64,000 nt of DNA, taken from NCBI RefSeq assembly GCF_963675165.1, contig NC_087385.1, positions 3,720,501 through 3,784,500 of the forward strand, given 5' to 3'. The first letter of the stretch is position 1. Every line of letters starts with the position of its first letter. The DNA comes from Halichondria panicea (Eukaryota; Porifera; Demospongiae; Suberitida; Halichondriidae). Below are positions 1-64,000 of the stretch, in pieces. Below the pieces are notes generated by a model. It was not told the DNA's origin, did no database searches, and saw only the letters and a program-made list of their open reading frames with translations. Both the position numbers and the translations under genes were made by a program.

Positions 1-151
1 TTGGCACATAAAACGATGACAAGAGTGCTCAGACGGTGGTTCCAAAAGAACGGCGGCTGATTCATGAGACTAGCATGGATGGTGACACTGCATGTACATG
101 CAGTATATGCATCATACATGTATGATTGCACTCTGACCTAAAATTGTATAG

Positions 152-3100
152 GTGCTAGAACAACGACAAAGACGTGAGTTGGAGCAGTTGGAGGCGGATC
201 TTACATTGGAAACACAACAGCTCATCTCAACAGCCCTTCTCGAGTGTCAGGACACCCACAACCGTCTCAAAGAGGAGCTGGCAACCAGACAGAAGCAACA
301 GTTGTCACAGTGTGAAGACGAGACTAGTAAGGCCAAGTTGATTGAGTCTCATCAGAGAGAGTTCAATGATTTGGAGGCCAGGATGGAGAGAGAGTGTGCA
401 TCGGTGGAAAACTCACTAGGAGTGGAAGTTGAAGCAAAGCATGCCCGAGCAAGACTGGAACTGAGGGAAAAACATTACAAGGTTGTGGTAATATTTGCTT
501 GAGAAGATGTCCTAACCTACAGAAGAATATATACGTCAGTATAATCATATTTATCTACCGTATATAAAAGTTCATTTACCTTGTACGCTGTGATTTTTGA
601 ATGTTTTCTGGTTACAACTTCATCACGTGCACTATATATTGCATGCGTTCCAGTAAATGTTTTAGTGGGGAAAATGTCAGCTTGTCCACAAAAAGTACCC
701 GCTATACGGCATGTAAAAGTGCCTCAGAGGAGGTATTCTTGGTGCATGTAACTCTCTTAGTACCGTCAAATATTAATTTACATCTAATTTTGAAGACAAA
801 AAAATTGAGTTTGCGCTTTCAAACAATGTATGCAGATCTAGTCGATGTTTATGGAATTTATAGAAGCCCAATATTATAGCTAGCTATATTATATATAATA
901 GTGCTAGCTACATGTACGTGCAGTCTCATGTGAATGGGTGTTACGTATACTATATACTGTGACTGGGCTGGAGTGAGATAAAACAGCTGCATGCATGTGT
1001 ATATCGGCATATATATAAAAGCACATGCACTGCCTTCTAAACTGATGAATTATAACTCTCTCATCTGAATGCTGCAGGAGTACCTATCAGCCCTCACTGA
1101 GTTGGCTCCAGACTCTCAGAAAATTCGGATGTCAGTAGAGGCTGCGTCTGCAGCTGCCAAGGAGCTGGAGGAGGTCAAATGTCAGCTGGAGGCAGACAGA
1201 GCTAAGAGAGAAAGTCAACTGCAGGCAGAGAGGGAAAGTAAGTATTTCATCTCTTAGGACATGCGTGCATAACGATTACAAGCAGTCATCTCTTACAAAC
1301 CTTTACAAGCCACCTCCTATAAACAATAGACTGCATGCAAAAGCAATAGTTGTTATGCAATAGTTGTATTAACTATATAGTGAGAGGGCTATATGTCAAT
1401 CCACATTACACAAATCTGACCGATGTGCTGCCTCTGCCTTATACTGCATGCGCACTTATACCCACCTATATATACAGGTTTAGAGCATACCCAAAGTGCA
1501 CTTCTGAAAGATGCGATGAAGGAATTTGAGCAAGAGCTAGAGGCAGAGGAACAAAGCGAGCAGGACAAACTGCAGGAGTCAATGGCTGCTCTACAAGAAG
1601 AGAAAAACAGAATATTGGCTGAGAGGAAGGAAAAAATACAAGAACGTGTCACGCAGTTCAGCAGCGATGGGGGAGAAAAATTGTTGCAATCTCACAACAA
1701 AGACACACAAAAATTAGTGAACAAGATTGATGCACAGAGATTAAGAATGCGAGCAGACCTCCAGGAGCGAATCAATAAACGTCGTGAGGGTAAATTAAAA
1801 ATGAAGGAGCTAGCTATTCAAAAAGAAATGCTTGTCGAAAGGCAACATATGGAGGAGAAAGAAAAGCTCGAACGGAGAAAGTTGGCCAAAAAGGAGACAG
1901 TGAGATTTGAATCCTTGCAGCACGTGCTAGAAGCGACCTTGTCAGTGCCCGAGATATCTACGGAAGATCAGACGATAGCTGATGAACATTTAAAGGTCCC
2001 GGAACATACAGAGCTCCCTCTCTCGCAGCAAGAGATTACGAAATTCATCCTGGCAACTCCTCTTTATCACAGACTGGAGCAGATTAAGATGGTACTGACG
2101 CAAGGTCATCTCACGCACACGACTGGTGATGGGTACATTGACCCATTGGATGTTCAATGGACAGAGGACACAGTGCTACACACCCTCAACCTCACTGATT
2201 TATCCCCAAGGCATTTTGTAGTGTACAAGTTTGGATGCTGCGTAATGAAATCACTGGAGACAGTGTGTGGATATGAGCCAGCTACGCTACTATTAGCAGA
2301 CAAGATCCCACCGAATAAGTCTTACCACAACAACAGTTTCCGGAATTCGTTCGCATTCGATGCTCAAAACAAAATTATTTATATCCGACTGGAGCGACTT
2401 GAAAATGTTGGAGAGTTTTTACTTGTTCTAGTGCACACCCTTGCACACATCAAGGCTGGTTCGTTTGAGAGCGATTCACAACACTGCTTTTTAAGAGAGT
2501 TCTTCCGTGCTTTATCTCTCATCTGTAATGATCTGTTTTTATCCAAGTATAGAGAAGATTCGTCAGTCACCTCAAAACTCACCATGGACACTAACAAGAG
2601 CCCACAAAACATTCTCAAATCTGTGTTTGAATCCACTCAATTTGTGCTTGACAAGGGCAACGTTGTGGATGGGTTACTGGACACACGAGTATTGGCAAAC
2701 AATGATATCCATGGCAACGAATTTACGCAAGAGAGAGTCATGAAGAGATTGCAGCAGTATGCCGAGTTTCAAACAGGCTCTAAATTGAGGGGGTATTTAG
2801 ATGAACTTGAAGCTGAGAAAAACAATGAATTATCACCCCCCAGCTCAGGGGGAACAACGAGGGCAACCCAATCACTTAGCACACGCGACAAGTGGCGTAA
2901 CGCACTCAGAAGAGTATCAAGGAAGAAAAACCAACAAGATAAGCATCAATACCGACAACTCTTGACCGTTCAAGTATTACGTATTGAGCAACGCTTAGGA
3001 GAAATCGAGAGTGAGTATCGTAAAGCCATTAATGAGAGAACTAGTATTGGAACGCAAATTGAAGAACTTGAGGCCCAGCTAATGGAGACTCAGGTGACAC

Positions 3101-3285
3101 TGCAGAGGTCAGAGGATGGTTCAATTCCACGAAGAGAGGAAGTGAAGAATATCTATAGTAGACTGAGTGCAGCTAGGACTGGACAAGCGACCTTTGACTT
3201 GCGGATCAATGGATATTTGAAGCAAATAGAAGGGTTTAAAGTGCAGCTAAAGCAAAAGAATGACTTGCTGAGAGACTATGATTGA
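152..3285 (+). CDS. Unidentified coiled-coil protein with a C-terminal globular domain (5' part outside or unresolved)
   Basis: Three exons join in frame: 152-481, 1078-1237 and 1478-3285, each preceded by AG and followed by GT (the first donor, GTTGTG, is weak). Exons upstream of the window or before 152 must exist because the model opens at an acceptor. The first ~330 residues are charged, Glu/Lys/Arg/Gln-rich heptad-like coiled coil. A globular segment follows (roughly 2000-2750) with hydrophobic helices and the motif VLVHTLAHIKAG, and a second coiled coil ends the protein. The stop is followed by an AATAAA signal at 3296-3301. I do not recognise the family; large ciliary or centrosomal coiled-coil proteins are one possibility, with no decisive motif. 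Confidence 0.7.
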
Positions 3286-4242
3286 ACTTTTAATTAATAA
3301 AACTCAATCTATTACATCATTGAGCATTAACATCATTTACATAATTATTATTTTCTGGCAATTCTATAACTATGATCAAAGTATATATATATAGCGAATT
3401 TAAGTGCCAACTCAGACTGAATGCGCATGCAATTTTGTACCTAAAAAAGTATTGACATGCTGTAATTATTTTTCTGGCACTTATATAAAAAGGTGTGTTT
3501 GTAATACCAATCTCGAATCCAGGCATTTGATGCAGTAAAACTGTCTATAGACGCAGCTGCTGTAAAATACAGAGACCAAAATTCATATACCAATATATCT
3601 TTTCGACCTATTCTGTGGCAAAAAACGGCTATAATTTTAAAGTGAGATTGCACTCGCCATTATAATATTAATAATTTATTTTACACACTATACAGCTGTA
3701 GTGCCGTGGAAAGTGCCATCAAATTTTAGCGCCAGCTCGGATTGAACGGGTTCTAAACGTGTACCACTCCAAAGTCTCAATTTTTTTTATCCTGGCGCTG
3801 TAATTACATAACTATACGTATATACGGTATTATTGAGTTAGCAGCTCGTGCCTACGTATATGCATAAAAATTATTATAAACTTGTGAGACTAAATAATGC
3901 ATGATCGTTAATTAGGGACATCCAACGTATCATTGGGAAATCATCATGATTGTATGTATTAGAACCAGTATACATAATTATTAAGGATTGGCGTACAACT
4001 GTCCCTGCTTGCTTGTTGAATTCCATGCTTTTTGGTTTTCCCCCAGCCAATCCTAGCAACTTTCACATTGCAATGTTTTCCAGACTTATATCTAGTTATA
4101 GCTTTGACACCCGCACACGTGTATCATAGTCAATAACCACGGTCAATGACATTATTTCCCTTCGTGTTAACAAATCAAACTGGTCATACGTGATATAAAA
4201 GAGCTAGCTAAGGTGCCTATAATTTATTGCGTGTTGAGACAC
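3286..4242. other. Convergent intergenic region with degenerate inverted repeats
   Basis: No coding sequence recognised. It lies between two convergent genes. Two segments, about 3390-3480 and 3700-3800, each begin with a related GTGCCAAC/GCGCCAGC-type motif and end with its inverse (TTTTCTGGCAC, TATCCTGGCGC), resembling decayed small inverted-repeat elements. Confidence 0.4.
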
Positions 4243-5764
4243 TCAGTATGGATTTACTGGTTTCACTGTAGAAGCTTTCTTGAGCAGCTCTTGAACGAAA
4301 CTCTACGTGGAGAAACATACAATTGACATTGGTGACAAAAAGGGGAGGTTGTTATGATAGTACAATGCATCACCCACGAGAGTAGCAATTAAAGTTACAT
4401 CCACAACCCACCTCAAATGGTTTCTTGGACTGTTTCAAATACTCCTGCAATTGACAGAAAGTAGTGACATTCTACACACGTACATGTACATACATAATTA
4501 TGTGCACACGCTACATGTACTATGTACTTGTATTATGTACTTGTTTTACATTACAGTGTGATGAGGTGAGGCAATGTTTCCAGAAAGTAACTAAACCACA
4601 TAATTATTGTGTCAAGATCATGTATTATGCATGCTATCCTTCTTCACAGGCCTCAATGAAGAAAAAGTTCGGCCTGGGATCGAGGCTATTACGCATGCAT
4701 GCATGCATGCATGAGTTGAGTGACAACAGGGAGGATCAACCTAAATAAGGAGATTTTCGCACTTTTGGACAAGCTTTGTTCACTCAACCTTGTGTTAGAC
4801 AGTTCACAGAACCAGTGTGAACGCTTACTCTTAATTTTTGTTCTCTTTCGTTTTCTTTAATCTGTAAGACATCGTCAATATCCAGCTGTGGGTAGTCCTG
4901 TAAGTGTGTGCATGTGTGGGTACTAGTTATGACCAAATAATTATATATTATGACACAATAATTATATGGTATCCTGAGAGTCTCAAGGTCATGTTATAAT
5001 TATGTTGACTACTTCACAGGTTAGGAAGTGTAAACAAAGTACCCATCGTTTGGTAGCTTCCTGAGGCATCTAGCTAACACACAAGTGTGTGATACTATGT
5101 ACACATGCACTATACTTTGTTGCTGAACGCTATAATTATATTGAAACTTTATTTTAAGGAATTCCTCCTGATGCGTTTGTTTACAAAATTAGCTTAGTCC
5201 AAAGGGTTTCACTTAGGCATTACCGTCTAAGTTTATGAATCTGTTACTTAATAAGCCTGCAGATGGTGTTGGGTAACAAATTGGGTATCACGGAGCAGTT
5301 TTCCTTGAACCTCTTAATAATAATAATTAGTACTGTTTATGTCTTCGTATTAAACTCTCATGATTTGGGTTACAGATATATACTAGTACATTTACAACCA
5401 CCCTTGTGTCAGCTGATTGGTGTCTCGCATATACACTGCAGGCTGATAAGATCTAGAAAAGCATCTCTTTTGCCGTTAGGCATTGGATTACGGCTTTTAA
5501 TACAACGATAAAATACCAGAACTGCTATCATAGCTAGATCTAGACACCACACTAATTAGTGCTGTAGCTGAGTTAAACTGCATGCATATCTACCTCTGTC
5601 TCAAACAGTTCCTGGAGCTGGGCCTCCATCCAGCTCTCTATCTCCAGTCTCTTGGAGATTTCTTTCCTGTCATACTTTTGGGTAGGTACATGCCTCAGGT
5701 TGGGCTTCTCAGACAGGTCCTCAGGGAACTGTACTTTAGTTGGTGTTGTAGAACTGTCAGCCAT
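4243..5764 (-). CDS. PPP1R14-like: PPP1R14/CPI-17-like inhibitor of protein phosphatase 1
   Basis: Four exons on the minus strand, 5764-5594, 4897-4829, 4444-4412 and 4302-4243, all phase 0 with AG/GT borders, give 110 residues. The core TQKYDRKEISKRLEIESWM matches the CPI-17 family signature (T-V-K-Y-D-R-K-E-L...). Later exons match the family's second half: an acidic DIDDVL helix and the KPFESFVQELLKK helix, corresponding to KPVEDFIQELLAK. Thr28 aligns with CPI-17 Thr38, whose phosphorylation turns family members into potent inhibitors of the PP1 catalytic subunit. Start chosen at the methionine of MADSS; an in-frame upstream ATG at 5809 is possible. Head to head with IFT43, 298 bp apart. 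Family call strong; which PPP1R14 paralogue is not assignable. Confidence 0.88.
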
Positions 5765-6062
5765 GGCTATCTCTTTGGGGTGGTCGAATACGTTGAAGCT
5801 GAGGCACAATATCCGAAAGTTGTTCGAGAAGTTGTTTGATCATGGACAAGCCACACCTATTAAATTGCATACAATGACAGAAGGGCGTGGCCTGTAACCT
5901 TGACTAAGGAGTAGTCTCAGAAATCAGCCGCCTTTCCCTCTTTTTGCAGAGGGACAGCTTTTTTGCAACTCCCCCTGGCCCCATGAACATTGTTTCGGAT
6001 TGCTGTTTTTCACAGAACAAGTTTGGCATTTGCCTGTGTGCAGCTGGCTGGCTCTTGCTGAT
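5765..6062. promoter_or_regulatory. Shared divergent promoter region of PPP1R14-like and IFT43
   Basis: This 298-bp interval separates the two divergent start codons and is the only space for both promoters and 5' UTRs. No TATA box or known factor site was confidently seen. Inference from geometry only. Confidence 0.45.
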
Positions 6063-9000
6063 ATGGACGAAGAACTAAGTCATGACCAGGTCTGTTCTTC
6101 TACTAGGTCTGCTTGGCATCTAGATCTGGCTAGATTTAGACTACCACCATGTACCAGGGTTTCATCTAGTGGGGGGGAGGGGGGGGCAGGGGTGAACTTT
6201 CCCCCCCAAATGATTTAGTACTGTCTATGAGTGCAATATGTAACTAGATCTACTGTGATGCTATGTAACTACCGTAAAACCTCGATTTAAGGCGACCCTC
6301 TATTTAAAGCAACACTTGGCATTTCGCCCATATAGCACCATATAAATTCATTTTTTTGTGTACATTAAAACTTCACTTTTGCAAAACGTAATTATTTAAA
6401 AGTGTCGCTTTAAATAGAGTTTTTACGGTAGTTAGATCTACTGTGATGCACTAGCATGTAATAGGGGGTGTGGTCAAAAACTTTGCGGCATTCTTACGCG
6501 CGCCCAAACCTTCCCCTCAAACTTTTCATCTAGGATGAAACCTGACCACATGCTACCATCTCCCTCAAATGTCGCACTCAAATCACCTCTTACTATCACC
6601 ATAGATGCCGTCACAGGATGGTCCTCCACAGCCCCGGCGAACAGGGAGGTGGGCGGAAAGTATGAGTGGGCGGGATAAAGGCAGGAAGCCACGAGATCAG
6701 GAGGAGGAAGAGTGAGTTGTTAATGCAAGCATATTGACTCATCCATTCACCATTCACTGTCATGTCACTACAGTGAGCGACTGAAGATTCATGATGACTC
6801 CGATGATGGTAAGTCATCTATAGGGTAGTACCGTCTAATTACAACACCACTAAAGATTTTCTTGTGACGCACAAAATGAATAGAACAAGAAAAAACTGTA
6901 ATTTGGCGCTTAGCAATAGAACGTAAAGTACTACTTAGTAGCTGTTTCCACGCGGCTATCAGTTGTACATGTAGCCTCGATTTAAGGCCGTGTTAAAATA
7001 ATTACCTAAGCGCCAGCAAAAAAGGAGTAAAATTGAAGTGAACTTGACGCTTATATTAGAGTGGCGCACTAATTAGAAGAAAGACGGTACTCACTTACTG
7101 ATAGAGGTAAATTTACTCGGTAAAGGGTACCATCACTTGTTCGAAGCCAATATTAGTAACTAAATTTCAGATGATTCATACTTAGTCGGTTTAAGGCAAT
7201 ATGCAACACCCTCGATCATAGACAATTTTCTTACGTTTAAAAGTAGCGACTGTTGTGTTGACAATTGTTTTTAATGGTGCGTCCTAAATGGAGGTGATAA
7301 AAACTAACTTCATTATACAGGCTGCTATAGTTATTTTAAGCAGCCTGTCTGGCTTTATAAGTGTCGCCTTAAATCGAATAAATACGGTATATACTGTATT
7401 GGACTCCACTCAACATTAACTTCCTATATGACAGGTCTCCAAGCTGTCCCAGATCTGGATGATGTACAGGAGGAGGAGCTGACTACACAAGTTGCCCTAC
7501 CACCCAGGTATCCACATAAACACAGGGAATAGTGTTATTCACTACTCCACTAGAATAAAAAGCTCTGAATGTTATGTTCGTATTACCGTATAGCGCGAAC
7601 TTTTCGAGGCACTTATATTTCGTGGATTGGCCTCTAAAAGCATTTCATTGCACAATGTTTGCAGAATGAGTGCTTACTGGAAGCCACGCCTTTAAATTTT
7701 TGCACGTTATAGCAGTTAAAGAACAATTTTTGTGGACTTAATTTTCGTGTAGGATTGCTAACCCACGAAATCCGCGAAAATTAAGCCCCTCGAAAATTTC
7801 GCGCTATACGGTATACAGTTGAGAGTCTGTATCATTATAATGTACTTTAAATAGACACGTTGGGTACAGACTGAGAGATTAGCACATCAATGCACATTCA
7901 CTTAGCCAAATAAAACTGATGTTTGAAAGTAATGTACTTTGTGCATATGTAATTGTTATAAATATACTTTCAGTGTTACAGTTACTAGAGTGGCCACGTT
8001 CAAGCAACTAGACTCTGACCTACACAAGCATGCTGGACTTTTCACGTTGGTGAGTTTTTTGGTGCCGGAACTCTTGAGTTCATCAACTGTTTGACCATCT
8101 TATAAATTTATTTGTGTAGAATTACATACCTCTTGATTGCTTGTGTACTGAATCTACTCTGGACATGGCAATTGTATTTTGTGGCACTACTCGATCACTG
8201 TGTATTGTGTCAATCCTTGCCAATTTCCTATAGTGTACCCTAACTTCCTTGTGCCCTGATATAGGATGGTATGACTGATATGAAGATACTTACCAAGGGG
8301 CTCTTGTCTGAGGCAGAGGTCACAGAGGTCAGTGCAGTACATTCCGTATAGCGGGTACATTTGGCGCTAAGTTAATTTTGACGGTTTGGCGAATCAAAGG
8401 TGAGGGTCGCCAGAAATAATAAAGCTTAATCGACCTAATACTTTATCTGCCTCCTTCTCCAAATTTACCTGCTATACGGTATTGATTTGTGAGTTCGGTT
8501 TTAATTAAAGTAGCCTCGTTCTCACACCCACTTTCGCTCCTAATGGGGAGAAGTATCAACTGTTTTGCATGCGCTAACTATTCCCCGGACGCCAGATATC
8601 AAGCATATAGGTATACCAGATTATAACAAGGAAGTATGCTGTACATATTCTGATATAATTATCTTTTCTTAGGTCTATGGTAATAAAAATAATACTCTGC
8701 TTTAAGAAACTTTTGCATGATCTGAACAGATTGGAAGAGCAGAAAAAAAAACTGCTATTTTCTGTCTCTAATTAATTACGTAGGTCTACACTGGCTGCTA
8801 TTAATATTTACACGTGCTGTGTGTGAATATTTTTCCACGCGGAGTGTTGCGTATCACTATGCACCAACAGTTAGTAACAGGCCTCTTTTTCTCTTAAATT
8901 ATTTTATTTGCAGCATGAGTTTAGTCATGAATATTTTAACATACATCCTCATTTTCCCTGTACATGTACATATAGGAAGACAAACCATGGGAGTGGAACC

Positions 9001-9116
9001 GACTGCTAGCAGAGATCTCCTCTGACATTCAGGAAGTGTGGGATCGACGGGAGGGGGCCGCGCCAAGAGCGCACGCAGTAAGTCCACCCACCTCCATCAA
9101 AGGAGGATTGCCATAG
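6063..9116 (+). CDS. IFT43: Intraflagellar transport protein 43
   Basis: Seven exons keep one frame: 6063-6089, 6632-6711, 6774-6808, 7435-7507, 7974-8049, 8265-8327 and 8976-9116, giving 164 residues (human IFT43 is about 208). The diagnostic stretch VPDLDDVQEEELTTQVALPP corresponds to human [20 protein letters not shown]. It is followed by a TFKQLDSDL segment, DMKILTKGLL (human DLKLLTKVLA) and EDKPWEWNRLLAEISSDIQE (human DDVGWDWDHLFTEVSSEV). IFT43 is a subunit of the IFT-A complex that drives retrograde transport in cilia, so the organism has cilia or flagella. The first short exon is the least certain and another 5' exon could be missing. Introns carry several inverted-repeat elements. Confidence 0.88.
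6270..6430. mobile_element. Small inverted-repeat element (family D), copy 1
   Basis: About 161 bp in IFT43 intron 1. It begins TACCGTAAAACCTCGATTTA and ends with an imperfect inverse (CTTTAAATAGAGTTTTTACGGTA). Flanks carry a near-identical direct repeat (AGATCTACTGTGATGC before and after), so the insertion or an older duplication copied its surroundings. No coding capacity; MITE-like. Confidence 0.6.
6971..7389. mobile_element. Degenerate larger relative of element family D
   Basis: The left end AGCCTCGATTTAAGGC and right end GCCTTAAATCGAATAAATAC are inverted copies of the family D terminus, enclosing about 400 bp of non-coding sequence in IFT43 intron 3. Confidence 0.45.
7584..7813. mobile_element. 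Small inverted-repeat element (family B), copy 1
   Basis: About 230 bp in IFT43 intron 4, bounded by TACCGTATAGCGCGAA and its inverse TTTCGCGCTATACGGTA. A decayed relative lies at 53480-53656 in an XRN2 intron in the same orientation, sharing AAAGCATTTC, GGAAGC and TTAAAGAACAAT blocks. Non-coding MITE-like element. Confidence 0.6.
8343..8481. mobile_element. Small inverted-repeat element with CCGTATAGCGGGTA ends
   Basis: About 139 bp, starting TCCGTATAGCGGGTACATTT and ending AAATTTACCTGCTATACGGTA, in IFT43 intron 6. The ends resemble family B but the interior differs. Confidence 0.5.
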
Positions 9117-9735
9117 AAGTCTGACTTTCTTACGCTTTATTTTATCAACCATGGACAACCTATAGTCACTTATTCCACAAAACAAACGTTATGTGTACAC
9201 ATTGATGTCCTTTTTCGAATGCAATACTCCACATCTCTTATGTTTTGCAAATTTTAGGACGTTTGAAAACCATGTCATGATATCAATAACAAATTGTGCT
9301 AGTTCTTGAATGAATAATAATTATACCTCGAGGCATAGCCGCATAAGGAATACAGAAAACTGACTGTGTATTATGTGTGTGTGTGTGTATTCCAGCTATA
9401 ACTGCTCAATAGTTGCAATGCATAATTATATAGGGTGTATATGAATAGTTGTTATTTTCACTAAAACCTCTTTATTTGTCATAAGTGAATCTCCACTTTT
9501 CCCGTAAAATTAATGTATGTACAGTAATAATAGTTGTGCTACGTAGCACCAATCAATAGTTTTCGCTTGTGAATTGCACTAATCTATTGATCTCATCAGT
9601 TGTTAAGAGACGCCGGTCAACCAATTGTCAAGAAAGACTGTACATTTAAAAAACACGTACTAATCATTATACGCTGTTTCCCTGTATGTACTGCGTGAAC
9701 GTTGTAGAGATAGAACTACATTCAAGTGGGATGCG
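9117..9735. other. Intergenic/promoter region upstream of the esterase-ABCG gene
   Basis: No coding sequence seen. Contains a short GT run (about 9376-9389) and AT-rich sequence. It separates two same-strand genes, so it should hold the IFT43 3' UTR and the promoter of the downstream gene; no element identified. Confidence 0.35.
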
Positions 9736-12700
9736 ATGGTCTTGCAATACTATTTCATCACTTCACTGTTGCTTCTATCACTATCTGGCAGGGCTCATTT
9801 GTCCTCTGATGGATTACAATGGCTGAATGTTTCCAATGCCCTTGAGAGAGGAGCACTCTGTAATGACTTCTCTACAGCTGGATACTTTGTTCGCACTCAA
9901 TATTCACCAAACAAATCAACTATGTCGAGGGGGTGGATAATTTATCTCGAGAGTGGGGGAGGATGTACTACACCCGAGTCTTGCAATACCAGATTCATCC
10001 ATCAGCCCGTTCGTAACAATTATACAAGCACAAAAAACAAAACACTTTTTGTTGATGTTCAACAGGCTTGGGCTGACAACAGGGATAATCCCTTAGCTGT
10101 AACTTCAAGGCTAATGACCTCTCTTTGGAGATTCTCCGAGGATTCTAGACGTGATGAAAGTACCTGGATGGTTGACGGGAGAGGAATTCTATCAACTGAC
10201 CAAATTGAGAATCCAGACTTTTATGACTACAATCATGTAGTGGTTCCGTACTGTAGCAGTGATCTATGGTTGAAGAAAACAAAAGAATTCATCATTGCAA
10301 AGAACAACAGTTTTCGCTTTCATTTTGACCCGAATGCAAAAGACCACCAATTCACATTTCGTGGAGCAGCCATCTTCGTGAGTGTCATTGAAGATCTCTT
10401 TGAACAACATGGTCTCAGCAGCGCAATAGATGTGATTCTTGTAGGTAGTAGTGCAGGGGGAATTGGAGCCATGAATCATGCCCCTTGGCTGAGGAATCAG
10501 CTCCATATCAGGGCAGGACCACACATTACAGTCTACTGTTTGATGGACTCCTCTTGGTTTATTGACTTCAGAGGCAGTATTCGAGATCAATTTGCCCCAG
10601 ATGAAATACTACCTCTTATCGAAACAGGTGAAGTTGTGGACTCTTGTCGTGATGTATCCGATGATCCAAGTGTGTGTATATCGTCACTCTATTTCCTCAC
10701 TCACTACAAGGACCTTCTGAAAGACATTCCAACATTTGCTCTGTTCAGTCGATATGACTTGTATCTTCTCATAAGCTCACTGCAGCATGTGGACATGGAC
10801 ATTTTAGAAATCATGCGAATAGTCTCAGAATACAGCGGCAGCATGAATGCCTCCCTGTCTGCTGTTGCTACCGAGGTGCCAAACCTGAGTTACTATGTCA
10901 CTTCATGCTTCCAACATGTGTATTTGGCGACATCTACGCTGTGGGGAGAGGGCGGAGTACTAGGTACTGCTGGGATTGATGGGGAGTTGGAGAACAACCG
11001 ATTTGGGTAAGTGAGATTTTATGTTGAATATGTTGACCTCAACAGTCTCACTGCATCGAAATGAACGGCATACACTAGCCTATATGATTATAATTATACT
11101 AATGCTCATCATTCTATTTGATATACGTATATATATAGGCACATAATTTCAAGTGAGGTGTGGACAAAATTCCACCTGGAGCATCTGAACACTTCTCTGG
11201 TGTTGGAACACATTAGCATTCAGAAAGCAATCCATTACTGGCTTGAGGCTGTGAAATCAGGGTATGTGATTGTGTCAGTGTGTCAAAAGTGAAAGCAACA
11301 GACAACACTGCATTCTAGTGCATTAGTATGTTCTAAAGTCCTTCTTTGCATGTACGTGTACAAAAGCAGAATAAGTTGAGTGGAAGTTCTGACTATTCGT
11401 ATGAATGTAGGCGTGATAGCCAGCACCATGCATGCATGCCTATATACCAGTGAACCAATACAAAATTAAAACGTTCCCACGGACGGGGATTCAATTAACC
11501 CGAGACCTTCTGCGTGTAAAGCATAATTATGTGCTATACATCTTGCAGAGATTTACATATTCTATAATTATAATGTTGTTATGATATCTTTTTATGATCT
11601 ATACACAGACTTAGTGTGAGGTACCATGACCAATGCAGTGGCCCTCATTGCAATGTGCAGTGCCCAGAGACAATTGTACTGGGGGAGAATACACCCTACT
11701 GGGAGGTGGAGGTGAGAGTCTGAAGGAGCTAGCAACTTTGGTATGCATGCATATGGATCTATACTGTACCATACGTCTATATAGCATCTTTGGTCCACAA
11801 TTACTAATCTCGACAGGGCTAAAGTATTCCATTGTGTCCTTCATAAATCCACCTTCGAATAATTATACCCACACACTGACGCACAGGCCCAAGCAGTTCT
11901 TCTGGCCATTGTGGTGTTTGTGTCTCTGTCCTGTGTGGTAATGAAGGTACTGTTGAGTGTGAGGGCATACTACCACAGTCGCAATCAAAAGCAGTTTGTG
12001 GAGTGGAACCGTAAGGGGCTGGGTGACAATTCAGAGTCAGCTGTGAGTCTTTTCATTGGGCATGTTAAAAAGAACTATGCACAACAGCGGCTCAATTTGT
12101 CTTTTGTACAGCTATATGTATGACTACATACGGTTTTTGTTTTATAGCTGCCGCAATGCAAGGACATTGATGCCATTTCTGTTGCCTGTCTCAATCTCAG
12201 GTATACGTATATACCGCTATTGCTGTATAGAAAGCTAGAGCATAAATTATGTTATATGTATTGTACACATGCATGGTCTCTACATGCTTGTAGGTTGTTT
12301 AAAAAAAAAAAAAAACAGGTGTGTTCTCATGCAACAATACAATTATGAGGCTCTGGTTTTTTTTCTAACCACATGTCCAATGTGCAGGTACTCAGTCACA
12401 GTGAAACAGATGGATCTGAAAAAGGTATCTTCTCCAGCTCAGCGCAAGCGACTCCTTTCCCTAGCAGCTGCTGACAGTGAGTCTGGGAGGATGTCGAGGT
12501 GTGAGGCTGGTGAGGATGAGATGCAGCAGCTGGACTCAGACTCTGAGGCAGATCTGACACCAACTACTGAGACTGAAGAGAACGGTACACATGTATTATA
12601 TGCGTATACATAAATTTCTTCATTGTGTATTTTACACATGCACCTCAATACATTCATAAGCAGTCGTACGTATTACAAAACCCATGTGATTTCTCTTCTT

Positions 12701-15700
12701 CTAGATTTTGCCAAAAGCGTAAAACAGTTTCAGCAGATGCATCACAATAACAAAAACAAGCAAAAAGGACGATTCAAAGGTAGTCTACATGGTAACGAGT
12801 CGTCAAGAAAAAAACGCAAGAAGGTTATTCTTAAAGGGATCACAACGTACTTCAATCCTGGAGAGTTGGTGGCTATTATGGGCCCCTCAGGTATACCGAC
12901 CAATCAAACAAAATTATGTGATGCGTTTATTTTCCAGGTTGTGGTAAGACTACTTTCCTGGACTTACTAGCTGGTAGGAGAAGTGGACGAGACAATTACC
13001 AGGCACAGTTCATAAACACGTCTTACAATGAATATTATGGACATTGCATGTCCAAGCCAGGCGCCTGAAACGCTATACAATTCCTATACAGTGCATCCCT
13101 TAGGTTTCCGAATGTTCATTAATCTAAACTGTCCTATTGATAATGCACGTAATAACAAAACATCACTATAATCGGAATGGGTCCCAGTTGTTAATGACAG
13201 GGAATTTTCTTTATTAATTATGTGCACACTATCTATGCGTAGCATCTATTATTACTCTCCCACATGGCAATTTATGTGATTGAAATGCAGGGTGAGATCT
13301 ACATAAATGGCATCTCAATGGATGAGATTCGTGACTGGTATGTGGCTAACACTGGGTACGTCCTCCAGTTGGCAATGCCCTATTATGAGGAGCTCACTGT
13401 GAGAGAAAACGTGACACTGGCTGCTCAGATAAGACTTCCAAAGAGTTTGTCTGTGGAGGAACGATTTGAGAGGGTGGAACAGGTCATGAGAGAGGTGAGT
13501 GCAGTTTGTGGAGGGTACATAGTTTATCCTAATTCTACTCATGAAAAATGTAGCTGTATACCTGCATTGGCCACATTGTAATTCCCTTCACTGTATAATA
13601 GACTGGTCTCTACTCATTGGCATCTACCGTGGTGGGTGGTGTCACCGGTCCAGGACTCAGTGGAGGTCAGAAGAGACGACTATGTGTAGCTCTTCAACTG
13701 ATCAACATGCCCAGCCTCATTTTTTTAGATGAACCAACATCAGGTGAATTCCTAAACATGATATCTGAAATAATTATAGCAAGCACTTATTGGGTATTAT
13801 AATTTAAGACCTGTCTGCGTGTGCTGACTCTGGAGTGAATATAGAGTACACTACAGACCATTTTACACAGAAACCCTGAAAGGCTTTTTTCTATACATGC
13901 AGGCATACTCTGTATACATGCATGTCTTCAAATAGCCCCGATTCCAGGCCGTGAGGCAAAAAGTTTCGTTACCTCAGGTCTTGATGCAACCTCCTCACTG
14001 GAACTTTTATCTCATCTGCACCGAGTGGCCAGCTCCAACAGAGCAGTAGTCCTCACCATCCACCAGCCACGACTTGAGATATTTCATATGTTCGATAAAG
14101 TTATTCTACTCTGTCAGGGACAGGTGAATTATGTGTGGTGAATTATTTAAGGCCTAACGGCGTGCAGTCTTATCTTCAGCACCAAATGCTGACGACTATG
14201 CACTATAATAGCTTATAGTAATTGTAATTTTACCGTTCAGATGGCATAGCTGATTAGAACTATGTATTTCGTCAGCCAAACACAGGTATAATAACGTGAT
14301 TGATATAATATACCATGAAATAATTATATATTAAGGTTCCGTTGCTTTACATGCAGATAGCATACCATGGGATTCCAGACAAAGCGTATGAGGTGTTCCT
14401 AGAGGCTAACCAAGCCGAGGGCAAAAAAGTGGACTCGCTAAAGTCCAAAAACCCTGCTGGTAATTTACATTATACGTTGCCTCCTCGATGCGTATAACTC
14501 TCAATCATTTTTCCCACTCTACAGATGCCATCATGGATATGCTGGGTAGTGAAGAATCTCGTGCATCCATCTTGTCCTACTACCAGACAAGTGACGAGCC
14601 AGAGGCAGTGGAGAATGCTATAGAGGAGGTCCGCAATGTGGGTAGGGAGAGTGTCTCCAGTAGACAGGTCTGGGCACAGCGGTAAGTTATATAGAGCACC
14701 TACCGCATGAGTGTGGCCTCATGAGAAAATGAAGCTCTCTCTTGTCCTTGTGCATAGATTCAGTACTTAGTGCAATTGCGAGTGTTTCAATGAATATCAG
14801 TACTCGGACAAAATTAATATACATTCATTTTTCTTGCATTTTTCGATTAAAGCATTTTAACTTGTATTTAGTGCACCTACATTATTAATTGTTACTCCTC
14901 TCAGGCCGCAACAGGAGTCTGGTGTCCTGAATCGATTGTCTTGCCTGGAGACCCGTGCCTCAATGAGAGCTGGTCTGGGACAGGTACTTTACTTGCCCCT
15001 CATCTTCATCGTCTATGGCCTTCTACTAGGTATGTATGATTGAAGGTGTGAACCTATTTCGCAATGGTATGGTCAGTAGATGTAAGCACAATTCTACGTC
15101 AACTATGTGTGGAATTGTGTAACAGTTAGTTGGCTGCTAGATATACTAGATACCCAATATCACACCATGGTCTTGATTCACACCCAATCTGGCGTGCAAA
15201 CAGGCACGGTGTATATCCAGACCACCAATCCCACGTTTATTTTGTCTGGTTATGGAGTGTTCAGCTGTGCCAGTGGTCTCTTCATGTTCCCCATCGTCTA
15301 CACCTATCTTTACAGGGCTTTAGAGGTAAGGGTGTGCCCTCAAGGTTTATGTACGTAAGAGATACTTAGGCTGGGTTTATCTTGCCGATAGCGATATTGT
15401 TATTTTTGTATGACTCTGGCGAACCAATTGTCATGCATACAAAAATTATGTGCAGATATTCTCACTGGAGTATTCTGATGGTGTGGGCAGTCCCATTGAG
15501 TTAGTACTACAAACTTTCCTACGATTTACGTCCTTGGCCCTCCTCCCTAATTTGGTCTGCTCCACAGCCATCTACTTCCTGGTGTGTCCTCACTTTACAT
15601 GCACCCATGACACCTTCCACCCATTCGTGTACTCTCTATATTTTTTATTTAAGTATAATGCTGGGCCATTTGCAGTCACACTGTATAGTCACATTTATAC

Positions 15701-18700
15701 ACATTTATACCTACTATACACCACACAGGCGGTACCGTACTCCAAATACGACCCTTGGGTGTTTTCTCAGATCACAACTATTGCCATCTCCATTAACCAT
15801 ACCTGGATTGCTTTGGTGATATTTGTTCTTACTGCACAACCAGGGTTTGCTCACAGGATATCTCCAGTGCTCAGTGCCATCGCTGGCTTTGCTGGGGGCT
15901 TCTTTGTACCCCCTAAACTCATGCCCCCCTGGTGAGTAGTTAGTTACTTCTTATAGCCTTAGTCTTCTCTATATAGCATAACTACTTTTTTTTTTCTGCG
16001 TTACCACTTCCATTACATATGTATGTGTGTCTATTAACTGCTTGGGCCACCTGAAAACATGGAAACATACAATGCTGGTATAAAAGCATGCATCCTTAGG
16101 GCCGACTCCTTTCATTTATTGTTGTGTGTGTGTATAGCCATGCACCTCTTTTATTTATGGTTGGAATAAGGCAGCCACTCTACAAGTGATAGCTACTATG
16201 TCGTGTCACTATCACATTTTGTACCCCCACAATAGAATTAGGCTATAGGGAGTGGGCGTTGTGTTGATTGCATATACATAATTATGTGCTGATGTACGTA
16301 GTTGGGTACGATGATTGGTTTAACCTTCGGAGGTTATAGCTCTTCTCTCATAACACAGCTGGCCAGTTGGTCTAGTGGTATGATTCTCGCTTCGGGTGTG
16401 AGAGGTCCCGGGTTCAACTCCCGGACTGGCCCTCTTTTTCTTTTGCATGTGTGTGCATGTAAAACTATAGTATCGCTTAATACAAAGGGGAAGAAAGCCA
16501 CTTAGCTCTATACAAGCAATAAAATCCCCAACTATCTTTATTGGTTGGAGTTATGGAGTAGACAACGTCGCCGCCCTTGACCGTTGCATGAAAAAAGGAC
16601 CGGAATGGAGCGTATCTACGGCGCAATAGTACGAACTTTTTTAAATGGGTGCTCTGCCATTAGATAAATTAAAGTGGGTTTTGGCCATGTCTCTAGTCAA
16701 TTAGCATGCACACTCTGATTTCTACGAGCAGAACAAAACTATAGATCGACTTGATTCCCGTCCTTCTTCCGTGGCAACAGTTGAGGGCGGTGGCGCCTAT
16801 CTAGATATGATTGCACATCAGTCATGTCGATAGATCTATACAGCCAATTGTACATACGGAGGCTGACAAATCTGGAATCATACAGAGCTGGCCAGTTGGT
16901 CTAGTGGCATGATTCTCGCTTAGGGTGCGAGAGGTCCCGGGTTCAACTCCCGGACTGGCCCAGAGTCATTTTTTGATTTTCAACGTGATATTTTATAAGC
17001 ACAGGTCATTATTATAATAATAAAATGTTGCACTAGATATACCTTTACCTTTCCATGTATTGCATCCTTAGCTAATAGACTCACCTCTTGCCTCATATGT
17101 ATAATTATAGGTACAGTTGGTTATTCTATATCAACCCAAATTACTATGGGTTCTCTGCAATGGCTCGGATTCTGCTCCAAGAAATTGAACTGGGCTGCCA
17201 GTACCAGTCCCCCATAGAGTGCTATCCCTCCTCCAGTGCCTACATCCTCACCTACTTTGACCTGCACACTATAAACCCTTACCTTAATCTATTGGTGAGC
17301 ACTTGTGAAGTACGAACATGACTTAGTTAGTGTATGTGTAGATCTATACAGATATGTGCTTGTCTGTCAAAAAGACTCTACCTTAAAGGTACAGACGGGT
17401 AGTAATTTCAGATTTTTCTTTGTTTTTTTAGTGTACCAGATTTGTACCAGATTTGCACACAATATTTGTCAAGTATGAGATTTAAGCATTTTCATAAAAA
17501 AGTTTTAATGAGATTCATTATTATCAGCGCGCACATTAGCAAATAATTATTAGTACCCTAATTATGCTGTATAATAAGTTTCAGCTATAATTATATATGC
17601 TATGCACTTTTACTTTGCAGGTGCTGCTTACAATGACCGCTATTTTCCTAGGGCTAGCTTGGCTTTCTCTTTCCTACAGACATTCTTACATTATGTCTCA
17701 TTTCAAGAAACTTTTCGCCAAAAAGTAAGTAATTATGTATTAGTTATTGCCAGAGTGCAACATGCCATATATTGCACTGGAACAATATAATGCCCGAGGG
17801 CATTATGTCATCCAGTGCAATATATGGCAAGTTGCACGAGGGCGCCTGCAATAACTAACTTGTTGCCCAATGACGTTAAACTCGTCTGACTGGTCATATA
17901 AATCGACATGTGTTTTGAAGGAATTTAGTGTATTCATTAGTTTTGCTGAATTCCATAGTAAATTTTTAGGTTTTCTTCCACTAAAAGTAGTAGCCTATAA
18001 AAGGGACCACATGAGTTATTGGGTGGGATGGTGGGGCATAAGTCCCAAATGGATATCTTTTAAAGAAGTCTCACACACTTACAATCCAGTGCAATATATG
18101 GTAGCCATGGCAGTGATGCAACATGCCATATACTGAGCACTGGATTGCTTTGATCTGCCCACTCACTGGGCAACAACAACTGATATGTACTGGCGTATGT
18201 GCGTACATGTTCATCTTCTTTTAATCTCTTAGGAACAAAAGCTCTACTAGCTCAACAACCAGTAAATACAATCATCCCAAAGATATTCTCACTCCCAGCC
18301 TCTCCATGGAATCCATCACTCTCAACCAAGACAACATTACCGAAGAGTTCAAGAAGGTCACCATACAGCCTGTTAGGAGACTCTCCCTCTCAACTAGTGA
18401 TCTCAGTGTTGATGAGGTTGGAATAATGACTGAGAACAGGAGATTTCGACTACGAAACAGAATAACTGTCTCTCGCATGCTTCAAGATGGAGAAAAGCAT
18501 CAAGTGTGGACTCCTGGAAATATTAGCCCTACCAAGACAGCATCACAGTCATCTCAGGTTAGTTGTAAATAATTATCCTGATTTTGTCATCATCGACATT
18601 CTAGAGCTATCCCATGTTCTATCTATAGAACATGGGATAGCTCTAGAATGTTATATAGCTATAAATTATAGCTATATAGTACTGGTTCTTTATACTTCTT

Positions 18701-20705
18701 GTGAGTAGTTTGGTCACTTTAAGTAATGTATATAATTATTTACATGTTACATAGGCTTCTCTTGAGGAGCGCCGAAGGACACTCTTTCAGAGGATTAAAA
18801 CGGTCCGTAGTAATTCCAATAATAATCAGCCCAAGCACCCCCCCAAAAAGGGTGCCCTGAATGTCCCGTGTAGGGACAATATTGCTCGACGAATTGCTCA
18901 GTGGAAGAAGATTGAGGAAGAGGCAAGGAAACTTAAAGAAGAGGACAGTGAAGTAAGTACTGCACTATACCTATATACACGCATGTGAAGTATGGGCACC
19001 CTGGAGTGTATACATGTGTGTGTGTGTGCGTGCGTGCATGTGTGTGTTTTACCTGAATATTATACTAAGAGTAACTGGCAACGTACACTGTTCAAGTACA
19101 ATTTGTGTCATCAGGTTAATACATGCATGTAACTCCACCTATGATCCTAACTTATCCGATTTGCCACCCACTGGCACCACTCCCTCTCTTCAGCCATATT
19201 CTTCACCCATGTCTCCACTCATGTCGTCTGCGTATCTTAACTCGAATAAACTCCCAAAGGGTCCTGAAGTTAGCACTGAAAAGACTGCCTCTTGTCAAAC
19301 ATTGGGGATACGGAATCATGTTGCCTCTGTGAATGGTATCGGCAAATTGCCGTCTGAAAAAGCACATAAACAATTAGCTGTTGAATCAACGCTATCTCAA
19401 CCTAACCAAGCGCAGTATTTCATCTTTCCTGAAGTTCTGGGAGAGCTGACAACCAAGGACAGTCATTGTGTAGACACTCCCGATACTGGTGGTGCCCGAA
19501 ACTTAAGCGCATCATCTGGGACCAACTCTATACCTTTGTTTCATATGCACAATGTATTAAACGTTCAAACACCTCAGGGCATAATCACCTCCACTCAATC
19601 TCCACATCCTGTAAAGACTCTGCCCGCCCACACAGGACAAACGGAACACACAGTTACTAACAACCTATATACAGTTCCGGGGTCCCCATTGGTTTTCACT
19701 GTTCCACCTCAGGAGACAAGACGTCACAGAAGCAATTGTACCCCTGTAATGGACTCTATCATTGAAGAAACCAGTAGCGAAGCTTCTTCGCCAAGTAACA
19801 GTCTGTCTGAATCGAGAGTTCTTCCACTGATGGAAAACGAAGAGATTGACATGGAGGAGAGGAGCAGTGAAGACTGTGGTAAATTGAGCTCAAATGGAGT
19901 ACAAATCACACCTTTTAAGAGAGAAGAAATCGGCACCAATGATCATGATGAAAAAACCCATCTAGACCACTTCATTGATTCCAACAGCTGTTTTAACTCT
20001 AAATCTGCACTTTGTTCGATGGGATGTATTCCACACACTATCCAAGATATTATCACTACTGTGGAAAAAGCACATCAAGATGACACCATACGATCAAGCC
20101 ACATCACTGATAGGAACAAAAAAGCAGTCATGGCAATACGTCAAGACAATGTACCAATTCCTGAACACAATACTGATTCAGAATCTCACATTTTGAGCTT
20201 TCCATTCACTCTAGAAAAAATGAGCAGAACGTTGGAAAAATCTTCTATATTGCAGTTAAAAGAAGGCCTGCATTTGAGAAACTCATCTCCTAGCGAAAGC
20301 AGAAAACATAGTGAAAAACACAACAAAGTGCAGCCACAACAAAGGCAGCCACTGGCCCTCAGCCTTCACAAAAGAGTAACCACCTCAAACCCGTCTACTC
20401 AGGAAGTAACGAAACCTCAAAGAGGAAATATTGGCACTGGACTGAAAACCCAGGAAACGTACCACACAAAGCACAACATTAATCTCAAGCCAATTCCTGT
20501 TTCCAGTCCTACCAACAATCTTGTGATCCCGTCTCCCAGACAAAGCAACTTTCAAAATGATGCTGGTGAAATTTATCAGCAAACAAATGACTTTACCACT
20601 ACTCAGTTGATTTATGTGGCCAGATCCCCCACAAGCCAGTCTAACGATGTTAAAACTCAACCAGAGGACGTCTCACACATCCACTACCAACAAACTGACT
20701 TTTAA
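9736..20705 (+). CDS. NOTUM-type carboxylesterase fused to an ABCG half-transporter
   Basis: 22 exons: 9736-11006, 11139-11261, 11609-11711, 11887-12042, 12148-12200, 12388-12584, 12705-12890, 12938-13002, 13291-13494, 13602-13743, 13978-14123, 14357-14459, 14525-14681, 14905-15029, 15204-15325, 15456-15581, 15729-15931, 17111-17294, 17621-17724, 18233-18557, 18755-18952, 19194-20705; one frame, 1934 aa. Signal peptide 1-20. NOTUM/pectinacetylesterase fold to ~430 with [14 protein letters not shown] (Ser239), Asp341 (SRYDLYLL) and His394 (SCFQHVYL), an apparently intact triad. Cys-rich linker, then TM about 500-525. ABCG nucleotide-binding domain: Walker A GPSGCGKTT split by an intron, Q-loop GYVLQ, signature LSGGQKRR, Walker [12 protein letters not shown]-loop TIHQPR. 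About six TM helices, then a 678-aa Ser/Thr-rich tail. Expected topology: esterase outside, ATPase and tail inside. Substrate unknown. Junction exon phases all agree, but no transcript is available. Confidence 0.82.
16361..16432 (+). tRNA. tRNA-Pro (anticodon CGG)
   Basis: A 72-nt cloverleaf without intron: acceptor GGCCAGT (16361-16367) pairs with ACTGGCC (16425-16431), discriminator C; A-box TGGTCTAGTGG and B-box GGTTCAACTCC are present. The anticodon stem CTCGC pairs with GTGAG through one G-U, with loop TTCGGGT and anticodon CGG at 16393-16395. A T5 run at 16435-16439 is a pol III terminator. The gene is in the sense orientation inside an intron (15932-17110) of the esterase-ABCG gene. 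Confidence 0.95.
16890..16961 (+). tRNA. tRNA-Pro (anticodon AGG)
   Basis: A 72-nt cloverleaf differing from the copy 529 bp upstream at only three positions: one in the D-loop, the first anticodon base (AGG at 16922-16924) and one stem base that restores a G-C pair. The body closely resembles animal tRNA-Pro. A T6 run at 16969-16974 acts as terminator. Same host intron and orientation. Confidence 0.95.
17756..17836. repeat. Palindromic element with TGCCATATATTGCACTGG arms
   Basis: The arms GTGCAACATGCCATATATTG... and its near-perfect inverse enclose a 20-bp perfect palindrome (ATAATGCCCGAGGGCATTAT). A decayed relative with the same arm motif lies at about 18083-18146. Both are in one intron of the esterase-ABCG gene. 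Confidence 0.6.
18597..18650. repeat. Perfect 26-bp-arm hairpin
   Basis: Arms 18597-18622 and 18625-18650 are exact inverse complements (CATTCTAGAGCTATCCCATG...) separated by 2 bp, in the intron after exon 20 of the esterase-ABCG gene. Confidence 0.75.
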
Positions 20706-21116
20706 TTCTTCATTGACCATTGCTTCATTAATTTTAAGTTACTGCAATAATTAGATTATTACACAGCCATATTTACCATAATAATTATTATTACAGCCTG
20801 TTTTTCTCATTATACTACATACATGTACATGCATGTAAAATTAATGTGCATGTAATTGCTTGCATGGCTTGAAATACATAGTGATAACATTATTCAGAGA
20901 TTAAAATTATTTTGTTGACAGTTGACTTTAATTAAATTGTACAATTAGCCATGTAAAAGTCAATGGTATAATGAATGATTGACATTGTGATCGTTTATTT
21001 TTGATATCCAATGATAATGAGTGCACACAAAGAAAATAGTAAGGGGGGCCCGGGGATTATAGCTTAGTTATAATTATCATACATGCTACTGTGTATTATT
21101 GCATCAGTCAGTGTGT
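20706..21116. other. Convergent intergenic region
   Basis: AT-rich sequence between the 3' ends of two convergent genes; no gene, tRNA or clear repeat seen. Confidence 0.4.
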
Positions 21117-22867
21117 TCAGTTGAATTTATAGATGACGGTTTCCATACAAAACTCCCATGAAGCTGAAGGAAAGGAACACAATTAGCTACACAATAACTC
21201 ATGCAAGCTCGTTCTCAGGGAACTGCATATACACCGGCCACAATGAATAGACAACGAACTGTAGATTATGACATGCTATCTATACACTAAATCACTACCA
21301 TATACCATATTACTAGAATATTTTGCGGGTGAAAAACCTTTGCGAATGAGCCAATCAGCAAAAAATTTGACCCTCTGCGATCTAACTATTGCGTTCTGGC
21401 AAGGATCGTGTGTATTTACTAGTAATAATTTAGGTTTTGCGGATGTTATTAATGCGAATTGATCAACCCTCGCAAAATTCGCAAATGTTTGATGCTCGCA
21501 AAACATTCTAGTAATACGGTACAGCTCTAGTTCACACCTTTCCCCTCAGTGGCTCGCTGGGTTCTGTCCTGCAGTTGTATTGGTGTTGATAGGATATGTG
21601 CTCCTTGACCTTTGAGCCCCCAGAAATGCGTGATGGCTCGTTGATTAGCGGAACTGCACCAAAATAATTATGTGACAATTAATTGAATGGTTCAGTAAAG
21701 AGTGGTTTGTGTTGATTATATACACCCACTGAATTATACTGTTTTGATTAAACTGCTATTAGGGTATGCAATGTAGAATGAAAGTTTGCCAACTTAGACC
21801 ACCTATAGTACTGCAGGAATTTACCATATTAGTACATTTATGGGCCTAATGTTCGGGAGGAGACCACTTGCTGGTCTTCTGATGCCCCCAAAAGTGTGTG
21901 AAGGTTTGGTAGTGGGAAACACACCCATTGTTAATCTGTTATCATACGCCTTCGCATTTAGTAACATCCTCAACCTAAAACAAGGTACAGCAATGCTATG
22001 TTACATGGTCGCGATTGGTTACGTGGTTGTGTATACGTAAACAGACCACTGTAGCTACGTATACGTATTATGTACTAACCGATTCCTTTAGCAAGTGTGA
22101 TGTGTTTATGAAGAGGAGGTGGTCTTTGGTTACCAGGCAGATATTGATAATCAGAATGAGATGTGGAGTCCAAGTTGTGAGTAGTACTGTGTATATTTGG
22201 AGGGGGAAGGGTCGGAGTTTTTATGACAATTAAGCACTGGGATGTTTAAATTAACTGTCAAAGTCATACATGTATACGCAGTTAGATTCAATGTAAAGTT
22301 CTGACTAATGACTGTGCTTTCATTTGCAGCTCGGGTTATGGTAAGATTAATGCATCACTCGTAAGCCTGTTACACTATAATGTTATCTCAGGCATTTTAC
22401 TAGTTCCAAATTCCAAATGAGCTGCAAAGCACACTGCACTATGGGGGTGAGACACAAAACACACATTAGGATTCTTACGCTTTCCTCAGAATACCCTCAT
22501 CCTTCCCGTGATCCCAGTGCAGACAATCCTCCACTGAAGTGCTCATCTCATTGGGTAGGATGTGGCGTATGGGCTCATTGATGAAGCGAGGATTCTGTCG
22601 AAGGAACTTTGCATTCATACCTTTCTTGTACCGAGGTTGTGAGGGTTGGACAATAAGCCTACTGTTTGGGGGAGGAACGGAATTTTGCTCTGGTTGTGCA
22701 TCAGCTGTGTCTGTTTGATAGCCCAATTTTCTGCTCAAATCTGATTGGAGAATTTGTTTGTTTGTCTCGTTACCAAGGAGTTTAAAAGTAACTTTCTTGG
22801 GTGACTGATAGTCATACAGAGTATTGTCTACTACTTTCGTATCGACGGTCTGCTGCTCTTCACTCAT
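21117..22867 (-). CDS. Unidentified 183-aa protein
   Basis: Three exons on the minus strand join in frame: 22867-22479, 21653-21538 and 21163-21117, with GTAAG and GTGTG donors and CAG acceptors. Start taken at MSEEQQ; an in-frame methionine at 22945 would add 26 residues. The protein is polar and Pro/Gln-containing, without a signal peptide or membrane helix. It has motifs such as RYKKGMNAKFLRQNPRFINE and AITHFWGLKGQGAHIL. The composition recalls small ciliary microtubule-associated proteins, but I cannot name a family. Its second intron contains a family A inverted-repeat element. Confidence 0.6.
21303..21521. mobile_element. Small inverted-repeat element (family A), copy 1
   Basis: About 219 bp, bounded by TACCATATTACTAGAAT and ATTCTAGTAATACGGTA. 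The interior is rich in TTCGCAAA/TTTGCGAA motifs. The whole element is the reverse complement of the copy at 49015-49226, with extended internal similarity. Non-coding MITE-like. Confidence 0.75.
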
Positions 22868-25298
22868 TGCTCCTGTGCCAGTAGCCGCCGTTGCTATGAG
22901 AACCAATGTAGATTCTTTACTCCAAATAGTGCGCGGGTATCCCACGAAAATTCACATGGTCGCACAACGAGTAGGAGGTGCACAAAAAAGATCAGAACCA
23001 GTGGGAAAGAACTGTTTCAAAATGAGCGTCTGTAAGTGTTCCACCTATACGGATTTAGTGAGAGAGACAGAGATAGTTGCTCAACAAAAGGAAAAGCACC
23101 CAAGTAAGTTCCTTTGTGATCATGTTTCCATACTTCGCTAGCTAGATCAAGCTAATCTAATCAAGTGGTTAGGAGGATCTTTGTGGGCAACTGTAGAAGC
23201 CATTTCATTGTGTACATTGTCACTCATGAATATTTCTGTTGTGTGTCTCTGTGGTTAGCTACTGTTCGCTCTACTTCCTTGCTCATGGTTAGCTTATCAC
23301 AAAACGCCTAGTTTTCTAGTGTTCTGTTTCCCTCACTACCTACAACTTGTAGCCTATCCCAGTCACTTGGGCTGCACCTAGCTACCCAACCCAAGCCAGC
23401 TAGCTAAGTCTATTTATCTTGCTGTTTCTAGCCTAAAGCAAGTTGTCTTCTGGCACTATTATTTGAAAGTTTGCTCAAAGGCACATTGTAAACAAGTTGT
23501 TAGGCTGGAGCATTTTCAAATTGATCATTCAAGTTCAAACCAATAGAAAGAACTATTTCTTGAAAACTGAAGAACCACTGTCAAATTCCCTTGAGATTTT
23601 TTGGTGCAACATCTACAGCAGAAGGTATCTGTGTATAAAATGAGTACTGTCTTATCAATGCCTGTTAGCCTATACGTACCTAGTAAACCTGTATCCTAGG
23701 AATATTCTTCTAAATACTTGAGATTGTCACCTGTGTAGATCTAGGTCCTCAGCTATAGCTGTTTGTGATCTGTTATTGTGCATTACTTTCGTTGCCCCTA
23801 ATCGATCGTAGCGACTGCTCCTCACAGACCAAATTCATGTTAGATTACATTTGTTTGACAATTTTCCTGTCAGCTTACACAGTTACTTGTAGGAACCAAT
23901 AGCATTATTTATTGTATTTATTGTACTTTAACATGTTTGATTTCAGTTTGTTAGATGCTCAGTGTTTTTAAAACGTGGTGTGTGCTTTCGACATAGCAAA
24001 AATTACTAAGAAGTATTATTATCTTGATGCTTTGCACCTGGCTCATTTAGTATTCTTGCTTTTGACATGGTTGTGCCTTTAGACCACCCTGGTTATAGAT
24101 TTTGTGAAAAATTTCCGATGGAGGTACCACATTTTAAAAAGATAACATGCACGTTGTGCATGATTTCGTGTGCTTTTGCGGAACCTTCATTAATAAACAT
24201 GCAGGAACAGACGTTTTTGACTCTCTTCGTGATTCAATTAGTGTTTCATCCAGCGACATTTCACCACAAACCCTTGTCCTAAACTCTATATTAGAAGCCC
24301 ATCTGTAAGGGATTCCGTATCTTTGCATGGTTACTGTCAGTCAGTGTCTTGCAGTTAACTCTTGAGTTTCAAAATGCTGTCATCGATACCTATTCAATAT
24401 ACATTGTACATGTACTACTTCACAGGACTCCCCAAACCATGTTGGTTCTTCCTTCGTGTGTACCTGTAGTTGTACGGCCAGTAATTAGATTAGATTTATC
24501 ATAATTATCTTTTTCGATTTGGTCAACCGTTGGTTTCTGCTTAGTTTCCCCTCTGTGATCACCTTTGTGTCTCCGAATTGTGTGTGGTGAGGGTGTTTAT
24601 TGTCGTGGTTGAAAGCCAATGTCAATCTGTTTGGTTTTAGCGTATGTCTAATATAGAAACTTCCTGCCAGTAGTTTTCTAAAGAGGTGTATGTTTGTCCA
24701 CTTTCAACTTAGATTTTCACATGATAAAGCGCCTATGTTTGTTACCCTGGCCTCTAAATCCACTGTGATGTATGTGTCTAACCTCAGTGAAAGGATAGAT
24801 ATAGTGCCTAGTTTTCAATGATGCAAAAAAGGTCAGTTTAGTGTATTTTCTGCGCACCTGTAATGTTTGCAAACTGTGGTTGGCTGGTACCAGTTTCATC
24901 TCCTCACCAAAGCTGTTCAGCGGTTAGTGTTGTGATCCCACCTCAAAATAAGCTACCCTTTAGTCACTTGTATCAGACAGTACACGGGTTGTATAGCTTC
25001 AATTTTGCTAGATAGTTGTTTTGTGTCTCCCCTCTGTGTTTTGATTAAGAAAGCCAAGTGTTGTTGTGGGTAGCTGAAGCTTCACAGTCTGTCATGCGCT
25101 GGAGCCTGGGCTGACCACCACATATCAGTGTTGTCTGTTGGTGTCTTGTTTTTGATCACTACTGTTGATTTCCATAGGAACAAATGTGTGATAGAAGTCT
25201 TCATCGCTTTGTACATACACAATCAGTGTGCTCTAATTTTGGCTTGTCTACAGTGTGTTTAAAAATCATTTTCCCTGTGTGTAGAGTGTGAAGTTGTG
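22868..25298. other. 2.4-kb divergent intergenic region upstream of FBXO11
   Basis: No convincing coding sequence. A strong donor-like GTAAGTG follows a short ATG-containing stretch near 23023-23033 and another (GTAAGT) lies near 23105, so a non-coding 5' exon of FBXO11 may start here. It must hold the promoters of the minus-strand gene and of FBXO11. The sequence has fewer ATAATTAT motifs than neighbouring introns. Confidence 0.35.
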
Positions 25299-28200
25299 AT
25301 GGCCTCCACAAGAGCAGTAAAAAGAACGAGAGGGCGCAGCCATAATGATTTGGTGAGTGTGTACTACAATGTAGCTGTAACTGCTTTACTACTACAGCAT
25401 TTTCCCTTGCGTAATTCTAATACTGTGAACGTTTCAGCCCACTGGGGTAGCCACTTGACACATTACACCCGTTATACAATTCTTGTTTCGAGTCTCTCAC
25501 ACTGTTACTCACTCAAGCATGCTAGTTTTAGGTAGGAATTTTATTGTAGGCATAATATCATTCCGATTATGTTTTATAATGTGTTCTTGCAGACGACACA
25601 AGTGACCACTCCCCGCAAGAAGAAGAGAGTTGGAAACACAGCTTCTCCAGTGCTCAGTGACAGAGAAGAGAGTGAGTTATTGCACACATCGTAATCTCTT
25701 GAACTCCCCTAATATTCATAGCCACTAGCACTAGTGAAGCCTGTAACAATTCTGCCTCTGATCTCTGCTACACAGATGGGTGTAGTTTACATGTATGTGC
25801 ACGCTATAATTACTGTTTGTCTGTTTGTTTGTTGTGGATGCTTGCCTTAATTTGCCCAAATAAATCTTGAGTTAGCTGCATTTAATAGTGTAAACTTTTA
25901 CACCGAAGTATTCGAGACTGCTTTTGTATTAATTATTGGAATGGGATTGTAGCTACTATTCTCGTGTTTTACCTCAAACAACTTTTCCAGCAGCTAAATT
26001 TGCAAACACAAAGGATAAAATTTTAGTCTTCTAAAAATTCCCAGTCCAAGTTAGCAATTATCTGTAATTCTATGCCATTCAGCTTTAATTCAGTACATGC
26101 TCTTCATACCTTATATGAGCCCTGTGTACTAGCAAGTGTGCCTGCCATGTGTGTACTTGATTAAGGTATACAGGTGTGTACATGCTTTCAAAGGCTTTGT
26201 AGTATTAGCTGGGCTTGGGAAATTGGAGCATTATAACAGGATAAACATTCTGGCTTAGATTGGACAGTGAAGCAGCCTATTAGGCAGTAGGGTGTGCTGA
26301 GTGTGCTTTGTCAACTAGTGCAGCTGCATATGCATAAAGCTAAATGAAATTTATAGCCTCAACAAGCACCCTACTGTTATGACCTCAATCAGTAGGCTTT
26401 ATTGTGGTAATTACGCTAGCATAATGTTTACACTGGCACTGCTTTGGCTCCTTGCTGTGTCAAGGTGGGTTGGGGGAGGATCGTCCAACCGTATTCATAT
26501 GGTTACAGCCTTTTGAGTATGCTTGATTAATTCCTAGTTCCCAAGTGGTTCTCACAATTTCCTTCCTTGCTAGTATGTAACAGGATTTTAGTTTATACTG
26601 TACCATAAGAAGGCCTGCAAACGATCTCCTTGAGGTTTGAGACTTGTACAAAATTCATATCCTGTTAGTCCATGAGAGCACAATGTCTATAAAATCTGTG
26701 TCCATGGCTTCTGCAATATAATTGTCTTGATATCTTATCTTTTAATTGCCTGTGTATGCCCCCTTGCCACATACTCCCAACTTGCCAAGGCTGCATTGTA
26801 GGCTGACCAGCAATTAGACAATGCTCAGCCACCCCACACTAAGGTTACACATTTATGCTGGCACCACCTTTCCCACAATACCATTAGAAGGCTCAGGTTT
26901 GTCTACCAAAACCTCCAACATCTGTTTATAGGGAATTTATGTTTCTGGGTTGTAAGAGCCTGTTCAGAGTGGTTTGTGTACAAGACATTTACATGGCATT
27001 AATTCTTAAAGGGCAATGTTTTTACAAGGACATGGAAGGTTTACAGGTGTTGTACATGTACATGTACATGGAATTAATTATGTAGCAGGCATGGTGACCT
27101 CATTATACAAAGTAGCTACATGTACATGTTAGAAAAATAAATACATGTAGATATATTGCATCTATGATTGTCCACTTTGCCCTCTGTTTAAAAGTGCTCT
27201 CCAATTAATTCTTTAGGGTGATATGATGGCCCACATCCTGTCCCCTGTGTAGTCACAGGGGACAGGTCATGATGGCCCATTGTGTCGGGTCTAACCAGGT
27301 TGCTACATGTAATAGAGCCCAGCCACACATGAACTGTGATGTGCATCCCCAGTATGCCTGTGGGAATTGGTCTCTCGAGTCGGTGTATTGTTTGATGTGC
27401 AGTGGGCCACTTCCTGTAATTGGCCCATACTATTATTTTGAGGACATAGTGCATATTGACACACGTCTTGAAACGTACTTCTTCTTCTCCTATCTACACC
27501 ATGCAATGATTTTACTAAGTCTTAATCGATTTAGCTCAAATTTCCATTTATTTAGCTGTAGGTGTGCATGCTGGTATGATCTCAGCAGTGTAAACTGAGA
27601 TATTATGTACTCTATAATTATTATGTTCTGGTCTACTAGCTAGTAAGCAGCTAATAATTAAATAATTATGTACATGTAATAATTATGTACATGTACTCTC
27701 CTGCTGATTGGATTGCTCCATCCTTTGATGTTCATGGTTGGCCTGTGCAATACAAGTAAGTGGCCTTATGCAGAGGCATCAATACTGTGATCTTATGAAT
27801 TATGAATTTCCTGTGCTTTGATTGCTCTACATGTTTATACGGCTGGTGTCAAAAGTGTTCCCACGTGCATGTAGTAAATTAATCATAGCTAGAGGAACAT
27901 AAATATTGGATATTGGATTGCCTTGTTTTTGTAAAGCTATGGATCATATTTTGTGAACTGATAAGCTCTATAATTATTGTTCACTGGATGGCTGCTCCAG
28001 TTGATACAAGATAAGAGTAAATGCAATCCACCCACTTTTGAGAGCTTAGGTCATCCACCATTGAGAATGAATTTCAGTTCGTGACTAGTAATGCATTTTA
28101 TTGCCAGCTCAGATCAACAGATGTTTGTGTCCTTTTGGTAACTGAATATGTCTGTAAAGTGGTGATAAGCTACTTAATTTAATATCACCTACAGACTTCA

Positions 28201-31200
28201 TCCTGATTTCCCTAGCAACAGACGAGGATCATGGCGTTTAAAAAGTTTTAAAAATTGTATTGATGGCTGTTGTGTTTGATGTTACCCAGATGAAAGGAAT
28301 TTACACTTTTGCATTTTATGGAAGGTCACATTGCATGATGTGCACCAGCCTAATTTTGAAGTGTAGCCTCAAAAGTGGTGCTAATCTCCCCACAATCTCT
28401 CTTGCTAAGCAGCTCCTCTGTAAACAGCCAAGTGTGGCCCCACTCAAATGAAGCACTACAACAGCCTGGCTAGCACTTGTGATAAGCACTTTGACCACTC
28501 ATCCTGCTAACCACACAACCAACAGCTGCCAAGCACTTCACTTGGAATGCCACTTGAAAATTAGATCTTGGGGGGGGAAGGGGGAAGCATCCATCTTTCA
28601 AAATAGCTATAAGGTTTTACATGTAAGTCCCATGAAGTTCATCGGAGCACTGTAAACTAAACTAGCTGAAGACTTTTTTGTGTAGTAGTTAATTTGCAAC
28701 TCTACAACTGTTTAGCCCAATGTACTACATTGGTTGGCTGATGCTAGCAATGTGGTGCTAATTGGCACACCTGCTGAAGTTTGCACTGATAAAATTGTGC
28801 TGTGTCAAACCACTCTTTCATGTGTGCACTACTGTTTTCCCATGCCTCAGGTATTCTGTTCCTTGTAGATTCATTGTGCAATTTGTTTCATTGTTCTTTG
28901 TGTGTCTCTCATGGTTAGCGGTTAACGTGTTTTATGCCTTCCTACACATCCATGTATCCACCCGCTGACACCCTCCGCCCCTTCTTTCCCACACACAGTC
29001 CTCCCCTACTTCAACGAGTACCTCCCGACAGAAGTTCTTGTTCACATATTCTCATTCCTTCGTGAGCGAGATCTGTGTAGAATAGGCCAAGTCTGTCAGA
29101 GATTCCGACAAATCAGTAACCTGGAGTCACTCTGGAAAAACCTTTTTCACCGTGTGTTTGATATGTGTGAAGCGTACATCCCTCCCACCCCCTTCCCCCA
29201 GTCATCCTTCACTAAGGGAGATGAATCAATGGACTTTTCTGACAGTGGCGAGACACTGATGCCCTGGAAAGCACAATTTCAAACAATGGTGAGAGTTCAT
29301 GTGTACTACATGTATGTGGAGTGTGAACGTACTGGAATAAATGCGTGTAGACACGGGGTGTGGGTCCTAGTGTACTATGCAGGTGGGTAAGAATTTATTG
29401 ATGTGCATTGTGGAATGTTGTAATGTACACACTGTCAGTGGTACATGTCGGAGATCAGATGTGCTTTGCATGATGTGTGTGTGTGTGTCAGCCTCTCAGC
29501 ACAGCTGAATGCTCCAAGAATGTCTCCGATACTTTACCACACACTCTTATGAAAGTAGGAGCAGATATGACAATCATTTAATCTGCAAAAGTTTTGTCAA
29601 TAGAACCCTCCCCTGTGTAGCCTTCGAGTCTTCACTGATAGATCCAGCTACGTGTACGATTTAGGCATTGTAGGGCCATGCTTTTATAACACGTATAATT
29701 ACATGTACATGTTAGGCACAATCTGTAGAATTTGTTGTAATTACACGTACATGTGTATGTCCTACATGACAACGACTTGTACGTGTTTCAACACATAAAA
29801 AAAAAAAGAGAGTGTATTATTTCATTGTGTACCTATAATTATGCAGCACGGTTGCTCCCATGTGTACCAAGAGATGGCAATATTGCCTGAAGACCACCCC
29901 CTCCGACAAGAAGCTAAAGACACAAAGGTAAGTGATAAATACTATTATCGTAAAATGGTTGCCCTGTAAGAAGTCAGTGTAAGTACAACCAAACATGACG
30001 TATGATTGGCGAGCAATTAGGTACTCTATACTACCTTCCCTCCCTCGGTACTCTATTTACATTTTTGTTTTCATGCACCCCCAGTGGCAAGCACTGACTA
30101 GTCCCAATTGGTTGTTGGCGTTTTCGCCAGTTGATGCCATATGTTGCCGACTTATACTCATTAGTGACCTAAGCTGCTAATTGGTGCTTCAAAGCAATCG
30201 TGATTAGTAGCCAAATAAAGATTGATTAGTGGTCCACATTCCCCACAGCTTCATGACTTCCTTGTAATTTTTACCCACCAGAGACGAAGAATGCTAGTAC
30301 ATGTACATGTGTTTCCTGGGTGTATTAGCCACACATTCATTCCTTCATTCCCAGATAATCAAATTAGATACATCTCACCCACGTAGTACCGTGTGTGTCC
30401 CCCACCTTCACACACACACACCCCCTCACCACTCTCTCCCCCCCCTCACGCAGTATTACGCCACAATATCCGATGCGATCAGAGCGTCTTCGAAGTGTGA
30501 GCCCACCAGAATCATAATCCACCCCGCAGTATACAATGAGAACATCATCATAGACAGACCAGTGCAACTTATAGGATCAGGTAAGGCTACATGTATGTGG
30601 TCTTAGTGTGTCATTCTGTTAGTAGATTGATCATTTTATGTCCACTGAGCATGCACATAGTCTCGTTATTATTGCATTTGTTATCCTATTGAACTGACAC
30701 CATCAATTTACCCCCCTCCCCACAGACCAGACAGTGCGGCTCGTCAACTCCTCCCAGACAGTAGTGGAGATCACCTCCCACACAGGCCAGGCTGCTGTCT
30801 GTAACTTAACCATTCAGGTGAGTGTTGTGTGTGTGTATGCCCTTTGTATCTTTTAGAATAATGATCTTTACCTACATCTGTGTCCCTTGCCACACACACT
30901 CATACCTACCACACTCCACATCACACACTATCATCCCCTTCCACGCACGCCCTCACAGTTTGAAGCCCCTGAAGATTCTCCCAATGTCCGACACTACTGC
31001 CTGCGTATCTCGGGTGCCTCTGAGCCTCACATTCATCACTGCTCTTTCACCAACAGCTCTTTCTGTGGGTCGTGTATCTATGTACACGGGGAGGGGGCAA
31101 AGCCACTCGTTTCTCACTGTATGATAGCCAGAGCCAACAATGTCGGGATATTTGTGGACGATCACGCACAGGTGAGTCTTGTTCATTCTGTGCACAGCAT

Positions 31201-34200
31201 ATTGGATTTGCGTGTGCGTATGTTACCTTACATTCAGCTATCTGTGAACTTATAAATGCTGTTGGTTGAGTCTCTTATCTATGTGTATACCTACTGTATG
31301 TGCTTGTGTACACTACACACTTGTACAATTCCCAATGTACATGTACACACATTGCCCCGAATTAATTCGTAATGTAGCACTTGGGCAATACCTACATCTT
31401 ATATAACTTTACCTTCACCTCACAACTTGAACTGTACTGTAGGGTCGGTTTGAAGAGAATGATATTCATCGGAACAAGCTAGCTGGAGTGTGGATCAAGA
31501 ACTACGCTAGCCCAGTGTTCAAGAAGAACGAGGTCCATCATGGCAAGGACGTAGGCTTCTTCATCTTTCAAGATGGGCAGGTAACAGCTAGCTCCTAGTT
31601 ACTGGCCTCGTACAACTATTTTACTGCATCTTTCAATTTATGCTCTAGTACTCACTTTGATCTAAAAACTGTTTCCTTCATATTGTTCTTTACGTATAAA
31701 CTAAGGCTCTATTGTTCCAATAAGTACTTTATATATATGTACCAATTTGGCATTCACTAGCTGTTGACTGTGTGTAGGGTTACCTGGAGGAGAACGACAT
31801 CCATAGAAACAGAATAGCAGGTGTAGAGATTAAAAATGATGCCAACCCCATTATCGAACGGTGCACCATCCACCATGGCTCAACAGGAGGTGTCTACGTG
31901 CACGATAAGGTAATGTGTGGGAGGGGAGGATTCAAGTACATGTACTTGCTTTGAGCGCATGACAAGTGTCAGTATGTTGAACACTAAGTGGTTTATTGGA
32001 GTGATGTGACTATTGCACATAAATAATTACAATCCTTTATTCCCTACATGTTAACCCTAACCCCTACTGTAGCCATTAATCACATATAACACTGTACCAT
32101 TTTCACTGTCATCATTTCTCTGTACAGGGTCGAGGGCAGTTCATTGACAACAAGATATACGCCAACACGTACGCAGGTGTGTGGATCACAGGTGAAAGCA
32201 ATCCTACTCTCCAGAACAACGAAATTCATGGTGGGATGCAAGGAGGCGTATACTTCTTTGCTGGTGGGCGTGGTGTATTGGAGAACAATAATATCCATAG
32301 CAACACGTTGGCGGGTGTGCAGATACGCACAGGGAGTGACCCTATCATCAGGAATAACAAGATACATCACGGCCTCCACGGGGGAATCTACGTAGTGAGT
32401 TAATTGTGATGCGTAAATAGTTTGAATCATGGAGCCTAATCCTCATGTATGTACTGTACATGTTTAGCCACTTGTTTTAATGATTCTTAGCCCATACCAC
32501 CATCCCACTGCAAGTGTGCTGCATAAGAATTTACTGCTCTCTCTCTCTCTCCCTCTCTCCCCTATAGCACGATAGTGGACGTGGTCTGATCGAGGGCAAC
32601 GAGATTCATTCAAACGCTTTAGCTGGAGTGTGGATCACCACAGGTAAACACGTAGTTTTGTCTATGTGCTTACTGGTTGTAGAGCCACTGTACAAAGTAG
32701 GCTGAGAGTAATGTCTATGTGTTGCTTTGCATTACTCACCCCTTTAGCCTAGCCCCTAATTCCCCCACGCTCACGTACAATAAACTGCTCTTGCCCCCCC
32801 TGCAGGTAGTCAGCCCATACTCAGACACAACCGTATTCATAGCGGCAAACAAGTCGGCATCTATTTCTATGACAATGGGGGCGGAGTTTTAGAGGAAAAT
32901 GACATTTACAATCACTCGTTCTCTGGAATCCAAATCAGGTATGTGCCTGCGTGTGAAAGAGTGAACATGTGGGGGTATGTATTATGGTGTGGGGGTGAAA
33001 GTGCGTGGGTAAAGCATTATAGGATTGTGTTGTTTTGTTGGGCACAGGTATGTTCAATGTTTTAGGCGTCTTATGACAAATGTTATATTTTCCACAGAAC
33101 TGGCAGCAATCCAGTCATCAAGAGAAACAAGATCTTCAGTGGTAAAAATGGTGGGGTCCTTATCTACAACTCTGGGGAGGGTCTTCTGGTAGAGAACGAC
33201 ATTTACGGCAATGCCCTGGCCGGAGTGTGGATCAAGACGGACTCAAACCCTATCCTGCGGAGGAACAAGATATACAACGGGAAGGAGGGTGGTATTTGTA
33301 TCTTCAACTCTGGACGTGGCGTGCTGGAGGAGAACGACATCTTCAACAACACTCTCACAGGTGTGTGTACAAAGATGTTGGTTTTTGGGGTGTACAGTAG
33401 AGTACATGTACGTCTGTGAGTAACACTCTTTCAGTTATGAGCAGCCACTTATTGTGTATGAGGACTGTCGGTCAAGTTTTCATTTAAAATTGTAGGTGCT
33501 CTTTGTGTAGATGTTTGATGTTTGTCGTTTAGGTCAGCCTAAGCCTCTGCTGCTTCTGCTACAGTATATATATGCAAGCATTTTCACCTCTTCACTATTT
33601 TCCACCTGCAGGTATTCTCATCAGCTCTGCCAGTCAGCCTGTACTGAAGAAAAACAGGATATTTGGCGGGAAGGCCGCAGGAATTGAAGTGACAAATGGC
33701 GGGGGTGGTGTCATCGAGGAGAATGAGGTCTTTGATAACTATTTTGATGGGATCTGCCTTGCCACTGGCGTCAGCCCCACACTCAAAGGTGAGTGCAGAC
33801 ATGTGTACAAGATTGCATGAATTGAGAATTAGTAGTGAAGTTGATTTTGGATACTCATGGTTAGATGGATGTGCAATACATGTATGTATCAACCTTACCC
33901 TGTTCCCCTCTTTTCCACAGCTAACAAAGTGTACGACAACAGGAGAACTCTCGAGGATGCTATCAAGCTGGGCAAGTGCCTCTACTCCGTCAGTGGTGAC
34001 AACTCGTATCCCATGCACGACTTCTACCGTTGCCTCACCTGTGAGAGCTCAGAAACAGACGCCATCTGTGTCAACTGCATCAAGAGCTGTCACAAGAACC
34101 ACCAAGTCCAGTTTGTTAGGCACGATAGGTGAGCATACAGTTGTAGGCACGTCTGTAGTTGTTTGAAGCACCAGCTCACACTAGATAACAGTTTAATCAG

Positions 34201-34543
34201 TACACTAGTATTTTACATATACATCACCGCATGCAACACCGTCCTTTTCCTCCGGGCAGTACGTGTACGTATACATACATATGTACATCTGGCCTCATTG
34301 TGGGGACATCTCACCCCACTACCTTTACATATCACTCTATATACATACCTGCCTCTAATCCCCCTATTCTTCCCACTCCTCAGGTTCTTTTGTGACTGTG
34401 GAGCTGGTGCCCTGGGTCGTAACTGCTCCTTAACTGGTTACAAAGCATTCAGTTCACCTCGTTCCAACAAATCCAAACAGCAAAACCAAGACTCTTCTCA
34501 ACCCAACACTCCAGCACAACAAGGCAACACCTCCACTCCTTAA
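25299..34543 (+). CDS. FBXO11: F-box only protein 11
   Basis: Sixteen exons in frame (829 aa): 25299-25352, 25593-25671, 28999-29288, 29847-29927, 30454-30580, 30726-30817, 30959-31171, 31443-31580, 31778-31909, 32128-32394, 32568-32643, 32806-32938, 33098-33360, 33612-33788, 33921-34128, 34384-34543. A basic N-terminus (VKRTRGRS) precedes an F-box ([19 protein letters not shown]). A long run of right-handed parallel beta-helix repeats follows (IHHG..GGIYV, N.LAGVWI), then a UBR-type zinc finger ([25 protein letters not shown]). FBXO11 is the substrate receptor of an SCF (SKP1-CUL1-F-box) ubiquitin ligase. The architecture and repeat order follow human FBXO11 closely; the human Gln/Pro-rich N-terminus is absent. 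Intron 2 is 3.3 kb, the others are short. Confidence 0.95.
25672..28998. other. Long second intron of FBXO11
   Basis: No nested gene recognised on either strand. A short perfect hairpin with CTGTCCCCTGTG arms lies near 27239-27268, and ACATGTACATGT/ATAATTAT-rich patches lie at about 27050-27130 and 27650-27700. Confidence 0.4.
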
Positions 34544-35341
34544 TTGACCACCCCTATCTGTTTGTCTTACCATTTGTGTCCATTTTAATTTAAGTGAGAG
34601 GTCTTTTGTATTTCTCTGAAGCTATTTTTGTCTGCACATTCATTTCACTTTAAATCACCATTAATTTGACTCACTGCCCTAATCACACCACCCTCGAACT
34701 AAAGTCAAAAAATACATGACTCCCTGTATGCTCACGACAATGTACAGACTTTTAATAGGTAATAGGTAACCACAATATACATGTGTACTAACTCCGTCTT
34801 ATATGCTGCAAAAGTTTTAGCGTTTTTGGTTTTAAGCTCGTTTTTATGTAACTCTTAAATGTCATCTACTCAGAAAATCAGATCTATCACTCCCACCCAC
34901 TTCTGTATACAGGTTACTGGTAGTGTCCACGCCATTATTTTGTGTATTACATGTCATTGTACATTAATTGTGTTATAATTATTATTGTGCTTATTGTGCA
35001 AACTGCACTTTTCTAGCCTCGATCCCAGGCTGCACTTCCTCTGAAGAACGTATACGTAGTGCATAATACATGATCATGAAAAAACATGATCGTATAAATC
35101 AACGTAGTTAGAACTGGTGGCCTTGGTAGGCTGGTAGTATTAAATAAATACTGGGTGCTGTTTACAAAAGGATCGATATCAGCATGCATGCATGCATGCA
35201 TACCTACCGGTAGTATTTAATACTGGTGCTGTTTACAAAAGGATATCGGCATGCATGTATGTTTATAAATTTATAACGATCGATAAGCATGCATGAATAA
35301 TGCACATAGATCGATTGAATTAGTGCAAGGCATAAAATAAA
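34544..35341. other. Convergent intergenic region between FBXO11 and FNTB
   Basis: No gene seen. GCATGCATGCATGC runs and an imperfect direct repeat (GGTGCTGTTTACAAAAGGAT, twice, about 35154-35174 and 35225-35245) are visible; the region should hold both 3' UTRs. Confidence 0.4.
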
Positions 35342-38300
35342 CTAGCTGACAGTTGAGTCATGAACTAGTTGAGGTACAGGGAGTTCTGAGAAGTAACCGT
35401 GGGCGTCTTTAACCTTGTCCATTCGGATATTGTACACGGGGTGGGTTGGCTTCTGTGAGTGTGTGAGGAGAACGTTGCATGTGTATTGTAAACTATATAC
35501 AAGGCCTTAATAACGCAGCAAAAATTAAAGCATAAAAATTGTGGTTGAAATCAAGAGGTGGTATGCTAAAGGCTATCTACAGGTGTATAGCAGCCAAAAG
35601 ACAATAATTATACTAGTCATGTAAAAATGCACAAGCACTAACCTAAAAAACCTTTTCTATCGTCAAAACAAAGACATTACCGCAATGTCTATGCCAATAA
35701 GAAGTATAGGCACTGTAGCAATGGAAGCAACACACAGTTTTACCCGGACTGGCAAAATTGGCAACATCCCAATTTGAGAAAGGAGTTACAGTGCATTAGT
35801 TTTTTTACCTATATACGAGTTCATCGTTATAAATCCGTATAACTATACATCATTATACCGGACAAAAAACACTACAACATGATCAATGTTTACAAGTAAA
35901 CCTCCTTCTCGATAAAACAAACCAATCACTCGTGTAAACGGGACTATACACTCACCAGGACTGTCTCTGGGTCTAGTGATATGGTGACGGTGTTGCTAGT
36001 ACCGTAGCAGTGCTGGGCCACTGACAATCCACTCAGACAGTAGCATGTGTGGTAAAAGTCCCTCATTCTGTGGGTGACAGAACAATTGCCATTGAGAGCT
36101 TTGTGTATATGACAGTATTAGCTATCGGATGTGACCACTACAAATATTAATTTTACTGAGTGTTTTTATAGTGCCACTATACGATATACAGGTAGTAAGC
36201 TTAAATGCATGTCAGTGGTGAAAAATGGTGCAGACGACACAAATCTCACAGCCACCCCGTACGACAGGATTACAGGAATGCGCACGGAGGGGCGTTATAT
36301 GCTGGACAAAATCCTTAGTGTCAAGGCAACTGTACTATGTGTAGTGCATAGAAAGTCAGCACACACCACTAGAATTACTCACTTGCCCGGCTTGTCGATA
36401 AGTCCGCCATGAGGACTCTGACAGCAGTAGAGGATGTACTCCTGGAGTGCTTCTTGGTTGAACATCCACAGCTCACAGTCGAGGCTAGTATCTCCTGGGG
36501 GTAGAACAAAAACAAAATTTATAAGAAGGACAAGAATAATCATATGGACTACGTATGTGCACATAAGCGCATGTACATTACATGTAGTTGATACTGTTCT
36601 TGTTCTGTAATCTAGCTCAGGTTACTAAGCCGAGGACGATCAGAAAATCGATACGACGTGTACTGTACAAACAAGGAGTGTTGTAGAGAAGTACAGGTTG
36701 CAATTAATATACCTCTTTCTTTCAGTGTGTGGTATATGAGTGGGAACACACCCCCCTGCCAGAATGAGTAGCAGCCATCCACCAACTTGTTAGTCCGACC
36801 CTATGTGGAAATAAAGTGATACTACACAGCACAATGCTGGCCAGTATATAGTGTCGCAGTACCTGGAATCCACCCTCCAACTTCATCTGTTTCCTACAGA
36901 TCCACCTCTACGAGCAGTAAAGATGTTAGCTATGTCATTGTTAAGGTCAAGTGTACACACACATGCTACCATTAGATTTGCTTTGCTGTACAGTTGGTGT
37001 ACTTAGAATTGCAACTAAGGTAATTTTTGTGCTTTGAGGGCAACATTTATTTTCATCAAGTAAGAACATGCAGCTGAAAAAAACTGTTACAGTGCCATAT
37101 CATACCATTAAAGACCTCATGTCCACCAATTTAGTAGCCTTCAACAACACAGCCGCAGCAAAGCCACAGAAGGTGTAGCCTCCGTGAGCCTCAGTCCCAG
37201 GGACGGCCGAGAAACCACCCTCGTAGGTCTGACAACTAGACACCCAGCCCGCAGTGGCCAAGAAGAGGTCTGTTGTCAATGTGTTGGTGAGCATGGCGGC
37301 CACTAGAGCACAGTAGGCTCCCCTGCATGTGTGTAAGGGGGGATTCATTAACATTAAGTGTGAATAATTTATGGCCTAATAGTTGCTACTAGAATTAGTC
37401 TTGTAGCCGGCTATAGTTGCAGTAGGTGATGATATGTATACTACGTACATGTCGGCACACAACATGTACATAGACTGAACATGATCATCTTTTAGCATTG
37501 CATTTTTGCATTGTCCATTATGTACACATGCAACCACTAGTATGGGATATAATAATAATCATGGCTGCACACATACCAATGGTCACATGACATAGATACC
37601 AGATAAACACACAGAGCTATAGCTAGCTAGCTAAATCATGGCTAACTTGAACAAAAAAACCATGGGCTACAAGTGTGAGTTTTTCGACAAAGTTCCGGAA
37701 GACTACTTCTGCAAACAGTGCCAAAATGTGGCAAAAGAGCCAAACATCACTAGTTGCTGCAAAAAATGCTTCTGTGAGTCCTGTATAAAAAACAACGGTG
37801 CCTGCCCATTTTGCAAACAAGACGGAGTTAAAGCAACAAAAAATCCAGCTTTTGAAGCAAAATTCAAGCCCTTATAGTTCACTGCACAATGAAGGATCAT
37901 GGCTGCAACTGGACAGGACAGCTGCGGTACCTTGATACGCATTTCACGAAGGAATGCTTGATTGACAGAGTCAAATGTGACCAATGTACAGAAAATGTAC
38001 CCAAGTACAACCTGAATACACACCTTGCCAACGATTGCCCTGAAAGAGAGTTTAGCTGCAAGTATTGCAACTTCAAAGCAACGTACAAGATAGTGTCTGA
38101 GCAGCATTTCAACATATGCACATACTACATTCTGAATTGCCCCAATGGATGTGGGGCACATTTCGAGCGAGGTGATCTTGAAGACCACACGAAGATGTGC
38201 AGCCTTCAAAAAGTCCAATGTGAGTTCAGTTATGCTGGTTGTGAGACTGAGTTTATACGAGACCGGCAAAAAGATCACATGGAACAAAACACACAGAAGC

Positions 38301-41300
38301 ACCTTGCCTTAATTGCAGCAGCCCTGAGATATCAACAACAAACATTTTTAAACCTACGAAACGAAGACACACAGGAAAGGGACGAACAGCATATCAGGGA
38401 TGACCAGAGTGCTCAACGGCAGCATGCACCGGGCATCAAAATACAGCGTAAGTATACGAGGAGTGTAAGAACAGAGTGAGAAAAAGATCAAAACAAGTGG
38501 AACAAATTCACGAACAAGAGGAGCAGATACATGTACAGCACCAGTTACAAGCTGATGTGGTAGTAAATCCCCAAGAATTGAGAAATCGACCATATTCTAT
38601 TTCAAAGGTGCTGACTTTAATAGCACCGATATTGCTGGCAATTTTGTTAGGGTTCCACTTTCAAAGCCTGTTAAACACTAATACCAACACGCTGGAAGGC
38701 AGGGAAGATATTGGTCAAAAGGACAAGCTAAATACGTTTGGCCTAGAAATTGTGGAATTAAAAAAGCTAGTTGAACAGCTAAAACCCTTACAAAAAGCAC
38801 CCGAACAAGAAGGTAGAATATCCAGGCTTGAAGACCAGATTACGGAACTGCAACAGTCAATAAAAGACTCTATCGATGAATTGACACAAACATTTAATGA
38901 ACACTCTAATACTCAGGATACTCTCGGTGATATTGTTCAAGAAAAAAACGAAGAATCAGAAAAGAGGATTAGCGACATGGACAGCCTAGTTCAATCTAAC
39001 GACAGGAAGATTCAAGAGCTCTTTGTAATCGCAGGAGGTATGGATGGCTTAAAAGATCGAATTTCAATTCTACAAAAAAAGATTATTGAGCTTGTTGATA
39101 AAATTCTGTTACTAGAACAAGGATTAGGGGAGTTGAAACAAAAGGTAAACGATATTCCTAACCACCCTCCACACCACCATCATAAACACCACGGCGGGAG
39201 GGGAGGATGCCATGGACACCACTAGAGCCGGGCACTAGACATTGGCACACATGATACCTCAACTATTTACGTAGACTATTATTAGTATATAAATGGTGAG
39301 TGCAATATGGGATTAATAGCACGAGTAACAAGCACTGGCAAGGCTACTAATTGCATGAGGCGTAGTGCTTGTTATGAGTGCTATTAATCCCTGATTTGAT
39401 CCAATTTGATTGCACGAGTAACCATACTATTGATTTCTAATCGTGTATAAAGAAGTTCTCTGCAGTTTTATTAACATTTTCACCTGCGGCCGTTATTCGA
39501 AAAACAATACGTTGTAATTGCACGCTGTCAATGATGACGTGAAATTACTGGACCAGATGTGATACGAGATTAATTGCTGCACATAGTCACTAATAGTATA
39601 GCACATATCAGAGGAGGTCCAACACAATCACGTGATCCAGTTTTCTTGTTATATACATTCTTGTTTTTACATTCATTTCCCATGTACATGTACATACCGG
39701 TGTGTTCGCTTTATCAGCATGCTACAAAGCTTGGAGACATGGCTTTATATACTCGATAGGTATTGGGGTGAGCTGACGTGATATTCACTATTTAATTTTG
39801 TCACTTTGTTCAGCCGTTTAGAACACAAAGAAGCTACAACAACAACTTTAAACCTTGCTACTTGTGTACAATATTATATCTGTATACCGAAGTGCAAAAC
39901 AACTCTTGTTTCTTCCTTCTGTTTTCCTTCTGTATTGCACTGAACCAAGAGTTTATGATAGAGAGAGAGTATCGAACGTAGGCATACTGTACATCAGATG
40001 TATGCGGAGAGTAACGTGACTTCCTGTATCTGTCACAAGCTTGGAATTTGCACACTGACCAATCCAAGCGTGGGTGATGTAATCTATCAACCCATCCAAG
40101 TGTGGGTGATGTAATCTACTTTCTTGATAGATGACATCACCCACACTTGGATTGGTCAGTGTGCAAATTCCAAGCTTGTGACAGATACAGGTAGTCACGT
40201 TACTCTCCGCATACATCTGATGTATATACAGTATGCCTACGTTCGTATGGCGCGCCGTGTGTTTCAATAACAATGTCTGCATGTACATAATTTATAGGCG
40301 TGTCCTGGTGTGAATATACCGAGATAGCATGCACGTGCAATGATCGCCTTATGCAGTGATCATGTCTGCACATGCAACCATTAGTCTCTGCGTGTGCAGT
40401 GATCATGTCTGCACATGCAACCATTATAGTCTCTGCGCATGCAGTGATCATGTCTGCACATGCAACCATTAATCTCTGCACATGCAACCATTAGTCTCTG
40501 CACATGCAGTGATCATGTCTGCACATGCAACCATTAATCTCTGTACATGCAGTGATCATGTCTGCACATGCAACCATTAGTCTCTGCGTGTGCAGTGATC
40601 ATGTCTGTACATGCAGTGATCATGTCTGCACATGCAGTGATCATGTCTGCACATGCAACCATTAGTCTCTGCACATGCAACCTTAACCATTAGTGTCTGC
40701 AGTGATAATAATTATAATTATGTCCTTTTTCTTAGCTGATTTTGCGACTCTCCATATGTGCATGCGCAGTAGAAGTTTGCCCTCGTGGCTACGTGTTGTG
40801 AATGTTTAACGTTTGAAAAAAATGTGTTCCAGCCGAGTACTTCAATCAGATTCGTCTTCATCCATGTCCATATCATCTATATATCCATCATTAATTTTTA
40901 ATACATCTTTGATACACGTGCTTTAAATAGAGCTGCTGCATCAGGTCAAAGTATATGTTTCTCTAATGGGACTCAGGTACACCTTTAGCCTCGAGACCAG
41001 GCCGATTAAAATACGTATTTTAATCGGCCTGGATTCGAGGCTAGTATATACACTTAAACGGCCGGTACTGAGGCTGCAGTCCATGCTATGAACCTCGCAT
41101 TTAATTCTAAAGAAGAAAACGCGGTACTTTTGGTCGATGCTAGCAATGCATTCAACTCTCTAAACCGCCAGACGGCACTTAGAAATGTCAGGGTCCTCTG
41201 TCCATCCATTTCAACCATTCTCATTAATACTTACCGCCAGGACACGGAACTGTTCGTCGATGGATCCACTCTGTTATCCCAGGAAGGCACCACCCAGGGT

Positions 41301-43024
41301 GACCCATTGGCAATGCCCATGTACGCCATCGCCCTGAAACCCCTAATGGACAGAGTTAACCAGTCCGTAGAAGTCACCCAGGCATGGTACGCTGATGACG
41401 CTGCTGCCACTAGTGACATCCCTGCTCTTCACAGATGGTGGGAGGAGCTGATCAACATTGGCCCTGCCTATGGATACATGGTCAACGCCTCCAAAACTCA
41501 TCTGATAGTAAAAGCCAGCCAACTCTCAGAAGCCCAAACAACTTTCGAGGACACACAGATCAACATCACCACAATTGGGAAACCACACTTAGGATCCCCT
41601 CTTGGAAGCCAGGAATTCACAGAGTCATTCGTCAGAGATAAAGTGCAGACCTGGTCAGAGGAACTGAAAAAATTGTCGATCATTGCGAACACCCACCCTC
41701 AAGCCGCCTATGCCGCTTTCACCCACGGCATTGTAGGCAAATGGACCTACCTAGCGAGAACCACCCCAAACATAGGCCCACTATTACAACCACTGGAAGA
41801 CATCATAAGGACAAAATTACTACCAGCCCTGTGTGGAAAAGCAGCCCCCAATGACTCAGAAAGGGACCTGCTGGCACTTCCAGCTAGGCTAGGTGGAATA
41901 GGGGTCATCAACCCAACAACTCTGTCAGACTCGGCCTACTCTGCCTCCAAACAAATCTCTGCGCCCCTCTACAACCTCATACTAAATGGAAGTCTGAACT
42001 ATACACACGCGGCTCTCACAGAGCAGTTTACTGCAAAGTTAGAGGTCAAAAAAAGAAAAAGGGAGCTCAACGTCACTTCTGCCGACCAGCTCAAGTCAAA
42101 TCTACCACCTAACCTCCAACGAGCTATGATCTTATCCCAGGAAAAGGGAGCCTCAAACTGGTTAACAGTACTACCAGTGGAAGAATTTGGCCTAGCACTG
42201 CACAAAGGTGCCTTCAGAGACGCACTAGCACTCAGATATGGATGGCAACCCAATGGCACCCCAATCACATGCGCTTGTGGCACCAACTTCACAGTGGAAC
42301 ATGCATTATCATGTGCAAAAGGCGGCTATCCCTCCATAAGGCATAACGAGATCAGAGACTTCACGGCCAACCTCATGTCAGAAGTTTGCCACAATGTCAC
42401 CATAGAACCACACCTACAACCCATCACCGGCGAAATTCTATCAGGTGCATCTGCCAACACACAAGATGGTGCCAGATTAGACGTGGCAGCAGATGGTTTT
42501 TGGGGAAGCAGGTTTGAGAGAGCATTTTTTGATGTTAGGGTGTTCAACCCGTACGCTCCCTCAAACAGGCAACCGCAACTATCCACAACCTACCGCAAGC
42601 ATGAAAACATAAAGAAGAGAGCCTATGACCAACGAATCAGAGATGTAGAAAACTCAACCTTCACTCCCCTCATCCTGTCAAGTACTGGGGGCCTTGGACG
42701 TGCCGCTACCTCCACCTACAAGAGACTGGCGTCTCTCCTGTCAACAAAATGGGATCAGCCCTACAGCACCACCATGGGATGGATCAGATGCAGGCTGTCC
42801 TTCTCTCTCCTCAGATCAGCCATCATGTGCATTAGAGGGGCCCGATCAAGCCAAGGGCACGCCACCAGACAGCCCCCAATGGACCTAGTGACAAGCGAGT
42901 CCCTGGTCCCACCACACCCATGAACTAACAACACTTGACTTATTTGCCTGCATGGTTCCTCATTATTATTATTATTATTTTGTACATGTAATTCTTCTTA
43001 GCCCCGAGATGGGAGAGCTTTTAC

Positions 43025-43066
<42 letters not shown>

Positions 43067-45411
43067 TAGTACACCTTGGGTTCATGATCACTGCATGTGC
43101 ACAGACTAATGGTTGCATGTGCAGACATGATCACTGCATGTACAGACATGATCACTGCACACGCAGAGACTAATGGTTGCATGTGCAGACATGATCACTG
43201 CATGTGCAGAGATTAATGGTTGCATGTGCAGACATGATCACTGCATGTGCAGAGACTAATGGTTGCATGTGCAGACATGATCACTGCACACGCAGAGACT
43301 AATGGTTGCATGTGCAGACATGATCACTGCATAAGGCGATCATTGCACGTGCATGCTATCTCGGTATATTCACACCAGGACACGCCTATGTACATGCAGA
43401 CATTGTTATTGAAACACACGGCGCGCCATAGGTTCGCTCTGCTCTCTCTCTAGCTCTATCGTAAACTCTTGACTGAACTAAAGGGCGACTTATATTCGAA
43501 GCTAAGTACTATTAGGAATGTAAACCAGTAAACGTATTCACACCACTTCCTGTTGTACCTCCTATGGCACATCATGTGTGTCTTATGATTATTATGATCT
43601 TTTCCTACTTAATAATTATTATTATTAAAATGGCTACCTCTAGATCTCAAAACCAAGCTGCTGTTGTAGGCTATGAGTGTGAGTTTCTGGACCAAGTTCC
43701 TGAAGAATACATTTGCAGGCAGTGCAAACATGTAGCAAGGGAACCTATTATTGTTGATTGCTGCAATGAGACCATGTGTGAAGCTTGTGTTCAAGAAATG
43801 ATGGAAGACAATAAGCCATGTTCAAACTGTCAAAAAATACCTGTCAAATATATCCCCAATAAGATAAAAAACAAGATTCTAGATCTAAATGTTCGCTGTT
43901 CAATGGCAGCAGAACGGAGTTGCAAATGGACAGGACAACTACAACAACTTGATGAACACTTAAGCGACTGTGAGTATGTCGACACAAAGTGCGATCAGTG
44001 CCAAAAAAGCATTCAAAAACGTAATAATTTTATGACTACACACCTTGCCAACGAATGCCCTGAAAGAGAGTTTAGCTGCAAGTATTGTAATTATAAAGCA
44101 ACGTACGTACTAGTGACAGAAGTACATTTTAAAAACTGCAAGTTATACATTCTGAATTGCCCCAATGGATGTGGGGTACATTTCGAGCGAGGTGAACTTG
44201 AAGACCACATAAATATGTGCAGCCTTCAAAAAGTCGAGTGTGAGTTCAGTTACGCTGGTTGTGAGGATAAATTTATACGAGGCCAGCAAAAAGATCACAT
44301 GGAACAAAACACACAGAAACACCTTGTCTTGATGTCAACTGCTACTCTGAGAATTAGCCAAGAACAGCAGCAAGCTAATAAGCAAAAGCTTCAAGAACAG
44401 GAACAAGCATTCGATCAGAAGCTTCAAGAACAGAAACAAGCCTTCGAACAGAATCTTCAAGAACAGAAACAAGCATTTGAGCAAAGGACAAACAGATTGA
44501 AAAAGAAACTAACTAGTGCCACCAGAAGCCTAATGTCCGAATACATTCTCCTTATCTCCTTATCTGTTCTGATCATTGCATGTGCAATATACTATGAACA
44601 AGGAGTGGGAAATCTACCAGTAGAAAATGATCAAACACTGAAAAAAGACACCGAAAAAAGCATTAAAGCAATGAAAAGCGAAACTGAGAACGATATTAAT
44701 GCACTGAAAAAAGACACCGAAAAAAGCATTAAAGCAATGAAAAGCGAAACTGAGAACGATATTAATGCACTGAAAATGGAAACTGACGAAAGGATGGAAG
44801 TAATGAAGAGCAAAACTGACAAAACTGATGAAATTACCAAGAAAATCAATGTCATGCAAAGGGAACACGAGAAAAAAATTAATGCACTGAATGCACTGAT
44901 TATTCAGAACAATAAAATTAATATACCTCTGGCACCTGTTAAAACAAAAAAATTTAATGACGATGAGAGAAAAAAAACAGGGTTTGTGGTTGTGGATTGG
45001 ATCATAATATTAATATTATTAATGTTTATGGCTTCCAAGTTACTTGTAATGCTTTGTGGTTAGTAGACAATATTAGTAGACAATATTAGTAGACAATACT
45101 CATTTTTGTAAAAAGAGGCCCTGCGCATCTCTGTTCCTTTATCTGAGTCTGTTATTTTATCATGAAACTGAAACTCTGTCAAATTCTATTTGCTTGTATG
45201 AAACCTTTGGTTTCAGAGTCTTCTTTATAATAGTTATAGGCTGAGTCCATTTGAGACCCGAAGGCCCGAGGGTGCTACTAAGGGCCTGAGGGTCTCATAA
45301 TCCCATGTAACCGCTGGACGAGGCCTATAACTGATCTTAGAAAATGCTTGTAGTAATTTAATTATTAATGCTTATTATGCCTCAGTGTGCATGCTCAAGC
45401 GAAGTATATGG

Positions 45412-45453
<42 letters not shown>

Positions 45454-47769
45454 ATGTGTAGACTGCTACAGCTGCTCAAGGATCAATGAAGTGCAAGTAG
45501 GAGTTTCTATAGGCTTCTAGTCATGGATTTTAATTCGTGGATTTGCCAAATAATGCTTCGTTTTAGAGTTATGCATAGTTTTGCTTACCCTTGGAATGCC
45601 TTGCAGCTTTTTCAGAAGAGTGCGTAGCAAAACTTGTTAATCGAGTGTCGCTACTCTACTTAGTAGTTAGCTCTGCACTAGAACGCTAGCTATTGATAGC
45701 TGCAAGAGAAGAGAGCTGCAAGGCTCTGTCTTATGCAGCCATTAATTTTAGAAATGAACTTTTGGCAAATCGTTTTTAACACAATCATGGTTGATATAAT
45801 GGCCTATTATATGCTATAACGGGTTGCATATCTTCCGAGTAGATTTTGACTTATACCAAATGACCGCATGCAGCACTTTAAAAAGACCGACCCTAGTAAC
45901 AATTCAGTGAACAATGCATACCGCAAAAAGAGCAAAGCTAACCTTCTAACAGAGGTGTGCAGTAATGTCAGTACCGAACCAGAGCTGCAACCTATCACTG
46001 GATAAACGCTCACAGATGCAACATCAAACTCTCAGCCCGGCGCAAGACTGAACGTCGCTGCAAATGGGTTCTGGGGAGGACTTTCCAAAGAACATACCTT
46101 GACGTCAGAGTGTTCAACCCATATGCCCCCTCCAATTCTCACTCCAACCTTTCCTCCTGCTATTGCAAACATGAATTGATCAAGAAACGTGCCTATGAGC
46201 AAAGGGTAAGAGAAATTGAAAATCCTTCTTCACCCCACTCGTGCTCTCTTGCCACCGGAGGTCTTGAAGTTGAAGCGATAGTTTTTAACAAAAGACTAGC
46301 CTCTGGCCACCCACTCATGTCCAAAGACGCCAAGACATGTCCATGTGGCCACCTCGTCACACCCCCACACCACCCACCACTTAATGGCCACCTCACACCT
46401 CCACACCACCACTTAATGACCACCTCGTCACACCCTCACACCACCCACCACGTCACACCCTCACACCACCCACCACTTAATGACTACCTCGTCACACCCT
46501 CACACTACCCACCACTTAATGGTCACCTCACACCCTCACACCACCCACCACTTAATGACTACCTCGTCACACCTCCACGCCACCCACCACTTATGGCCAC
46601 CTCGTCACACCCTCACACCACCCACCACTTAATGGCCACCTCACACCTCACACCACCCACCACTTAACGGCCACCACCTCATACCTCCACACCACCCACA
46701 ACTTAATAGCCACCACCTCACACCCTCACACCACCCACCACTTAATGGCCACCTCACACCTCACACCACCCACCACTTAACGGCCACCACCTCATACCTC
46801 CACACCACCCACCACTTAATGGCCACCACCTCATACCTCCACACCACCCATCACTTAATGACCACCTCATCACACCCTCACACAACCCACCACTTAACGG
46901 CCACCACCTCACACCTCCACACCACCCACCACTTAACGGCCACCACCTCATACCTCCACACCACCCACCACTTAATGGTCACCTCGTCACACCCTCACAC
47001 CACCTACCTGATGTCCACCTCCCCGTCCTGGTGCATGATGAAGCTCCCATCGTTCTGGTGACAGAGGTACAGGAATCGTTGCAGTCCTGGTCGGTCAATG
47101 GCAGAGTAAGCCTCCTCGGTGCCTATGGCACATAGTGCTAGCACTGCAGCATATGTGGGTGCGAGGTGAGGCAGCTGGCCTGGTCCACCTGTTGGGAAAA
47201 GTACACAGTAACTCTCTTTCAGATTACGCTGTTTTATGTGTGCACTAGTAATTAATAGGTCAATAATGGGGCCACTAGAGTATATTGAGTCTCTAAATTA
47301 AGTTGTACTTGGATTGTGCACTCAGAATCAAGCCAATTATTAAAATGTTCCACTATTATTGGTTAGGAAAAACCGTGCTTCCCATAAAAATAAGTACCTC
47401 CGAATCCACCACATGGCGACTGACACCTCTTTAGGAAATCCACCACATCTCTGCTCAGCTCCCCTGTAACATCTCTCCCTAGCAATGTCATGGAGTGCAC
47501 TATCCAGTAGCAGAGCCACGGGCGACTGGCATCCAGACAATCAAAGCTGGAGGAGAGATGGCGAATGCCGTGGGTCAGGTAGGACAGGTGCTTCTCCTTC
47601 AGTAGTCGCACACCCTCTCCGGCAATGTTCCTTGAATCTCGTAAGTGCGTGAATATGTTACTGACATCCCGTTCCACTCGTCTCTGTGTATGAATGAATT
47701 TACCAACCATTATGGCACATGCCTTACTTGCTCAATGGAGGAAACCGTTTGCACACCATCAGTATCCAT
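35342..47769 (-). CDS. FNTB: Protein farnesyltransferase subunit beta
   Basis: Nine minus-strand exons in frame (397 aa): 47769-47728, 47683-47398, 47188-47008, 37322-37106, 36907-36863, 36800-36713, 36494-36383, 36067-35956, 35452-35342. Family landmarks: CLDASRPWLCYWIVHS, CQSPCGGFGG, APTYAAVLALC, EAHGGYTFCG, KLEGGFQ, NKLVDGCYSFWQ, DKPGK, DFYHTCYCLSGL and THPVYNI. The zinc ligands Asp and Cys of VDGCYSFW and His of FYHTCYCL are all present. With the alpha subunit it transfers farnesyl from farnesyl diphosphate to C-terminal CaaX cysteines. Intron 3 (47007-37323) is about 9.7 kb and hosts other genes and mobile elements; the other introns are short. Head to head with XRN2, 200 bp apart. Confidence 0.95.
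37638..39225 (+). pseudogene. Broken RING/TRAF-type zinc-finger membrane protein gene (copy 1)
   Basis: Lies antisense inside FNTB intron 3. Three reading frames cover one protein: 37638-37877 carries an N-terminal RING-like domain (YFCKQCQNVA...CPFC), 37889-38479 carries TRAF-type zinc fingers (CPEREFSCKYC, CPNGCG), and 38476-39225 carries a membrane helix (VLTLIAPILLAILLGF), coiled coil and a His-rich C-terminus. Alignment with the intact copy at 43630 shows equal spacing across the first break, so a 1-nt loss near 37875 fits better than an intron; the second break near 38475 is also a -1 shift. It could be a real pseudogene or two sequencing or assembly errors. No MATH domain. Confidence 0.65.
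39226..39940. other. Repeat-bearing spacer within FNTB intron 3
   Basis: No gene seen. An imperfect inverted repeat occurs at about 39309-39391 (GGGATTAATAGCAC... / ...GTGCTATTAATCCC). Confidence 0.4.
39973..40245. repeat. Near-perfect hairpin with ~110-bp arms
   Basis: The left arm begins CGAACGTAGGCATACTGTAC and the right arm ends with its inverse GTATGCCTACGTTCG. The centre contains two extra copies of CATCCAAG(T)GTGGGTGATGT. This is the core of the outer element. Confidence 0.8.
40322..40720. repeat. Left subterminal minisatellite
   Basis: About ten imperfect units built from GCAGTGATCATGTCTGCACA and TGCAACCATTAGTCTCT modules, roughly 36 bp each with variants lacking one module. Short ORFs here are artefacts of the repeat. 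Confidence 0.85.
40986..41043. repeat. Hairpin TAGCCTCGA...TCGAGGCTA
   Basis: Inverse-complementary arms of about 27 bp centred on AAAATACGTATTTT, immediately before the 5' junction of the retrotransposon. Confidence 0.75.
41056..43063 (+). mobile_element. 5'-truncated non-LTR retrotransposon with 3' poly(A)
   Basis: The body starts at about 41056 within the reverse transcriptase and ends in 38 A residues (43026-43063). The sequence GGCTAGTA...ACAC occurs just before the 5' junction (41039-41055) and just after the poly(A) (43064-43077), a likely target-site duplication of 8 or more bp. Truncation, A-tail and TSD together fit target-primed reverse transcription. Confidence 0.75.
41088..42923 (+). 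CDS. Reverse transcriptase C-terminal part with restriction-like endonuclease domain (truncated)
   Basis: A 611-codon open frame, extendable about 30 nt upstream (GTEAAVHA) before stops, lacking the RT fingers. Visible RT motifs are LLVDASNAFNSLNR (motif A), TTQGDPLAMPMYAIAL (motif B) and WYADDAAA (motif C, catalytic YADD). The C-terminus has a Cys-x-Cys...His...Cys zinc-binding cluster (CACGTNF...HALSC), the RHNEIRD motif and a DGARLDVAADG...FFDVRV segment, as in R2/NeSL-type elements with a PD-(D/E)XK-like restriction-like endonuclease. The frame is uninterrupted, so the insertion is probably young, but the truncated copy cannot mobilise itself. Clade assignment is tentative. Confidence 0.8.
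   Translation: MNLAFNSKEENAVLLVDASNAFNSLNRQTALRNVRVLCPSISTILINTYRQDTELFVDGSTLLSQEGTTQGDPLAMPMYAIALKPLMDRVNQSVEVTQAWYADDAAATSDIPALHRWWEELINIGPAYGYMVNASKTHLIVKASQLSEAQTTFEDTQINITTIGKPHLGSPLGSQEFTESFVRDKVQTWSEELKKLSIIANTHPQAAYAAFTHGIVGKWTYLARTTPNIGPLLQPLEDIIRTKLLPALCGKAAPNDSERDLLALPARLGGIGVINPTTLSDSAYSASKQISAPLYNLILNGSLNYTHAALTEQFTAKLEVKKRKRELNVTSADQLKSNLPPNLQRAMILSQEKGASNWLTVLPVEEFGLALHKGAFRDALALRYGWQPNGTPITCACGTNFTVEHALSCAKGGYPSIRHNEIRDFTANLMSEVCHNVTIEPHLQPITGEILSGASANTQDGARLDVAADGFWGSRFERAFFDVRVFNPYAPSNRQPQLSTTYRKHENIKKRAYDQRIRDVENSTFTPLILSSTGGLGRAATSTYKRLASLLSTKWDQPYSTTMGWIRCRLSFSLLRSAIMCIRGARSSQGHATRQPPMDLVTSESLVPPHP
43085..43345. repeat. Right subterminal minisatellite (inverse of left array)
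   Basis: About seven units of the inverse-complement motif AGAGACTAATGGTTGCATGT / GCAGACATGATCACTGCA, mirror image of the array at 40322-40720. Confidence 0.85.
43630..45063 (+). CDS. RING/TRAF-type zinc-finger membrane protein (copy 2, intact, single exon)
   Basis: Start taken at MATSRSQ by comparison with copy 1; an in-frame ATG at 43564 would add 22 hydrophobic residues. Domains in order: RING-like finger (about residues 30-65: YICRQCKHVA...CCNETMC...CSNC), two to three TRAF-type zinc fingers (about 85-220, with CDQC, CPEREFSCKYC, LNCPNGCG, CSLQKVECEF), QKLQEQ coiled-coil repeats (~240-300), a membrane helix (~310-325, YILLISLSVLIIACAIYY), a second coiled coil containing an exact 66-bp duplication, and a C-terminal membrane helix (VVDWIIILILLMFMA). 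No MATH domain, so not a classical TRAF. RING plus TRAF fingers suggest a membrane-anchored E3 ligase or signalling adaptor. Lies antisense in FNTB intron 3. Confidence 0.8.
   Translation: MATSRSQNQAAVVGYECEFLDQVPEEYICRQCKHVAREPIIVDCCNETMCEACVQEMMEDNKPCSNCQKIPVKYIPNKIKNKILDLNVRCSMAAERSCKWTGQLQQLDEHLSDCEYVDTKCDQCQKSIQKRNNFMTTHLANECPEREFSCKYCNYKATYVLVTEVHFKNCKLYILNCPNGCGVHFERGELEDHINMCSLQKVECEFSYAGCEDKFIRGQQKDHMEQNTQKHLVLMSTATLRISQEQQQANKQKLQEQEQAFDQKLQEQKQAFEQNLQEQKQAFEQRTNRLKKKLTSATRSLMSEYILLISLSVLIIACAIYYEQGVGNLPVENDQTLKKDTEKSIKAMKSETENDINALKKDTEKSIKAMKSETENDINALKMETDERMEVMKSKTDKTDEITKKINVMQREHEKKINALNALIIQNNKINIPLAPVKTKKFNDDERKKTGFVVVDWIIILILLMFMASKLLVMLCG
44638..44769 (+). repeat. Exact 66-bp tandem duplication within the coiled coil
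   Basis: 44638-44703 and 44704-44769 are identical, encoding two copies of a 22-residue unit beginning LKKDTEKSIKAMKSE; a partial third follows. Confidence 0.9.
45061..45099. repeat. 13-bp tandem repeat, three copies
   Basis: TAGTAGACAATAT repeated three times (last copy ends AC), beginning at the stop codon of the zinc-finger gene. Confidence 0.8.
45232..45332. repeat. Imperfect palindrome (~100 bp)
   Basis: Ends AGTTATAGGCT and AGGCCTATAACT are inverse, as are the internal GAGACCCGAAGGCCCGAGGG and GGGCCTGAGGGTCTC; MITE-like. Confidence 0.55.
45416..45452. repeat. (GT)n microsatellite
   Basis: Uninterrupted GT dinucleotide run of about 18 units inside FNTB intron 3. Confidence 0.85.
45850..46310 (+). 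pseudogene. Decayed C-terminal fragment of a related non-LTR retrotransposon
   Basis: Translation in shifting frames matches the C-terminus of the element at 42326-42700: LLTEVCSNVS.EPELQPITG, then GARLNVAANGFWGG, then VFNPYAPSNS and KHELIKKRAYEQRVREIEN. Stops and frameshifts interrupt it and identity is much lower than between recent copies, so it is an old, dead insertion. Confidence 0.7.
46350..47003. repeat. Minisatellite next to the FNTB exon 3 donor
   Basis: Roughly sixteen imperfect units of about 37-42 bp containing CACCACCCACCACTTAATGG and CCACCTCGTCACACCCTCAC. It begins only a few bases into the intron on the FNTB (minus) strand, right after the GTAGGTGG donor. Open frames within it are repeat artefacts. 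Confidence 0.85.
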
Positions 47770-47969
47770 GATCTTTTCTCATCATCTATAGAAACCATTG
47801 AAGAGAGACCTTTTCAACTCTAACCTCACTCTGAACTGATAACAAAGTGTGTTCCATTTAGATTCTCTGCACTCCAAGCACATGGAGTGAGGCCTCTATC
47901 CAGCTGTTCTGTTTTGTGTGTGCACGTAGACTCTACCTGTAGTCTACCTAAGTAGAGTACTGAACCAGC
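47770..47969. promoter_or_regulatory. Shared 200-bp divergent promoter of FNTB and XRN2
   Basis: Only 200 bp separate the two start codons, so the interval must contain both core promoters and 5' UTRs unless non-coding 5' exons exist. No TATA box seen. Confidence 0.5.
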
Positions 47970-50900
47970 ATGGGAGTCCCAGCGTTTTTCCGTTGGCTGT
48001 CCAAGAAATATCCATCCATTGTGGTCCAATGCAAGGAAGAGAAAGTAGGATAAAATAGATCTACACTTTTAGATGTTTGTACTGACTGCGTCAACTTAGG
48101 GGTCTGAAACACTCTCCTTCGTCTCGTTATATATTTTGACAGTGTATTATTTAGAAGGCTCCACTGTATAGATCTGTAGTGTATACTGTAAGAAAAGACG
48201 TAAAATTGCATCTGAACCCTTGCTTTCAAGTTTGGTTTTGTCTGTTGTGCCTAGTCGGAGTCTTATGGTACATGCATATCGTATAACTATAGTGCATGTA
48301 AGTATCAGAATGAAACAGCTGTCTCAGAAACCTGTTGTTCTGCAGTCCAAGAAGATGGATGGGTACGATGTTCCCGTGGATGCCACCCAACCCAACCCTA
48401 ATGAAGTGGAGTTTGACAACCTGTACTTGGACATGAACGGCATTATCCACCCGTGCTGTCACCCCGAGGACAAGTGAGACATACTTGAGTGTTGATGGGA
48501 AATTATCATCATAATTATTTTATTGCTATAAAATAGATCTCTACAAATCAGCTTGTGTAGTATCAATTATGTGCTTCTGTATCATAGATTATGTAGAGCT
48601 TATAATTATGTGATGCTCCCACCCACACACCCAGAGCCGCCCCCAAGGATGAAGACGAGATGATGGAGGCCATCTTTGAGTACATTGACCGTATCTTCGC
48701 CATAATACGTCCCCGACGTCTCCTCTACATGGCCATTGATGGAACAGCTCCTCGAGCCAAGATGAATCAGCAACGATCCAGGAGGTTCAGGGCTGCCAAG
48801 GAGTCTGAGTGAGTGGAGGGAGGGGTCAGCCATGGCTCGGCTTGTTACTGTATACATGCATGTACATCTTACCGATTGGGCTTGTTACTGTACAAGCACT
48901 TGGTAATCACATTAGTCTTTTAAAAAGTCCTAGCACCTAAAAAAGTCCTAGGTACTCACAATACTTCGGGTTTCAAATGCGAATCTCTATCGATTGCAAA
49001 TTGAAGTTTTCGCATACCGTATTACTAGAATGTTTTGCGAGCATCAAACATTTGCAAACTTTGCGATGGTTGATCAATTCGCAACAATAAAATCCGCAAA
49101 ACCGAAATTATTACTAGTAAATACATACGATCCTTGCCAGAACGCAATAGTTAGATCGCAAAGGGTCAAATTTTCTGCTGATTTGGCTCATTCGCAAAAG
49201 TTTTAAAATATTCTAGTAATACGGTAGATCGCCAGCGAAAGACACGCAAAGAGTGAGCATGCGCACGCAATTTCGCATAAAATACAAAAGGGCCTGTACA
49301 GTGTCATTCTCAAATGATTGCATTAGAAACCTGATATACGGTATTGCATCGTGTCCTTGCAGGGAGAAGCAAGAGGACATTGAGCGAATAAGGGAGGAGC
49401 TACAGGCCAAAGGTGCTGACCTGCCTCCTAAGAAAGCAAAGGAGGCTCACTTTGACAGCAACTGCATCACACCAGGTCAGATTGGCTCAGCTATCACGAT
49501 TATCTATGTGAGCTACAAAATGTAGCTAGGTCTTTTCATCTGTGAGTGAACATTTGAGAAAAATATAATGGGTACTAGAATTGTCTGACATCGAGTTTTC
49601 TGTAACTGTACACATAATAATAATTATGTTAGTGTTATAGCACTTGATCTGTACTCCCACAGCACCTTTCCCTTCTTGTAGGCACTCCCTTCATGGCAAG
49701 GCTGGCTACTTGTCTAGAGTTCTACATCCATGAGAGAATGAACAACAATCCAGCGTGGCAGGGAATCAAAGTGAGAAGCATATGCAGTGCATATGACTGT
49801 GCCTGTAGTCTCAGTAGTCTCTCTAAAAGTGGTGCTTGTGTTATACGTACGTTCTTAGCCATTGCTGGCGGATTGTACAAGAGAATGACCTTTCAGGCTT
49901 CTAGAATGCTAAGAAGCAGACTCTAGCTACGATGGCCATTATTGTATTGGCTATGGCTGTTGAACGTTGATGGCTAATCTCAATGATGTACAATCCACTC
50001 CAGGTGTTGCTGTCCGATGCCAACGTACCTGGTGAGGGTGAACACAAGATCATGGATTACATCCGTGGACAGAGAAGCAATCCTGACCATGACCCCAACA
50101 CGCATCACTGTCTCTACGGGGCGGACGCAGACCTGATCATGCTGGGACTAGCCACTCATGAGCCAAACTTCACCATTCTCCGGGAGGAGTTCAAGCCAAA
50201 CCAGCCAAGACCTTGTGAACTGTGTGGACAAATAGGTAGGTTACTTGTTTACACTATAAAGCTAGGGAAGGTTGTACATAGCAATTAATGCTTCCCTGCT
50301 CAAGTCATGTATATAGCCTGTAAACAACAATGTAAAGAGCCGTCGGTAAACCTAACTTTGATACGTATTATTACTATAGCATAAATACTGTGACTTCAGT
50401 ATTTTAATGCTATCGGAGTAATGGCTATTGCTATACAACAGCTAGAAAAACTTCAAAATCCTAAACACTCCACCGAATCACTGCTGAATGCTTGTGCAGG
50501 TCATGATTTGAAGGAGTGCACTGGTCTGGCGAAGGAGAAAGAGGGAGAGTTTGATCAGTTTGCCAGCTCAACAGTCTCTCCCCAGAAGGAGTTTATCTTC
50601 CTCAGGCTCTGCGTACTCAGAGAGGTAAGTAGTAGTTTGTGCATGTACTGTAAGTAGCCCCGACTCACACTCCAATCTTTACACCCTCACAAGTATTTTC
50701 GCACAAGTACATGTACTTTAGCCAGTCACATTTGTGAATGGTACTGGAGTGCAATTGTGTGCTGATCGACCTTCAGAATTTCACTTGCTCTGGTCTTGTC
50801 TGTTCACTTCACATGTACGTACATGTATGATAGATTTGTTCGTATGCAGTACCTAGAGAGAGAACTGACCATCAGTGGGCTGCCCTTCCCCTTTGATCTG

Positions 50901-53900
50901 GAGGTGAGTATCATGTTGGCCTACATGTATTCATGTGTCTATAACCTCCCTGTCCATACAGAGAGCCATTGATGACTGGGTGTTCATGTGCTTCTTTGTG
51001 GGTAATGATTTCCTACCACACCTCCCCTCTCTGGAGATCAGGGAGGGCGCCATTGACCGCCTCATTAGACTGTACAAGAACGTGGTCCCTCAAACACATG
51101 TGAGTTAGTAGCTTGTGCATGAATTGAAAGTAACAACCCTCATACCAAGTGAAAGTAGATCATGCCTATTTCAGACACTGTCTAGTAAATGCGCGTGGGG
51201 CCAATCCACCTTATTGACAGTGTGGGGAAGTCCCAGGGGTTCTCTATGTGTGATGTACGCATAATATTAACTAGTGCACTGTGGTGCTGCTGCTTGTTTT
51301 GTTCAGGGGTACCTCACTCACAACGGAAAAGTCAATTTGGCCAGAGTGCAGCTCATCCTCAAAGGCGAGAGTAGTAGAATGCTGGCAAATGTACATGTAT
51401 ATCTTTGTTGTAGTGGGCGAGGAAAGTTCCCTATTGGCTCCAGTATTTTCTGAATCTGTGTATGCTTTACCTTGGTCAAGAGAGACCGTGGCACTCCTCT
51501 TAACATAATACATGCATGTACATGTACATTCATGCTGCATACATGTATACATGTACAATGCATTATTATTTCTCCAGAGCTTGGTCTAGTGGAAGATGAG
51601 ATCTTCCAGAGGAGACGACAAAATGACGTCAGCTACAGACGCAGACAGAGAGACAACAAGAGGAGGAGAGTGGTGAGAGAGATGGTGTGCACCTCATAAT
51701 ACTTGTTGGTGCCTTCACTTGATACATGATGTAGTAGCTACATTGTATGACAAGAAGAGCTTAGCTTCGTCACCATTAACTGCCGATACTACTGTTTGTC
51801 CAGAATGACTCACCGAAGTGGACTCCTCGAGGACAGTTCGCTCCAGTGGTAAGCAACCTCTTGAATCACTAGCACACAATAAAAATAAAAGTGGGTACAT
51901 AGTACGTTGTGCATGTATAGAGGCTATAATTATACTAACACTATCTCTCTTAACCTGCAATGTACATAATCCCCCTCTCTCTCTCAAATAGGCAATAGGC
52001 TCAGAGACTGCTCCAGTACAGAATGCTCGCCAAGAAGCATATCAGATGAGACAAACGGCAAGTCTATCGGCCAATCAAAGTGCTGCCGCTAACCTCAAGC
52101 AGCAGCTGAAAGGCAGCGCTGAGCCTTCGAATGGTGAGATGCCATACACTATCCAATTTGGACTATTATGTACCTTTTAATTTCAGATCAGTCCGTAGTT
52201 CAAAGGTCAGCGACAGCTCCCAGTGGTGGAGAGGGGTCAGGTCTTGGACAAAAGAGATCCTCCGAACGGATAGGTGTGTAACAGTGTAGGTTCCAGTGTT
52301 ATGTGTACCCTATAGCCGAGTTGTAACTAAGGACATCTTTCTCCTCCTCCCACTACCACACGCTTAGAAATGTCCATCCCTAAGTTTTGAATCACGTTGT
52401 ATCCATCAATGTCAGTGACTGATAAAGTGGAGGTATTACTGCTTCTACTGGTCCTCGCACTTACATGTAGATACAGTAGTTACATTTCATTCCTTATTTC
52501 TTTTCCCTGAAGTCTGCGGTGGAAGCCATTTAGACCCATTACAAGTGTAGTTGCATTGAATAAGTATTGACAATAATTCATCCGAACTCTAACACCCCCC
52601 CCTCCAGCTGAGGATAGTGAACCAGAGGATGAGGTGAAACTGTGGGAGGACGGATGGAAAGAAAGGTTCAAATTAGCTGTCTTTGTCGTGTCTTCTCCTT
52701 TTAGTTGTAGTTGTGTGATGCATTGTACGTATCTGAGTTTTCTTGTGATTGTAGCACGGTGTGAACTTTGTACATGTACGTGTAGCTTCCCTAGTACTTT
52801 GTGTGTACTGGTATCATTTATGATTATACGCTCGCGTATACTAGCACTTTTTTTGATCAATAGTGTATAATTATGTGCTTTCTGTGAGATTTTACAACTT
52901 TGGAATTTGTGTGTGTGTCCACCAGTAATTAGGGCCTCACAGTATGCGTGTACAACTGTATAATTATGTACATTTATAGCATTTGCTCAAACTAGTTTCT
53001 TCTCTGTAGGTATTACCAGAGGAAGTTTGGTGTGCCAAGTGATGACGGTGACTTTGTGGGAGGTGTGGTGGAGCAGTACACTCGAGGCCTGTGCTGGGTG
53101 CTGGGATACTACTATCAGGTGACTAGAATGCTGACAGGCACCGTATAATTTTATCCAGCCTAGTCAATTGTTTGGCGTAATAAATTACATTTCAAGCTGC
53201 TTGGCTAAGTAGTAATCACTTCATGAAGCTTTGCAACTTAAAGTCTTTACTTAATGTTGCACTGTAAAATGCAATGATCTATGTGTTGGAACAATTACAT
53301 TACATGTGTTTGAAACGTAGCCAGGCAGTATTTGGACGGGACTACCTTTTTTATAACACTTTTTTAGTAAAGCAAAGCATGTCGAGCATTAGCAATTAGC
53401 ACAGGGCAGCTTGCAACATTCATTAGCATTGGCAATTCATTAGAGCGTTTGTAGCTTTTTAGCCATGTTCAAACTGTTATACTGTATAGGGCGAAATTTG
53501 TTCATGGTAAAAGCATTTCGTTGACTGCTTACCGGAAGCACTCCCAGGCCACACCTTTAATTTTTCACATTATAGTAGATAATTAAAGAACAATCTTCGT
53601 GTAGGACCCCACAAAAACATACGCCCCTCGATAATTTCGCGCTATTGGGCAGTATAGAGCTAGAAGTGGTTTGTTTCTTCTTTGCTGATCACAGCCTCTA
53701 AGACTCCAGGCTTCTTTGCTGACTTCCCGTTGTAATCCTAGTCCACAGTGTATGTCTCATGCACCACTAAAACTCTTAGTTTTTTGCTCCTTTTACTTAC
53801 TGTTTAGCCAGCCCTGCTCATACATACTATAATGCATTTATTTCTATAGATATTTATACTATTCATGTCAATAGCCGAGGGTTTAGCATGCACTTCAGTG

Positions 53901-56900
53901 TTCTAGTTGAGTCTTTATTTGTATGTAAGTGTGCTATGATAGTCAAAAACATTCACATCCATAAATAATTATTGTCACTTGATAATGCCGCATTTTAATT
54001 CTCGAGGATTATACCAATACTCACATACATGTGTATTTGTGGTATTCTGTACCAAATAATGTCCTTATTGTACTTCTGATTCAGTAGTTGTACTACTGTG
54101 ATGATTTCTTAGTCCATTCACTCTGTTGGACCTTCTAGTAAAATGTTTCATCCAGTTTTTTCTTAGATCAGTGTTGAAATAGAGCAGTGTGATCGGATAG
54201 GATACTCCATGTAGACAGCTGATAAAAGCAAATGACATTCTGCGTGCAAAATAGGCCCAGTTTCCAAGATAATCCACTCCAGCTAGCTTTATCACTTCTG
54301 AAAATGTTACGCCCATCAAAAAACCAATTAATCCATTGCATACGATAAGAATCACCATCAAAATGGGCATAAGTAAAAGTTTTTTGTTCAAACTATGGTA
54401 CTCTTGGATATTTTTCTGTATAGACATCTTCTTGAATAGGCGTGTAGACCAAACTGACGTTACTATGATCGTAGCAGAAGCGGGAAGCAGTGTAGACACA
54501 GCATAGATCCCTATGATTATGATCTCGACTGTCAGTATTGACGTACTATTCTGTATGCATAAGGGCTGACAAGGATTTGTTGTTCCTGGGAGAAAGATAG
54601 GCTGAAGAAATATCACTACATACCAGAACATTCCACTTAGACAGCTTACTCCAATGCAAAAGATGACCCTTCTGTAGCTGTTCCATTGCTCCTTTCCTCT
54701 GATAACTTGTAGCTGGAGCAAGCTCTGGCAAGTGATTAGGATTACAGAAAAATAAGTGGAGAATCCATTGAAAGAATAGAAAGAACTATAAGTTAAAACA
54801 TTACATATGCAAAATCTGAGCATGTCTGGGGAATTGGTTGCCGTTATAATAGCTTGACCAATCTTATCCATGCAAAGCACCAATAGCAAGGAATAGAAGA
54901 GCACTGCTAGAGGTTTGTTGCCGAGTTTGCTCCTGATCAAAGCTTTGAATACAGTGAGATTCCAGAATATAGTCAATGGGAGTAGTACTGCATAGTGGAT
55001 GATAATCTCAATAGTTATGAGTGGTTTCCAGTATGGAAACTCTTGATTGGCACTGCCATTGTAATGACTGTAGTTAAGAGATTCCATTTTCTTGTGCTTT
55101 TGATTGATTGTGGGTTGATCTATGTTGGTCCTCATACTAAATACTGGTGCATGCAATCGTGTGATTCGTTATAAACATTCTTGCTATTTTCAGTACGGTA
55201 GTTGTCGTTTACTCCTATTTATCATTTACTCTTATTGAGCTGAAAGGGATCTCAAGACCATGCATTTGTCTAGTATTATACAGCTTCATTTATGTACGTT
55301 GAATTGTGAGATTGTGTTCACTGTTGCTGCATGCCCACTGACATGCATGCACTGGTTGGTTGATAGACTGACACTTTGATTTGAATCATGCAGCATATGC
55401 ATGTACATGTATCTGTACATATACAACAAAGGAAAGAGTTGAGATATAAGCCATAAGCCGTGACACAGTGTGCCTACTTTTGTTTTTCAATACAACAATG
55501 TTCTATTTCCAAGGGGGAAGAACTGTAGCCAGTGAGGGCGAGCACCCCCCGCGCCCCGCTCCCCTAAATGAAGCCTTGAATTGTAATAATGGTGATTCTG
55601 CGCCCTTGGGGAATACATAGAACTGCCCTCGGTAGTACTAATCCAATACACCCTTGATATCCATGGTACAACACAGTCAATCTCATGCATGTGCAATTTT
55701 GCTCTTTAGGATTCGAGAGTTGATATAATAATTATACTGCGTCATGTATGCAAAGAAATTTACTGTCTACAGATATGTCTTCATACTCCATGTGTGCACC
55801 AATGTACCTCCCCCCGCATACATACAGGGTTGTCCGTCTTGGAAATGGTTCTATCCGTATCACTACGCTCCGTTTGCATCAGACTTCAAACAAATCTCTC
55901 ACATAAGAAATGACTTTAACCGCGACACTCAACCTTTTCGTCCCTTGGAGCAGCTTATGGGGGTGTTTCCTGAAGCCAGTGGCACGTTCCTGCCGCCATC
56001 TTGGAGGGAGTTTATGGCAGTTGAGGTGAGTGTTGTCTTTGTGCCAGAAGTTCAGTGCTACCTGTGGATGTGGAACTTTGTACCAAACTATACAGTAATG
56101 AAAAGCTAAGAAAGCTATACAGTAATGAAAAGCTAAGAAAGCTATACATGTATAAAGAACTAGCAATAGGAAGTCCAGTATGACGTAGTGGTCCCATTAC
56201 ACGTCAAGTGGTAGAACTATGAATACAAAATACTTTAAATCATTCAGCATGACCCCATGTGTGTGTATAGAACAGTGTGTAATATTGAGACTCCTCTAGG
56301 TACTGTAGTAAAAATTGCTCAGTTAAATAAGTACCTTTGCCCCCTCCCCCCCATATACACACAACACGCTAGTCATGTAATAAACCCACCTTTACCCCTC
56401 CACATGCACACTCACTCCACTTCAGGACTCACCAATCATTGACTTCTACCCTGTGGACTTCAGGATAGACCTAAACGGGAAGAAATATGCGTGGCAGGGG
56501 GTGGCCTTGCTGCCGTTTGTGGATGAGAAGCGACTCCTCAAATGTCTGCACGAGGTCTACCCCAATCTCACTGACGATGAAAGTGAGTTTATCAATTAAT
56601 CATTGTGGTTATAATTATGCTTACATTAATATCAGAAGCCATGTGACGGCCACTAATTTTGGTGTATCTCCGTACATGAAGTAATAGCACGTACATATCT
56701 CTATACTGCAAATAACTCTATATGGCAAATAAAACCAACTTTAGCCTCCTATAGTCCCCAGGCCAATTTTTGCAGGGTCATAATATTTGGCTAGCTAATA
56801 AACTCTTGGGAAGGCTCAGTCCTGTATATGTAGCCACAGGTACATGCACTTACAACTTGTTCCTGTGCAGTGCTCAGGAATAGCCGGGGCTGTAACAAGA

Positions 56901-59900
56901 TCTTTGTACATCGCTGCAACAAACTCTACCCGTTCTTCAAGACCCTTTATGAAGCAGGGCCAGAAGAACTACCTGAGGTGTGTGGGTGGGGGGGGGTGGC
57001 TGTCTTTGTGCATTAGCCTGGCACTTACTAATAAATTATGTTACAAAAAGTGCTAGTACATTTTGTGTGTATGTTTTCTCACCTTATTTAAAATCATGAA
57101 TGCAGCTTGATGATTTGTTTTCATACAGGAAGTAGAATGGAGTTCTGAAAATGCTCATGGGATGCGTGGTAGAGTTTCATTGGACGCCTCAATGAAGACG
57201 ATACTTTCCCTCAGTGGTAAGGTTCAGTCCCCTGTCCCTACAAGACCTGATATCAGCAAGACTTTTGTCATGAGGTAAATATTGTACAAAGTACAAAATA
57301 GGTACATAAATATATATTCTGCGTTCAAATCAAGCTCAAAGTTGGATCGTACATGTACATGTAATGTTCAAACATTGCATGACCAATGATCGATGTGGCA
57401 GTTTTATAGAGCTGTTTTGAAACTACGCTTACGGTAGCTATCAAAATAGAATTCAACCTTTGTAGAATGGTCATGCATCCCTTTGAAACTCAGTATTGTG
57501 TTGAGTTAGGTATACAGTATCGTAGGCCAATCATGTACAATGTCATGTATTATGTAAGGAGTACTTATTCCTTAGCATGCCGTGTATCATGTCAAGTCTA
57601 AGGGACATTATTATTCACTTCTGAATAGAGCTATCCATACCTACTCTTGTATTAAGGATCTTTACCAACCCTTACACATTTTGAATTTCTTAGTTAGGTG
57701 ATCCTTACCTAATCACTTTTCTCTCGCTTAAAAGAAAAGGTAGCCTCGTTCCCAGGCCTTACTTTTTCTTGCTGTTATTGTTCATCCATAAATCATAAAT
57801 AGAGTAGCAAAAGAGAATAGACAAAGTGAGGCAGCAAAGAGAGAATGGGCGTACTGTTAAGAAAAAGTAAGGCCTGGTTTGGGAAATCGCGTGATACACA
57901 AGGATTTTTATGAACATGGGCGATATGTAGCCCACAATCGTGATGTAAGGTATTCTCCTACGCATTCAGAGTTAATAAGACTGTACTGTACTGTACATGT
58001 ATACTGAGACAAGCTGTGCTGCAAGTCAGATCAGGGAACCAGCGTGGCCAGCTCTGGTGGCTACCTGCTAGATGATATGATGACTAAGCTAGATCTAGCA
58101 TTTAGAAAGACACAAGAAAGATGGGTGGTGATAGTCTAAACACACAATCTAGACTAGTTAGTCTAGTAGATCTAGCTTAGCTAGTGCTTGCAAACTTCCA
58201 GTTCCAAGTCCATGTCCAGCTTACTGCAGGCAAAGTTTTATCATAGATCACCTCTACTATCTATAGTCATAGATATAGATCTCTACGTGGGCAGTCCAGC
58301 ATCTCTAGCACTGCATGCCCACGCTCATTTTCACCCTTCTACCACCCTTCTACCCTCACGTGACTTCCCGATACAGGCTCTCCTTTTTCCTAACTCTACG
58401 TCTATTTCTTTCTTTATTCATACCGTCATTGAACAATTAATACAGTATTTTCTTATTGAATGATTGTGAGAAAAAGGAGAGCCTGTGTAGAGGCTAGTTA
58501 AAAGGAGCAACTGCTTATGTGGCAGTTACACCGTATAATGTGTACAGAGCTTGTATAGTGCGTCCAATTACATGTACCACCTCCTATACAGCTCAAAGTT
58601 CCAAGATCCTCACTATCCTCCTGAGCACATATTTGAAGCCAAGATGCTCCCTGGGGCGGAGCTACCAGACAAAGTGTTGCGGCCTAGTAACTACAGTGGG
58701 AGGTACCAACCATCCACTGGGTTCAGAGGAGGGTCCACGGCTCACCAGAGAAGCTACTCCGCCCCAGACCCCGCCCAGAGGATGGTTCGGTGAGTGTATT
58801 CATGAGGATGATGGTGTTGTTGGTGTTAGTGATAATTGTGTGCATACCATGGCACGCTTGCTTGATGATCGGGTACTTGTCAGTGTGTAATGTGTGTGTG
58901 TGCATGTACTCGTACAGGGTACTTGTCAGTGTGTAATGTGTGTGTGTGCATGTACTCGTACAGTTTTTATGAGGTGTGAAGGTGCATTAAGTTATCCTGT
59001 GTTGAATAGAGTCCCCTTTCCCTATGGGGTTTCTGTGAATGAAAAGCCTTGTAAGGTAAACCTTAATCATAACAACCAACTAGAGTTTCTAGGATACCCA
59101 TCTTCATTAAGTGGCGCACTTAAATATTCCCCTGTGTGTGGGTGTGGTCCATTTTCTACATCTGCCAAAACAGCTCATGTTTTGACAGCGGCATTAATTA
59201 TTGTGACCAGACAGCCAAACTCCATTAACTTGAGTTTTAGTAGACAGTAGCTGAGAGCTTGAAGGAACATGTTGTGGGTCATGTTCCAGTTGTCATCAGA
59301 TAGATAATTGTGTTCTATTTTATGCACGGGACGTTACGCTAATACTAGCAATAATTATTATGCAATGTGTGAGTATGTCGATATGCCTACAGATATGCTG
59401 CATAACTGTAGCACATGCAGTCAATGTTGATCAGCATCAGCACAACGACAATAATATGGCACGTCAAAGGTCTAAATAACGTGTCACTAGCAAAACTTTT
59501 GTGTCCCTGTCGAAATCCCCCATTATGCAGCAAATGTGGCAGCATAGATATTGATACATATTGATAGGAGGGTGCTTAGTTGTTAAAACGTTTCTAAAGC
59601 TTCAGAACTTCTTTGAACTACACCACAACGTAAGCTTAGCAATTGACATAGTTAACCATCCAGGGTGTGGTACCACGACAGCTAGGGAACAAATGTTCAA
59701 CAAATTAACCTAACAATGCATAGGTCGCTATTAAATTAGTTAATTGCTATGATAGGTACGTATTATATATAGCACAAAATTAATGTGTTTTGGCTACAGC
59801 ACCACCTTTATATATAATTATGTACGTACCTGTACCTGCATGTACAGGTGTAATGCATTGTCCTCCTCTGATTAATACTGCTGAAGAAAACCCTAATAAA

Positions 59901-62621
59901 ATTTCTGTAAAAAGTTATGCTAATTCCTACCATGCATAGCCATTAGTGATCAGTCAACGTTCACTGTATACGGCTATAACAATGAGTTTAATGTTTGACT
60001 TGCTATACTTCCCATAAAATTGTACTCGTCAACACGTCCAATGCACTAGCTTGTACATAATTGACATAACCTTCTGCAAGTGACATTCACATAGCAGTAA
60101 TATTGATTATGTCCATGCACACATTGGATATTGGTACGCATATTGAATGTTAATATACGTACGTAATAATTATGCATACTGAATATTGACAAGAGTAGAT
60201 AAGAGTACTCTTGATATTGATTGAACACATAATTATTTGAACACATAAATATTAAATATTGGAAATTGAGATACTCATGTTGAATGTTGAAATTGTCGTG
60301 CTAATTTTAACGCAGATATAACAATACCCCATAGTATTCTGACCATTTGGTTGTCTTATACATGACCTCAGTGGTGACGTCTGGTCTTCGGTTTATTTAG
60401 TGTGTGACCCAACTGATAAAGCTGATAGTCAACATGAGAAGTAGTGTTTGGTATCCGTGTTGTGTGTTGTTTCCTCCAATCTTCCAATGTGTTTGTTATT
60501 ATAGGCATAAACACAACCCAAAATAGCTGATTCAATTTAAATTTTGTCTGCAACACTTCACGGAGTATGTTTAGTAAGCTCAAACCCATAACGGTTCAAG
60601 TTGGTATGTTATCTGTGTTTATGTAGCTATTGAATCTGTTTGCCTAATCCTATTGCAAACATTCCCTTTATCCGGACTGTGATCAAATAAAGATTGTCGT
60701 GTGCTAGCATCTTTCTACCGTTCAAAGAATAGAAGATAATAATAATTATTGCTTAGTCCCATCTCCGTTTATGCATTCTTTGCATTCATGGAGTCCTTGT
60801 TGTGTCATGTCAGTAGCTAGGTTAATCACTCTAAAGGAATGTGTTTGCCGGGAATTTCCTTAGCCCTTATTCGATCTTCTCTAAACAAGACCACTTTCTA
60901 TATTCTGTGCTACAGGCCTGTCATCTATTGTGTGTGCTTGTTCACAGCAGGATATCCTCCTGAAGCCATGCTGGGTTTGTAAACAACATTGCTCTACGGT
61001 TTTATCTGCTGCTTAGCATTCGATTGTACCAAGAGTACATTAAGCTCTTTAATGTACTCCTGATTGTACATGAAGGGTTATCTGTATACGGTCCACAGAT
61101 ATGCATGTGACTATATATGTATTCCATCACATTCAGCCAGAGGAGGTCCGACATGTGTGCACGAATCACTACAAGTTTAGTGCATTTAGCCTGGACATTA
61201 TCACGTGACCGCAATGACATCAATACACTGAACTTGTAGTGATTTGTGCACGCATGTCAGACCTCCTCTGACATTCAGCATTGTCATTGCATTTGTGGTC
61301 ATCACATAGTTACACATACCATACATTTTGCTTGTTTACTACATGCATATACGTGCACCACTCCTAATCTCACAAGCCTTTACCGTCATCCCACTTCCCC
61401 ATGCACACAAACACATGGCTAGGCATTCTCTGAACGATCGCTCCTCATACGAGATGTACAGCTCTCAGGGCTCTGACTTTGGGTTCAGGGGTGCAGGACA
61501 GAGGGGTTATCATCATAACAGCAGGCCACCAGGTGGGACCAGCTGTACTGTTGTGAGCTTAAGTCAGCACTCAAATTACTTTACTAATTCTGTACTCAGT
61601 GTACATTGTTGTATAGATGTGCAATGAGTGTTAACTGTTTCATAATTTACAGCAGCCCCAAGTCGTGCCCAGTGGAGCTCGTACTCTGATCAGCGTTACC
61701 CTCCGCCTAACCCACAGCCTCCCAGCTATCACGGCTCACGGGATGATGACCGTAGCTGGAGACCACCCCCTCGTAACCAGTATTATAGTGATGTAAGTCC
61801 GTTGATAGGAAAGATTATCTCTGAATCACCATTGTTCTGTTCTGTTATATGTGTACCCTTGCTAAATCCTGAAGGGAATAGTGGAACCTTTAAATGTGGT
61901 CACCTATAAAATGTGTACTGTTTATTGAGGTGCCCTGACTTCAGGGTATAGCTATTTAAATTAAGTTGGGACTTGGATGAGTGTCCTGATCACAAGAGGG
62001 GTCGCGAGTCCGCATAGTTTCGTAGCCACTTTTTGTGTCCAAAGCAAATTTTCTCATGTAGTGTGCATGATATATGTTTTATTGTAGACGATAGCCAATA
62101 GTCTCCATAATAGAATGCAATTACCTCAGGTGTTGATAAATGTTGATGGCTTCAGTATAGCTGCTGTCATGGTTGTTCTTAGAGGGACGTACTGTTTGTT
62201 TTCACTAATTCCCACTTCCTTCAAGTGGTAGGAAATGGTGCTTATCTAAGTTTGCATTGGTTGCTTATCTATCCAAATCCTCCTGAAGTTGTTTTAGTTT
62301 TCCCATACAGAAATATTTCAGCTGATAGCAATAGGTTGTTGCCTACTTGTCCATAGTTTTGACTGTGCATGCGTGTGTGACCTATTCCTTTTATGGGGCT
62401 AATTGTAAGACTGCAAAATTCATGAATAAATATAGCTCTTTAAAATTATGGCTTTATTTTTACCAACAAAATTCATGGAAACCGAACGGTATTCTTAAGC
62501 AGTTGAGCCTAACACTGCAATTGGCTGAGGAAATGTGGGGAAAATAACTATGATAGTAGCTATGTCGTTTCCTTGTTTATATTCGTGTTTTAACTTCTTG
62601 TTTATTCTGCAGAGACGTTGA
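47970..62621 (+). CDS. XRN2: 5'-3' exoribonuclease 2
   Basis: 24 exons in frame (about 928 aa; human 950): 47970-48044, 48346-48473, 48635-48808, 49363-49475, 49682-49770, 50004-50235, 50500-50624, 50850-50903, 50962-51099, 51307-51364, 51578-51672, 51804-51848, 51992-52133, 52187-52273, 52608-52665, 53010-53118, 55828-56025, 56426-56582, 56871-56977, 57129-57274, 58592-58789, 61423-61532, 61653-61792, 62613-62621. Nuclease landmarks: [79 protein letters not shown] and [21 protein letters not shown] knuckle ([14 protein letters not shown]) is the feature separating XRN2 from XRN1. The tail is Arg/Pro/Tyr-rich. XRN2 degrades RNA 5' to 3' in the nucleus, including torpedo termination. Exon 10 probably uses a GC donor; the last exon (2 codons plus stop) is the least certain. 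Confidence 0.95.
49015..49226. mobile_element. Small inverted-repeat element (family A), copy 2
   Basis: About 212 bp, bounded by TACCGTATTACTAGAATG and ATATTCTAGTAATACGGTA, in XRN2 intron 3. It is the reverse complement of the copy at 21303-21521 over most of its length. Confidence 0.75.
53480..53656. mobile_element. Degenerate family B inverted-repeat element, copy 2
   Basis: The end TACTGTATAGGGCGAA and its inverse near 53640 match the 7584-7813 element, as do the interior blocks; decayed. It sits in the same large XRN2 intron as the receptor gene. Confidence 0.5.
54065..55156 (-). CDS. Single-exon seven-transmembrane receptor-like protein
   Basis: A 363-aa uninterrupted frame with an N-terminal region carrying Asn-glycosylation sequons (NYS, NGS) and seven hydrophobic segments (around residues 48-70, 82-105, 121-146, 163-185, 207-235, 255-285 and 300-325). 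A basic, Ser/Thr-rich cytoplasmic tail follows. TM1 contains an Asn (FWNLTVF) as in rhodopsin-class GPCRs. The usual DRY after TM3 is replaced by QLQV, and the TM7 NPxxY motif is altered to YPITLLYF, so signalling mode and ligand are unknown. Alternative starts are at 55135 and 55087. The gene lies antisense within XRN2 intron 16 (53119-55827). Confidence 0.7.
   Translation of the reverse strand: MHAPVFSMRTNIDQPTINQKHKKMESLNYSHYNGSANQEFPYWKPLITIEIIIHYAVLLPLTIFWNLTVFKALIRSKLGNKPLAVLFYSLLLVLCMDKIGQAIITATNSPDMLRFCICNVLTYSSFYSFNGFSTYFSVILITCQSLLQLQVIRGKEQWNSYRRVIFCIGVSCLSGMFWYVVIFLQPIFLPGTTNPCQPLCIQNSTSILTVEIIIIGIYAVSTLLPASATIIVTSVWSTRLFKKMSIQKNIQEYHSLNKKLLLMPILMVILIVCNGLIGFLMGVTFSEVIKLAGVDYLGNWAYFARRMSFAFISCLHGVSYPITLLYFNTDLRKNWMKHFTRRSNRVNGLRNHHSSTTTESEVQ
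57275..58591. other. XRN2 intron 20
   Basis: No gene seen. Two palindromic elements are visible: about 57747-57876 with GGCCTTACTTTTTC arms, and about 58374-58481 with CAGGCTCTCCTTTTTC arms, both MITE-like. Confidence 0.45.
58790..61422. other. XRN2 intron 21 (2.6 kb)
   Basis: No convincing nested gene. It contains a ~48-bp tandem duplication (about 58872-58965) with a GTGTGTGTGCATGTACTCGT core and a hairpin at 61138-61270. The open frames inside show no recognisable family. Confidence 0.45.
61138..61270. repeat. Hairpin element with 45-bp arms
   Basis: Arms 61138-61182 (CAGAGGAGGTCCGACATGTG...) and 61226-61270 (...CAGACCTCCTCTG) are inverse with a few mismatches; MITE-like, in XRN2 intron 21. 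A CAGAGGAGGTCC motif also occurs near 39608. Confidence 0.65.
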
Positions 62622-62876
62622 CCTTGGAGAGGAGTTATTGAAAGTGAAATATTCAGTGACAATTATTTAGAGAGATGAACTTATACATGTACCTATAGTA
62701 TTTCAATTTGTATAATTACAAAAAATTAAGCAATCACGGAAATGGTTTACCGGAAATTGTCCTAAGGGTCATTATAGTAATTGTACATATACATGCAACC
62801 AAAGGTTACTTTTATACGTTCATAGTGCAGTGATAGTTAAGTTTGAGCTGCTCCAAGCTAGGATTGCTGCCTGCAA

Positions 62877-64000
62877 ATGTGGGCTGGACGAGCTAGCATC
62901 ACAAGCAGCCTGTTTGCTGTGCTTCTGGGCGCTCAGCTGGTGTGTGTGACCCTAGGCCAAGTGGAGTCAACTATGAGATGGGTGAAAGCTGCAGATAACA
63001 CTGCTTTGTGCAATGACCGAACTAGAGCTGGCTTTTTCATCAGTAGGAACAGAAACAATACTGACCCACGTTCTGGAAAGTGGGTAATTTTCCTGGAGAG
63101 TGGAAGCCTGTGTTACTCTAATGATACCTGCAACAGGCGCTTCTTCAACAGTAAGGTAAATCTATTGAACGAAACATCCAGTCTATACATATAAAAGTGT
63201 TTTCTGTATTGATCAATCGCTACAGTTTGATCAGTAGCACATCAAGGTGTAGAAGGTCTAACTATGCATGTATGGGTAGCTGTATCTAAGTGGTAATAGA
63301 CCAACAATATTAACTGCATGCATGAGGTTAGTGATTTAAACGCTGCAAAGTGATGTGCATGCACTAAGATAACTACCGGCTTTTAGGCAGTATATTGATT
63401 ATATTGACACTGTATGCTTCTGGTTTTAATTAGTCTCATCCTAGCCACATGCACTTGAATTGGAATTTTGTATGAATTGACCATGGTGGCATGATTGTTG
63501 ATTCACTTATGCATTCACTCAGTGCACTGTGCACATAAGTGATAACATTGTGTATACATGGTAGCACTGCAGTATATTATTTTGAGCTAATTTTGTCGTT
63601 TCTACTGGTCGAATGACATAATTGTTATAAAAAGGTGACAGAATATTCACGTGCTGATTGACTCTTTATTTGCACATAGCTGGGTTCTAGTAGCTAGCTG
63701 ATTTCAAGGGTGCTATTGAGAAGCCACCGCACAACACTGTGTCGTCATTCCCTTTCAGATAATAACTATATCACTTTTAATTAAATGTTTTGTGTTGGTA
63801 CATAATTATAACATAGTCTAGCACTGTGCATAACATATAACCCCCCCCCCCCCACACACACACACACACACAGACACGTCGGACGTATGATGCCAGGACT
63901 CCATCAGATGCACCGAGATTTCCTCCTTTCGGTCGGTTCGACCCACAGCTGGCATGGGACAACACTGTCAACAATATCGACAGCCCAGAGGACCCGGAAA
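62877..64000 (+). CDS. Second NOTUM-type carboxylesterase, 5' part (runs off the window)
   Basis: Exon 1 is 62877-63155 (93 codons) ending at AAG|GTAAAT. Exon 2 starts at 63874 after a C-run/(CA)n tract and stays open to 64000. The protein has a signal peptide (SLFAVLLGAQLVCVTLG) and then the same pattern as the esterase of the 9736 gene: ALCNDRTRAGFF, KWVIFLESGSLC and DTCNRRF against [24 protein letters not shown] and ESCNTRF. The catalytic Ser region lies beyond the window, as would any ABCG part, so whether it is another fusion cannot be told here. Confidence 0.8.
63841..63871. repeat. Poly(C)-(CA)n simple repeat at a splice acceptor
   Basis: A run of 13 C followed by about nine CA units directly precedes the acceptor CAG of esterase exon 2 and acts as its pyrimidine-rich tract. 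Confidence 0.8.

Follow-up and report, generated by a model that had tools for sequence, protein, structure and literature searches.

NOTUM, a secreted, single-domain enzyme, removes the fatty acid from Wnt signals. ABCG half-transporters such as ABCG1, ABCG2, ABCG5/8, and white consist of a nucleotide-binding domain (NBD) followed by a membrane domain, which usually has six transmembrane helices (TMs), and they act as dimers. To our knowledge, ABC transporters carrying a built-in extracellular enzyme are rare, and no description of a fusion of a NOTUM/pectinacetylesterase (PAE) enzyme with an ABC transporter was found among the published matches listed, which come mostly from open literature; automatic annotations in protein databases may exist. 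The nearest design to the proteins described here appears to be that of the Dictyostelium Tag proteins, which make developmental signals. TagA, TagB, and TagC combine a hydrolase and an ABC transporter in one chain, and the surface protease domain of TagC is reported to require ABC activity for its presentation (PMC3743828). TagC is thereby a precedent for the hydrolase–ABC design seen here, where the extracellular placement is predicted from a signal peptide and a TM. The Tag proteins join a protease to an ABCB transporter, whereas the present ones join an esterase to an ABCG transporter, so that the likeness is one of design and kinship is not expected.

The window, that is, the whole stretch of 64,000 nucleotides of Halichondria panicea DNA that was analyzed, contains a gene (gene A, 9736-20705) that after rebuilding of its exons from the DNA comprises 22 exons and 1934 codons with zero internal stops. 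All its splice acceptors are AG, and its donors are GT save for one GC donor after exon 8; this and the related gene models discussed below were made by hand from splice consensus and homology, the model of gene C excluding the 3′ end. From the N to the C terminus, gene A encodes a signal peptide, a NOTUM/PAE-type esterase, one TM, a complete ABCG half-transporter, and a long tail. Exon 1 (9736..11006, +) contains the signal peptide (approximately residues 1-20, assigned by eye) and most of the esterase with its catalytic residues Ser239 (GSSAGG), Asp341 (SRYD), and His394 (CFQH). The C-terminal part of the esterase lies in exon 2 (11139..11261, +), and its end in exon 3 (11609..11711, +), including a Cys-rich stretch that aligns weakly to the end of NOTUM (i-Evalue 2.9). 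Exon 4 (11887..12042, +) encodes the single transmembrane helix (residues 503-521), followed by a basic cytosolic flank; exons 5-7 (12148..12890, +) encode the first NBD strand, assigned by eye, a long acidic and Ser-rich insert of about 100 residues, and the start of Walker A. The remainder of the NBD, with Walker A, Q-loop, LSGGQ, Walker B, and H-loop, is found in exons 8-11 (12938..14123, +), a connecting segment and the membrane domain in exons 12-19 (14357..17724, +), and a low-complexity tail of 678 residues (1257-1934), predicted to be cytosolic, in exons 20-22 (18233..20705, +). Pfam matches for PAE (1.1e-38), ABC_tran (1.6e-26), and ABC2_membrane (7.2e-9) are all above cut-off, and the tail matches no Pfam domain at E 0.01. 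The introns given in the original prediction, 11712-11886 and 12043-12147, as well as its catalytic triad and tail, agree exactly with the rebuilt gene.

The domain order of gene A is repeated in two more genes of the same genome, B and C, the three fused genes occupying three loci on two contigs. Gene B (27 exons, 1882 residues) starts at window position 62877, with a signal peptide and the beginning of the esterase in exon 1 (62877..63155, +), and runs past the window to C9:3799728. PAE, ABC_tran, and ABC2_membrane score above the Pfam cut-offs in all three proteins, the first 1371 of 1882 residues having been checked for gene B. Pairwise, the esterases share 35-36% identity and the NBDs 55-74%, and the TM/linker stretch shows just 15-20% between paralogs. 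Twelve of the 26 introns of gene B match gene A in both column and phase, among them one within the esterase, preceding exon 2 of gene A, and one between the TM and the NBD, at the 3′ end of exon 4.

Taken by itself, gene A does not decide between one gene and two, because three introns (175, 105, and 187 bp) separate its last esterase exon from the exons of the NBD insert, and two adjacent genes could have been merged by a wrong gene model or assembly. That such an artifact accounts for the fusion is extremely improbable, however, since in gene C, located on contig C7, the esterase, the TM, and the ABC domain to beyond Walker A are encoded by one uninterrupted exon of 1936 bp, which refutes a false join there at the DNA level, and the same order recurs at the other loci. 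In the translation of this exon (645 residues), positions 3-322 match PAE and positions 605-640 match ABC_tran. A single open frame of 696 codons covers the esterase, TM, and Walker A, against a median of 122 and a maximum of 225 codons for the longest open frame in 200 Markov-1 simulations of the 10-kb gene C locus. At the gene level, these relatives decide the two-gene question, and the joining of a NOTUM-type esterase to an ABCG half-transporter in one frame, which had been proposed from gene A, is strongly backed. The long protein might still be made and then yield a soluble or TM-anchored esterase through proteolysis or alternative transcript ends, its parts acting separately. The esterase plus TM does resemble a complete unit, and the poor conservation of the linker would fit such an arrangement, but gene C has no intron between the parts, and no AATAAA or ATTAAA occurs on the + strand at 11501-12750 of gene A, which is weak evidence given that about 1.2 would be expected there (0.95 per kb in the window); we regard separate products as improbable.

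In all three genes, the NBD precedes the membrane domain, with ABC_tran and ABC2_membrane at residues 677-833 and 1004-1181 in A, 778-933 and 1115-1292 in B, and 631-786 and 935-1122 in C, and Walker A, Q-loop, LSGGQ, Walker B, and H-loop are intact throughout. PDB matches of the ABCG part are headed by pleiotropic drug transporters, ABCG2, ABCG1, ABCG25, and ABCG5. Gene A also matches TIGR00955 (pigment precursor permease) over nearly its full length (3.7e-86), but because its 290 bits are below the cut-off of 736, it is predicted to be an ABCG-type transporter outside that subfamily. Unlike known ABCG half-transporters, the fused proteins have an additional N-terminal ecto-enzyme with its TM and an insert of about 100 residues or more before Walker A, and A and B have tails of approximately 510-680 residues.

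A signal peptide and one TM would place the esterase outside the cell and the NBD inside, the side that each requires. The signal peptides were called by eye, and that of B alone passes a hydropathy threshold of 1.6, those of A and C falling below it. The charges on either side of the first TM agree with this orientation in A and C, whereas in B they do not, the inner flank being net acidic. Behind the NBD, a single hydropathy threshold gives 5 segments in A, 8 in B, and 7 in C, some of them overlapping, with A falling short of six separate ones. Topology, dimerization, and enzyme activity of the three proteins are inferred from what is known of the families.

The Ser-Asp-His triad of the esterase is invariant in A, B, and C, with the Ser aligned to NOTUM and the Asp and His aligned among the paralogs and, by eye, with two unfused genes of the same genome. 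The best PDB matches are NOTUM chains, presumably those of human and Drosophila (1.5e-20 for gene A, 1.1e-28 for gene C). An AlphaFold model of the esterase encoded by exon 1 of gene A, calculated from one sequence, has a mean pLDDT of 33.6.

PAE matches occur at five loci in the genome, the three fused genes having NOTUM-like motifs and the two unfused ones being pectinacetylesterase-like. A general PAE–ABCG gene neighborhood was considered and rejected, as the two unfused loci have no ABC match nearby: tblastn with gene A gave no ABC match to about 16 kb downstream of either, in a search that also missed the esterase at one of the two, and both loci are absent from the 62 genome-wide matches to the ABCG query (best 61 of 79 candidates scored). 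Conversely, a pattern search detected no PAE motif in 8 kb at an ABCG pair (C3:7686001-7694000). Family searches of the genome with ABC2_membrane and ABC_tran list split genes only in part, and A and B are missing from one of the two lists. Outside the sponge, two queries against prokaryote genome contigs gave 51 and 54 pattern matches with 0 confirmed in each case, viral contigs gave 45 with 0 confirmed, and a tblastn search of plasmids gave zero matches.

What the DNA shows for A, B, and C is the gene-level fusion, the domain order, and motifs that are intact. The most likely, if tentative, explanation, to which we give slightly less than an even chance, is an ABCG exporter that works as a dimer, carries ecto-esterases tethered to it, and trims an exported amphipathic, ester-bearing molecule outside the cell. 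The poorly conserved TM/linker stretch, the net acidic inner flank of B, and the lack of the NOTUM EGGW tryptophan in all three proteins speak against it. Each protein would consist of an extracellular N-terminal serine esterase, one TM, the NBD, the membrane domain, and a cytosolic tail, with seven TMs in total if the membrane domain holds the usual six. Since dimerization is the rule for ABCG half-transporters, two such chains would form the working unit, and both ecto-esterase domains would lie above the exit of the transport path. An amphipathic molecule bearing an acyl or acetyl ester would be brought by the ABCG part into the outer leaflet or released from the cell, and at the cell exterior the attached esterase would then strip the acyl group (“export and trim”). 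Such coupling of acyl or lipid export to ester hydrolysis is plausible from the predicted topology and is, like the substrate, a guess. A NOTUM-like esterase inside an ABCG exporter would tie the export of lipids in a concrete way to deacylation outside the cell; if the two are coupled, the esterase could help to identify ABCG substrates, which are difficult to find, as its pocket should fit the cargo.

Two rival readings name a substrate for the esterase. It could be a tethered NOTUM, a surface esterase that takes palmitoleate off Wnt or acyl groups off other lipidated ligands, with the ABCG part serving mainly for placement in lipid-ordered membrane or for clearance of the released fatty acid. 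A genome search with a human NOTUM segment returned 5 matches, namely the three fused genes, with gene C as the best (2.9e-29), and the two PAE-like loci, and found no unfused NOTUM-type gene; moreover, four Wnt-like places with a CHG motif all have the serine of the acylation motif, and there is one weak, yet above cut-off, Wntless-like match (4.0e-6). These Wnt genes, together with the failure of that search to return a NOTUM-type gene outside the fusions, make a Wnt deacylase possible. However, where NOTUM has the tryptophan of its EGGW motif, a pocket residue, A and C have G and B has S (ESGGGC in A, EGGGGC in C, and ESGSLC in B). An unrooted tree of 7 partial sequences sets the fused esterases apart in a clade of their own (support 94), next to the NOTUM pair (95) and the PAE-like pair (100), so that orthology to NOTUM is at most putative. 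Tethering, moreover, needs no full ABC transporter. We consider this reading unlikely. It is likewise doubtful that this animal has no free NOTUM and carries NOTUM-type enzymes solely in ABCG transporters, in which case one protein may both delipidate Wnt or other ligands and handle lipid across the membrane, and control of Wnt and lipid ligands would be unlike that of bilaterians; in any case, the fusion could bear on the control of Wnt lipidation beyond the bilaterian NOTUM system. A somewhat better, still minor, chance is given to a deacetylase of PAE-like activity, whose substrates would be acetylated carbohydrates or glycolipids exported by the ABCG part, for example, for extracellular matrix or chemical defense. 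The fused esterases belong to the same Pfam family as the pectinacetylesterases (PF03283), and the EGGGGC of gene C is one change from the PAE-like EGGGWC and two from the EGGWYC of NOTUM. In contrast, the motifs PYCS[SQ]D, GSSAGG, and DS.WF of the fused esterases follow NOTUM, whereas the unfused, PAE-like pair displays GGGWC, YCDG, and GCSAGG.

Rebuilt from the DNA, gene A (window 9736–20705) has 1934 codons spread over 22 exons. Every acceptor is AG, and every donor is GT apart from a GC after exon 8. The gene product matches PAE, the pectinacetylesterase family that includes NOTUM (1.1e-38), ABC_tran, the nucleotide-binding domain or NBD (1.6e-26), and ABC2_membrane (7.2e-9), each over the Pfam cut-off, and a hydrophobic stretch at residues 503–521 lies C-terminal to the esterase. 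The rebuild bore out the introns (11712–11886 and 12043–12147), the triad (Ser239, Asp341, His394) and the 678-aa tail of the original prediction, which had joined a NOTUM-type carboxylesterase in frame to an ABCG transporter. Taken alone, however, gene A is undecided as to a single protein, because three introns fall in the critical stretch.

In the whole genome (131 Mb, 39 contigs), PAE gave 10 matches at five loci. Three of these loci lead on into an ABCG domain without a change of strand: gene A, gene B (on the same contig, from window 62877 to C9:3799728) and gene C (on another contig, from C7:1588341 onward). PAE, ABC_tran and ABC2_membrane are each over the cut-off in genes B and C, B having been scanned without its tail. 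A single 1936-bp exon of gene C (3556–5491 of L009, the stretch of C7 that holds it), free of stops along its whole length, contains the esterase, the transmembrane (TM) segment, the first NBD strand (assigned by eye), an insert and Walker A. Direct translation of this exon gives 645 residues, with PAE at 3–322 and ABC_tran at 605–640, each over the cut-off. Against the PDB, among the 60 of 76 matches listed, NOTUM matches residues 8–188 and ABC transporters match near the end, with ABCG25, ABCG1 and ABCG5 within 591–642. The open frame spans 696 codons, as compared with a median of 122 and a maximum of 225 for the longest frame in 200 Markov-1 simulations of the 10-kb locus. In gene C the fusion is settled at the gene level, and shared order and homology make it very likely in A and B. 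The predicted fusion is confirmed and widened to a family of three genes, in one of which both parts share an exon.

Pairwise identity among the three genes is 35–36% for the esterase, 55–74% for the NBD, 34–40% for the membrane domain and merely 15–20% for the TM/linker stretch. In column and phase, 12 of the 26 introns of gene B match gene A, as do 3 of the 8 modelled in gene C; the 12 include an esterase intron and another that separates TM from NBD. Descent from a single fused ancestor is the simplest reading. In each of A, B and C, the first NBD strand is separated from Walker A by a long, Ser-rich or acidic insert of at least about 100 residues (window 12148–12890; L009 about 5010–5340), possibly a regulatory loop.

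The motifs PYCS[SQ]D, GSSAGG and DS.WF are common to the fused esterases and NOTUM. Two unfused pectinacetylesterase-like genes are also present in this animal genome (C9, about 5.261 and 5.747 Mb, minus strand); they display GGGWC, YCDG and GCSAGG, which are pectinacetylesterase motifs. A human NOTUM segment found five matches, the three fused and the two unfused loci, with the best to gene C (2.9e-29); this search, which scored best candidates only, returned no unfused NOTUM-type gene. The Trp of the NOTUM EGGW motif aligns with Gly, Ser and Gly in A, B and C, and in a small, unrooted tree the fused three form their own clade (94), with the two NOTUM chains (95) and the unfused pair (100) grouping elsewhere. 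Because of this replacement and the separate clade, we file the fused esterases as NOTUM/PAE-family members that are NOTUM-like, as opposed to NOTUM itself.

The esterase Ser, Asp and His are unchanged in all three fused genes, each of which also has the full set of ABC motifs, and both halves therefore appear active. By eye, the unfused pair has similar YD and C..H motifs. The predicted signal peptide and single TM would leave the esterase on the outer side of the membrane and the NBD in the cytosol, as each requires. Flanking charges (K+R/D+E; outer 20 residues, then inner 30) are 0/4 and 5/3 in gene A and 1/4 and 7/0 in gene C; those of gene B, 2/1 and 5/10, do not follow the charge rule. 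ABCG half-transporters function as dimers, so two esterases would be placed over the exit. The most economical reading of these sequences is that the ABCG part would export an ester-bearing amphipath, whose acyl group the esterase would take off at the outer face.

One main rival is that the protein may act as a tethered deacylase of Wnt or another ligand. Wnt genes, which mark the genome as that of an animal, gave 10 exon matches on three contigs (C3, C6 and C12), and the serine of the CHG motif, the residue acylated in known Wnts, is retained at all four places in the three Wnt stretches examined; the genome gave one Wntless-like match, barely over the cut-off. Another main rival would have the protein deacetylate a glycan or glycolipid. 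For the fusion, the closest design is that of the Dictyostelium Tag proteins, in which a protease is united with an ABCB transporter, rather than an esterase with an ABCG transporter; on the cell surface they process a developmental signal (PMC3743828). Among the literature matches listed, no description of a NOTUM/PAE–ABC fusion was found, and neither "esterase" nor "hydrolase" occurs in the main text of a survey of eukaryotic ABC structures (PMC4649718). The esterase and ABCG parts are each known; their union is undescribed as far as the literature search reached.

Between genes A and B lies a retroelement with a 621-aa reverse-transcriptase frame (41058–42923, plus strand; RVT_1 6.2e-10). 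A TRAF-type zinc finger frame follows at 43516–45063 on the plus strand (zf-TRAF 3.7e-11 in 43516–45060), and frames that resemble it by eye lie upstream on that strand (37856–39225). Plus-strand exons at about 28926–33419, F-box-like by eye and with a right-handed beta-helix (Beta_helix 2.3e-20 at 32080–32400), are reminiscent of FBXO11. Frames with repeated His, Pro, Leu and Asn runs at about 46400–47000, where GC skew is strong (−0.358 in 46001–48000), look like a tandem repeat. GC-donor introns occur in two fused gene models, as intron 8 of gene A (13003–13290) and intron 5 of gene B (4390–4640 of L011, the stretch that holds it). Intron 17 of gene A harbors two tRNA-Pro genes on the same, plus strand (16361–16432 and 16890–16961), with anticodons CGG and AGG.
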